From contig CM038921.1 of NCBI GenBank assembly GCA_021904315.1, positions 14,662,146 to 14,726,145 of the forward strand: a DNA stretch of 64,000 nt. The letters run 5' to 3'. The stretch's first letter is position 1, and the number at the start of each line of letters is the position of its first letter. Below the pieces are notes generated by a model. That model was not told where the DNA came from. It saw only the letters and a program-made list of their open reading frames with translations, and did no database searches. Origin of the DNA: Sphagnum magellanicum. Its lineage: Eukaryota > Streptophyta > Sphagnopsida > Sphagnales > Sphagnaceae. Positions 1 to 64,000 of this stretch are shown here, in pieces. A program made the translations under genes and the position numbers.

Positions 1-1486
1 AACAATGTTGCACAATGCAAAGTTGCAACCATAAAATCAAATTGATTTTGTAATTATTTCATTAGTAATGCAACCTCACCATGCAAAATCCTTTTGTATA
101 TAAAAATTCTTGTGCACATAAAATGTTGGCAAACTTTAGGTGTACATAGATCACATGTTGTTGGCGAATTTTGCATGTACACAAATTGCCTATTGTTGGT
201 GACTACTCATCTTCAAGGATAGAGTAAATTATGGCAAAAAATTCAAGAATGAAACTTGCACTCCTAAAAAATTAGCAATTGTAAGGGGGAAAGAAGTGAC
301 AATGTTGGGGTTTAGGGTTTCAAAAAGGTTGCAATGTTGCCAATTTATATAGTAGGATTAGGTTATTTGAATAGGATCACAACCCTAATTTTGTAGAAGG
401 GTGTTACTAACCTTAATCTAGACTCACCTTTTGTCAAATTTTCAACAATTTTTTTTGTTGTTTCTATGATTTTAAAAAAAAAGAAAATTAAAAAAAAACA
501 CATTTACATTGAATGAAAAAGAATATATAAATATGTATTACATACCCATTTAATGGAGCATTTCTATACAATGACGCATGTAAAAAATACAATGTGTACA
601 CAACTCTTCAACCTTATACAAACTAAGAGTAGGGGAGTGTGTAGATACCATGCTTAACAATGCCAATGTGTTTTTAAGTTGCTCCTTAGACTTCTTTGTA
701 AATGATGATGACAAAGTTCAAATACAAATACACAAGTTCCATGCGGTGTTTTTTATCCAATTCCCTTATGGAACTAGAATGGGGAACATCATTAAGTAGA
801 TTTCAACTTAGGTGGCGACTTTTCTAAAGAACTTGTAAATGTGTAGTCAATAGCCATAAATTTGGCAATACCCTCCTCAAAATTCTGTTTCCTATCACAA
901 TTTGGCAATTTTATTCTTAAAAAAAAAAATCTGTGACAAAATGTTCTATTTTCAGAAAACTGTGTCACTTTTTTGTGATTTTTCACCCAAAAAAATTAAA
1001 TTGATCCCATGTGCTGTTGATTCCATTTGTCCTCCATTAAATAGCCTAATTAAAAAATTTTAAAAAACCCAAATGCCTAATTTCACTAAAATTCCAAATC
1101 CATTTTACTAATCGACTTTGTCATTTTTAACAAAGAGTTTATACACCAAAGTGCCTAACTTGGAAGGCGGGTAGAGTGATGTATGGCATGCTACAACAAC
1201 CATGAAAAGCCCAAAAAGGTTAGGGTAAAAAGAAAAGACAAATTATGATGAAATTTGGGGTTTTCTAAAACTATGTTCTCAAACCCCCCCCCCCCCCCCC
1301 CCCAAAGCATAGTAGCATTGCCTTTGTGAACATTCCTTTGGCCAGTTCTTCCTTTTAAAAAAGAAATAATTCATAATTGGCAGGGTAGGTTTGTTGTGAA
1401 ATTATTTTTTTTCTCTCCCACATAAGGTATCCAATGACTAGATTTTGGAAAAAAAATTGAGACTCAATTTCTTGCTTACAATACAC
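1..1486. other. AT-rich intergenic stretch
   Basis: No ORF here has recognisable content. The stretch holds homopolymer A/T runs, a single TTTAGGG motif near 310 and a C run listed separately. I see no transposon ends or RNA genes. Confidence 0.6.
1284..1303. repeat. Poly-C tract, 20 C
   Basis: An uninterrupted run of 20 C sits in otherwise AT-rich DNA. A longer run of the same kind lies at 45004. The exact length may be affected by sequencing error. Confidence 0.85.
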
Positions 1487-2015
1487 ATTTGTTATGCATA
1501 AGGTTTGGTTAGAAAATACTCAACTTCATACCCAACAATGACAATTGCCTAACATAATGTCAAGGTAGGGTTTTTAACCCATTTGCTATGCATAAGGTTT
1601 GGTTAAAAATACTCAACTTGGTACCCAACAATGATAACCGCCCAATATAATGCCAAAAAATTACTCAACTTGATACCCAACAACAATAACTGCCTAATGT
1701 AATGTCGTCAAGGTAGGTTGTTTAACCCATTTGTTATGCATAAGGTTTGGTTAAAAAATACTTAACTCAATACCCAACAATGATAAGTAACTGCCCAAAA
1801 TAATGAATGTCAAGGTAGGTTGTTTAACCCATTTGTTATGCATAAGGTTTGGTTAAAACATACTTAACTCAATACCCAACAATGATAAGTAACTGCCCAA
1901 AATAATGAATGTCAACGTAGGGTTTTTTAACCCATTTGTTATGCATAAGGTTTGGTTAGAAAATACTCAACTTGGTACCCAAAAATGACAACCGCCCAAT
2001 ATAATGTTAAGGTAG
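1487..2015. repeat. Minisatellite, about 93-105 bp unit, five copies plus a partial
   Basis: The phrase CATTTGTTATGCATAAGG recurs with small changes at about 1487, 1580, 1728, 1830 and 1933. Each time it is followed by 'TTTGGTTA', then 'ACCCAACAATGA', then 'GTCAAGGTAGG'. A partial copy lacking the first part lies between 1640 and 1720. Spacing varies from 93 to 148 bp because of that partial copy and small insertions. No coding content is seen. Confidence 0.85.
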
Positions 2016-2265
2016 GTTTTTTTTTTACCGAAATGTGTTTGTAAAACAAATCTTTGATCCCTATGCACTTCTTAGAATTTGAAGGGTTGAGGAATACTTT
2101 TATTATCTTGATGAGAGTTGAAAGCCTTTGCCTTGGCACGTTGCATAGTAATACAATGCTTTGTAAAAGTCGGGGTGCACCCTCTTATCCATTTTGAACC
2201 GTATGATGTACTATGGTTTATATTGTATCGTTGACTTCCATGGAAATTTTTTTGATAGACAAATT

Positions 2266-2550
2266 TGTTGGCATTGCCTACCAAGGCAAAGGGATATTTA
2301 TTGTGTTTAGATTAATTTATAGAGTATAGTAGCTTAAGGGATTTTGGCCTCTAGGTAATAATAGGTCTATTTTTATTATATGAGGATTTTTGAAAGATGA
2401 TAATTTTGGCTTGTGTTGAAACTTAAGATTAGTTATAATAGAGTTGTAATAATATTTTGAAGGATTTTTTGGTTTCTTTTAGAGGATTTTTTTGAAGATT
2501 AGGTGTATTTTTGCATGGTGAAATATTTGAATTTTAATCATTCTTCTTTT
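2266..2550. repeat. Dispersed repeat, copy 1 (second copy at 41747)
   Basis: About 285 bp match 41747-42050 in the same orientation with high similarity. Shared blocks include GTAGCTTAAGGGATTTTGG, then TAGGTCTATTTTTATTATAT, then GATGATAATTTTGGCTTGTG, and finally a TTTTTGCATGGTGAAA block. The far copy has an AAT microsatellite where this one has only two AAT units. No terminal inverted repeats or target duplications are evident, so the class is unknown. Confidence 0.8.
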
Positions 2551-3071
2551 GCCTTAAGATACATGTTGATGTAAATGGTAAGGCCACAATGTGTGTGATA
2601 CACCCCTTGTTTTGCATCGTTGATAAAATGAAAGGCAATTTTCATGTTCTGCCCACAATTCAAAATTCGTCAAATTTAAACATTGCACCTGAAAATAAAT
2701 GGATGGATGGATGGTGGGAGCCTAGAGGACAACAAATGAAAGGTAAATTGTTCCATTTGTAACCATGATCAAAAAAATAATAACATTACATGTTTACTCA
2801 GGTTACTTATAGTGATTCATGCACATGGAGAAGGGAAGGGTCATTGGATGTTTTGATCTATGGTTTGAACCTTACATAAAACCGTCGATGAAAAGTTGCC
2901 AACCAGAATTGCCACCACCCACTTGCACACCATGATGGATGGATGGATGTCGGGAGGATTGTTGCTATCTACTAAACATCCATTGGATCCATTCTGTCCA
3001 ACTTGGTGAACACTTTTCCAAGACATTGAAACCCAAAGGCCTTAAAAATGGCCTTACATATCAATTCAATC

Positions 3072-3112
3072 CCAATCCAATCCAATCCAATCCAATCCAA
3101 TCCAATCCAATC
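3072..3112. repeat. (CCAAT)8 microsatellite
   Basis: Eight perfect tandem copies of CCAAT with clean edges. The unit equals the CCAAT-box core, but there is no gene nearby to suggest promoter use. Confidence 0.9.
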
Positions 3113-3949
3113 CCCTATACACATTCAGATCATCAATCTAACCCTTGGACTAGCCAACTAACCCTAGGGGATTAGTTGCAACAGGGGCAAGGCAGTACAA
3201 TGGGCCTACCTTGGTTATTGCTTGGTGTAAAGTCCTTCTGCTAGGGCAATATCATAGACAAAAGCTTGATTTTCAATGTAACTTTGAAAAGTGGATTTGT
3301 AAGGTTAGCACATGTTGAAAGGGCGCAAGATCATATCAAGAATGGAGTCCAATTTTCCATAATATCTTGAGTGTGAGGAAGACATCCCATAATACAACTA
3401 CTATGTGTTCATGGAGCCCACACCTTTATATTCATGAATATACCTCCTTGAGAGGACAAAAGATTTTATGTCTCTACTTCACAAAACTTGAGGATTTCAT
3501 TGCACCATACAAATATCCATACAAGTTCATTCTATTTTTCACTAGATTTTGAACAAATTTATCATGACAAAAGTGTTCAATTCCCTAATGGAAAGAGATC
3601 AGTTGTTACAAACAAACAATTTCATTTATAATTAATCTATTTATTTATTTATTTATAATTAATCATTAATATATAATTAAGAATCTTGGCTAAGCACATA
3701 GGAACCTAAATTCATTTAAGAACCTAGTCTAGGCTATCGAATTTAACCAAAGGCCGCCTAAGCTTAAGTTAGGAATTTAATCAACCTAACTCATCAATTT
3801 AAAGTGCAATTGTGAATGTTTGAACTTATGACCTACTTTCACATCCATGCTTAAGGAACAAATCCTTAACCATTGAATCCTTATTTTAGATAAATGAAAT
3901 ATTTTTTCATCACATATTATTATGCACATTCTTTTTTTAATTTATCTAT

Positions 3950-4450
3950 GTATATTTTTTAGGTTATTCTTAAACTAGTGTAAATTACTTTGAACTATTC
4001 TTAGGTTATAATAAACTAAATTTGTTTGTTAAATCCTAGGTTATTCCTAAGCTAATGTAAGCTACCCTATGCTATATTTATGATACCATAGACTATTCAT
4101 AGGTTACAGTACATAAGTTAGTCTAGGTTATTTCACCCTAGGTTTTTATTATTATGTTAAGCTATTTTTTCATTATTCTAGACTATTCCAATGTATGTTA
4201 TTATTGGCTATTTTATCCTAGGTTATTCCATTGTTTGTTATTATTGATTATTTTACCCTAGGTCATTTCTAGTTATCTAAAACCCATGGTAAAATTGCTT
4301 TTAAAGCCTAGGATGGATTAACCAAAAATAACCTCAAGTGGAATAACCAAGAGTATCTTGAGGTATAATAGCCAATAATAACTAAAAATAACCTATACTA
4401 GTCTAGGATGGAATAGCCTAAAATAACATAGGTATAACCTTAAGTATTTT
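3950..4450. repeat. Degenerate repeat block rich in TAGGTTATT and its complement
   Basis: The first part (about 3955-4270) repeats motifs such as CTAGGTTATTCC and TGTTATTATTG. The second part (about 4300-4440) has the complementary form, such as GGATGGATTAACC and GGAATAACC. The block therefore looks like a loose inverted arrangement of an old tandem array. It resembles in style the arrays inside the two CACTA elements further on, but I found no CACTA ends around it. Confidence 0.5.
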
Positions 4451-5939
4451 AAACAACAACATTTATTCTCTAGATTTATCCAGAGTCTATGATTTCAAGT
4501 TTCATACATTTGTGCGCCTTAATTAATTTTGAAAAGACACATTTGGACTTAATTACATGTCAAAAGATGCAGTATTTGATACAAAAAGAAACATAATCTA
4601 AGAATCCTTAATCTTCGTCCTGGAATGGTTGAGATTGGAAAAGGCGATGTATCATTTTTGTAATGTATCATGCTAGAAATTGTTCCTTGTTTTTTGTCTT
4701 TCAAAGAACTGTAGGAAACTTGTATATCTAAATCTATAATTTAAAGAGAGGCTCAACCCTATCTAGTTTCCAAAGGAACATCTCTAACAAGCAAGTCCAA
4801 TGTCTTTTAATTTTGAGGTATGGAAATAATGTAATTACCACCATGAATTCTTATATTCTCATACTACTCACAATTCTATAACATAATTACAATATAAATG
4901 ATCACTACAAAGTGTTTTAAGTTTTTCAAAATAAAAATTTGTATTCCATGACCCAATTTGACACCATAGGATGGGATATGATGAGGCCCTAACATCATGG
5001 AATTTGACTTCTTGTAAAGATGCCCTTTGATTAAAAAATTTCCATGATGTAATTTGCATTTAGAGCATTGTTTTGAACAATTGTACACTTGTTCATCACC
5101 TTTGAAACACACACAAAAGAAAAACATAATAGGATAAAATCCTTGAACATTGGCTATTTTTAATTTCAAACCTTCCTATAACTTTTAAACCAAAGATCTC
5201 TAGCTTTTTTTGCTTCAAAGGGTAGGAATCACCTAGAAAATGTTGATCCATGCCCTGATGGACCCAACTAGATGAGGAATTAAATGCCTCAACATCTCCA
5301 AAAGCTTGAATGAATCTAACACTATATTAACCAAATTATTCTGCAAGTTGCCAGCCATCACGTTAGATAAAAGTTCCATTTTATTAAAAGAATGGTGCTT
5401 TTGTCTTGTCCTTGATCAATAACATGAGTTCTTGTTCTCCAAATTAAGTTAATTTGAAAAATGTACAAAAAACAATCATGTAAATAATGGGTTCAAACAA
5501 TGTCACCATTCAATAAACAATAATGATCATAGTCTATATAAATTTAAATAAACATCAAGCTCTTGACTATTGTCAAATTGATGTACATTTAATATGTTTT
5601 CATAATCTTTGCAGTTAAAGAAGAATAATTCTTACATTAAAGATCTAGGATACAATGTGTCCTCTTTATTATGCCCAAAATCATTCATTTGAATGTACAT
5701 GCTGTAGCTTTAATCCTCATTGTGTGGATTTCGGAAGCAAAGATTTAACACTACTTGCACAAATGAACCAAATTGGCTTTAAAAAATAAATTACCACAAG
5801 GGAGAAAACAACAATAAGAGGCTGGAAGGAGCCAAATAAGATCATAATGCCAAATTGTGAAGGGCATTAATCTACTTGGAATTATCTTTTGACGTGTTCC
5901 CAAGTTCTTAGTTAGGCCCAAGATGGGCCTAAATTACTC

Positions 5940-6830
5940 AAACAACAGAATTGTGAGGAAATCGGGGCACGCTCCCAGCTCTTAGCACTAGAAAGGGTAG
6001 AGGGGCGTGCTAAAGCTCCGAGATGGGACTAGGAAGAGTGACAAGCTTTACTTACTTATTCGAACATGCATCAAACCAACCAACAAGTTGGTTAGATCAC
6101 ATTTTGGAACACCTTTAGTGCTAGGACAAGCCATGGGCAACTCTGGACTCACAAGACTCACCATGGCCCGGACTTGGGGGAAGCCACCACCTTCCCCCAT
6201 GTAGTATTCTATGTGCCTCTCCGCGACACCCACATCCGAATGACTTTTTGTCCCGAGACTCCCAAAAAGGAGTCCCGAAACTATCTCGGTTTAGACTCCT
6301 AGGACTTCGTAAGGTCATAACTCTTTGCTCAAACCTCCGATGAGGTTTGAAGCAAACTTGTAGCTCTCTTCAATAGCTTTCCAACGGTGTGTCGCACTCC
6401 ACCTGCACGCCCCGAAGTCGGGTCGATTCCTGACTTTTAATGGTCGGGAGTCAAACTGTTAGTTTGACTTTCAACCTTTCTTTTTGCCATAACTTGTGCT
6501 GTAGATGTCCAAATGGCCCATGTGAGCCCATTTTCGACATCTACACTTCGATATCTTTCCAATGATATAATGAACACCCAATGCAAGGTGTTTTGACCCC
6601 TGTAATTGAATTCTGAAGTTTCGGGAGTCCCGGAAGACTCCCAAGTCCCCATTTCGGGAGTGTGAGTTTCATCTTCACACTCTCTCAAAGTAGGGTTGCG
6701 ACATCTTTTGTCATGATATCTACATTAATGGTCGGCTTTCTATTCAATGGATCAATAAGGTCCTCGTTCCTCCTCCAGCCACTAACAAAACACTAGCACC
6801 GGTTCCTTCAACATAAGACCAAGAAGAAGG
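5940..6830 (+). mobile_element. LTR-type fossil fragment, younger copy (A)
   Basis: A block of higher GC and different texture from its surroundings. It shows features common in plant LTRs: short direct phrases around TTTGACTTTCAACC, CTTTCCAATGATATAATG and repeated GGGAGTCCCG-like stretches. Its block order matches the more decayed sequence at 16590-17450. No flanking reverse transcriptase or integrase coding was recognised, so it is probably a solo or partial LTR. The ends are approximate. Assignment to an LTR family is inference. Confidence 0.45.
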
Positions 6831-6963
6831 TAGGTTTCATCCTTAGCCCCCATAGTCTCCAATTTCTTATCTTTTTTAAAAACAATTTGAGATGGGTGTT
6901 TTTTTTGTGGTTTGCAAGAAATCTACAAAAGCTTTTGATTTGTTGTGGATTTGGATTTTTCTT

Positions 6964-7605
6964 TTTCAAAGCTACCATGGCTTGGAAAAAACAATATGGC
7001 TACTACATTGAGAGCTTTTTGGGGACCTACATTGTTGATGCTTCTTGATAAACACGACGACTTTCAATTTTGTAATTCCCCATTTTTCTCTTGCACGTGT
7101 TTGGGGTTTGTGGAATGAGCAACAAAAGTGTCATAAAGATGATGAGTGAGAAAAAATGCCATTATTATGTATTTGGGTCACTTCTTCAAAGCTACCACGG
7201 CTTGGAAGCCATATCGTTACAACATTGAGAGCTTTTTGGGGACCTACATTGCCAATGTTTCTTGAGAAGCACAATTATTCTCAGTCTTGTAATTCCCCAT
7301 TTCTCTCTTGCAAATGTGCTTGAGTGTTTTTCACAATTTGTAAAATAAGACCTTTTTTATTTGTTATGTATTTAGGGTTGCTTCTTCAAAGTTGCCATGG
7401 CTTAGGAACCATATAATACATTGAGAGCTTTTTGGGGACCCACATTTGCTAATGCTTCTTGGCATGCATGATTGAGCCTTGTAATTCCCCATTTCTCTCT
7501 TGCAATTGTGTTTGTGGTTTGTGGCACAAGCAACAAACATGTCACATAAATGAAGAATCATGTCACACAGATGATGAGTGAGAGAAGAAAATGCCATGAC
7601 TATGC
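6964..7605 (+). repeat. Tandem triplication, 200-221 bp unit
   Basis: The block beginning TTCAAAGCTACCATGGCTTGG recurs at 6964, 7185 and 7385. Each copy continues with 'ACATTGAGAGCTTTTTGGGG', then 'TTGTAATTCCCCATTTCTCT', then 'GATGATGAGTGAGA' in two copies. The copies have diverged, so the triplication is old. It directly follows LTR-like fossil A and may be part of the same element's internal region. Confidence 0.85.
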
Positions 7606-8935
7606 AAGTGGGAAAACATGGAATGAAAAAACTTTCAATGTTAGACACTTGTGTATTCAACAATGTTTCACAAAATTTCTTTTCCATTGGACAATCCACA
7701 ATGGATCATGAAAATGTGCATTAAAAAATGCTACAAATGTGCACATTGAAACTATTATGTTTGAAAGATTAAAGTTAGTGCGAATGTGCTTGAGGTCTCT
7801 TTGTTGGAAACATGAAGCAATATTGCCAAGATGTTTCAAAATTGTTTTTTAGCAAGCACTCAACTTCTTACATTTGACAACCACATCATATTGTAAACAT
7901 ATTGTACACATTCTAGCCTTGATAAGCAAACTTCATTCTAAGGATTATATATTTGTTTTGCACTACATTATGTGGCCAAATCTATAGAAATGTTGGCTTC
8001 CTTGCTGCTCTCCCTCCTAAAATGGAATATTTGCAAACAAAAGACACATCCCTTCAAACATTGTGTAAACCTTGCCATTATTTGTAGGTGATCAATATCT
8101 CCGCATGGAATTATCCATATTTTGTCTCTCAATGTGTTTGTTGCAGCCCTACTCACAAGCAATGTTGTATTATATAAGTTAAATGAGTACGCCTCACTCA
8201 TAGGCTTTGAAATTTCTTGACTCCTTTATGAGGTAAAATTTTGCAAAGAACAAGTCCGAATTGAAGTTTTTAAGCAAATTTAGTCCATACTCTATAATGC
8301 ACAATCATAATCATTGAAGACTTTTATAAAGAAAAATCTTTTTTCATACTTGTGTGGAATTGATTTCAAGAAAGAATCTTATTTCAACAACTATGTTACC
8401 GATGTTATTACTAATGTTCTTCTTCTTAGTAGTATGTGCTTGGCTTAATAGTGCTGATAGCCATGTGAACTATGATTTCACGATACAACATCTCGAGAAA
8501 GTTGTATCTCGAGGTGTCAACAAAACTATCATGGAACATTTAATGAAACTTTATAGAGAGATTGCATTGGGTTGAAGGCTACCTACTTATGATGGCCACA
8601 AGAACCTTTGTACTATTGGGCCTTTACCATTCCCATCCAAGGAGTTCCAAATAAGCTTTCTTGGGGAAGATGATAGTAGCAATACCCAAAGGTTCCTAAA
8701 TCAAATTCCTTAGAAATAGTTTAATACACCTTTATGAACTAGGGTTGTTGTCCCACAATTATGACTCATCTTATTATCGGAATAGGAATTGTAGACCACA
8801 TGTTATGTTTTGAACAATATGATACCAAGTAAGTTATGTTGTGGGTGTTCTGTGGATAATGCTTAGACACTAGTGGAGAATGTTGGCACAAGGTTGAGCT
8901 TAGGTCTTTTGCCCTTTTTGGCTACATTGAATTTT
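7606..8935. other. Intergenic or old element interior; no gene supported
   Basis: A 73-codon ORF at 8354-8575 has a hydrophobic stretch, but nothing in it is recognisable and no neighbouring exon supports it. The rest is AT-rich without repeats that I can define. Confidence 0.4.
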
Positions 8936-9202
8936 AGGAAAGAGAAAAATAAACTAGCCAAGGAAGAAACAAACCAATTGAAGTAAACAGAAAAGAAGAA
9001 GCAAGCCAATGAAGAGATAGACCAATTGAAATAATTAGAAAAGAAGAAGCGGCAGCTTGAAAAAACCCTTGATATAGCAATTGCCATTCGCATAGAGCTT
9101 GAGAAGAAAAAACAAAGACGCAAGGATGAGGAACGTCACCTCAATAAAAAAAAGGTTGCCCTTGCTAAAGCTATGGCTTTGCAAGTTGGTGATACTTATT
9201 AA
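8936..9202 (+). pseudogene. Relic of a Lys/Glu-rich coiled-coil coding region
   Basis: Read on the plus strand, one frame shows a long charged helix pattern with repeated phrases like ETNQLK and EIDQLK, each followed by EKKK. It then runs through LDIAIAIRIELEKKK and ends in ALAKAMALQVGDTY before a stop. Heptad-like spacing and biased codon content suggest former coding sequence. The frame is interrupted, so it is a relic. I cannot tell whether it came from a host gene or from a mobile element; its position between LTR-like fossils favours the latter. Confidence 0.4.
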
Positions 9203-12200
9203 CATATCCATCTTTTGCACACTTTTAGCATCATGTTCGTTCATTTTTTACAAATGCAAACTTCTTTCGTTATAAACATTCATTGGAATCCTTTGATATT
9301 AACAAGTTGGCACATGGAATATCATGCTATATGGAGGTCCTCATTTATTGGCATGCTTAGACATGGAACCTCTTGTAATAGAAACCCCTAAATCTTAAAC
9401 ATTTGCTATAAGCCTTTAATACTAGTGGGTAGGTTAAATGAATCGGGGATGTATTAGTGGTTATGAGGGGAAGTCTCTTTGTGTTCTTGGTTGCACATGT
9501 TATCATGGTACAAGATGATGATTCCTTTGGTGAATTATTGTAGAGAAGTGTCTTTTCTATTGGTATGTACCATCTAACCCATCTTTTGACATTAATGCTG
9601 ACATGCCATTTGCTTAAATCTTAATGCGTGTCTTATTAGTTTAATCATGAAATGAATTGTGTGGATCTTCTAGTAGTACCATTTTTTTAAGTGAGCAACA
9701 AGAGTTGCACTTATTCAACAATATATGGAAATTGTCATATGAAGTATTCCTAGGTAGAAAAGAAAACTTTCAGTTTCAAGTTCTAAAGATTCAGAAAAGA
9801 AAACTTTCAATTTCAAGTTCTAGAGATTCTTGGTAGTGGAATGATGCAAATGATTTGTGCAGGTTTTGGTTAGTGAAGAATCCAATTAACTAGGGCACAC
9901 ATGGGTCACAAGTGAGGGGGATTGTCAAAACCAAATAGATGGGGAAAGAAAATCCATCTTTTTGGGGAGAAATGGGTATGAGACTCAAAGAAGGGGACCT
10001 ATGCAACACATTAGGCTCAAGTTTATGGAAATTCAATAATTTCCCTATCAATTCTTTTGTCATGTAACACCTTTAATGAAATGGCACAACTTAGGTTAAT
10101 CATAGATAATTTAATATTTGTTATAGGCATTAAACTTGTGTGACATTATGATACACAAGTATGTTGGAGTAGCATTCCTATTGCTTTGATTGGTTGCTTT
10201 GGAATGTGTAGTTTACTGGCTATATTTGCTTTAATACCATGTGCCAGGATGTTTTTGCAAATACTGATGGTAATGAAAAAAAGACAAAGGGGTGGAATTC
10301 AAGTGGGAGGGATACACATGTTGAAGGTTGGCATGTGGGTGTGAAAGATGATGCTAGTGTAAAAGGGGATTTTTTGAAGGTGAAGAATAGGAGGGTACAA
10401 GGCAGTTTTCCACTTGTGTTGAAAAAAAATTTAGGGCCAGTGATCAAAAGGCCCGTGTAGTTTTAATGGCAGTACGCTTGGTTGTTGCATAAGTCAATTA
10501 ATGTTATTTCTCATGTTCAAGTGGGGTGATTATGATAATGGAAAAAAAATTAAGCTTTCAAGACACAACTCAAGCATGATTGATTAATTTTGGATGAGCT
10601 ACTCAATAGGCTCTCTTTGTAAACAAAAGTAGTATTTGAGCATCTAGGGAGCCTCAAGACAATTTCATGGCTTGTGAACTTGCTTGAGTTTGCATATTAC
10701 ATGTCCAATTCTAAGTATATTATTGGGCAACGACTAACACAACTCTTAGAAACACAGACAAACATAAAGAGAAAAACATTGAACCAATTGTGTCTACAAC
10801 AAGTTCTGATTTTGAACTAGCTTCTAAATTATACTAGAGCTTTTGTATTGTCCATCAAGCAAGGTTAAAACCAAGACAAGGCATCTCCATTGTTTGATTA
10901 TCCAGTACTTAGCAAGGTAAGTTCAAATTTAATTTTGTTATGTGTATTGTTCAATCCCATGAAATAAAATCGTTCTTTTGTAATCAAAAATTAAACTGTT
11001 GGTGGCTTAGAAACACAAGAAGTTGTTGCCAATTTAATTTCAAATGGGCGTCAAGTTTTGTTTGGGATGGGTGTGTTGAAGGTGATAGAGGGCCTTGATG
11101 AACATGTTTGATTGTTCTATCACGAGTAGCACCCATGTCCCCCCATGTTGAAGAGCTTTTACAAATTGTCGTGTGTGCCCCTATTCGGCGTGGTTATGAT
11201 ATGAACCTACCATGTTTTATATTTTATTATTTTTGACTCTCTACTATGCCTAGAGGCAATGATTATTTTTGTCTGATTCTTCTGGTTCAATTACTTATTG
11301 AAAACATCACATATCAACTATGCTCTTGATAATACCAACATATTTTGCTAAAATGGTTAATTTGTCATAAAAATAGGTTCAACCGTTATTTCTTGAAAAT
11401 CTTGAAACTTTCAACTAAATTTGATCATTTAAAAAGACATAAAAAATGTATTATGTTTACTTGCAGTAAGGACTTGGCAGTCCAAAAGTAGATGCTAGTC
11501 CTACCTAAATGGGAGATTGAAAGTTCAAATCACATGATTTTGCTTTGAGTTCTTTCCCCTAACCACCCATTTTGGGGATTATTAAATGTTGGGATAGGGA
11601 TGGTCTCTAGACATATAGTTTGCCAACCAACTTTGTGTTGTTACACAAAAAGAGTTGACATATTGAATTTTTGACCTACCTCACACTATATGTTGCTTGT
11701 TGGGCTTCTCTAGAGATGTGTGTAACAAGCTTCATCCAAGTGCCAAACATGATTTCCATGAATGAAACAATGGGCTCACTTAATATGCCCAACATTAATG
11801 TATGTTGAAAATCAGTTCCTAAACTCAACTATGATGTTCTTAGCATTACGATAACACTACGATTCCAAGAGGAGGGATTTGCATTTGTGGTAGCTTTTTG
11901 TTTTTTGGCTACTACAAATGCAAAAACCTCACTGAAGAGGTCCTAGTTGATGGGTGGGTTCACACAAGTAACTAAAGTCCTATGTTTATGTTTTTCATGA
12001 AAGACAAATCCTTTCAAGTTCCCTTAAAAGAATGTTTTTGGGGATCAAGCATGAGGTGAAAGAAAATAATGTTTTTCTAGTAGGATAAGTTTTTTATCAT
12101 ATTCTTTTGTTCTTTGGTTTTTTTATCAAAACAAACATGGTTTGATCAAGCATGATCATGGTTTGCCTTTGTGTCAAAACAAGTTTTTATAAATGACATC

Positions 12201-12840
12201 AAATTGGTTTTGTGGCAAGTACTATTTGTTGAAGATGGGTGTGCCTCAAAATCATGATTGGCAACAAAGATCAATTTGTTTTATTACTAACTTGTAGTCA
12301 AATTGATTTAAAATTGATTTTAAGGTCTTGGAGTTTTTTTTTTTGTTGTGTGGCTTCTTGCTTTCTAAGGATCCAAATATTACAAACTTGGCCTCTAGGC
12401 TACTATGCAATACTTGGGATAATAAATTGAAACTATTAAAATTTTTGAAAAATAAAAAAAATTGTTTGTCATGCATTATGCATTACACTATATACAAAAA
12501 TATGTGGTAATACATTACATTATCTATCATTTTGAGTTTTTATCTATTTAGTTTTTTCTTAAAAAAAGGAAGATAAAATGCAAATAAATTCATTATTTTT
12601 ATTGTGAGATTCTTGAATTGACATTAAATAACCTTGGATTAATCCAAAGTTTTTCTCCCCGGTCATGGGGTTCTAGTAATAAAACAAAATTGTGATGAAT
12701 TACTTCATTTAGTAGGGAATTATATCAACAAATAATGAAACATGATGATTACATTATGATTCCATAGTAACATAACTTTAGCCAAGGTGAAACGATTAAG
12801 ATAAGATGGACCTATTTCACTTTTAAGGCCCCATAATGAT
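9203..12840. other. AT-rich intergenic stretch
   Basis: I see no recognisable gene. A pair of overlapping ORFs on opposite strands at 10220-10460 lacks known motifs. A short direct duplication of CTTTCAGTTTCAAGTTCTA near 9768 and 9806 is the only local repeat noticed. Confidence 0.45.
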
Positions 12841-12843
12841 TTA

Positions 12844-13436
12844 GGGGTGAAAGCATGGTTAGGTGTCTCAAATGTGGTGTTTGAAAGTTCATAATCAAAC
12901 ATTATTGATTTTTTTTGCAATTTTAATAATTATCAGACCATAAGTCTTATAATTATCCCCTATTCTTTTAATCATAAATATTAATAAGCCAACCAATGAA
13001 TATCCCTAAACATTTGATTGATAAAAAAATCCATGCAAAAGATTAAATTTTTTAATGTGAAATGGACTCTCAAGGATAAAAATTTACAAAAATCAAATCA
13101 TTTAAAATTTAAACAAATCAAATATATATATTAAAAAATTTTCAATGCACTTCACTAACAAATTTTCATTTGATGATGCTTTACTTTTTTAATTTTAATT
13201 TTGACACTATTTTTTATGTGATAGATATAGTGCTATTATTTCAAAAATCCATTACGAGTCCATAATCTTTTTAGAATTCATCCAAAAAAATTATCATGAA
13301 ACCCATTAAAGTCTACAACAACATGAATAATTAAAAAATTGACAATATTAATTATCTTAAAATTTTGCATTTGTATGTAATCCAAAAAAATACAAGTGTG
13401 ACAATCCAAATTGTCCACCTGTTCATGCTTTCACCC
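12844..13436. mobile_element. Short TIR DNA element (PIF/Harbinger-like MITE), TSD TTA
   Basis: The left end reads GGGGTGAAAGCATG. The right end, read on the other strand, is GGGTGAAAGCATGAACAGG. Both are flanked by TTA (12841-12843 and 13437-13439). The 593-bp interior is AT-rich and has no transposase. A three-base TTA duplication with a GGG-starting TIR is typical of PIF/Harbinger (Tourist-like) elements, so that class is inferred. Related ends occur at 15588-16373, 35695-36393 and 21221. Confidence 0.75.
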
Positions 13437-13439
13437 TTA

Positions 13440-15584
13440 GGCTATTGAATTGCACCCCTCTTTCACCTATTTAAGCTTACTTAAAAGGGGGGCCAAACTT
13501 AGTATTAAATGTTAATAGCACACACTAACTTAAAACATGGAAATCTATCAATGCTAAACCTAACATTGTTGACCCTAACATCAATTCTAGTTGGATCCAC
13601 ATGTATGATAGTTATTGATAACTACTGGACCTTCATACCATCTTCAAAATTACATTGTGTCCACAAAACCTTTTGTTATATCTCCTTTTTTATGTTTTTT
13701 CGAAATTGAACTTGCATTATGCTATTTTTCATGGTCTCTATTGCTTTTACTCTTAGCATTCATTGTTCATTAATTAATTTTACTAATTAATTCACTAATT
13801 CTCTTTCAAAATGCTCTCATAACATTCCACATTTTGTTTTACAATGTTCCTTCACATCACCTCAAACTAATTATTTGTTTAGTCGGTGTTTTTTGTTTTT
13901 TTGCTTTGCAATGTCTTTGTTTTCCATCTTTGTCTTCAATGTTTTGTAACGTCTATATTTTTGTTTTTTTGTTTTGTAGTTTCTTTGTTGTTTTACAATG
14001 TTTTTTTTTCCCCCTTGATAACACAAGTTGTCTTGCATCGTTTTATGCTTGTTTTGCAAGAATTTTGCATTATTTTGTAATGACTTTCTTTGACATCATT
14101 GTTATCTGGAGTTTTTCTTTTTTTCTTTTTTTTTCATTTTGTGACACATTCATTTAACATTTTGTAGTGCCTTTGTTAACTTGTAACACCTTTGTTGATA
14201 AACAAATTTGTTGTCATATATAACAAGTACGTACGATGACAACACAAAACCTAATTATTTGTTTTTTCAACTTTAAACCTTTTTTTAAAATCCTTTCATC
14301 TTGAAGTGTTTTTGTTTCACATCACCAAGTTCATCTTATGCAACACTTTCATCTTCCAATGCCATTGCCAAAAAATATCTCTTCTATCACAATATAAACA
14401 AGTAATTGAAGTTCAACATAAACATTAACTTTATGATTTCTTTGATAGTTGGTTATTTTACATTGTTTTGTTGTTTGTTAAAGATTCATGTATTTCACAC
14501 TCTTTCTTGTCATTTTGTCATTTTGCAAAATTTTACAAATGGAACAATGTGAAATCTTCTTTTAGTTGGATGCGTGTTTATAAATGTTCATTTGCCCATT
14601 GCAAAAGGTTTGTGATAACAACCTTGTTTAATTAATGACAACTTTGTAAGATGTTGCAACTTCAACACATCACCTTTTAATATGTTGGTAACATCAAAGC
14701 CATAGTATATATGAGTACATATTCTTGCGTAACTTATTAAGGTAATTAGTGAAAAGCTTGGTGACTAGGTGAAACCTTGAAGTACCATGTGGTTTAGCCA
14801 TTTCTAATTGGAAAAAATGACAACATAGGTGGATCAAACATTTCTAAATGTCAAAGGAAATAAGTTTCTCAATATTTATAATCAACTAAAGTGTTTCATT
14901 AAAAAAACTGACATGAAATACTAAAAGGCCATTCTTGGGTAAAACCAACTAATAGGAGCCAATTTTGGTGTAACCATTCCTTGGTTTTGATGTTCATAAG
15001 TCTCGTAAACTAAAAGTATATGCCTTTTTAATATATTAATATAGCATCTAGATAAGTTTGAAAGGTAGTCCAATAAATATATAGTACCTTTCAACACATT
15101 TAAAAGCCCGTAACCAATGCTTTTCAACACAATGAAATAGTGTAAAAGCAATGTTGAAGCATCGTTGTTTAACACTATCGAGCATGTTTTTCATCTAATC
15201 CCATGTTGCCACATCATTTTTTCAAGACTAATGATAACAACTTAGGAGGTTTCCATTGGGTCATATTTGCCCATTTTTACCCTCTTGACAAAAAATAGAA
15301 AGGTTGTTCAAGTGGTTGAAAATGCTTTTAATATTTTGAAACATACATTTTCTACTTGGAAGTGGTTTGTGAAATTATTAACTTCATCACCTATTCTAAA
15401 CATTTGCTTGCAAATATTTAATTGCATTTTGTAGACACTATCATTCGCCTTCATGAAATCCCTCAAACACGGAGGGTTCATGTACATGGCCTACATGTTG
15501 CTACTCATGTGAATATGTCCATCATGTCATTGTAAATCCTTGTGAAGTGTTTTGGCAATCCCAAATCAAGCTTGTCATTCACTA
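13440..15584. other. Intergenic DNA with a T-rich degenerate repeat
   Basis: Between about 13825 and 14200 the plus strand is very T-rich and loosely repeats TTTTGTAATGTCTTTG-like phrases. The resulting F-rich ORFs are compositional. A minus-strand stretch near 15440-15560 has some protein-like texture but no family I recognise. Confidence 0.45.
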
Positions 15585-15587
15585 TGA

Positions 15588-16373
15588 GGGGTGAAAACAT
15601 GCTATTGTGACCCCCTTTGGGGCACTTTTGGGTTTAGTATTATAGTACATATAGTACAATTGTTCCAAAAGCATGGTACATTTAATTTTGGGTATTAATT
15701 TTGGTTTTTGGGTTCTACAACAAATTTTTTTTACAAAACTATTGCTATGTAGTATTATTTTTTAAATAATAATAAATTTCACTATCTATATTGAAGGATC
15801 CATGATTACATTTATAATATACATTGGTATAAAGGCCATAATTTTGTTGTGACTACACTAACTTTAGAGTTTCATTAGTCATTAAAATAATCAATTTTAA
15901 TGAAATTATAAAAATGGCCCATCTACCTATTCTTGTCATCTTCTACATGGATGTGATTTCTTGTCAAAATTTCAATTTACCACACATATATTTCATCTTC
16001 GTTGAAAACACTCATTTTTTGATATGAAAATTTACAAATTAATCACATGGTATCCAAACATATTTGAAATGACATAGTTCAATATACCTTCAACTTTCAT
16101 AAAAACTAAAAATCATTTAAGTTATATATATATATTTGAATACATAAATACATTACATTCGTTTTCACAAATATACTCCAATCTCCCATTTTATTAAATG
16201 AAATGAAATAATTTCTTTTCTAATCTTTTGCGTAGGTTATATTCTAACATAATATGAAAAAATATTGTGAAAATATTTCAAAAGTTTGAAGTAGGATACA
16301 CTCAAACGTGCACATCCCTGGAAAGTAGTATAATGTGACACTTAAAGGGGGTCACCATAGTGTGCTTTCACCT
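15588..16373. mobile_element. Short TIR DNA element of the same family, TSD TGA
   Basis: The left end is GGGGTGAAAACATGC, with TGTGACCCCCTTT further in. The right end read in reverse is AGGTGAAAGCACAC, with GGTGACCCCCTTTAAGTG further in. The TIRs therefore match over about 38 bp with mismatches. TGA flanks both sides (15585-15587 and 16374-16376). At 786 bp with an AT-rich interior and no ORF of note, it is a non-autonomous element. It shares its terminal motif with the elements at 12844 and 35695. Confidence 0.75.
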
Positions 16374-16589
16374 TGAGGTTCCAATATTCTTCATTGTAAC
16401 TGATGCCATTCATGTGATCATAAATTAACTTGTAATTACCATAAATAGCTCCCTACTTAGCTTTGCAAGTTGGAGCAATTTGAAATGTTTTTGATCCAAC
16501 TTTTGACACACCTTAGGTTTGTCAAATGGCCATGTCAAAAGTAAAAGAACTTGTTGATTCCCAAGTTTGCAACAAAATGAAAACCTAGG

Positions 16590-17450
16590 GCATGTTCCTT
16601 AACTCCCAAGAGAGAAATAGAGGTATGAGCTTCAAGATGGGATTAGGGTGGCATCACAAATCATAATTCAAAATGAAACCAACCTACATAAACCAAAAAG
16701 AGGGTGACTACTACAAGTTGAAATCAAAATGTTGCATTAATAAACCATGAGTAAACCAAACTCACAAAACAACCATGGCATGGATTTGAAAAAAGAAAAC
16801 TTTTTTTTTTATATAATATACTTTGTGACTAGCAATGGGGATTACATCAAAGTGGCAAAAAATCTCAAGGCTTTCAAGAAGGAATCTTAAAAATTTTGGA
16901 TTTTCAACAAGTTATGGGTTTCATACCTCTTAAATAAAAACTATGATCAAAAAATCTTCAAAGGGAAAATTGTAACTCTTGAAGAAACCCTTTCAATGTT
17001 ATATCACATGCTCAAGTTGAAGGTCATATATGACCCCTATTTTTTGGGGTTTAGTGGTCAAAAGTCAAATTACCAATTTGATTCCCTACTTTTCATTTGG
17101 CCATTTAATTCTTAGCTCACAACTTCAAATGGAAAATGGGAGACCACTTTCCATATATGCATTTCAAGACCTTTCTAATGGTATATTGGGGCCCAATTTG
17201 GACCAAGTTTACTACATTCAATTTTGTCCTTAAAATATGGGATTCTGGCTGAAGTGGGAAACCCATTTGGGAGTGTTCAAATTCATTCTCCCACACCTAG
17301 TTGGGGTGTGTTTGAATCTTGGGAAACTCTCTTTATTTGCTCCCCCTTGTGCCCTAACCTTGGTTGCGAGCCCAAGGTTAAGGTCACAACAACTTTCATG
17401 ATAACTTTAGAAATGTGTTTCCATTTAGTGAACTCATAGTTTCCATATTG
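16590..17450 (+). mobile_element. LTR-type fossil fragment, older copy (B)
   Basis: Phrase order parallels fossil A. An early GAGATGGGACTAGG-like phrase (here AAGATGGGATTAGGG) is followed by ACCATGGC (in both copies), then a GTCAAA...TTTGA block, then a TTTCTAATGGTATAT phrase where A has TTTCCAATGATATA. B is clearly AT-richer, as expected of an older methylated copy. No internal coding domain was recognised. Ends are approximate. Confidence 0.4.
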
Positions 17451-20400
17451 TTTCTTGGATCAATAATCTCCAAGTTCACCTCATGGTTTGGGCCTCTTTG
17501 CATTGATGAAAGTAAAAACTTCAAATTTTGTTTAATTTGGTTATTGCATCCTCAAGCTTTCATTTCCATAAAATCTATAATTTGTACTAACTTGCACTTT
17601 CCTTTGCTATGGGGCAAACCATCTTGTACCACTAGGAACTAATACACTTTGATTTTCTTGGATTCATTAAACTTTTAAAAATCATAGAAATTTGTTTTTT
17701 AATGAGTACATTTATTAAGTTCCATAGATTTTGAAATTTCAATAACATCAAAAATATTTTTTATTTTGATGTTCTTAATCATTGCATTTATAAATTGTAT
17801 TAACAATGTAATGTTGGTTCCTTCCCTTGAACCTTTTGGTCAAGAATACAAATTTGAAAGATGACTTGAGAATTCTCTTGGGAATTTTTTCTTAAATTAA
17901 TTTTGAACTCATTCTATTTTTATTTTTTCTAAGAAATTAATTAAGTAAGTATAATTTAATTATGAATTTCCAAAGTTAAAGCTATTGATTCTTAAAGGGG
18001 TCATCTCTATTAAGAATACAAAATTTTAGCAATTTCCATTGTTTAGGAACACAAAATAAACTTTAGGTCATATATTAAGGCACATAATGGATAGACATGA
18101 ATATATATATATAATTTTTTTTAAAATTTTTTTTTTGTGAAAACATTTAAAACAAAGTACCCAAGAAAATTATTTGGCCACTTTTGGTTTTTAAAGGAAT
18201 TCTTTGAGGTGGTCCTGGTGATACCACCCAAGGATGGGTTTGCCCTATGTCACAATGGAAGTGATGATCCTATAGTGCCATCATTGAAGGACTTATAATG
18301 TTTGCATACATGGTTCTTAGATTGTAGTTATTCTACACAATTAAGTATCAATGCAATTTTTATTTTTCAATTTTTGTAATGTTGATCGATTATGGATTTG
18401 TGTAAGTTTCTAGAATTCAAAGATTTAAAACTATTGCATACATCTTTGATACACTTTGTAAAAATTCTTCTACAATTCATTATTAATGCAATTGTTCCTC
18501 TTCAATTTCTTTGTTGGTTGGTTGATCGATTGTGTGTGTGTATAAGATTATGATACAATGAACCACACCCATCTCCTTTTCCAAAAACACAATAGTGAAT
18601 AATTGACATTGGAAAGGGATGTGGTGTTTAACCATTGCACAAAATTTATGTTTGAATTATAGTTTTGAGTTTTGCAATTTAATCTTTAAATTTCTATATA
18701 TTACAATTTATATTTACATGAATCCAATTGAAAATCCCATCATGTAAAATGTAATAATTATTTAATTTTCACTAATATGAAAATTCCCCCAAAAATTTGA
18801 ATCAATTTTGAAAATTCTTATTCAAATTATTTAAGACCTCGTGAGTGCTCATAAGTTTTAAATTATCATTTTTCACATTCAAATGTTAATAAATGTGAAT
18901 TCATATGTCATATACTTTTATATGTCATTCTTGCATGTATATTACATCACAATACATACGTTACATGAGAAATATTGAATTTGAGGTTGAGTTGAAAACT
19001 TGCAAGGATGTATTCAATAATGATTACAATTGCAATGACTCATTTTATCACAAACTTGTGCACTGTGCAAGTTTCTATAATCTAAAGATCTAAAAAGGTT
19101 TGCATACATGTTTTTTACACTTTGCTAAAATTATTATGCAATTAATTACCAATGCAATTGTTCTTTCTCAATTTCTTTGTTGGTTGGTTGATTGATTGAT
19201 TTGTGTGTGCGTGCATGCACTATATACGTGTATGGCATTTAGAAACTATTTGTTGATGTTTACTTATGGTGTTGGAAGAATTCAATTTCAATTGTTTGTG
19301 GGGTTTGCTAGTTTCATTATTGGAGAATTTTGTGATCAATTATTGGTGCAATTTGCTAGCACTATTGGAAGATGTTACAATTGACTTCTAATGCAACCTA
19401 TGCAATCTATTAATGTTCCTTGAAAACTTCATAATCATCTTGAACTCTACTACCAATAAAACATATATTAACAATAATGTAGAATTTGAACAACCTTGAA
19501 TATAACGAGTCTTGTAATGTAACTTTTATAACACTTGTAGCATAGCATATAATTTGTAAATGTGATCTTCAAAACCTTGCCAAATTGCAAATGGTGTTGG
19601 AAAAGGAAACATAAACAAACTTGCAATGAATAATGACTTTGAAATTTAGCATGCAATTGAAATTGGCAGAGGAAAAGGGAGAAATAGAAGGGGAGGATGC
19701 TCTTAGTGTTGAAAAGCTTACTTGATTTTTGTGATTTTATGTAACATTGTTCTAAATGCATAAAATCTTTTTTTTTTGAAAATTTTGTTGTCTTAACATT
19801 GTTTATTAACACTAGGTTACTATAATGCCAAGTCTACTCATAAATTATGTTCTCTTTACCATCTCCTATATCTTTAATTAGTTGGATCCCATTACAACCA
19901 CGGTACCACCATTTCATTCAACTACCAACATATATTGTGTAACTATGAATGCAACCTTATCAACGTCAAGACCAAAGCTCAAACCTTGTGCAAAAGAAAC
20001 AACTGATGCAAGATCACATCTTTGTAGATATTCCTCAATGTATAATTGGTTAAACAAGATTTTAACAAATTTTGATAAAAGAGGATTGTCTAAACGCTTG
20101 GGCTTTTATAACATATATAAAAGATAATTTGCTACACAACATTGATAATCATGTCATAAATTGTGTGATTGTGGTAGCAAAATAATAATCCAATTTTGAA
20201 ATATTCCAAAATAACTACCAAGGAGCTTGCATAATCTTCCGTAGGGACATTGTTTCAATATATCTAAAAATATATATAAACATGAGGAAAATATGCATGT
20301 AACAAGAAACAAATGCACTTGAAAAAATAAATAAGTTTCAATTGCTAATGAGACCCCAAGATGTATACCTTATGTTGGTGCCAAACCTTTCCTTGGCCCT

Positions 20401-21220
20401 AATTATTATGGATGTTGGAAAAAAAGAATTACCAAAATCATGCAAACTTTAGTGGTATTTTAGGTGGTCCTAATTATTATTTTCCCATGGTTTTAATAGT
20501 TGATAAGTGACAACAAATTTAATTATTGATGAACAAAACAAGGTACCATTTGATAGTTGGGAAGGGAAAACAAGTAACGAGAGGTGTTGGTTGTCATCTT
20601 TGTTGTGTTCTTCTTCAATTGAACAAGTTCACATTCCCAACCTCACTTTTCAATTTGTCGTTTTCTTCAATCTTTAAGGTTTGTGCTCCCTTTACAACTC
20701 ATTACAACATGGCCAACAATAATAGCCGCAACAAGTTTGCATTAATTTTCTATCATTTTGATTTTGGAATGGTCTACATGGTAGTGGCAATAAAAGAAAA
20801 GCAAGTTACCACACTTCAAGCACTATTTGGAACAACTCATAATTATGTGTTGCTACAAAATTCCTTACAAGGTTTTATGGTGAGGCCTTGTGTCTTCTCG
20901 TTCCTTTAGTCCATTCAATAACACCATTTCCTTATATGCATGTATTCTCTTTCTTGGCAAACCTATTATGTATTTTTTGAACAAGTTTTATAAAACTAAT
21001 TGGAAAGAACCAAGGTTGTTGTCATTTGTGTTATCTAATCCATTAACTTTTTGGGGATTTTACAACTATAATTTCTTATTTTGTTGAGTTACCTTTAGCA
21101 TGAAAATTGATATCTTGGTGATGGTCAAGGGATGTAATGAATATCTTCACCTCTAATTTGGAAGTATATTAATTACTACTTCAAATGCAAATGAACAACC
21201 TCAAGTTTTGTTTTTGTTGG
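17451..21220. other. AT-rich intergenic stretch
   Basis: No gene is supported. Two similar phrases around TTCTTTGTTGGTTGGTTGAT, near 18508 and 19171, lie in a loosely duplicated segment of roughly 660 bp spacing. ORFs up to 127 codons (20526-20909) show no recognisable motif and no bias that I can trust. Confidence 0.4.
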
Positions 21221-21255
21221 TGAAAGCACATTAAGGGTGAGCCACTTTTCACCAA
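21221..21255 (+). mobile_element. Orphan end of the GGTGAAAGC TIR family
   Basis: The sequence starting GGTGAAAGCACATTAAGGG resembles the right-hand TIR of the 15588-16373 element. I could not find a convincing partner end within 1 kb, so it is likely a truncated or decayed copy. Confidence 0.4.
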
Positions 21256-24132
21256 AAAAGGTGATGTTTAACAATAGTACGTAGTAAAATAAAGTGTTGA
21301 TGACATCCTTTAATTTATTTTTTAACATTAAAATTTTCATGGGGATATTTCAAAAAAAAAAAACAACCACTCCAATGGGCATTTCATTTTTCAATATGCC
21401 ACATTTCATATGAAAATATGGTATATTCAATAACATATTAAATTATATCCTTTTGCCCTCACTTGCTTCCTAAAATATGCAAGGAATGACCTCCCTAAAA
21501 ATCAAACACATAATACAAATAATCAACACAACATAACATAGTATTTCAATGGCTAAGAAATTGCCATTTGTGGTTATTTTGCTTCATAAAAATTCTCAAA
21601 AGGTTGAATTCAAGGTTTACATTAACTTTGAATGGTTATTTCATTTTGGAATAAACCCCCAACCATCATATATCCAAATTACATTACATGCAACTAATGG
21701 GGTTTAATTGTTAAAGCATTACCATTATAAACATGTCAACCCAAGGTGTTGGGGAGTTTGCAAGTTGGAGGCAGGTTTTAGCTGTTGCAAAACTATCAAC
21801 ATGCCCCATAACCTTGATAGACCTTGTCAAACAACGATAAAATTTCAGCCACACAATTCCCATATTGAAACATAGCTCTAAGCAAAGCCAAAAAATAACA
21901 TTTCCAAGTAATAAGTGCGTTGTTTGTAGTCAAAGAACAAGTTTAGTTTCTTTGAAATTTGGAATTGTTGTAGCTATGATTCTCAAGTGTGCCAACATTG
22001 CTTGCATTCAAACATGTAATTATAAAAAACACAAGAAAAAAAGAAAAGGAAAATGATATTTTAAAATGTTAAAGAAAAAAAAACAAAACAAAAGAAGAAA
22101 GAAAAAGATGACACAAAAGAAGAAAACAAAAGAAAAGGGGGAAAAATAAACAATGAGGAAAATGATGCAAAGAAAGAGAAGAAGAAAACAAAGAAATAAC
22201 AAAATAGGACAATGAAGAAGGAAAAAAAAAAGGAAAAGTTATAAGAAGATGAAAGAAATGAGGCAAAAGAAGACCAAGCAAAGAACCAAAATAAAACAAA
22301 AAAGGAAAAAAAAACACAAACACATGTGACCACAAGTGAGGTGACAATAGAATTTAAGGAAGTAATGTGAAAGGGGAATATGCATAAATGTTGTAAGACA
22401 AGTTTAAAGTAATATGAATGCAAAAGGGTTTTAGGGCTTAGTATGTCATTATCTACTTTCTACCATGAAGCAGAAAGATGTAGTTTTGTCATTGTTTTCT
22501 TTTTAGAATTGTCCATCACTACAAAAGGAATTCATGAGTGCAATCGAACAGTTAGGAAATGTGTTTTGTTGTTTTTGTGATGCAGATGTTACAATTCTTT
22601 GTGGGTGAGTTGTTGATGGCGGAAGATAATGCCACATTTATGAAATAATTGAAGAAGTTTCACAAGAAAGATGTTATTAGGACTTGTGCAATGGAGGATA
22701 AGAGGATGACAAGGGGATGAAACAAAGAGAGGAACATAGGAGGTGTCATAAGCTAAGTTTTTACAATAGACTTGTGTGGGATTTTGGATAGAAGTAGAAA
22801 TTGTCTCCTATTTTGGTTACTATTAATTTTTCTTCCATTGTGCAAATAGATCTGGATAGATCATGCACTTTGGAATTGTATGAGGGGTTGATGCTAGTAT
22901 ATGAAGACAATATGACTTGGTCAAAACTGCAATCGAATGGGCATATAGTGGGTTTTCAATTATGCATGCACTAAGAGAAAGAAAAACTAGGAATTTGAAT
23001 CCATATGGGTGGTGCACTTAGAACAAGAGACATGAGAAACCTTTAATTTGGGTATCCTTCGGGTGGGACAAACTTTTAGAAAACATCACAAACTAGCATA
23101 TGCATTAGAAATGGAATTAGCAAAATTGGTTCAATCAATATGTATTTACCCATACCTTGAGTGGCTTTACATAACATTATGTTGATTACACATGCTAAAG
23201 ATAGGACCTTGTTATATAGGGAGATAGAAAGGAAGAAAAAGGTTGGGAAATCCTGAAAATTGCATTGAAGAACTTGAGTTACTACATTGCATGATAGAAG
23301 TTAGGGTTAGCAGCTCAAATGACCCATAGTGAGAATACTAATTTTTGACCATATTCCATGAAATCAAGGTGCATTTATAATTAGAATTGGGACAACAAAT
23401 AGTGGTATGGCAAATCATATCATGACTACAAATGGTTGTAATCAAATTATTGCAAGTTAGTAATACTCAAAGTCGAAATTTTATTTTCTTTGGTTTCCAT
23501 TGTGAATTGTTCAAAGGTCCTTTTGCTTGAGCATAGATTCAATGAATCAAATCCTAGAGATGTTTGTAAAATATGTGTGTATTCCCTTGTTTTTGGTTAC
23601 ACACACACACACACACGTACAAGAAAAAAAACACAAGGTGCACATATTGGGGCGTTTGGTGAGAACAATACTTTGTGCATCATTGCTAGATCAAAGAGAC
23701 CTCAATGGCAGGATAGTAAAAAAACATAGACCTTGAAGAGTAAATATAACACACAAGAGAAGAGAAGAGTCGTGTGTGAAAGAGGAAGAGTTTCAGCAAA
23801 AGAATGTTGTATATCACCAATTTAAATGTTGCTCCTCTCTTTGAGAATCCTACCTCATCATTACCTGCACATCCTGGAGATAGGGTTTTTCTCAATGGAC
23901 TTAGGTTTTAGGTGAACCTCAATCAGAGAAGCTCAACTACAAATGTCATAGAGGACCCATCACATGGACAAGCAAGCAAGCAAGCAAGCAAAGCACAAAC
24001 ACAACCCCAAAGAGTCAATTTGTTGTTACATGCAAGAGATTGTTACATTTGGTTGAGGTCAGATAGAATGGGTCTGTTCCAACCTCAAGGAAATTGCACA
24101 GCTGAACAACTGCGTTTGGATTACTCATTGTA
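21256..24132. other. Intergenic DNA with a purine-rich tract and microsatellites
   Basis: From about 22020 to 22330 the plus strand is almost purely A and G with some C. This creates F/L-rich shadow ORFs on the other strand. An (AC)9 run lies at 23599-23616 and an (AAGC) run at 23969-23990. No gene is supported. Confidence 0.5.
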
Positions 24133-24160
24133 GGTTTAGGGTTTAGGGTTTAGGGTTTTT
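24133..24160 (+). repeat. Short interstitial telomere-type repeat (TTTAGGG)
   Basis: About three and a half copies of the plant telomere heptamer in tandem. Such short tracts are common in plant euchromatin and do not mark a chromosome end here. Confidence 0.9.
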
Positions 24161-25805
24161 CCCCATTTGAAACATTAAAAACCCAGCATGCACCAGAGAT
24201 TTGTTTTGTGGTGAATTTTCGCCATTTTAAGAGAGATATATATATATTCTCTGTCAAAAATTCCCTGTTATCAAAAGAAAAAAAAAACACTCCAAAAAAC
24301 AGGGGAAAAAAATCTAAGGTTTTGCCAAATTTTGCAACTGGAAAGGGTACTTAAGATTTTTCTACCTTCATATTTTGAATATCGCTAAATATTGCTAAAT
24401 TTTTTATGGATGATTGCAACTTGAGCAACATCACAAAATTGGAAAAAATTAAAAGTATATAAATTAAAAAATAAAATGCACTCCAGCATTATTTTTTGCA
24501 AAATATCCACAACTCAGCAACTAAAAAAACATTTGGGGGCAACTCTTACAAAGTTTTATTTTTGTGCCAAAAATATGTGCCAAAGTCGACAGATTAACAT
24601 TTTTGAAATCGCCATATTTAGAAAATGGGTTCTAGCAGGTGGCCAAAAATTAGCAGGATTCTTAAATTTTCCTGCTTTCCTCTCTGACCTGTAGCCAAAA
24701 TATGGCTAATTCCTCTCATGGAGGATCACCATTGTGGCTACATGATAAATTGGGGGGACAAAAAACCCACATGCACTCTGGCTGAGTGGCAAATTATAAA
24801 GCCTCCTTGGGTGAAAAGAAACCACAAGTGGCTACCATGGCACAGCTTTGGCACAAATTATATATTATTTTTAGAAATGCTGAATTTTTTCAAAATTATT
24901 TTTCTGAAAAAGGAAAAAATTGTGTGAAGGGAAATGAAGCATCTTTTTTGAATATTCAGGAATATATAATTTTTTCAAAATGGAATCTCCACACTTAATT
25001 AATTAATTAGTTAATTAATTGGCAGACATGTGCTGAAGGTTACCCTATAATATGATATCCAAGTCTGTTTTTTTTAAAAAATGTATTTTGTGATGCAGCC
25101 AAAATGACAATAGTCCCTAGTAATGTGTAGCCAAACTGGCAATCACCCAGAGGAAGATTTAGCCAAATCCAGCAATAAACCAGATATGGAGTATAAATCT
25201 TTAATCATCCTTTTATATTTTTGGCTAGTTCCTAAAACAGGGGACTTAGTGAGAATCCTCATGGCCATTTTGGAAGGCACTAGTAATGAGTATTTCAAAA
25301 AATATTTAAGTGTTTTTTGGGTTTTTTAGTTTTCAAATTATGGGGAAAAAATTTAAGAGGATACCATCTAGTGGCAGCTGGTTACATCGAGATACAATTG
25401 AAACTATCCTGTGTACTCTTCTCTTCAAGGAGACCTCCTTTCTGCTGTTTGGACCTCTGGCAAAGATAATAGGAACAAGGAATGAAGCTCACAAGGTGGA
25501 GAACCCAAAAACTTTCCATGACATATCTTGTTAGTCTTCATATCTTCTCCTATGTATGGCTTTCACCAACAAGAACATCAAGTTTAGCTTTACTGAGTAA
25601 AGCTACTGGCGCCCAACTCAAGTACAAATCAGGTCTCCAACATTCTCTTCAATTCTTGTGAAGTAACTCCTTTGTAATTCTGCCCTCCAAATCCAAAAGG
25701 TTGCCCTCATTGCAGTGCTGCCAGAAGGAAATTTATCCTCCCACCAGACTGCACAACATGAACAACAAAGATGTCAGTTAATGTCTCAATTTCTGGTGCA
25801 CAGCT
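24161..25805. other. Intergenic DNA downstream of the NDUFS7 locus
   Basis: The segment at 25090-25215 belongs to a loose dispersed family built around TTTGTGATGTAGC and GAAGATTTAGCCAAATC (other copies near 41366, 43176 and 45621). From about 25560 onward the base composition becomes more balanced, compatible with transcribed sequence downstream of NDUFS7. Confidence 0.4.
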
Positions 25806-26000
25806 CTACTTTCCCAATGCCACATCTCTCACTGCACTCCAGAAAGACAATCCCCCCAACACACCACATATCCATGCAACAAAAGTTTGAATCGACTCTC
25901 TTCTCCGTCTCCTTGCATTCTCATTAAAGATCTCAGCTTGGTTACTCAGTGAAGACATGCCACTGAAATAGTTTGCTAGCCTATTCAACCAAGCACCCAT
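25806..26000 (-). CDS. Candidate small protein, 64 residues, unrecognised
   Basis: The ORF starts in a good plant context (A at -3, G at +4). Its product has a basic run of five arginines near residues 30-34, then a hydrophobic segment at about 39-57 (TFVAWICGVLGGLSFWSAV) that could be one membrane span. The surrounding base composition is less AT-rich than usual here. It lies about 580 bp beyond the NDUFS7 stop on the same strand, so it could be an unrelated small gene, a downstream exon or just a chance ORF in a long 3' UTR. I do not recognise the protein. If the frame is extended upstream it opens to 26042. Confidence 0.25.
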   Translation of the reverse strand: MGAWLNRLANYFSGMSSLSNQAEIFNENARRRRRESIQTFVAWICGVLGGLSFWSAVRDVALGK

Positions 26001-26470
26001 TATACAACAAAAGGGACAAACACAGCAAGTTCCCAAGTCCAAATCTGGCTGTCACAAATTCCAATTGTTGGGAGATCTGTCCTCTCTGCTCCCTGACTTT
26101 GATTGACATTCAAACTGCAACTCAGGTACTGTTTGGTGGCTCAGCTTCATTGGATCAGATCTGCATTTTTCCAACACAGTGCCACAGAGCCAGAAGTTGT
26201 GGCCCGGTAGGTTACATCAATCAGATCAGTTTCTCTGCAAGGAAAATGGAGCTATCAAGTTGGGGCTCGTTACGGACACAAAAGAAGTTAACAGAAGATG
26301 CAAAACCAAAGTACTTGCCAAAAATCCTTTGGAAAACTTGATTGAGAAACATCACCTTTATTCCCATCAACATGCATGATGTCTGGATAGCCACATGTAA
26401 ATTCATGCAACTGAATTGTGGTCAATACACTTTGAGTTTGATCATCAGGCCTGGTATGTCCAGCCTGAGA

Positions 26471-26537
26471 CTGCAAGAAAACATGTACTAAGTTGCAAAC
26501 CCTACATACTGCAATGGAGGAAGAAACTGAACAATAC
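26471..26537 (-). other. Possible 3' UTR intron of NDUFS7
   Basis: On the minus strand a CAG|GTATTG donor about 40 nt past the stop codon is followed 67 nt later by a strong acceptor, TTTTCTTGCAG. Length and sites fit a small plant intron. Placement in the 3' UTR is inference without transcript data. Confidence 0.35.
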
Positions 26538-26577
26538 CTGAGGCTCAGAAATGAGCCCAACTCATTAAAAAAAGGTC

Positions 26578-27902
26578 CTACTTATTCCACCAAAGAGTCA
26601 CATCCTTGCGTCGATGAATTTTCTTCTGCAACTGAAGCAACCCATAGAGAAGAGCTTCAGCTGTTGGAGGGCAACCAGGGACATAGATGTCAACAGGCAC
26701 AATGCGATCACAACCCCGAACAACTGAATATGAGTAATGGTAGTAGCCTCCTCCATTAGCACAGCTCCCCATTGATACTACCCACCGTGGCTCCGGCATC
26801 TGGTCATAAACTCTGGGGAAAATTGTCTCCAAAACCACAATTCAGATCATGAGAGATGCATCATCACTGACAGGTCAAATGCAGACAAAGGTTATGCTTA
26901 CAGCAATCTAGAAAATAAACCAAGTCATAAATCCAGCACATGTTTTAACAGAAGAAACCCTAACCACAACATTACACATGAGAAACACCTTCTTGCAAAC
27001 ACTTCCTTTCATGTAATTCTGAGAAACTAGGGTAGGCAAGGAATCATCAATCCAAGGATGCAATGCAAGGTGATTGGAAAACTGCAACTCAAACTGAGAG
27101 AGATTGTACATTTCTTAGACACATATACAATAATTTTTTATGTATGAAAACCAGAACAGAAACCAGCACGTTTTTTGAACAAGAACCCTAAAAAATACAA
27201 TCAGAAGAAGCCCTAACCACAAAAGAACCCTAAAAGATACAAACAGAAGAAGCCCTAACAACAAAAGAACCCTAAAAGATACAAACAGAAGAAACCCTAA
27301 TCACAAAAGAACCCTAAAAAATACAACCCGAAGAAACCCTAATCACCAAAAGAACCCTAAAAAATACAAACATCGCCCAGGAAAAATGCACGCAATCTCT
27401 CTGCTTCGTACATTCTGTGAACTTCAAAACGAGGGCAAACAGGAGACAATGCAAAAAAGAGATCGAAAGAGTTTCGGCCGGGGGGGGGGGAGGGTCGGTG
27501 TTGTTAAAAAGCTTCAGTGACATACTTGCGCAACGCGGGGGCCATCTTATTGGTAAGAGTTCCGGCGACGATCATGCAGTCAGATTGTCTGGGACTCGGC
27601 CTAAAAATGATACCAAACCTATCCAGATCGTAACGAGCCGCCCCGGTGTGCATCATCTCCACAGCACAGCAAGCCAAACCAAAGGTCATAGGCCATATGG
27701 AACCGGTACGCGCCCAGTTCATCAACGCATCCACCTTGGAGAGCACGTACTCCGCCCCTGGTCCACTACTGGAACCCCCTCGACTGGAGCTCGCCGTTGG
27801 CTCCAGCGTTGCCAAAGCTGGCACCGTGCTATGCAACAACCTGGTTGTCCATACCCTTGCCGCCGCCGCTGCCGCCGCCCTGGGCAGCAGCGACATGGCC
27901 AT
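26578..27902 (-). CDS. NDUFS7: NADH dehydrogenase [ubiquinone] iron-sulfur protein 7, mitochondrial (complex I PSST/20-kDa subunit)
   Basis: Two coding exons: 27902-27526 and 26812-26578. They join in phase 2 across a GTATGT...CCCCAG intron (27525-26813) and give 203 residues, near the usual plant size of about 218. This subunit of the complex I peripheral arm carries cluster N2, the last iron-sulfur centre before ubiquinone. The cluster cysteines are visible: the CC pair in [10 protein letters not shown], one in GSCANGG and one in [10 protein letters not shown]. The junction restores [13 protein letters not shown], and the protein ends in WWNK as in flowering plants. The N-terminus is Ala/Arg/Ser-rich ([13 protein letters not shown]), as expected of a mitochondrial transit peptide. 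I start at the Met at 27902 because the sequence from there fits a transit peptide. The frame stays open up to 28064, and a second Met lies two codons downstream at 27896. Confidence 0.97.
27181..27371. repeat. 42-bp minisatellite with teloboxes inside the NDUFS7 intron
   Basis: Copies begin with AAGAACCCTAAAA at 27181, 27223, 27265, 27307 and 27350, so the period is 42 bp (43 in the last). Each unit carries two ACCCTAA or GCCCTAA cores, which are telobox-like on this strand and TTAGGGT on the gene's sense strand. The rest of the 713-bp intron (26813-27180 and 27372-27525) holds nothing else notable except a run of 10 G near 27481-27490. Teloboxes near the starts of plant genes for translation and respiration are known regulatory motifs; a role here is inference. 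Confidence 0.9.
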
Positions 27903-29799
27903 CGCCGATCGCCTCTTGTCGTCCCGTGCTCGAATCTCGTCAAATGTCGCGCGCGTTGAGTGCGAGAGGACAGAGATGGGTGCCGCAGCGCACAGGATTC
28001 TCAAATAGTTACTTACTAGTAAGGCGGTTATGGGGCTATTTGGTAATGAATTTTTTTTTACCATTAAATAATAAATTGTCCTTTAAAAATCACTGAAAAT
28101 ATTAAATCGCTGAAAAAGATGCTTGTCAGTGGCACTTCCACAATTAGTAAGGTACCAATTTATTTATTTATAATTAAAAATTTGATGAGCTTGTTTTTTT
28201 TTTCTTTTTTAAAAAAAATTCACATTTCTTTTCTTTTACTAAAAATTTCTTTTAACAGGCCCCATATTCTTAAATTACCTTAAAAACATCAATACAAAAC
28301 AACATATCTTTACAAAATGAAATTTTAATTGTTATATAATTACTGAATTTCATTAAAATTTTGAAAATTCAAATTTATCATGACACAAAAACAATCTTTG
28401 AAAATGCTGAAAAAATCAACACCAAATGTTGAAAATTACAATCGAAATCATTCAAAATGTTGAAACTATGAAGACCATTGACTTTCAAATGTCACAAATA
28501 ATGTAAGAATTATGTCTCAAACTACAAAGAGTAAAAGTTCAATGCTCAAATTTTTAAACTTATCAAATATCCAAACTATGAAAGCTTATCAAATCAACCA
28601 AAATGTGGTGTCAAAATTCATCTCAAAATTATTAAAAATCTCAAAGTACCAAAGAACTTGAAGCTCAATGCTCAAATTATGAAGCCATCCTACCAGTGTG
28701 ATAGATCAAATCTAAAATCAAAAGCATATTATGTTGGCATTGAAGAAGAAAAAGAATTGCAACACAAATGTTAGCAATTTGAAATCAAGTTGTGTCAAGG
28801 TAATGCGTTATTTAATCATGTTGTTAATTATGATCGGAAAATTTTGAAGCTTGCTAAAACATGACTAAATGTGGTATTAACACTAACCACTCCCTATGGA
28901 GATCAGCCAAAAATTGTATCCAATTGTTCTTTGTGTTTAAAAAACTAGATTTCAAAACTCATTCCAAAACCCATCCTTAACATAAACAACAATTTTTTCT
29001 GGTTTAGGCACATGCACAACACATTTATCTTAAGAAGAATTATTGTAGCACTAAAGTTTAAAATAGGAATAACTTGTTCAAAAGTTGGAACATTATCAAG
29101 AATAGGAAAATTAGCAACTACATCACCTTGTCCACAATCATGATCACAAACTTAACATCTCATGACTTAGTAACAAAAATTGTGCAAAATTTGTACATTT
29201 CACACATTAATATCGTGCATTGAAAACACATTTGACATGTGGATTTATAAGAAAATACAAAATTTGTGTGACATTTGTTCATTCATAGATTTGTATTTCA
29301 TCAATCAACACATTTATCTATTTGTCAAATGTGTTTTCAATGCATGATATTCGTGTGTAAAATGTACAAACCTATGAATAAATGAACTTCACACAATTTT
29401 CATTATTAATTTGTCACATGTTTAATTTGTGAGTTTGATCGTACAAAACACAAAAATCACCAAAAAAAAACAAATTCAAGAAAAACACAAAATTAAAAAC
29501 AACAAATTGCTCCCCCAAAAAAAATAAAATTACATTTTTAATACAAGTTTTTATCCTCACTGAATGACTTGTGATAATGAAACAAATAACCATCTATAAA
29601 TTTGCCACTAACGATGTGTTGCAAAACCTTATCTTGCAATTTTTAAAAATTTTGGTTGTACTAATAAAACAATAAAAACTAATTAGTACCATGCAAATAA
29701 AAAATTGAAAAAATCAACAACACAAAACTTTAAAATTGTAACAAAATGGAAACTTGCAATTGAAGACTTCCTAGATGAAAAATATTTGAAACAATTAGA
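27903..29799. other. NDUFS7 upstream region, then AT-rich intergenic DNA
   Basis: About 100 bp upstream of the NDUFS7 start remain GC-rich and probably belong to the leader. I see no convincing TATA box or site II element. From about 28060 on the DNA is AT-rich. Near 29200-29400 two related phrases around TTTGACATGTGG and GTGTTTTCAATGCATGATA lie in opposite orientation, a loose inverted repeat of unknown origin. Confidence 0.4.
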
Positions 29800-31407
29800 C
29801 AAAATAGGAAAGGGAGAAGGATTGACTTCTTAAATGAAATTAAATCCTGATGCTTAGTGACTTCCATGCCAATATATTCCCTAGGAACTAAAACATCATC
29901 CCTGTAAGTGATACCAACCCTTCTACCTGTCTTGTTGGACTGTACATTATTTTAACTTTGAAAAAACAATAGTGAATTTATCCATTATGAAAAGTAGTTG
30001 GTTTTTACCAATTGGAGTAGTCATGAACCAAATGTCATCACATGGTTTCCACTTATGCTTAAAACCAAAGAACATTGGATCATATGGCCTAGGCTTACTA
30101 AAAGCCCAATTTGTGGGGCCTCTTTTTGCCATCTCCTAAAAAGTTCCAATGACATCAACAACAAGGTAATCAACAAGAGGCCAATGCTTATCAACGAAAC
30201 ATTTAGTCACGTCAATACACCAATTATTGAATGCACCTTGGAAAAATTGCAAAACACAACCAATAGCTAGTTACAAAATGCAAAAATCCTCAATATCAAC
30301 ATTCTTCAACTCTTGATAGCCTTAGATGAAAAAAATCTTGATGCAAAAGTTACCAAACCAAGTATTCAAGCTTGTTAATGATGATGGCTGACAAATTGTT
30401 TGCCCCAACATTTTCCAGATTCCTCCTCAATAAACAACACATTAAAGTTTTCATGGTTTTTCCTTGGCCTGACATTTGATGCATGAAACATTACCTCATC
30501 ACCAACAAGTTTCATTCATCAAAATCTAACATTAATGAAGATTGTTGAAGGGTGCAAAAGGAGCAATCCATGTTTCCACAACACATTGTCCGTATCTTTT
30601 TTGAATAAACTTTCTAATGGCTTTTATTAAAGACCAAATGTTGTAGGAAACAAAAATAGAAAATAAATAATAACTTGTGAATGTTGTAGCAAATGAAGCT
30701 ACATATTTAATGTAGAAACTTTCAAGAAATAAATGCAACTCATGAAACAAAAAATGTTTAGAAACAAAACAACTTGAGAAAATGTGAAAGCAAAAAAATA
30801 ACAAATCAAAATTAAATGCAAACTAGAATTGGATTTTTTACCTAATTAAAGGGTATAGAATTCAATCCTTTTTTGCAACTTGAAGAACAAACAAAGCAAG
30901 CATGTCTGCTAAATCCTTAATGGAATCTACATTTTCAAACAAATCCACAATAATGTTTTGTATTCTAAAGCCTTAAAAGTTCCTCCATTCATCAAACGCA
31001 TTCCTTGCCAACATCTTGACATGTTTACTTGTCCTTTTGTTGCTTTTGTTCACATTCTCCAACTCCTTATCAATTTCAAAAAACCAATTCATTACAACAT
31101 TATCAACAGGTTAAAAACCATGGGTAGAAACAACATCACAAATAACCTCAAAATGTAGATCAACTTCAAGAACTAGCTCATCAATACTTAAATGAAATGA
31201 AAGAACATCAAAATCATCAACACTCAAAAGAACCAAGGGATTACAAAAATAGGAGAACAAGGTAAAATTTGTTTCAGCAAAATTATGGGGAGATTGAACA
31301 AATGTTTTAGGGGATTGCAAATACAATCCATAGGCTTCAACTTTTGCCCATGTGAAATCAACCTCATCAACACCGTCAAAGTAAGAAAATGGCATAACAA
31401 ATGTCAA
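29800..31407 (-). mobile_element. Relic resembling a Crypton-type (DUF3504-like) tyrosine recombinase
   Basis: Minus-strand protein-like segments occur in a sensible order. A block ending in LARNAFDEWRNF lies at about 31002-30976, and DLADMLACFVLQVAKKD at about 30917-30867. KAIRKFIQKRYGQ follows near 30600. FKHKWKPCDDIW and MTTPIGKN lie at about 30065-29997, and NKTGRRVGITYRDDVLVPRE with MEVTKH at about 29938-29852. The first part resembles the N-terminal helical domain, and the last two the catalytic part, of eukaryotic DUF3504/Crypton-like recombinases. The region between the first two and the third block looks intron-like (a GTAAAAAATCC donor near 30840). It is broken. The family call rests on remembered motif style, not alignment. 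Confidence 0.4.
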
Positions 31408-33775
31408 TGTAAAGCACCAAAGTCAATAAAAAGATAAGAATGTAAATCAATAGACTAGTTAATTACAACCAAACTTGACAATCCCAAAATAAAATTGATG
31501 GAAGTTTCAATAAAAAGATTTAAAATATCATTGAAACAATATTTCTTCAAAGTAGGCTTATCAATGAATGACATTGTTACAAAAACACAAAAAGCGACAC
31601 AAAAAAATGAATATAAATCTATAGACAAAACTCCAATCGACGAGAACTTGAAAGTAAAAAGAATATGGATAAGAATATTTACAAGCCAATTGAACCAATG
31701 TTGGTGCAAAATAAACACATATTTTTTTCTAAATGTTACACAAATAAGTACAAATGCAAAATTGTTAAAAAAGAAACAACGATGTATCCATAACATCTTG
31801 TTACAAGACAATGAATAAAATCAACAAGAAATAACAAAAGGGAAGAGAAAGAGAAGATGTTGCAAGTAATGTTGTTATAACCAAACAAATTCTTGCAAAT
31901 CAATGAAGGTGGGAGAAAGATGCAAATTGATGATGAAAGGAAATCAACTTCTCAATTTTCAATGTTGCTTGAAAAAAAAAATAGCAAAAAATCTTGCAAA
32001 TTGCAAGGACGAAGAAAAAAAAAACATCAATTCTAACATACAAAGCACAAGATGAAAAAAACATTGTTCCAACAAAGATTAGATGAAGCATATAAGATGA
32101 AGAAAATATTATCCTATGAAAAAATTGTTCCAACAAACATGGCTAGCACATGGGTTCCATTTTTTTTGGCAAAATGAAAATAATGAAAATAATGATATTT
32201 TTTCACATTCCCTTTTATTGAAAAATAATTTCCAATTTTTTTTTAAAAAATTGAAATACTTTTGCCAAATTTGAACTTTGATTCTAATTTGGTAACATTT
32301 TATTAATTGGTTTAAAAACTATTTAGATATGTTCTAAAAATGTATTATCATTTAATGCTATTTTTTTCTTGGGATGTTAGCCAATGATGCAACATCATAG
32401 AATTGGAAAAAATATGGTTGGTTGTTTGAATTGTTTTTCTTAGTTATAGTGAATGAAATAATTGTTAAATGTGTAATAAGGTTTGGTAGGTTTGTGAGAA
32501 TTTTAGAGAATCAATGGAAATGTTAGAAAGGGACCATTTATTTCAATGTTTAGTAGAATAAGGTTGTGCATAGGCTTAAAATTTTAAGGCCAATGGGATT
32601 ATTGGATTTGGAGGTTTAAATTATTTTTCTTAATTATTCAGAGGGAACTAATAATCAATGTGTAATAACTATTTAGAATATCTAGCACATTATTTGTGCA
32701 CTTTGTTTTTTTCCTTCTAAGGATTATAACTACTACCTAGTATCGCATGTGGCATGGAGAACTTATTGTTTAGTTACAAAATATACACATTTTAAAACTG
32801 TGAAACAAGGTCAAATTAATAATTGAATTGTGTCCTACAACCTACATGCATTTTGGAGGAATCAAATATGGAAAAAAAGTTATTATAAATACAAAAGTGA
32901 GGGGAATTTGGCTTGTTGAATTTGATTGAATTTGTTAGTGACAAAGTTATCTTTTATTGTGTGAAAACACAATTTTCCTAAAGGCTTGATTTTGTTATTT
33001 TTCTTGAGTTTATAATGATAAATAATATTCAAATTTTAATAACTCCCCCACTATAGGTCTAAAAATGACCAATTCGTTTTGATGGACCCATTACATATGG
33101 AGGGCCTTCCAAGTGTGCCAAGATTACACTTAAAATTTCCCTAAAAAATAAAGCTTTGATTTTCAATAAAATTTTATAAATGAAAATGCTCAAAACTTGA
33201 TAATGCTTGTGTTGAAAGTCGAAAGGTTTAAATATTGGAAAAGTCACCTTGTGTAGCACTATTCATTGAAGGGTTTCCAATAGTTCCAAAAACAAGCCAT
33301 TGTAGGTGGAGAGATTGCAATGTGACAAAACAAGCAAACCAAACAAGTAGCTAATGATGTAATGTCTCTACCCTAGCATGCACGAATGTTATTGTCATTG
33401 TCAAGTTAGACAAGGTATATAGTATATAGCCATGTTGGGTGCTTATTAAAATTTATTACATATATCAATTGGTTATCAACCTTTGTATATAACCACTTAC
33501 TGAATGGGGATGAAAATTTCAAATAACAACTTTCTATAACTTTTAGTTTTTTGATGAAAACTAATGGTTTTTTGAGGTTTTGAAACTTGGAGTAAATGGT
33601 TTTTTGATACCAATTTGTTGTCAAAAAATTGAAAGCAACAATTTTTTAATTTAAAAATTATTGAAGAATTGGAACTAATGGTTACTCAAAAAACCAAAAT
33701 AACCACCAAACACTTAGATTTTTAACATCTCACCACTATTTGGTTTTGTCATTGTTGTTGATGACTTTTGGAGGA
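31408..33775. other. AT-rich intergenic stretch
   Basis: No gene is supported. ORFs of 107-118 codons on opposite strands at 31455-31818 mirror each other and lack motifs. The first few hundred bases may be intronic sequence of the recombinase relic. Confidence 0.4.
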
Positions 33776-35694
33776 CTAGTTTTTTTTACTTATGTGATTA
33801 TTGTGGGACATTATTTGGGAGTTTTTATGCAAAATATATTGGTTTATGGTTGGTCCAATAATATAATAAGCTTTGACAACTCTTGACATACATCGTCGAA
33901 TGGGGGCTTTTGTTGACACAAGATCAATATGAGAGTGATAAATTGTTGTGATTTCTTTTTCCCAAAGTTCCATTGAGTAATAGTCCAAATAAGTTTGAAG
34001 TTCGTTTGGTTGTGTTGAATTTTGATCAAACATATCAATATTGAAATCACCAATTATTACTATTGGACAAGAAGTTGGCACTACATCCAAGAATTTTTGA
34101 AGGTGAACCAAGAACATTGAAAAGTTTAATGTTAAATATTTGTATATTGCTATTACATGAATGGTTTTTCTTGTATTTACATTGATTGTTGCTATAAACA
34201 TTCAATTCCCAAAGATGTGAATGTCTCATGTGATGATAACGTGGTGAAATTGTCATATATAATCATTGTACCATTTCATTCATTCACACTTATTGTTGAA
34301 AGAGTTGTATTAATGTCAAAGATGTAATATTTGAGATGTATTTGCATTGAAATGTGTTTCAATGAAACATAATATATGAGATGGTTTGAGATTGTAATCC
34401 AAAAGAATATCATCTATGTGTAAAGGTAAATCACTTAGTATTGAGATAATGAATAAATACATGTAAGTTGCAAAATGTATGTCATTCGGGGACGAATACA
34501 TCCCAACATGTGGTTGTTTATAAACAATGCATTTATGTGGTAACGCTTGGATCAATTTGAGAAAAATCATATATAAAAGTTGAAAAAGATAAAGATTTTT
34601 TTTGTTCTTAACAAGAAAATACTTATATGTCAACCCATGTTTATACACACTAGTAGGGTTGAAAGCCAAATAATCAAGTGTTAATCCTTGTGTTTGATGT
34701 ATAGTGTGTGCTACAACCAATTGAATTGAAATTGTGTTTTTGTTATAATATGGGGAAGAAATTAACCAATTTGGATATGTTTTGATATGGATTATATTAG
34801 TGTCCATGTAGGATGTCTTTCAATTTCGTACAAGTGTGCATTCTTTGTTCTTGTGAACTAATCACATTTAGGATTTAAAAACGAAATCCATATGATTTTT
34901 TGTGAATTAAGTAATTTAGTTGAACCTTGGAATATTCCATTTGCACAGTTTACTATACCATCATGTGTTGCATAATTACAAGCACAAAGTTCAACCAACA
35001 TGGTAATCTTTACCTACAATTCTAATTGCAAGTTAGTTGTGAAATTTGTATCATTTTGCAATTGAAATGATTGAGGACATGTATCATGATGTTTTTCTTG
35101 TGCACACAATATGTAAACATCGCCATCAATTTGGAATAAAATTGATTCATCATGTTTTAACCTTGCTTCATTTGTATAAAATAAATATGGGAATTATGAA
35201 TCATTGGTGTTGTACAAATTTTTTGATTATTTATGGTACCTACATCAATTTGTGACTAGGTAGTAGTTTGAAAGTGATTTAAGATATTAATGAATAGTTT
35301 ATCACTTGTTTCAATTCAATACACTTGAGATTTTCCAATCAAAAGATTTTAGCTAAACTATCAATGTTATTTGTATTACTTTTGAAAATTCATACATCAC
35401 AAATTGGTTGAACTTGATAAAAATTGCTAATGATAACGACATCAATATTTCCAAAGAATGTTATGTGAATGCGTTTAATTTATCTTAATTGAAGGTCAAC
35501 AAATTTCAATATTTTTTCCTTATTAATGAAATTTCATTTAACACTATCAATTGTAATTGGTCATATTTTTTAACGAAATTATCTAATCATTTTGAACTCA
35601 AGGATGGTAAATTTTTACAATTAAAAGGTATAAAAAGTCTTGAATGAATTGTGACTCCATCAATATGAAATGTTTTTTTTTCTAGTGTATGCAA

Positions 35695-36393
35695 GGGTGA
35701 ATGCACTTTAAGGTGACATAAAGTGGCACATGTGGTGTCCATAGTTTTTTAATGTGAATATTTGATGTTTTGGGAATGCAAATTAATTTGAAAGTACGAG
35801 GCAAGAAGAATATTTAAACCCTAAACTTACAAGTTTTCAAATTATGACGCATACCGCAATTTGATCAATTAAAGGAAAAGTTAGAAGCAAAAACATGGGT
35901 TTTAAAAAAAAACATTAATTGGCAGATGTTATGTTGGGTAATAATGTCACTTTTTACAAGACAACATTTATTAATTTTTCCATTTTAATAAATTATGGAC
36001 TTTAAATTATTGGTCATCTCACATCATCCTAATAAATTAAAATATTAAATTTGATTGGAAACCCTTATTTTAACATTACAATAGCTTCACAATCATATTA
36101 GGAATAAAAATTCAATAATTAAAACAAGTTTACTATGTAATAAAAGTCCATAAAACTTTTTATGGACTATGACAAAAATCTTACATCACTTGAAAAGTCC
36201 ACCTTGTAATGAAATGATGGCATTTTATGTTCAATTTTCTTAATTTGATTTTTTTAATGTTATAGTTTAATTAAATGAGTCATTTAAAAAATTCAATTAA
36301 ACTTCAACACATATTATACCAAACTTAAAGGTACCCAATAAAAATTGCCCTTGTAACACCAAAAAATGGAATGTCTAATGTGCAACTGCCCAC
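35695..36393. mobile_element. Short TIR element inserted in the Helentron helicase
   Basis: About 700 bp of non-coding AT-rich DNA separates two adjoining parts of the Pif1 frame: NPSKK (above 36395) and the AYT...FHIDG text (below 35694). The left end GGGTGAATGCAC, followed by GGTGAC and AAGTGGCACAT, closely resembles the inverted right end of the 15588-16373 element. The right end read in reverse is GTGGGCAGTTGCAC and is more diverged. Flanking triplets are CAA and CAT, so the target duplication is imperfect. The PIF/Harbinger-like class is inferred from the family. Confidence 0.6.
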
Positions 36394-37010
36394 CATGAAA
36401 AAAAAATTTCTTGGAAGGATTTGATTGAAGGTGTCTATTGTAAAAATGTAATAAACTTTGAATTACAAACATTAATGTGAATTTTTTACATGTATCAACA
36501 CCTCTAGTAATGAACAAATGTATCGGTTCATTTAAATTTTATTTTTTCCCATACACGACATCATCAAATATAAAATATTGTTCATTATTCACTTTTGGAA
36601 ATAACAAGTAAAACTCTTTGTAGGCATAATTTAATTATTTGCGTCAATATTACTTGAGTCATGAATAGTGGAATCACCTACGTGTGGCTTAATAACATAC
36701 TCACTATTAATATTACATGGTTCCACTCCTGTACAACCAATAACAATTTGTGGTGGAGATCCAATGTTTACATTACAAAATTTATCCATCCATATGTTTG
36801 TGTTATTTCTTGTTGTTAATTCAAAGGCTTGTGATTTTATGTGCATTGTTATTTATAAAAATATATTTTATTTTTTTCACTAAATTGATTTGTGTTTGAT
36901 GCATATTATATGTTTTATGCCATATGGAATAATTTTGTTTAAGGTTATTTTCATTATAACAAAATGGAACAAAAAATAATGATTGTTCCTTATAGTAGTT
37001 TTTTGGGTCA

Positions 37011-39249
37011 CACTAGAAGAAATTTGAAAATGAACAATTGAATTTGTGATTCATTTATAGTTGTAATGGACACATGTGATTAAAAATAACGTAGTTGTTT
37101 TGGACAAGTGCCATAAAATAGTTAGTCACAAAAGACATGATATAGCCATGAAGTTGAAAGTGTAGTTGTAAACCTTATGATTAGACCCAAATTTCTCATC
37201 TATTGCCATAGATGATCCTTAGTATGACGTGGAACCCCAATTTGCGACTATATTTGTGATTACATTTGGAATAATTGCATGCTACCAAATGTGCCATTGA
37301 TGGGTGGTTAGGATTTAACCATGTGGTAATTTAAAAAATTAATGGCCATAAAACATGTGATAATTTTCCATTTGTTCAAAAAAGATATATTATAATTATA
37401 GTAATTAATCATAATCTATCCTAAGCTAAACTATAATAGGCAACCTATTCTAAGCTAGGCTAGGGTAGAATAGTTTAACTAACATAGGCTAAGTAGGTGG
37501 GTAAAATCCTATTTATTTTGTTGGGGACAAGCCTTTTGATTGGTTCATCCCAAATGGCATATGCACTATGTTTATAGTGCATACCATGAATCTAGTCCAT
37601 TCCTTCACCTACTTATATACTTTACAAGTTGAGACAATTCTAATGAAAGGGAAACACTACAACACTACAACACTATCACATCCTTTGTCCCATACAAAAA
37701 CATTATCAATATCCACACAATAAAATACCTACAATTTAACTTAACTATTTACTACCTACTACTTATTACTACCTATCCTACTTATCATATACTACCTAGG
37801 CTATTTATTTATTATCTACTACCTAGCCTACCAAATAAATTAATATCCTAACCTACATTTAATAAACTAATTGTTTAACATAGCTAATTAATTAATCAAT
37901 TAATACAAAAACACTATGACATATCTACAAAATAAAATACCTTTTGGTTAACATATAACCTACCTACATATGACCTACTAGTAGCTATCCTACTTATTTC
38001 ATACTACCTATGTTACATACCTACTCTCTATTACCTAACCTACCTAATAAATTATCTACCTAACCTACATTTAATAAATAAATCGTTTAACATAGTTAAT
38101 TAATTAATTAATTGATACAAAAACATTATGACAATTATTCACAAAATAAAATACCTTTTACTTAGCTTACCTACCTACTTATTGCCTACTAGTGCTTATC
38201 CTATTTATTACATACCTACTATCTACTACCTAGCCTACCTAATAAATTAATTTTTTAACATAACTAGTTATTTTATCAATTAATACGAAAACATTATAAC
38301 ATATCCACCAAATAAAATACCTCTTGCTTAGCTTACCTACCTACCTACTACCTGCTAATACTTATCCTACTTATTACATACTACCCAACCTAACTAATTA
38401 ATTGATTAAGTACCTAACCTAATTAATTAATTAATATGAAAACATGATCATATATTCACACAATAAACTAATAAACCTACCTACTACTTATCCTACTTAC
38501 TATCCACTACCTAGTTTACTAATTAATTAATGACCTAGCCTACCAATTACCTACCTAATTTACCTAGTTTAATTAGGTCTAACCTTCATAACCTAACCTA
38601 TTAGCTACACTTAATGAATTAGCCTACTATTAGCTATAGATAACTTAGGCCAATTAATTAAGTATGCAAGCTAGGCTAGGCTACCAATGTACATAAGCAC
38701 AATTACTTTAGTGTAACCTATTAAACTTAGTTAGCTTACTTTACCAACTAGGTTATAATAGCCTTTTCTAGCAAACTATTAGTTATTATATATTATATCA
38801 TGGAAGAGCCATGGATAATTGCAAAGAAGACCCATGGATGGGTAAATTGAAGGAATAATAATCTAATTGAAATAACAAAGTTTGCCATATGTGGTTTATG
38901 TTTCTTTATTCATATGGTAGAATAAATTATTATAGTTGAAAAACCTTTCATTTGTAGTTGCAACAATAACTTCCTTATCATCCATCAATGAATGTAATCA
39001 AAATTGGATGACATTGTTCACTTTTCATCTACATTTTCAATGAAAATCATATTAGTTGTAAGTTGTAGTCGCATCTACAACCAAAATTTGGTTCAACCTT
39101 TCTTGTAGTTGCATATGCAACTACAACAAGTTGCAACTACATGGACACTTAAGACTAACACACTATTAGTTGTAAAATCAATTGGTTTGGACATTAGTCG
39201 CATAATAGTCGCAAAAAAAAGGGTAGAATGGACAACATTTCTTCTAGTG
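37011..39249. mobile_element. Complete non-autonomous CACTA (En/Spm) element, TSD TCA
   Basis: Both ends read CACTAGAAGAAAT (13 of 13 identical when inverted). TCA flanks both sides at 37008-37010 and 39250-39252. Subterminal regions carry many TAGTTGTA, TAGTTGCA and TAGTCGCA motifs in both orientations, as expected of CACTA transposase-binding repeats. The 2,239-bp interior has no transposase and is largely a tandem array. The insertion lies inside the Helentron frame: minus-strand codons ending ...GAGCATTGTGA continue after the element as TGACCCAAAA, sharing the duplicated triplet. It must therefore be younger than the Helentron. Confidence 0.93.
37693..38560. repeat. Tandem array of 150-212 bp units inside the CACTA element
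   Basis: A phrase like TACAAAAACATTATGACATA followed by AAATAAAATACCTTTTG recurs at 37693, 37904, 38116, 38284 and 38435 (spacings 211, 212, 168, 151). Between these anchors the DNA is dominated by CTAC/CCTA tetramers and TTAATTAA. The shortening spacing suggests unequal exchange or internal deletion. Confidence 0.85.
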
Positions 39250-39800
39250 TCACAATGCTCATTGTAATGAACATAATGTAATATATGTTTTTTTTTGTTT
39301 TTTTTGTATCATCCATTGTGTCACAATTTACAACAAATTCAATTAGAGAAATGTTAAACAAAAAGTTATTCCTTTTGACATATTTATCAATGGTGGAAAG
39401 GCACATAATATTCGTAGAATCCAAAGGAAGTGTTTTCAACAATTTTACATTTTTCAATACAAATGCACGTTCTTGCCATGGGGATGTATTAATGAATTTG
39501 AGTATTCTAAATGCATGTTATAATGGAATAGACAACACTATATATATGTAACTAGTTGTGCTGACATTTGTTAAACATTAAAAAATACATTTCCCATCCT
39601 TTGAATACGAATATGTGTTTTTTTTTTTTCATTACTATTGACAATTATGACTTTTAGTTCTTTTGTAAGCATGTTATCTATTTTTGTTAGATAAGATGTG
39701 CAATAATTAGTTGCAGCATAAGGGTCAAGTATGAATTGCATATTTGTATTTGCTTGCCAAAGATTCCTAACATTAATCCCAAATTGAACTTTTGAACTTT

Positions 39801-41746
39801 TTATATTTCATTAAAAAAATCAACTTTTATTATTATTTATTGGAATTAATAAAACTGAAAATTAAACTAAATTGGTAAGCATGAGGGTAAAAAAGGGAGG
39901 TGCATAGGAGAGAAAAAAAGAGTTGGGTCTAAAGAATGAAGGAATGATATCTTGAATAGTCCCTTTGATTGTGACCTTGTGAATTCCCCCATGTTACTCC
40001 CCTTTGTCTAGGCTATTTGAAGGTGCAATAATTCATGGCATTGTTGTTATAAAATTTCAAACATTGTTGTGAGCTCCAACAATAACCTATTTAAAATAAA
40101 CTTCTTACTCCTTATTCCTTAATTTCTTGTTGTTTTGCACTCATTTTTCTTGTAATAAATTTGCAACCCCTTTCATTGTGGCCTTGCATATAAAGTTTAG
40201 GGTTTAGGGTAGTTCCTCTTTGTTTATCGTTTTCGTAATAGAGTTTAGGGTTTAAGGTAGTTCCCTTTTGTTTATCATTTTCATAATAGAGTTTAGGGTT
40301 TAGGGTAGTTCCCTTTTGTTTATCCTTTTCATACTAGAGTTTAGGGTTAGTTCCCATTTGTTTATAAATTACTTTACAACAATGGATGTGAAAAAATAAA
40401 TTCATGATCCATATTTTGGTTTTATGAATAAACTACATGTTAAATAGGCAAGGGTATTTGGACTTGGAGGCTTTAGGCCTATTGCCAAACAAAGAAGACA
40501 TGTGTGTATGTATGTAATGAGGCATTGGAGTTTCTTTAGATGATGTCTATGCAAGGGCATGCACTTTTTTCTTCATTTATTTGTTGACTTTCTAATTTTT
40601 ATATACAACATTTTTTTACTCAAATACACTTACACACAAAATAAATATATATTTGAAATACATTTACACTTACCCAACTAATATTTCAAGATCCATATAT
40701 AAATAATGATGGTGATTACGTTTTATTGGGACAACAAATATTCATATGATTTCTTACAACTTTCAATTTCTTCTACTATATATATATATATAAAATTCAG
40801 TACGGCATAATACATCTAACATCAAGTCCTTTGACTAGTATTTAGTCGATCATATTGTTGCATTTTATTTTTTTAATCTATTAAACATTTGAACCAAGTT
40901 CATGGCTAACATAGCCACTCAGTGATATTTTTTCAATTTTCTGATTTTGTGTTATTTTGCTAGCAACCCAAGAAACATTTAGCATTAAAATGGAGATAGG
41001 TTTTTAGAACCTATCTAAATAAATTTTTTTAAAGATTAAAAATTAACTAAAATCAGAGTCCAAATGTGGCAAAAAATTTTAACAGAATATTCCCTTTAAA
41101 ATTTAATTTAAAAAAAAAATTGGTGAAATTTTTTTGCACACAAAGAAAACATTGCAATAAGAAGCAGTTATAACTTATAATTGGGTTATAATCATTAGGG
41201 AGTTCAAACAGATTACACATGGAGGAATTGTCTTAAAGAGCCCCCCTATTAGGTTTAAATAGGCAATGGTGCAACCCAAATTCCAATACTTAGGGCTTAT
41301 TATTATACTAACAATAATGTTTCCTTTTAAAAAAAAAGGGGCAGCAATTTATTTTTATTTCAAATTTGTGATATATCTGAAGTAGATAAGATCATCACCC
41401 ATGAGGCAATTTAGCCAAATATGGCAATATAAGAGAGTAGAAAGTTTTTTTAAAAATGATATAAACTTCCTTCTATATATTTTTTGGCTACCTATTGGAA
41501 CTTAATATAGAAACTCTCAATTTAAACAACAACATTTAGATTTAATTTGTTAGGGGAGAATTGACAATTTCATTAATGCAACTCTGGAAAACAATCAAGG
41601 CACTATTGATCTGAGTTCAATCTCATTGGACATATTTATTATTATTATTATTATTAATTTGGAACAAATAGGAATACCCATTTTTGTGTGTGCATTTTGT
41701 GTTATTCCCTCATATGCTTCTTGTGTCATGCATGAATAACATGTTT
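39801..41746. other. Intergenic DNA beyond the Helentron
   Basis: Helitron-like text stops near 39800, and I see no further coding. A telomere-motif minisatellite is listed separately. At 41366-41435 lies a copy of the dispersed TTTGTGAT...TTTAGCCAAAT family, and at about 41637-41655 an ATT run. Confidence 0.45.
40194..40367 (+). repeat. 48-bp minisatellite containing TTTAGGG
   Basis: Units start AGTTTAGGG at 40194, 40242, 40290 and 40338, an exact 48-bp period with the last copy partial. Each unit holds one or two telomere-type heptamers followed by GGTAGTTCCCTTTTGTTTAT with small changes. Confidence 0.9.
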
Positions 41747-42050
41747 GTTGGCCTTGCCTACGAAGGTGATGATGATATTGTGTTTAGATTCATTATAGAG
41801 TATACCTAGTAGCTTAAGGGATTTTGGCCCCTAAGTAATAATAATAATAATAATAATAATAGGTCTATTTTTATTATATGAGGATTTTTGAAAGATGATA
41901 ATTTTGGCTTGTGTTGAAACTTGAGAGATTAGTTATAATAGAGTTGTAATAATATTTTTTTGAAGGATTTTGGGTTTTTCTTGTAGAGGATTCTTTTGAA
42001 GATTATATGTTTTTGCATGGTGAAAATATTTGAATTTCCATAATTCTTCT
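41747..42050. repeat. Dispersed repeat, copy 2 (first copy at 2266)
   Basis: Direct-orientation match to 2266-2550. Here an (AAT)8 microsatellite has grown inside the repeat (about 41837-41861), and short insertions add a few bases. No terminal structure was found. Confidence 0.8.
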
Positions 42051-42323
42051 CCTCTCAACTTTGAACAATGTTTGTTCAACTAGAGATTGCCTAACAACAA
42101 TGCAAGCAAGTTTCTCTTGTGTGTTTGGGTTTATTTTCTACAATCAAGATTGATCATTTGTTTCAAATATAATAAAATAAATAAATTGGTGATTTTCAAT
42201 TTTTTTTCCTTAAAATTCTGGTGAGTTTTTTTTTCCCTAAAAATAATAATTAAAAAAAATTCCTTTGTATGAGTGGAACTGGAATTTTTTTCTTGTTGCC
42301 AAGTAGCAAAAAAATTGTCAAAA

Positions 42324-42672
42324 AATCCATAATAGGCTCACCAGGGTTGGTCATGTAAATCCCTTGCAAAAGAGACCAAATATCAACCCAAGGTTAATCC
42401 ATCATAGACTCACAAAGGGTAGATCACATAAATCCCCTTGCAAGAGATTGAATATCGACCAAGGTAAAATCCATCATAGACTCAAAAGTGTAGATCATGT
42501 AAATCAATCCCTTGCAAGAGATTGAATGTCAACCAATGTAAAATCCATCATAAACTCACAAGGGTAGATCACATAAATCCCTTACAAGAGATTGAATGTC
42601 GACCAAAGGTAAGGTAAATCCATCATCATCGACCCACCCACGAGGGTTGATCACACATAAATCCCTCAATTT
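42324..42672 (+). repeat. Tandem array, 72-75 bp unit, five copies
   Basis: CCATCATAGACTCAC-like starts recur at 42327, 42399, 42471, 42545 and 42620. Each is followed by GGGTAGATCACATAAATCCC and GCAAGAGATTGAAT with changes. Copies differ by several substitutions each. Confidence 0.88.
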
Positions 42673-42827
42673 GGAGGAGTCTCCAATATGAGACTAGTAA
42701 TGAATAATTTGAAGGATTGCCTATTTTTGCAAGACCTTCTTCAATTTACTTATTCCATGCAACATGAATAACCTCAAAAAGACTCTTCCTCTCTCTCTAT
42801 AAAAATGGTCTATACATATTTTATATG

Positions 42828-42875
42828 TAATAATTACAATATATGTATTTATAAATACATATATTGTAATTATTA
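42828..42875. other. Perfect 48-bp AT-rich palindrome
   Basis: The left arm TAATAATTACAATATATG, continuing TATTTA, is followed without spacer by its exact reverse complement, so the centre is TTTATAAA. AT-rich palindromes of this kind can extrude as cruciforms. No gene is adjacent, so a terminator role is unlikely. Confidence 0.92.
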
Positions 42876-43470
42876 TATTTGTGATTCCCTCCCAACAACA
42901 ACCAAATAGGCTCGTCTCTCACAAAGTTAGTTATACACAAGCCAAAAACAAGCTACAATCTTCACATATTTTGTCCCTCTTTTATTTTGTAAAATTATAA
43001 ATCGATCCTCAATCCTTTGCCCACATTGGCCCATCCATCCATCCATCCATCATGAAGAGAATCAATCCTCAAGGAGCCTACTTTCACTTTAATGAACATG
43101 TTTTTTAAACGGCCTTTTAGGCCCATGTGAAATCATCCATATCCAACCCAGGATTTTATTTTATTTTATTTTCCATTTTTGTGATGTAGCTGAAATGGCA
43201 ATCATCCATCCATAAGAAAATTTGGCCAATTGTGAATTCTAGCATGAAAATGGATAGGATACTTTCAAGCCCCCTTTTACTTACAATGGCCTCTTTTAGG
43301 GACCATGGGGATGTTTGTTTGGTTGATGTTTGTTTGGTTAATCTTTGATTTTTCTTTTTGCTCATGGGGTTTAGGGTTTTAGGACTTTTCCCTTTGCGAA
43401 GTTTAGTCGACTAGAGGTGAAGGCACTCAAGATTTTACATGCCCTCCAAGGCATGTTAATATGCATTAGG

Positions 43471-43570
43471 TAACGGGTGAGAGGAGCCGGATTATTGAAT
43501 ATATAGTCAAGGTGTGAATGTGTTGAGACTATTTCGATAATCCGACTCCTCCTCCTCCTCTCGCCGGTTA
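43471..43570. other. 100-nt imperfect hairpin (foldback element or microRNA-like precursor)
   Basis: The left arm starts TAACGGGTGAGAGGAG and runs through CCGGATTATTGAA to TATAGTCAA (43510). The right arm starts TTGAGACTAT (43523) and runs through TCGATAATCCGACTCC to CTCTCGCCGGTTA. The arms pair over about 40 bases with a few mismatches and one bulge from an extra CTC stretch, leaving a loop of about 12 nt. Size and shape fit a plant microRNA foldback or a tiny MITE. I recognise neither arm as a known microRNA. Confidence 0.55.
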
Positions 43571-44532
43571 TTGGGCACAACCATTTTTTGGACTAACTAC
43601 TAGGAAACTAAGTGAAGAAGTTGAACTAGTAGATAGGTAAAAACTAAAAAAACTAGAGGAGAGAAAGGAGAAGATTATGGGTTATAACCACCCTCCTCTC
43701 GACGAATGAGCAAGTGACACGTTGGACAATGTAGTCGAGAAAAAAAAAAGACCGTGCTACAAAAAGTAGTGCAAAATAAGAAGTAAGTCCCTCCAAGTTA
43801 CAATCCTTTTGAGTAGGAAATGTAATGTATCTAGGAGGAATGTAAAAAATGACATAAATTTTAAAGGTAGCTAGCTTGCCCAATACATCAAAATAACAAG
43901 TAAAAATGAATGATTTACACTTTTCAACACTACTTGTCACACATGGTATGGTATGGTATGGTATGGTATGATATTTAGGGTATTATTATATCATTCATTC
44001 ACTTCTAAAGGGCTACTTGAATGAATAGTGGAGGAGGAGGAGGAGGAGGAGGTTGGATCAATACCAAAAAGACAATTTAGACATGGACCAAAATGACATG
44101 AATAATTGGCATTTAAGAGAATACAAGTTGTTTGTTTGTTTGTTGGGTGCCAAAATTTTATTTATTTTTTTGTCTTGAGAGAGCAACTTTTTTAAAAGTG
44201 TGAAGCCAATTGTGACAAAATAATTTTGTAGCACATTCCTCCTTTTTAGGACAATTTAGAACTTTTTTTTTTTTTTTTTTCCCCCAATTCTAAGGTCTAA
44301 TTTCCCTTCTAATTGGGTCCCACAATTTGATTGCTTCCTTTATCCAAATTTCTAAAGGTGATCCTAGGAAGGTAGCTTTTATGGGGGGTTGGGGTTGGGG
44401 TTGGGGGAGGAAGAGAAGAGGGGCACATTCAACATTAGTTGTGGTGGTGGGTCTTTGGGATTGTTGTTGGTTCATTACATTTTTTCATTAAGTTTTGGAA
44501 CTTTGGGGGACTCCTTTGCTATCTTCTTTGTT

Positions 44533-44575
44533 GTGGTGGTGGTGGTGGTGGTGGTGGTGGTGATGGTGGTGGTGG
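44533..44575 (+). repeat. (GGT)n microsatellite
   Basis: About fourteen GGT units with one interruption (GAT). The Gly- or Val-rich ORFs that cross it are compositional. Confidence 0.9.
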
Positions 44576-45002
44576 GCTTTGCGAGGTACCATTTGATTTA
44601 TTCATCTTCAACAATGATTTTTCTTGGAACTTGGATCACACTCCGATGATTGTCTTGTCTAGTGTGACGAACATTGAGAAAAAAAAAAGCATAGTGAAAA
44701 AAAAACCTCTTACATGGTGACCGTGATATTTTTTTATTTGGTAAAGGATATGATTGAGAGAGAGAGAGAGACCATACCCCCCAATTCCATCACTTAAATT
44801 ATTTTTTAAAAAATAAATAAATTACCAAATATCAACCAATTTCCCTTACCAACTCCTTTTTTATTATAAATAATTTTTTATAAAATTAAAAATAAAAAAA
44901 CAAAGAATTCGGAGTTACCTTCTTTTCATTTTTGCTCCACCCACAAAGGAAAAAATAAATTCTATACTACAAAGTTGAAGCTCATCTTGCATGTAAGTAA
45001 GT

Positions 45003-45003
<1 letters not shown>

Positions 45004-45041
<38 letters not shown>
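45004..45041. repeat. Poly-C tract, 38 C
   Basis: An uninterrupted run of 38 C, the longest homopolymer in the window. Shorter C runs follow at 45255-45261 and 45291-45301. Such runs can form i-motif or G-quadruplex structures. The length may be inexact owing to sequencing. Confidence 0.85.
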
Positions 45042-45043
<2 letters not shown>

Positions 45044-48000
45044 ATTTTCTAATCATCGAGCAATGAATCGTCTTAAAAGCCGTGATGTTCAAATTTCCAC
45101 ACCACTTTGGCATGCACAACTACGTGGCTATAATTCTCGGGGGGTGACAACTTATGGTGAGGTTTGCTTCACCACTCCGAGTTCGATTTACGCTAGGGTT
45201 TGTTTGCTTGCTTCATAACCGACTCGAGCATGATCAATCCCGTCCACCTCCCGCCCCCCCACCCATGGAACAAAAAACTACCGTAACTTAGCCCCCCCCC
45301 CAACACAACACATGATCCCAAGTGGGACATTTGTGAAGATAACGAGATAAAATGAAATCTTCGTCATAGAACAACAAAATATCCAAATTTGTGGCCGTTT
45401 TCATATGGTAATATAATGTGCCGGTAATGACCGACTATGTATGTAGTGAGCAATATTTGACAAAAAAATTGATTTCCATAGGGGCTTCATAGTATGTGTG
45501 TGTGTGTGTGTGTGTGTTTTTTTTTTTTAAAAATAAAAAATTATTTTTAATTTTTATAATAATATTTTTAATTTAAATCATAAATTTAAATTTTTATAAT
45601 TAAAAAAAATTAGGGTCATTTTTGTGTTGTAGCTAGAGTTGTGATCCCTAAACACATAGAAAGATTTAACCAAATCTCGCTACAATTGAGGTATGAAATA
45701 TAAACAAATTTGGACATCCTTTACAAATTTGGCTATCCTTTTTACTCGGAACAAATTATGTCTTAGAAGTTTTAGTTTATGTGTTTATTTATTTATTATT
45801 TCATATCTTGAATCATATTCACACCAAACCAATTTTATAAATTTAATAAATCAATCAATTTATAACCAATTTTATTTATAATCATATCATTTATGTTTCA
45901 AAATGGATAGTCATTTCTTTTCAAACTTGGTATCGAAAAAACAATTTAAGTTTTATCTCTATATGGATGGCAAAAACATATACATTGATTAATTGAATGA
46001 AGCAAAAAATCGACAAGATTAAAAAAAAAAATTATGAAATGATGGAATGATCTACAATTGTGTTCAACAATTTATTTTTTATTAACATGAGAAAATGGTT
46101 CACTTGCATTATCAAATGATAATGTAATAGGGCAAAATGAAGACTTGCATTTTATTGAGATGTTAAAATTCAAAGCATAATTTGATCATTTAAATGTTAT
46201 ATGTAGCATAATTTAATTTTGATTTTTTTTTTCCCATGACTATTTCAATAGTTAAGTAGGGTACTATTATTATTATTATTCAAAATTTTAATCTTAATAT
46301 TAATGTCAACAAAATTTTGATATTAAACATAACTTTCAAATTCAAATAAATGGTATATGTAAGGTTGTAATGTGCCATGATGGATGGAGCTTTTATTGGA
46401 GTCTTTTTTTTTTTTAAATCATAAATTTCAGCTAAAATATCTTCATTATTTTAATTTACCAAAAATCATCTCCAAATTTGTCATATCTAGCCATGGAAAA
46501 GCTCACCTGATCAAATATATAAATTCTTAACTTGTGGTCAAAAGCTAATGGAATTCACCCTTTTTTGCAATAGATTCTAACATGTCGCCTTTTATGTCAT
46601 TTTAGAAGGAAAAATGGGGACTTTTTAAAATTTAAAATTCCCAATTAGTCCAAAGTTTCACCCATTTGTACTACATTCTCTTTTTTGTTATATGAGGAAA
46701 AAGAAAAGAAAGGAAAGGAAAAGAATTTTATTATTAATTTTTTCATTCCAAACGTTGGGTTTAAAGTGAAAGAAATCACATATCTAAGAGGAGGATGGCA
46801 CTCTCTTTTGATGAGGGTTAACCCTTTTGAGAGGTGGGTGGGTACGAAAAGAAAGAAAAATAAAAATAAAAAGGGAAAAAAAAAAGTTTCATCTCAAAAG
46901 GGTCTAGTAAAATAACAACTAACAACAAACATAACACGAGAAATTTGCACTTTCTTTTTGTTTCATGAGGAAAAAGGGGGGAAAAAAAGAGAGAGAGAGA
47001 GAGAGAGAGAAAGAGGGTTAACCTTTATTTTCAAAATGTCACAAAGGCAAAAGCACATTAGTTGTTTGTTGTGGTCAAGTTATTGGAACCATAGTTCTTT
47101 TTGTTCAGGTGATGGCATTAGAACCAAATATGGTTTTTCTTACAAAAGTAGGCCTTACTTTGTTCATGACACGTGTGAAATAAACCTTTTTGTGATTTCA
47201 TCCATTTCAATGTGTAAAGAAAATGTGATTATACATCATAGTTTGAGATTAGTGTAAATTTTTACACTATCATAAATTTAACATTAGCCAATAATCCCAC
47301 ACTATGGTATATACATTAGTATTGGTTTGGTATGTTGACAACAAGCGACCATTTCTTCAATAATTGGCCAACATGGTCTCAATGTGAATATTTGATACTT
47401 GGATGGATGATACCGATGATACCTCATACATACAAGTTGGTATGAGATTATTGTCTATTCATGTTCATGCTTTTATATAAATCTACCTAATTTATATAGA
47501 TCCATTTCAAGACAATTTGAAGACTCATGTTCATTAACCCAATGTCCAAATTGAAAAAAACCTCAATACTAGTACTCAACTAATATGTTGAATTGGACAT
47601 ACCCACCCAAAAATGATAGTGTATATATATATCACATGCATTATATGTTGAAATGGATACAACCACAAAGTTTACCTCAAACATATGTCATGATCCAAGG
47701 CTTCTAGGGAAATACCATATTTTTTAGTAGTAGTAATGCATGAAAGAGAAATGCCTTCTTGACCCCCTTTCATCATCATCATCATCATCATCATCATGTT
47801 AGTGCTTTTATCAGGCTCATGAGATCATTTGGGTTAGTTTAAGGATTGTAGATGATCCTAGAAGGGTTTAGGGTCTTGTATTGTTGTGTTGGAAACTATG
47901 GTTTTTTGGGGGAATGGGTAGTGAGTGGGTGGGTCTCTATTTTATAAGGTGAAATAGATTTCTAGATGATGCTTTTTCTTCAAACTTGGCCCTTCTTCTC

Positions 48001-48169
48001 ATGTGACTTCATTATTGCCGAAGGGAAGGGGCACCACATCTATCTCTCCCTTATTCGACAAGCTTGAAGAAGACGGAATGCGGCTATTGATGCTTTACAC
48101 ATTTGTGACCATCTTTTTGGTTTTTCTATATTGCTTGTGCTGCTGCTTTAACCCAGCTAGCACTTGGCT

Positions 48170-48302
48170 TCAATAATCGAAAAGAAGAAGAAGATGCAAC
48201 ACATTAATAATCGTCAAAAGAAGAAGATACGAATACATTAATAATCGTCAAAAGAAGAAGAAGCAATGAATACATTAATAATCGTTAAAGAAGGAGAAGC
48301 AA
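48170..48302. repeat. 34-36 bp minisatellite, about four copies
   Basis: ATTAATAATCGTCAAAAGAA recurs at 48203, 48237 and 48273 (the last slightly changed), with a partial copy at 48171. Each is followed by GAAGA-rich sequence. Confidence 0.85.
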
Positions 48303-48312
48303 ACAATACGCG

Positions 48313-48377
48313 ATTGAATTGAATTGAATTGAATTGAATTGAATTGAATTGAATTGAATTGAATTGAATTGAATTGA
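48313..48377. repeat. (ATTGA)13 microsatellite
   Basis: Thirteen perfect copies of a five-base unit, starting 11 bp after the minisatellite just upstream. Confidence 0.95.
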
Positions 48378-49658
48378 CGAGGGTATTGACATTACATTCG
48401 TTATCCTTTTGAAGAAAGAGCAAAATACAATCTGTTATCATTTGTATTTGGTACTCTTGTTGGTGCTGTTGTTGTACCCAGCTAGGCTAGGCTAGTAGGG
48501 TTTCCTTTCAATGATCAAGAAAATACTGTATAGTAGCCTATTGAAGAAAGAACAACAACAACAACAACACTCTCCAAAATAATAATAATAAAAAATGTGT
48601 TTTACATTTGTTATCATTTTTTTCAACATTCCACCATAGCTTTTGTTTGAGCTTGAGTTCAATGCTCTCAAAGAAAAGAAGAAATATATATAGTGTGGGC
48701 GGGCTATTGCCGTATATTGAGCTTTGTTGTTATGGTTTATAATTTTCTCTTCAACGGGTTGGTGTTGATGTTAGTTAGTACCCAGTTAGCTCATTTGTAA
48801 TAATGTTGTTGTTGTTGTTGTTTGCCATCGATGATGTTCACACGATTTTATTTTTTAATGTCATCCATTTATCTATCTCTTGAGTTCTATCTTGTTGTGC
48901 TTCCCATTTGTGTGGGGTTCATGTGGGTTGTTGTCATCAAGGGAATAAAAAACTACAAGGGTTCTCTTGGGATGCATGTTGAGCTGACGAGGTCTTTCAT
49001 TTGCTTCGGGGAAATTTGTATTCCTAACACTTGTTTCTCACCATTTGTTGGTGTGTGGGGTTAATATCCCTTTGCAAAGTGCATGCATACCTAATAGGTA
49101 CGAACCTGGTACCCACCCTCTATAATTCTAATTTGGGAAGGACCCAATGTTTTAAAAAGATTGTGATGGGCAAATCAAAGTGATTCTTGCACACACAACA
49201 ACACCCAAATTTAAAATTAAAAAAAAATCCCATAAAAAATATTTTTTAGAAATTTAAAGAGAAAAAAAAATAGAAAAGAAAGAAGAGGGTACACCTGCCC
49301 CAATAAATTAATATGGTATTGACAATAGGCATACCTATTAGGTAGGTACCTATTAGGTGTTGTTGTTACCTTTGGGAATGTGATGGAGGATTAATTTTCT
49401 TGAGAGTTTGAAAAAATTTAGGGTGATACTACACCTACCTAGATAGCCTATTTGGGGGAAAAAGAAAGGATCAGCTGTCTATGGCTGGCACCCAAATGAT
49501 TCTTCTAGGGTTTTTGCTTTAGGGTTTTTGCTTCTTGGATGACAGCAATGACCACCTAAGATTTCTGGATAAGGAAGAGAAGAGAAGAGAAGAGAAGAGA
49601 AGAGGGGACTATAATGATCAAATCATTTGTAAAAGTCCAAGGGTATCTTGCATCTTAA

Positions 49659-49691
<33 letters not shown>

Positions 49692-51066
49692 TTTGTGTGT
49701 GTAAAGGTGTGACTCATTTGATCTCATAATTGGTCTTGGGAGCTTTCCTAGTTTGAACCCATTTGTTGCATGATTAAAATTGTGTTGAAGAAAGTTTGAC
49801 CCAATTTGTTTTTGCACACTTTTTTCATTTTTTTTTGGGGTGGGTGGGTTGGAGGAAAGTTTGGAAAAAAGGCAAGGCAATGTGGTCCACCATAGTGGAC
49901 CATATAGCAACCAACTCACCATAGTGAAGAACACCGTAACAAGCAAGGGATCAAAGCAATAGTTAAGAGAAGCAAACTCATACCATTCACACGACACACA
50001 CACGTGCCCTAACCTCACACATCCCTCCCTCATCCAGTTCTTCCATATCAGGAATGGAGGGGGGGGGGGCGAATGATTGGGGAATGAATATGTTTGAACA
50101 AAAAATAATTCATCAACAAAAGGAGCAAAACCATAGAGAGCATCAAACAGAACGGATTCAAGAAATTGGACTCCACAAGATGATTGGCAATTCAATGAAA
50201 GAATGAAAGAAGAATAGCTTTTGTCCCTAGTAATTACACACAATATGTCAAGCAAAAAAACAAACCCAACCAAAAAAAAAAAAAAAAAAAAAGCATGGAG
50301 AAAAAAATAATAACACCTACTTGAAGTTTGTTCCTTCTTCTGAGCTAGTAAAGAAGAAGCTCCACATCCCAACAAAAGAATAATATCCAGACTTTCTTTT
50401 TTTGGTGTGTTTCTTCATCATCATATAATCATTTATTCAAGACACATATGTGCCATAAACTTTTGTGGGTTTCATTCATTTTTCTATTGAAAGAATATAA
50501 TAATGTTTAGAATAAATTTGACATTAGTGTAATACATGTTATATGTAACTACATTCAAATGTAAAACGGGCCCTATTGCGTCATAGGTTAGCCCTTATTC
50601 TATTGTAGGCTCATGTCCTTGAGTGTCCCTCCCTCAAGGGAACGCACTCATCCGGGAACATCTCCTACAACTTAAACACCACATAATAAATATTATACAT
50701 TTTGTAGAATTGAATGAAATCATAAAATTTGATTTCGCTAATGTGTCATGAACCGTGGCTTTGTCAAAATATGGTTTATTCGACATCAATTTATGTCTAA
50801 CAATTGATGTAAAGGTCAAAACCTTACATTATTGTGTAAGGTAATACTCTCAAGAGAGGAAGAAAGGAGAAGACCCAAAAAGGAAAAAGGCCTAGCATTT
50901 ATTATAAATAAAAGCCCAAGACTAATCGACTTTAAAATGTATCAAAAAATGGCTTTGTGAGTCTAGTAGTAGTCTAATAAGAAGCTTTTTCTTTGCTTTA
51001 GTCAGCTGGTTGGAGAAAGATGCTAGAGTGGGGATCCATTGTCCATTGGCCTCTTTTTGTCTCCAT
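48378..51066. other. Intergenic DNA
   Basis: AAGAG repeats lie at 49574-49604, a (TG)14 run at 49662-49689 and an A run near 50273-50291. A minus-strand frame of 238 codons (50375-49659) is built partly from these simple repeats and is not accepted as a gene. A TATAAATAAAAG-like stretch at 50905 lacks a gene downstream. Confidence 0.45.
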
Positions 51067-51800
51067 GTGGAAAGGCTTGGTAATCTCTCCAAACCTTGCC
51101 TTTCCCCATGTGTGGGGTTGGGGGAAGGGGATTCCTAGGGAAAGTAGGCTTGGAACTAAGCCTTTCTCCACACACTTCCCAGGCCTCTTTCCCTATGGTG
51201 GGGAAAAGGCTTGGGAATAAGCCTTTCCATAATTCTCCCCCAAGCCTTTCCTATGTGAAAGCTTGCTTGCTCGGGGAAAGGCTTGGGGTAACCTTTTCCA
51301 TAGGAACTCCTTTGGAAAGTCTACTTGGGAAAGCAAACTTGGGGGAAAGGCTTGGGAATACCATAGTATGTTACCTTGGGAGCTTTGACACATGTTTGTG
51401 AAAGACTTAACTAATTTTGAAATTTTCATTTTTTTTCAACAAATAGAATATTCTTGAGTATTCAACAATTTTGTTCACAAAATTTTGTCATTTGAAATTT
51501 TTTTTAAAAAAAAATTTTGGGGGAAAAATTTCAACATTTCTGAAAATAATATATACCTGGGGCAAGCTTAAAAATAGGGAAAAGGTTTGGGAATAAGCCT
51601 TTCCCATGTGAGTGAAAGACAGGTTGAGAAAAAGGCTTTGGGGAAAGGCTCGTGAATAATAAGCTTTGTCCCACACCTCAAGCCTTACCTTCTTCCCCCG
51701 AGCCTTTTCCCAAAGCCTTACCTTCCCCCAAGCCTTTTCCCAAGCCTTTTCCGGAAAAGGCTTGGAGAAAGCAAGCAGGCTTGGGAAAAGCCTTACCTTC
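51067..51800. repeat. Cluster of GGAAAGGCTTGGG motifs in both orientations
   Basis: GGAAAGGCTTGG and its complement CCAAGCCTTTCC occur more than a dozen times with little change, separated by irregular spacers. The plus form dominates at 51067-51365 and the minus form at 51590-51800, around a central AT-rich gap. One pair meets head to head as a perfect 26-bp palindrome at 51740-51765. The cluster lies 1.1-1.8 kb upstream of the coiled-coil gene. Confidence 0.85.
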
Positions 51801-52134
51801 CCAGAGCCAAGTGCTGGACAAAGGAGTTGTCTTGCTTGCATGGGGAAGAAGGGAAGGCAAGGGAAGGAGACAAGGAAGGGAAGAAGAAGAGGAAGAAGAG
51901 ACAGAGTGACCACAGTAGCTGAATTTGCTGATTGAGGGTGTGCCCATGTTGAAGAAAGAAGGAAGAACAAAACAAAAGAATCACTGACTGATTGCAGCAG
52001 ACTGAGTGATGATGAGGCTCATCATCATCATCATCATCATCATTAGAAGAAGAATTTGCCCCTCTAGAGATTGAATCCTTCTTTCCTTTCTTTGGGAGAG
52101 TGTGTGTGTGTTGTTGTTGTTGTTGTTGTTGTGT

Positions 52135-52193
52135 GTGGACCCACAAATTTCCTTCAACTTTTCCTTGGGAGTGTGTGTAAACTGTGGACCCAC
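52135..52193. promoter_or_regulatory. Two perfect TCP-type sites (GTGGACCCAC)
   Basis: GTGGACCCAC occurs at 52135-52144 and 52184-52193, 49 bp apart. It satisfies both the class I (GGNCCCAC) and class II (GTGGNCCC) consensus of plant TCP transcription factors. Use for the gene 720 bp downstream is inference. Confidence 0.45.
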
Positions 52194-52237
52194 ACTGTGA
52201 TTGAGCTGAGCTACTGCAGCACAGCATGCATGGTGGT

Positions 52238-52304
52238 TTCTCCCTTCCTCCCTCCATCCCTCCCTCCTTCCCTCCTGGGTACTTACTTACTTACTTACTT
52301 ACTA
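52238..52304 (+). repeat. Pyrimidine tract followed by (TTAC) repeats
   Basis: An almost pure CT stretch of about 39 bp, TCCCTCC-like, followed by six TTAC units. Pyrimidine-rich stretches of this type often mark plant transcription starts and leaders. Confidence 0.8.
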
Positions 52305-52622
52305 CTACCAGCACTTCACAACAACAATCCAACTCATCTGGAACTTATGAATACTTGAGATCCCTCCTGATCCATTGCAGACTCTGACCTCATTGCTGCA
52401 GCAGACGCAAATTCTGAAGATCACTCTAGAGTCATCCTGGAGAGCTCAAGCTTGTTCAAAAAGTCTTTTCTATGGTTCAATGCTCTCAACTTCTTCTGTG
52501 TGTGTGTGTGTGTGTCTACTCATGTCATAATACAAAATCCCACATTGTTGAAAAGAACTGGGAAAGAAACTTTCTTTGAGCTCTACAGAAAGATATTAGT
52601 CTAGTGGGTGGGTGAAGTTGCT

Positions 52623-52870
52623 GGGCAACATAGGTTTTTGCAAAATTGACATAATTGCTTTGCTCTTTGGGCAATGGACGTTTTTGCAAAATTGACATAG
52701 CTGCTTTGCTCTAAATTGGGCAATGTAGGTTTCTGCAAAATTGACATAGCTGCTTAATTGCTCTAAATTGAGCAAATGTAAGTTTTTGCAAAATCAATAT
52801 AGTAGGTGAGGTTGACCTGGGCAAGCATAGGTTTTTGCAAAATAGACATAAATTGCTTTGCTCTATGCTC
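52623..52870 (+). repeat. 49-bp minisatellite just upstream of the coiled-coil start
   Basis: Five units start GGGCAA (once GAGCAA) at 52623, 52669, 52718, 52770 and 52819, spaced 46-52 bp. Each has GTTTTTGCAAAATTGACATA and most have GCTTTGCTCT. The array ends about 45 bp before the start codon, so it is probably transcribed as leader or lies in a leader intron. Each unit also contains TTTGCAAAA, which gives short inverted repeats. Confidence 0.88.
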
Positions 52871-52914
52871 TGCTGAGCAGCTGCTGCAGCAGAAGAGCAT
52901 AGTACAATTTTTAC

Positions 52915-54894
52915 ATGCAGTTTAGTTTGTGCTGCAAGGAGATCAAGACCACCACCAGGAGTGCCTCCGGCGCCGGCATGATGTTGATGAGGAAGCAGCA
53001 GCCTAGTAAGGTGGTGAACAACCTGCAGGTGGTTGTTGCAGGAGGAGGAGGAGGTGGTGGTGGTGGTGGTGTGGTGTCAAACATGAACCATCATCATCAT
53101 CATCATGATTCACTTGCCAAGAGAGTGGAGATAGCTGAGAAATTGATCAAGGAGCTGAGACAATCAGCAGCCAAGAGCTGCCAGCAAGTGAACCAAGCCA
53201 AAGCTGATTTGGAAGAGCTGCGCAGCTTGTGTCTGCACCAAGAAGAGGAGAAAAAGGAGCTGCAGGATGTGGTGGATCGACTGCGACAGCTTTGCATGGA
53301 TCATGAGAAGAGCATCTATGGTCTTCGTCAAGGACTTAAGACTCAGATCGATGCAACCGAATCTTGTGCTAAAAACAACAAACTGCAGCTGCTGCTTCCT
53401 GATGCAGGATCTGATGCTGACGATGAGTCTAGTAGTGCTATGATCATCACTGTGCAGCTGCAAAAGGAGCTTCACAGATTGAGTGGAATTGAAGTCTCTT
53501 TGCGAAGTGAGCTGGAGGTTTACCAGAATGAGAATACCCAATTGCGTACAAAGAACCAGCAGCTGAAAGAAAAACTTGGAAAATGGAGTACTACTAGTGT
53601 TGGTGTGCAGTGTTTGCAGAGTTTTGAAGATCAACAGAAAGTTGTTGCAGTGAGCTGTGGTGGTGGGGGGTTGCTGAATTGGCAGCAGAGAGGAGAAGCT
53701 GCAGCTGCAGCTCATGCAGCTACTACTGAGTTGCATGAAGAGGTGAATTTGTTAGCTGCAAAGCTTGGGCTTGTCATGTCACAGAAGCAGCACATGAGAG
53801 AGGCACTTCGAGTTAGTGAAGAGAAGCTAGCTGGTGCCATGGAGGAGAACAAAAGCCTGAAAGAAGAGTTGGGTAAAGAGCGACGTGCTGTGCATGCAAG
53901 AGCACAAGATGTCCAGAACCTGGAAAGGCAACTGGAGGCTTTTGCTGCTAGTAACCAGATGCTGCAAGCCATGTTGTTCCTGCGGGAGAAATCTGCTGCT
54001 ATCTGTTCTTCTGTGCAGCTGGAATTGCAAGGCCCAGGAGGAGCCTCTGGGATGGAGAAGAAAAAACTGTCTGAAGCTCAGACTCTTAGACAAGTGCAAC
54101 AGCATTGGAGCACCACAGCTGAAGAACCTGTGATGATGGAGGAAAAAAGCTTTGAGCTCCAGTGCAACAGCAACAGCAGCAGCAAGGCTGAAGAGTTGAT
54201 GATGATTCCTTGCCTACAACAAACGCTCCTTGACTTGACCCAAATGGTGAGCTCTCAGAATTCCTGTGTCGTACGGCTGTCAGCACAGAATGAGGAGCTT
54301 GCAAGGTTATCCCAGAGCCAGGTGAGGCAGATTGATGATCTGCATGCGGAGATTGGCACAGCTGTGAAGCGCAAGGAGAAAGCAATCCGGGAATTGAAGC
54401 AATTCAGAGAGAAGATGGAAGACAGAGAGAAGGAAATGGAGGAGCGAACATCAATCTGCGAGATGTTGCAAGAGTATGTGATAGCAATGCAAGCAGATCT
54501 GCGACAATGTCATGCCCAAGTCACAGTGCTGTTACAAAGCCATGACGATCTGAAAGCAGAGAAGGACCAGCTGCAATGCTCACATGCTGAGGCTTGCTTC
54601 CAAATCTCGGAGCTCAAGAAACAGCTCAAGGAAAGAGTTGAAGCCACCAAACTCATGGTGCTTGACCTGGACAAAAGCTCAAAGCAAGTGGAGAAATTGC
54701 AGCTGGAGCTTTGTCGAATGACAGAGGAGAGAGATGAAATGCAAGAGGAAGCTGACAGCATGGGTCGTGAAGCTCTTCACATTGGCTTGGAAGTTGAACT
54801 TTTGCGCCGCCGATTGCTGCAATTGGAGGAAGATCTCCTGCTTAAAGATGGTCAGATTGCCATTCTGCGCAGTCGATGGGAAGGTGTGGAATGA
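52915..54894 (+). CDS. Plant long coiled-coil protein, 659 residues, possibly related to At2g39300/At3g55060 (DUF7653-like)
   Basis: One uninterrupted exon. The N-terminus is Cys/Ser/Thr-rich, followed by ten glycines (43-52) and six histidines (59-64), both encoded by simple repeats. From about residue 66 to the end most of the protein is heptad-rich coiled coil: roughly 66-145, 180-225, 270-350 and 440-655, with breaks at a Ser/Asp-rich stretch (163-174) and Gly-rich linkers. There is no membrane segment or signal peptide. Phrases like LSGIEVSLRSELEVYQNEN and LEEDLLLKDGQIAILRSRW recall plant coiled-coil proteins sometimes labelled CAP-Gly linker-like, whose role is unknown. That kinship is from memory and moderate at best. 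The start at 52915 follows an in-frame TAG at 52900; its context is weak, and the ATGATG at 52978 is an alternative. The frame has strong coding bias and GC above its surroundings. Upstream exons cannot be excluded. Confidence 0.88.
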   Translation: MQFSLCCKEIKTTTRSASGAGMMLMRKQQPSKVVNNLQVVVAGGGGGGGGGGVVSNMNHHHHHHDSLAKRVEIAEKLIKELRQSAAKSCQQVNQAKADLEELRSLCLHQEEEKKELQDVVDRLRQLCMDHEKSIYGLRQGLKTQIDATESCAKNNKLQLLLPDAGSDADDESSSAMIITVQLQKELHRLSGIEVSLRSELEVYQNENTQLRTKNQQLKEKLGKWSTTSVGVQCLQSFEDQQKVVAVSCGGGGLLNWQQRGEAAAAAHAATTELHEEVNLLAAKLGLVMSQKQHMREALRVSEEKLAGAMEENKSLKEELGKERRAVHARAQDVQNLERQLEAFAASNQMLQAMLFLREKSAAICSSVQLELQGPGGASGMEKKKLSEAQTLRQVQQHWSTTAEEPVMMEEKSFELQCNSNSSSKAEELMMIPCLQQTLLDLTQMVSSQNSCVVRLSAQNEELARLSQSQVRQIDDLHAEIGTAVKRKEKAIRELKQFREKMEDREKEMEERTSICEMLQEYVIAMQADLRQCHAQVTVLLQSHDDLKAEKDQLQCSHAEACFQISELKKQLKERVEATKLMVLDLDKSSKQVEKLQLELCRMTEERDEMQEEADSMGREALHIGLEVELLRRRLLQLEEDLLLKDGQIAILRSRWEGVE

Positions 54895-57235
54895 ATGAAG
54901 GAAAGAAAGAAAAATTATATTTGTACTAGTACTTACAACAACTGACATAACCATGGTGTGACCCGGTGGAATGGGCTTCAAATTGTGTAGTCTAAATTTT
55001 GGAGATTTCCAACTACAGTTGCTTCCTTGCCAGCTTCAGAAAGAATTTACTGAGTAGAAGAAGATGTGCAACTAAGTATTGGGTGGGTTGTAAAATTGAG
55101 AAACTTGTGCATTTGGGATGCACACAGTATAATATCCCATCATCACCTAATTTTTTAGTTGCCAGTTCAGTGTTTTATAGAGATTTCTTCACCATAGCTG
55201 CTCCTCATTTCTCATTGCACATACATTGTTTTATATCTGGAAGCTGCTGTACTTGGATCTTCCTTCCTTCACAAGTCTAGAGATGTCATTCTCTACAAAT
55301 TACAACAGTTGTGTGATCAAAACCCACAGTAGCAACAGCAGCAGCAGCAGCAGCAGCTTTGAATGTAAAGAGATCTGCAGGCACACTGTGAAATTGCAGA
55401 TGATCCATGTACATGTCACAGACCCATGTGAAAAAAAATGCCACCATAGCTTCTTTTCCCTTGCATTGCTGCTACTGAGCTTGTCAACAAGGAGTTTTTG
55501 GGAAGGATTTAAGGGGAAGTTCAGAAATTTCGGGTCCAGTGAAAAATCAAACTTAGCTTGAGAATTTCTCTCATCAATCCTACTAAGCCTAGGGAATTTC
55601 TTGCCACGATCATCAGATCCAGAAATTTGGATGAAGCTACATGCTCTCAGATGGGTTCTTTTGTAGAGAAAAACTTGCTGAAGCTCTCTCTGTATAAGCA
55701 ATGCTGTAGCCATAGCCAGGAGAATTCAAGGAGATCATTGAACTTTGTGCTCTCTTTGCCATTATAGCTGCAAGTACATAACCAACACTCAACCTCTTTC
55801 TCTGTCCAAAAATGTATCAAAACACAAGCAAGGAGATTGCAAATTGTGAAATTTGTTGTTGTAAAGTCATGGTGTTAAAATTAAGACTTTGAGCAAGATT
55901 CACCATATTCCTCCCTCCCCTCACCGCTCGAGTGTTTTGTTTGTCATTCATTCATTCATTCATTCATTCATTCTACTTCTTCATTACCAGTGGGTAGCAA
56001 AGAGCAAACATGTGTAGCACCAAATCCTTCTTCACACACTTAGAAGCAATTTAGATGGTCAAGAATTTGATTTTCATGGTGACTTGGGAATCCATCACAC
56101 CCACCTCATCATCATCATCTACTCCCAATTCCTTCCTTCATAGCTAATAATAATGCATCTCCCAACTCATGCCTGAGCACACATTCTGAAGAGTAATCTA
56201 TCTATGAAGGAAGGTAGTTTGATTTCTTTTGTTTTGTTTTGTAGTTATGAGATCCACCAAACCAGGATGCTTCAGATCATGTTCTTGGTGTCGTTGGAAA
56301 GCTCTTGACGAGGAGTGGTGCATGGGCTTAGTCCCATGACATTTGGACTTGCGGTGCAAAAGTTCTTGAATCTTGAATGATTTCTTCACTGAAAATTAAA
56401 TTAAATTAAATCATAGCTGAAAATTTGATGGAATACTTGGGAATACATCATTTGTTGAAATGGCAATCCTCAAAGTTAATCAACAAACATGTGTTGAAGT
56501 GGCCAATGCACACTACCCTAGTGTTTTACCACATTCAACATAGAGTGTTAGTTATTCCCCATCCCTACCCATAAACATGGAGAATAACATGGTGTAAAGT
56601 GAGAGACTATTTAAATGCCAACAACTAAGCCAATCATTATGGTTGGTCAATCAAACGCGGTCAGCCTTTCTACTAACCCTTTAGGAATTCATTGTAAAAC
56701 TTGTGTATATTTATAGGTACAAACTCAATTTCATGTTATTGAAAGAATTTCAATGCCCCTCTCGCCCCCACCCCACCTAGGCCAATTGATATGGTAGACC
56801 AATCAAAAATAGTCATCTTTTTTGCACTAACCCTTTGGGAGATTGTAAAATATCTTGTGCGCATTTACCATTTCAAACTCATTTTCATGCTATTGAAAGG
56901 TTATATACTTCAATTCAAAATACTATGTACATGCCATTTTGCTGATGGTGCTGAAGATGTGCTGATGAAGGTTGGCTAGAATGACATTACTCACTAATAC
57001 CCAACCATCAACATTGCTGGAAAAAGTCACAAAACCTCTCTCCCACTTTGAAAAACTAACACATGGTGCGAATGGTTGTTGTTTAAGTAGTAGTTGATTG
57101 CACAAAGAAACGGTTAAGTATAAGTTAATGTGATAGTTGATATATAAGATGGACAAGCCCATAGTTTGTAATTAAAGCAACAGTGGTGTCTGTCTGTCTG
57201 TCCGGGTAGTGCTTGGAAAATTCTTCTAATCATAA
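54895..57235. other. 3' region of the coiled-coil gene and following intergenic DNA
   Basis: Up to about 55770 the sequence keeps gene-like composition and is probably 3' UTR or adjacent transcribed DNA. It holds a CAG run at 55328-55358. Beyond it lie an (ATTC)6 run near 55948-55972 and a patch at 56270-56345 with GTTGGAAAGC-type phrases seen in LTR-like sequence. No second ORF is convincing. Confidence 0.4.
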
Positions 57236-57760
57236 CTTCCCCAGATGTAACTGACTCCACAAAAAAAAGAAATCTGGGGCAGCCTGATTTTTTGAGGAGC
57301 TTCCCCAGATGTAACTGACTCCAGATAAAAAAGAAATCAGGGGCAGTCTGATTTTTTGAGGCAAAAGATTTGGTAGACCAGAAAAAAAAATATTTAAGCT
57401 TTGGACAGCCTAGAATCCTTTTTTTTTTTTGTTTTTTTAAATTGACCAAGACTACCTTTTTTTTCTTTTAGCTATTGTCCGTCCCGATTAAGGGGACGGA
57501 TGAAATGTCCGTCCGGCTTGATGACGAGACGGATTTAAGGGAAGACCAGAAAAAAAATATTTAGGCCTTGGACAGCCTAGAATCAATTTTTTTTTTTTTT
57601 TGTATTGACCAAGACTACCTTTTTTTTCTTTTACCTACTGTCCGTCCCAATTAAAGGGATGGATGAAATGTCCGTCCGGCTTGATGACAGGACGAATTTT
57701 GGGGAAGCTTTTTTTTCTTTTAGTTACTGTCCGTCCCAATTAAGGGGATGGATGAAATAA
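57236..57760. repeat. Nested tandem duplications with GTCCGTCC motifs
   Basis: A 64-bp unit starting CTTCCCCAGATGTAACTGAC is present twice (57236 and 57300). A second unit starting GACCAGAAAAAAAA, with GGACAGCCTAGAATC and TGTCCGTCCCGATTAAGGGG, is present at 57376 and 57544 (period 168). The tail of a third copy lies at about 57706-57760. CCGTCCC...GGGACGG forms a local inverted repeat in each unit. Terminal repeats of a transposon were not found. Confidence 0.85.
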
Positions 57761-59041
57761 TAATAAAAATAGAAAACAAATAAAAATTAAAAAATTAAAA
57801 AATTAAAAGTTTCTAAAAAAGATTAAAACGCGAACCAAGTTTTAAAAAACCAGGGGACTTCACAGTGGCCGAAGGTCATGGGCACCCACTAGTAGTTTGT
57901 AATATGAGTAAACTTTTAATAAACTTAAGGTGTTTTTTAATATAAAATATATAATTTTTAATTATTCTTTTTTTAAAAAATTTAAAATATATATACAATG
58001 GATGGTCATCAAAGATGTCCATGAAGACCTAGTTACTTAAATAAGAAAAATTAACCAAGTCTATTTTTGTTTTTGTCATGAAAGTTATTAACCAAGGAGA
58101 CAAGGGCTTCATCATGATGATATGTTATGTGTTTGCATTTCTTTGATTTAGGAATACATCTGAAATTATGGGGAACAAAGGATAAGTTTTAAATATTTAG
58201 GTTAGTTAGGTGAATAATGTTACATTGGGGGTTTGTAAGTGGGAATTCACATAAGGTTTTGGGAGCCTATAATCTTGCAAAAATAATGACTATCAACCCA
58301 TCCATGAACCAAAACAATATTAAATGCATGTTATTGGTGTTTGGATAGGTCCTACAACAGGCTTATATTTCACCTTTTCTTAACCAAGGGTTAAATTATT
58401 ATTTTTGGTTTCTAATTTTTACTTGTACCACTAATTGCAAACCTAGTACAACCCTTAATACAACCAATTATGTGCCACCAAGTTCCTTGGTTCACTTTTG
58501 GTTTAATTTGGACATCATGTAAAATGGAGAAGGTGCATGCCATATGTCATGGTATTGTACGAGGTAGGTCTACCTCAAGTGAAGTGCTACAAGGTTGTGG
58601 GAATGAACTATGTCTCAAGATTCATTGATAGTTTCAAAATAAGTTTCTATTTTCATTGCTAGGTAAGTATTTTGCTTGAAACATGACCTTACAAGGAAAT
58701 TAGATAGAACTTTTTTGACAAAATGTGTCTTGAATGACATCTCCTAACCTTAAGGTCATTACACATATATTAGGCCTTTTACAATTGGTCATAAAAATGA
58801 AGTATTTCATCTAACTTAACTTTTGATTTGTAGATAAGTTCATTCATCATTATCCATTTTTCATCCATAATGGGTGAAATAATTTATCATTTATTATTTT
58901 TACTAATAATAAGTATTTAGATAGGTCTTCAAGAATATTCTTTGGGTAATGGGCCATGTGGATGTTTTTATGTGACTTTTTTCATTGTTGAAATGTGGTT
59001 TTCCTCACACAATAGACCACATCTCATGACACATGACCTTT
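57761..59041. other. AT-rich intergenic stretch
   Basis: No gene, RNA or transposon end is recognised. The last bases form the CAT target site of the CACTA element that follows. Confidence 0.5.
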
Positions 59042-59330
59042 CATCACTACTAGAAATTCTGGGTTTTGCAATTGTCATTTGCAACTAAAATTGAATTGCA
59101 TGTGACACATGCAACTGCAAATTTGTGTAGTTGCCTAAGACAAGCTGCACATGACATTTAGTTGTATGTGACACTACGTATATAACATGTATATACGGTG
59201 TTAATATACATGTTCATCCATACATATTAATCCAAATGTAGTTACACCTTATGTGCAATTATCTTTGCAATTACCATGTAACTAATAAAAATATGACATG
59301 TGTTTAAAAATTGGACAACTAACTTGTGAA

Positions 59331-59578
59331 CACGTGTCATTATTTTTTTTTTCAAAATTAAAAATTCATTGGTTTAATCTCAATCATTAAAATTTTTGCC
59401 ACTAAGATGATGACACGTGGCACACCATGGAACCTTCATTAACCATTTAACACGTGTCTTTTTTAACACCAATTATATGATGACACGTGGCAATTAAGGC
59501 CCACCTTTTAAAATTTTAAAATATTAATTAATGAAATTTAAATCATCCAATTTATGGCTAATAAAATGTTGACACGTG
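59331..59578. promoter_or_regulatory. Five G-box (CACGTG) sites in 248 bp inside the CACTA element
   Basis: CACGTG occurs at 59331, 59414, 59451, 59484 and 59573. Two are GACACGTGGC, which is also the ABRE core read by bZIP factors; the others are ACACGTGT. Such density is far above expectation in DNA this AT-rich. Function as a regulatory cluster is inference. Confidence 0.6.
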
Positions 59579-60770
59579 TTGCCTAGGTAGGTAGGTAATT
59601 ATTAAACCCTATTAGATAAATATGTTTATTTAGGTATGTAAATAGGTTAGCATAGTTAGGTTTAAGCTATATAGGTAAAATTAGAATAATCCGATTTATT
59701 TTTTAAATTAACCATTTCATAAAGGTCAAGTTTTATATATTCACTCATCCCCAATGACACATGGCGTTTGGCTAATACAAGGTTATTGCTTCTAGTTATA
59801 TACTGAGCCAAATAGAATTGGAAGCCAAAGTATATGGGATAAAAAATTCCATTGCAAACTTCATGAACCAACTTAGTTGCACATTAAACACAACTAATGT
59901 ATTAGAATATAGTAGCCAAAGGAAGGCTTTGTTGTTTTTGATGTCCAAACAAAACTTGAAGCCCTCCTCTTGACGCATCTAGCACATTAAAAATCATCCA
60001 AAACAGATTAAAAATGAGAAAGTTGTGGCTCCCCAAAATAAAGGGGGTAAAAAACTCTGAAAAAAAACCATTGAACACTACAGAGGCCGATTTTTAAACA
60101 CCCAGAAAGTTCCTTTTATGTTTTTTTTGCTATTGAAGTTCAAACATGATTTGTAGAACTTCAGATGGCACTCCTATAGCATTTTAAATCGTTTAAAATG
60201 AATAAAAAATAAGAAAGTTACGAGGCTTGAAAATAGGAGGGGTCCAAAGAAAAGAAAAGAAAAATGTTTTGTAACTTGGAAATTTATTTTTCTTATTTTT
60301 CTTCTTGTTAATTTTTCATTACTCATTTTCTTTTGCACTTCAAAGATGATTGTAAAATATTTTTAATAATTATGATTACTTAATGAAACTATGATTTTAA
60401 CATTATTATATAACTTAAATTGATTAGCTTAAGATGTTTGTGTACTTATATGTTAATTTGTGTAACCTATTTACATTAATATTTTAACATAAATAATAAT
60501 TTTAAATATATAATACCTATTGATATTATATATATGTGATTATCATTAAAATTATAATAAAAATTTAATTGATAATTATGAATATCTATCATAAATTTTA
60601 ATATTATTATATTAATTAATTTAAAATACTTTTTTATTTAATCAAATTTACATTTTCTGAAAAAGATTCCAAATATAATATAATATAATATAATATATTT
60701 ACTTGCCAAAAAATTATTTAAATATTTTTGAAAAATAAAATTTAAAAACTTGCAATATATATTCAAACCA

Positions 60771-61300
60771 TGGTTTAGTTTAGCTTAATTTAGTTTAACC
60801 ATAAATATTTTAGCCTAACTTAATTTAACCATATTTATTTCATGTTAATTTAATTTAACTTAATTTATTTTTTCCATAAATAATTTAGCCATAATTAGGT
60901 TGACCTAATTTAATTTAGCCATAATTAGTTTCACCTAACTTAATTTAGCCATAATTAGTTTCACCTAACTTAATTTAACCATAATTATTTAGCATAACTT
61001 AATTTAGCCATAGTTAATTTAACATAATTTAATTTAGCCATAATTAGTTTCACCTAACTTAATTTAACCATAATTATTTGGCCTAACTTAATTTAGCCAT
61101 AATTAGTTTAATCTAATTTAATTTAGCCATGGTTAATTTTAGCCATAATTATTTTAGCCTAACTTAATTTAACTATGGTTAGTTTAACCTAATTTAATTT
61201 AACCATGGTTAATTTAACTTGTTAGCTTATTTAGCTTATGGTTTAACCATGGCTATTTTTGTTTAGGTTAATTTAAGTTAACCTAAGTTACCATGGGGTT
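60771..61300. repeat. 30-bp satellite inside the CACTA element
   Basis: About 17 copies of a unit like TAATTTAGCCATAATTAG followed by TTTCACCTAACT, with variants CCATGG and TTTAACC. Central copies (60910-61080) are the most regular; the edges are degenerate. Confidence 0.9.
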
Positions 61301-61584
61301 AACCTTAGTACTAGAAGCACATAATATTATTATATATAGCCTATGTAGATATATTAAGTATAATAATTTAAACATGTGTAAATTTAGGCCATCGTTTTTA
61401 TGACATGTGTCCATGTTGTACACATTTAGTTGCATATTAGTTGCACACACAACCGTATGGCTGAAAAAATATACAATATCAAATTTACAGTTGCAAACAT
61501 GATTGAGATAGTTGCAAACAATAACCAATTGCATGCCAATTGCATAGTGACTAGTTGCAAACGATAGGATTTATAGTAGTGCAT

Positions 61585-64000
61585 TTGGTTTTATTCTACG
61601 AAAAAATAAACTTTGTGGTTCATTACAATGTGTAATATTGTGGCATATATTACATTGAAATCGCATTTTGGCATTAATTCAACATTTTTGTTACATGTGT
61701 TGTGCAATTTAATGTCAAATTACAAGTTTAATGTAATATATGCCACAATTACACCACATATTTTACTTTGTAATGGATGAAATAACAAAGTTTAGCTCAT
61801 GTGTGTGAGAAGCAATGGCCTATTATGTGAGAAATACCACATTCTATTGTATTGTGAGGTAGTTCCTTCAACATGTATAGATAAAGTAATTTTTCCCTCC
61901 TCACTTCTAATTTGTTCAATGTATTAATATAAGGTGACATTTTGTGTATATAACCTTGTTCTTTTTGTTTTATGTTTTCAATTTTTTTCATGCTAAGAAT
62001 AAAATTTTATTTAAATGTTTTCTTGCATATTATGTGGCTTTGTTGTAAACAAGTGAATTAAAAACACTCCTCATAATGTGGCAACAATGTGCCATTTTTT
62101 TCCCAATAAAAACCTTTGTACTTGTCATGAATTTCTTTTTTTTGGTCACTAAGATGCAAAAGTTTACCAAAAGCATTGCTCCCATTGTACGTGGCGGCTT
62201 AAATCAATTGAAAATTTTGAAAAATAATACAACAACAAGGACGTATATCATATCAAACAACAAAAACTTTAAAAATCACAATTTAAATAATAAAGAAAGA
62301 AAAGTATAAGTACTAAATGAAAGGAGGAATGAGTTGAACAATGTCAAAGACACTCATACATATTTTTAAAAATCTTTGTTAGCTACATGTATAGTAGAAG
62401 CAATATAGATCTATTGATTCACAAGGTTATGTATAACAATGTTAAATATAAATTTACATATTGATGTATTTCACAACATTAGAAACAACATAATCATGTA
62501 TCTATCCATAATGTTGGGACACTTTAATATCACATATTAAATTTAAGGAAAAAACCTAAGAAACTAAGGAAAGAAAGGACCAATAATTGTGAAAAATAAA
62601 TCAAGTCATAAAACAATTGTGTGTGTGTGTGTGTGTGTGTGGGCATGGTAAAATAAATAGAAAAAGTAATTTGCCCAAAATCAACTTACAACTAAAACAA
62701 ATTTTGACATAAACATTAAAAAACAAATTTAAAAACTTAAGTAAGTAGAAATATAAAATCATCATTTAGCTAGCCATAGTGAACCAACACCCACCAATGC
62801 ACCATGAAGGATGAATGATAAGTGATCAAAAAATAGTTTTCTATTGGGTTCTAGTTCCTTAATTAAACATGGTGGCTAGCTCAATTACTATTTTTAACTA
62901 TCTACTTACTAACAACCCACAAGTAGGTTGTTAGTAGGTAAGTAGTAAAAACAACCTTTACTTATGTATAAACAATATACTTACTTAATAATTACCTATT
63001 TTCTTACCTACCTACCTATATATGAAACATATCTCCTACAAAATTGGTTATCAAGGTGAAAACAAATATTAATTCACTTGAGGTTCATCCACAAATGAGT
63101 AATAATGGTTTAGTAAATCAAAGTTTATATGATAACTTGTCATTTTTTGTGACAAAGAATAACAATAATTTATTTTACCACATTTTTGCCAACTAAACAT
63201 TATTGTTACAATAATTCACTACAACATTATAAATCATTGAATTGGTTTTTAAAGGATATTTCAAAAACACTTGAAAGGTCAAAGCAAGATAAAATAAACA
63301 AAAAAATAGATGTATCCATTTTAACCCTACACATTCATATAACTACCATAAAGTGGGTGCAAATGGGATAGCACGACCCACACCCACCTACTTTTTGACT
63401 ACTTTTGTGATTGTTTTTGGGGAAATATTCTTATAATATTATTGGAATATTCTTTGAAAAATCTTTGAAAATTTCTTCATACTATTTTATTTAGGTTCAT
63501 GTTAAAAATTTGGTAAAAAATGTCATTTTCAAAAAAATTGAAATCCATTTGCAAGTTCTTTTACTACTTAAAAACAAAAGTTACAATGTTTAATGAATGT
63601 TTTTATTAAATTTTTTATTCATTGTATGAATTTCAAATAAATTCACATGTTTCCATGATATATTAAAAATACAACTATATAAAAAAATCTTATAATTTCA
63701 ACATCAAATTAAATTACAACTTTAAAAAATGAAAAAACGAAACAAATGTTACATTTGTTATGGTTAATGTTATTGTGACTGCACCCAAATAACATCAAAT
63801 TAAGTGAAAGTATGTTTCACATAGTATTAATTTGTTTTATTAAGTTTATAAAAATATAATTTTAAGAGAATTAAAAGCAAATGAATTTTAAAAATATATA
63901 GAAAATATATTTGAAACTAATTGAAAAATATGTGTTCAAACCTACTTTTTGGTCAAAACATTTAATGAAATTGATATGTAATAAGTTAGAAAATGAAAAT
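61585..64000. other. AT-rich intergenic stretch
   Basis: A (TG)11 run lies at 62619-62641 and a short inverted pair, CTACTTAC...GTAGGTAAGTAG, near 62899-62945. No coding region or transposon end is recognised. Confidence 0.5.

Follow-up and report, generated by a model that had tools for sequence, protein, structure and literature searches.

The window, a stretch of 64,000 nucleotides of the Sphagnum magellanicum genome (contig CM038921.1), carries on its minus strand (33342..39794) what is very probably a dead copy of a Helentron, a rolling-circle transposon whose HUH Rep nuclease, Pif1-type helicase and C-terminal endonuclease formerly made up one protein. The remnant has lost its 5' part, retains its 3' terminus and is split by two insertions. 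Its placement as a putative Helentron is drawn from domain order rather than from phylogeny.

Organization of the element remnant

Read along the minus strand, the remnant opens with a frameshifted region (39250..39794; QFILDPYAATNYCTSYLTK ... FINTSPWQERAFVLK) that corresponds to the part between the Rep HUH site and the helicase and matches a fragment of the related copy L040 (71% identity, 82 residues, E=3e-36). The helicase is distributed over an N-terminal part with a decayed Walker A motif (36387..37010; GVDTCKKFT), a middle part (34820..35685; FHIDGVTIHS, LIVLNEISLI, FYQ and MLVELCACNYATHDGIVN) and a C-terminal ORF (34316..34819) that contains AHTIHQTQGLTLD and continues, with ILCFIETHF, into the start of the endonuclease. 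The helicase-endonuclease joint is frameshifted, and the endonuclease of the exonuclease-endonuclease-phosphatase (EEP) superfamily goes on in an ORF of 141 aa (33776..34201). The motifs named by the sequence-only reading were all located on this strand: the TIHQTQGLTL type as VVAHTIHQTQGLTLD near 34700, FYQ (ISNFYQVQP) near 35420 and IIGDFN within the 141-aa ORF. The order it had proposed, end of Rep, Pif1 helicase and endonuclease, was likewise recovered, with the correction that what had been taken for the "end of Rep" is conserved sequence beyond the HUH site.

Fragments of related copies, once translated, gave matches in collinear order to three parts of the window (39794-39215, 37009-36359 and 35685-33765), all on the minus strand, the first running 35 bases and the second about 27 bases into an insertion. 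At E<=1e-4, 238 such matches were obtained in the region and none in 100 dinucleotide shuffles. A further match at 56207-56332 derives from the upstream sequence of L039 and does not belong to the element. The helicase pieces of the window were identified through these relatives and not by direct Pfam or PDB matches, as they matched no Pfam family on their own and aligned weakly with PIF1 in the PDB (E=0.22). The domains of the window fall under the curated Pfam cut-offs, including the endonuclease ORF, which matched Exo_endo_phos_2 with E=3.3e-5 and 24.2 bits (cut-off 27.4). PDB searches with the window endonuclease and with an endonuclease profile returned no credible structure, the matches to 4yde (E 0.013) and 7mq8 (E 0.43) being taken for chance. 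A Pfam scan of the inter-domain region yielded nothing credible, none of the five pattern matches that the helicase ORF gave against viral contigs was confirmed, and a tRNA scan of the whole window found none.

The element had initially been delimited at 33776-39800, and homology from 39794 to 33765 bears out most of this interval; its low-coordinate limit had to be abandoned, with the 3' terminus (33342..33394, ending CTTGTT) lying outside it. The local score of this terminus against that of L036 was 51, the maximum in 1000 shuffles being 28. A common 3' end, which the window copy has as well, was found in 12 of 14 aligned copies with nine unrelated flanks, and in L029 it lies about 130 bp past the endonuclease stop. 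TT closes the element in 10 of these 12 copies (the end being set by eye on the alignment); across the family the end is mostly CTTGTT and does not conform to CTRR. A hairpin of 11 pairs is predicted 27-56 bases from the 3' end in nine copies; no pair is changed on both sides, and no covariation was detected in it.

The 5' edge of homology varies with the relative compared, from about 39794 in protein alignments to 39855 in DNA alignments. The HUH part had been reported as absent at this edge, and indeed pieces of Rep gave no match at E<=1e-4 anywhere in the window; from 39795 to 50000 just two matches were obtained at E<=0.1 (0.008 and 0.032), neither from the Rep site. The missing part may reflect truncation or a third insertion. 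A 5' terminus and subterminal inverted repeats were sought as exact inverses of 10-mers from four 3' ends in the upstream parts of three copies, which revealed no such repeats and did not locate the 5' end. The termini agree with the Helentron type in part.

The two later transposons that were said to break the element are real insertions, one of them of CACTA type and the other a dispersed repeat whose class is not settled. Insertion 1 (37011..39249) begins with CACTA at its ends, has 13-bp terminal inverted repeats and a 3-bp target duplication (TCA), and contains internal 212-bp tandem repeats; matches to it elsewhere in the genome start at its first or stop at its last base. No frame of at least 80 aa lies wholly within it that could encode a CACTA transposase. 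It is a non-autonomous CACTA/EnSpm member, which shares with these transposons the CACTA ends and the 3-bp target duplication and differs in its lack of autonomy. Insertion 2 (about 35695..36386, with approximate edges) is a repeat of about 0.69 kb dispersed through the same genome, and its flanks show no clear target duplication. The Helentron came first and both insertions later, in either order.

A dispersed family in the moss genome

The window copy belongs to a large, dispersed Helentron-type family in the moss genome. After merging, the scored matches comprised 143 endonuclease loci on 18 contigs and 145 Rep loci on 19 contigs. At 52 Rep loci an endonuclease lies on the same strand no more than 10 kb downstream (median 3.25 kb), while it occurs on the other strand at two of the 145 and on the wrong side of Rep at none. 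This collinear family sustains the proposal of an endonuclease-bearing Helitron (Helentron) in a plant. Some distant loci among the 143 could be other EEP genes; the two that were read, L043 and L044, are both of Helentron type. Identity to the query is about 60-85% in some copies and 30-45% in others, which points to more than one old subfamily.

The helicase end was found upstream of the endonuclease at all of the best 14 other endonuclease loci, with the preceding part present in 13. In L043 a single frame of 309 aa extends from the final helicase motif into the endonuclease, so that the latter is fused to the Rep/helicase C-terminus; Pfam at E<=0.1 gave no family for this frame, which was recognized by alignment, as was the endonuclease of L029 (0.011 in Pfam). 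The HUH Rep domain, absent from the window copy, is present in the family (150 scored genome matches): of four copies that were extended, three (L040, L041 and L042) contain the Rep site as GSQHDHGLLW or with one letter changed, and the Rep fragment of L042 matched Helitron_like_N at 7e-5, under the cut-off. Pfam PIF1 was matched at 5.8e-5 in L044 (23.2 bits, cut-off 25.9) and at 0.025 in L042. Upstream in L042, one stretch matched Pfam OTU (1.3e-5, a score inflated by four repeated units), and two neighboring stretches, in which Pfam matched nothing, are presumably OTU as judged from their motifs. Two upstream frames of L042 scanned for RPA gave no Pfam match. The copies seen are decayed, the longest frames holding scored matches measuring 309 aa and 368 aa.

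To the observed domain order, dispersal, defined 3' end and nested insertions, a course of transposition can be added by analogy with known Helitrons. In this proposal, Rep would nick one strand, the helicase would peel off a single strand and a circle or strand intermediate would arise, and the endonuclease, in a role likewise assigned by analogy, may help to cut a T-rich target. The window copy would have lost its 5' part, or never copied it, and it took up the two later insertions.

Alternative origins of the element

The pairing of Rep with endonuclease across the genome, together with the single frame of L043, argues for a Helentron-type family and against two readings that are hardly credible. 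According to one of these, a fragment of a cellular Pif1 gene merely adjoins the endonuclease of an unrelated LINE, which would fit the weak scores of the window pieces taken alone. The sequence-only reading had named this outcome, or the lack of any collinear match to Rep-helicase proteins, as what would overturn it; instead, the order of helicase end and endonuclease is unchanged at all 14 other loci, L043 has both in one frame, and Rep lies upstream of the endonuclease at the 52 paired loci. The common 3' end, in L029 some 130 bp beyond the endonuclease, speaks against it too, since copies that end so soon leave no room for a reverse transcriptase, and a LINE retrotransposon was rejected on this position of the end in 12 of 14 aligned copies. 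The other reading, that the assembly is contaminated with animal, fungal or oomycete DNA, takes up a suspicion voiced over earlier plant matches (in the available text of PMC4067079) and is just as hard to sustain, because the endonuclease and Rep loci are spread over 18 and 19 contigs, eight of which also carry LEAFY SAM domains that pass the cut-off and identify the host as a plant, and the repeats that interrupt the window copy are dispersed in the same genome.

Acquisition of the endonuclease by a Helitron2-type element (Rep and helicase) within plants, in an event separate from that in animal Helentrons, is improbable but deserves more weight. The Pfam family that the endonuclease matches takes its name from endonuclease-reverse transcriptase proteins, and at 93 of the 145 Rep loci the scored matches include no endonuclease, as expected if relatives without one exist. 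Against this, its position and same-strand order equal those described for Helentrons in the accessible part of PMC4067079, and the putative OTU-like stretch upstream in a relative would be a feature also described for them. A broader view, which we regard as unlikely though somewhat less so, is that bryophytes have their own lineage of rolling-circle transposons with an endonuclease, distinct from animal Helentrons and arisen by early-streptophyte retention or by independent endonuclease capture, beside relatives that never had it.

Under the preferred Helentron reading the mechanism is ordinary and the value lies in the plant record. A few plant matches to Helentrons were reported earlier, and contamination could not be excluded for them (PMC4067079, as far as its available text goes); a chromosome-scale plant genome with 143 endonuclease loci and 52 Rep-endonuclease pairs among scored matches bears on this doubt, and vertical descent versus transfer of plant Helentrons becomes directly testable by a tree. 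No report of a land-plant Helentron was found among the titles and abstract openings listed from open-licence papers, and no claim to a first report is made.

Comparison with known rolling-circle transposons

The genome also has canonical Helitrons (L001-L008), which share with the family an HUH Rep joined to a Pif1 helicase. They differ in the endonuclease, which was found in none of 23 fetched PIF1-family loci, none of 150 PIF1-family matches lying within 10 kb of an endonuclease match, and the Rep of L001 aligns weakly with that of L041 (E=0.018, 24% identity). Assignment of the moss element to canonical Helitrons was rejected on the lack of a CTRR 3' end and the presence of the endonuclease. 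For Helentrons, Poulter 2003 is cited. Their proteins cluster with the Helitron2 branch (Chlamydomonas, Fusarium), and Helitron2 is described without an endonuclease in the available text of PMC5148889, whereas the moss family carries one and so falls outside that definition. From described Helentrons the moss family differs in its land-plant host, its decayed copies and, within the parts searched, the lack of a detected subterminal inverted repeat and RPA. It has in common with them the Rep HUH domain, the Pif1-type helicase and the C-terminal endonuclease in one direction (PMC4067079, in the part available), and may also be alike in the putative OTU-like stretch upstream in L042 and in a 3' end with TT in most aligned copies.

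The window copy and its insertions

The window (C15:14662146-14726145) is part of a 31-contig assembly that totals 438,994,042 bases. LEAFY SAM domains, which are not known outside land plants and related algae, gave 12 matches over the cut-off in this assembly and none in 14 control genomes (those named being bacteria). The doubt about contamination that attaches to earlier plant Helentron matches (PMC4067079) is removed for the present genome by the results as a whole. The motifs quoted in the sequence-only reading (TIHQTQGLTL, FYQ and IIGDFN) were recovered by three-frame translation of the minus strand of the interval. The pieces of this Helentron remnant (39794 to 33342, minus strand) carry frameshifts and stops and were therefore each tested against relatives, not as a single gene; the copy is dead. 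Just upstream of its truncated edge, 48-bp tandem units (3.3 copies, 40190-40348) have TTTAGGG heptamers within them. Elsewhere in the window, a minus-strand frame (27504-28082) presumably resembles the nuclear NADH dehydrogenase subunit NDUFS7, as judged from its motifs.

The copy is split by two insertions. Alignment to uninterrupted relatives delimits a non-autonomous CACTA-type element at 37011-39249, CACTAGAAGAAAT...ATTTCTTCTAGTG, with TCA on both sides; the CACTA superfamily is defined by CACTA ends and a 3-bp duplication. This element yielded 85 genomic matches, itself included, from the best 40 of 724 candidates, many of which start at its first base or stop at its last; it is dispersed and contains internal 212-bp tandem repeats. 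The other insertion, a dispersed repeat of ~0.69 kb at about 35695-36386, was found at 39 other places among the best 40 of 186 candidates; its ends are just loosely inverted and no clear target duplication was seen at its edges.

A family with a common 3' end

The window element is one of a family and no lone oddity. When its 124-aa endonuclease was compared with the genome, the best 150 of 422 candidates were scored, among which the nearest other copies reached ~63% identity, more distant ones 30-45%, and the longest open frame at the endonuclease 309 aa. In all 14 of the best other loci, cut out and compared, the end of the helicase adjoins the endonuclease, and the preceding helicase part is also present in 13 (the exception being L027). 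The endonucleases of L036 and L044 (30.2 bits) pass the Pfam cut-off of 27.4 bits and that of L029 has a Pfam E of 0.011 only. In L043 a 309-aa frame runs unbroken from the helicase motif SQGLSLDELAF to the end of the endonuclease; its recognition comes from alignment (32% identity to L029), as a Pfam search of this frame gave nothing at E<=0.1.

Alignment of the 3' sides revealed an end common to 12 of 14 copies, with nine unrelated flanks, L037 and L038 being those that do not fit; ten of the 12 terminate in TT, and in L029 the end lies ~130 bp past the endonuclease stop. A hairpin is predicted near this end in the relatives, with no covariation. Several endonuclease copies lie at C16:15.98-16.22 Mb of the same genome, three of them (L026, L028, L033) with a common flank, which looks like a local duplication; L034 and L035 share another flank. 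The first impression, that the window copy is truncated at 33708, was overturned by a match of 33394-33342 to the relatives' terminus (score 51 vs a maximum of 28 in 1000 shuffles); between 33708 and 33394 there are parts in common with DNA next to a C12 endonuclease copy. The 5' end of the element was looked for and not found.

Association of Rep with the endonuclease

Four copies were followed further upstream. L039 gave the helicase side only; in L040, L041 and L042 both the inter-domain region and a Rep are present, and the Rep site reads GSQHDHGLLW or differs from it by one letter. Against Pfam Helitron_like_N the Rep fragment of L042 gave E=7e-5, under the cut-off, and that of L041 0.077. 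L042 also bears an OTU-like stretch in four tandem copies (~2300-2600, element orientation).

Rep and endonuclease belong together. The L041 Rep fragment was compared with the genome (best 150 of 354 candidates scored; longest open frame at Rep among these, 368 aa), and joining same-strand scored matches <1.5 kb apart resulted in 143 endonuclease and 145 Rep loci. A same-strand endonuclease lies downstream within 10 kb of 52 of the 145 Rep loci (median 3.25 kb) and upstream of none among these scored matches; two Rep loci have an endonuclease on the other strand. The remaining 93 may be without an endonuclease or have one outside the 150 scored.

Comparison with Helitrons and known Helentrons

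PIF1-family matches are plentiful on C1-C19 and C25 (e.g., L001-L008 and L014; best 150 of 699 candidates scored). None of the 150 scored has an endonuclease match within 10 kb, and none of the 23 loci fetched gave one at E<=1; the eight translated are canonical Helitrons. Some matches lie in frames >1000 aa (1508 aa at L014), so these long-frame copies are possibly recent, unlike the decayed Helentrons.

No land-plant Helentron appeared in the open-licence literature surveyed, and priority is not claimed. By analogy with Helitrons, Rep would nick, the helicase would unwind the DNA and one strand would be moved. For a Helitron2-type relative in Fusarium, the reported joined ends support a circular step (PMC5148889). 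The Helentron endonuclease is described as nearest to the endonucleases of CR1 retrotransposons (PMC4067079).
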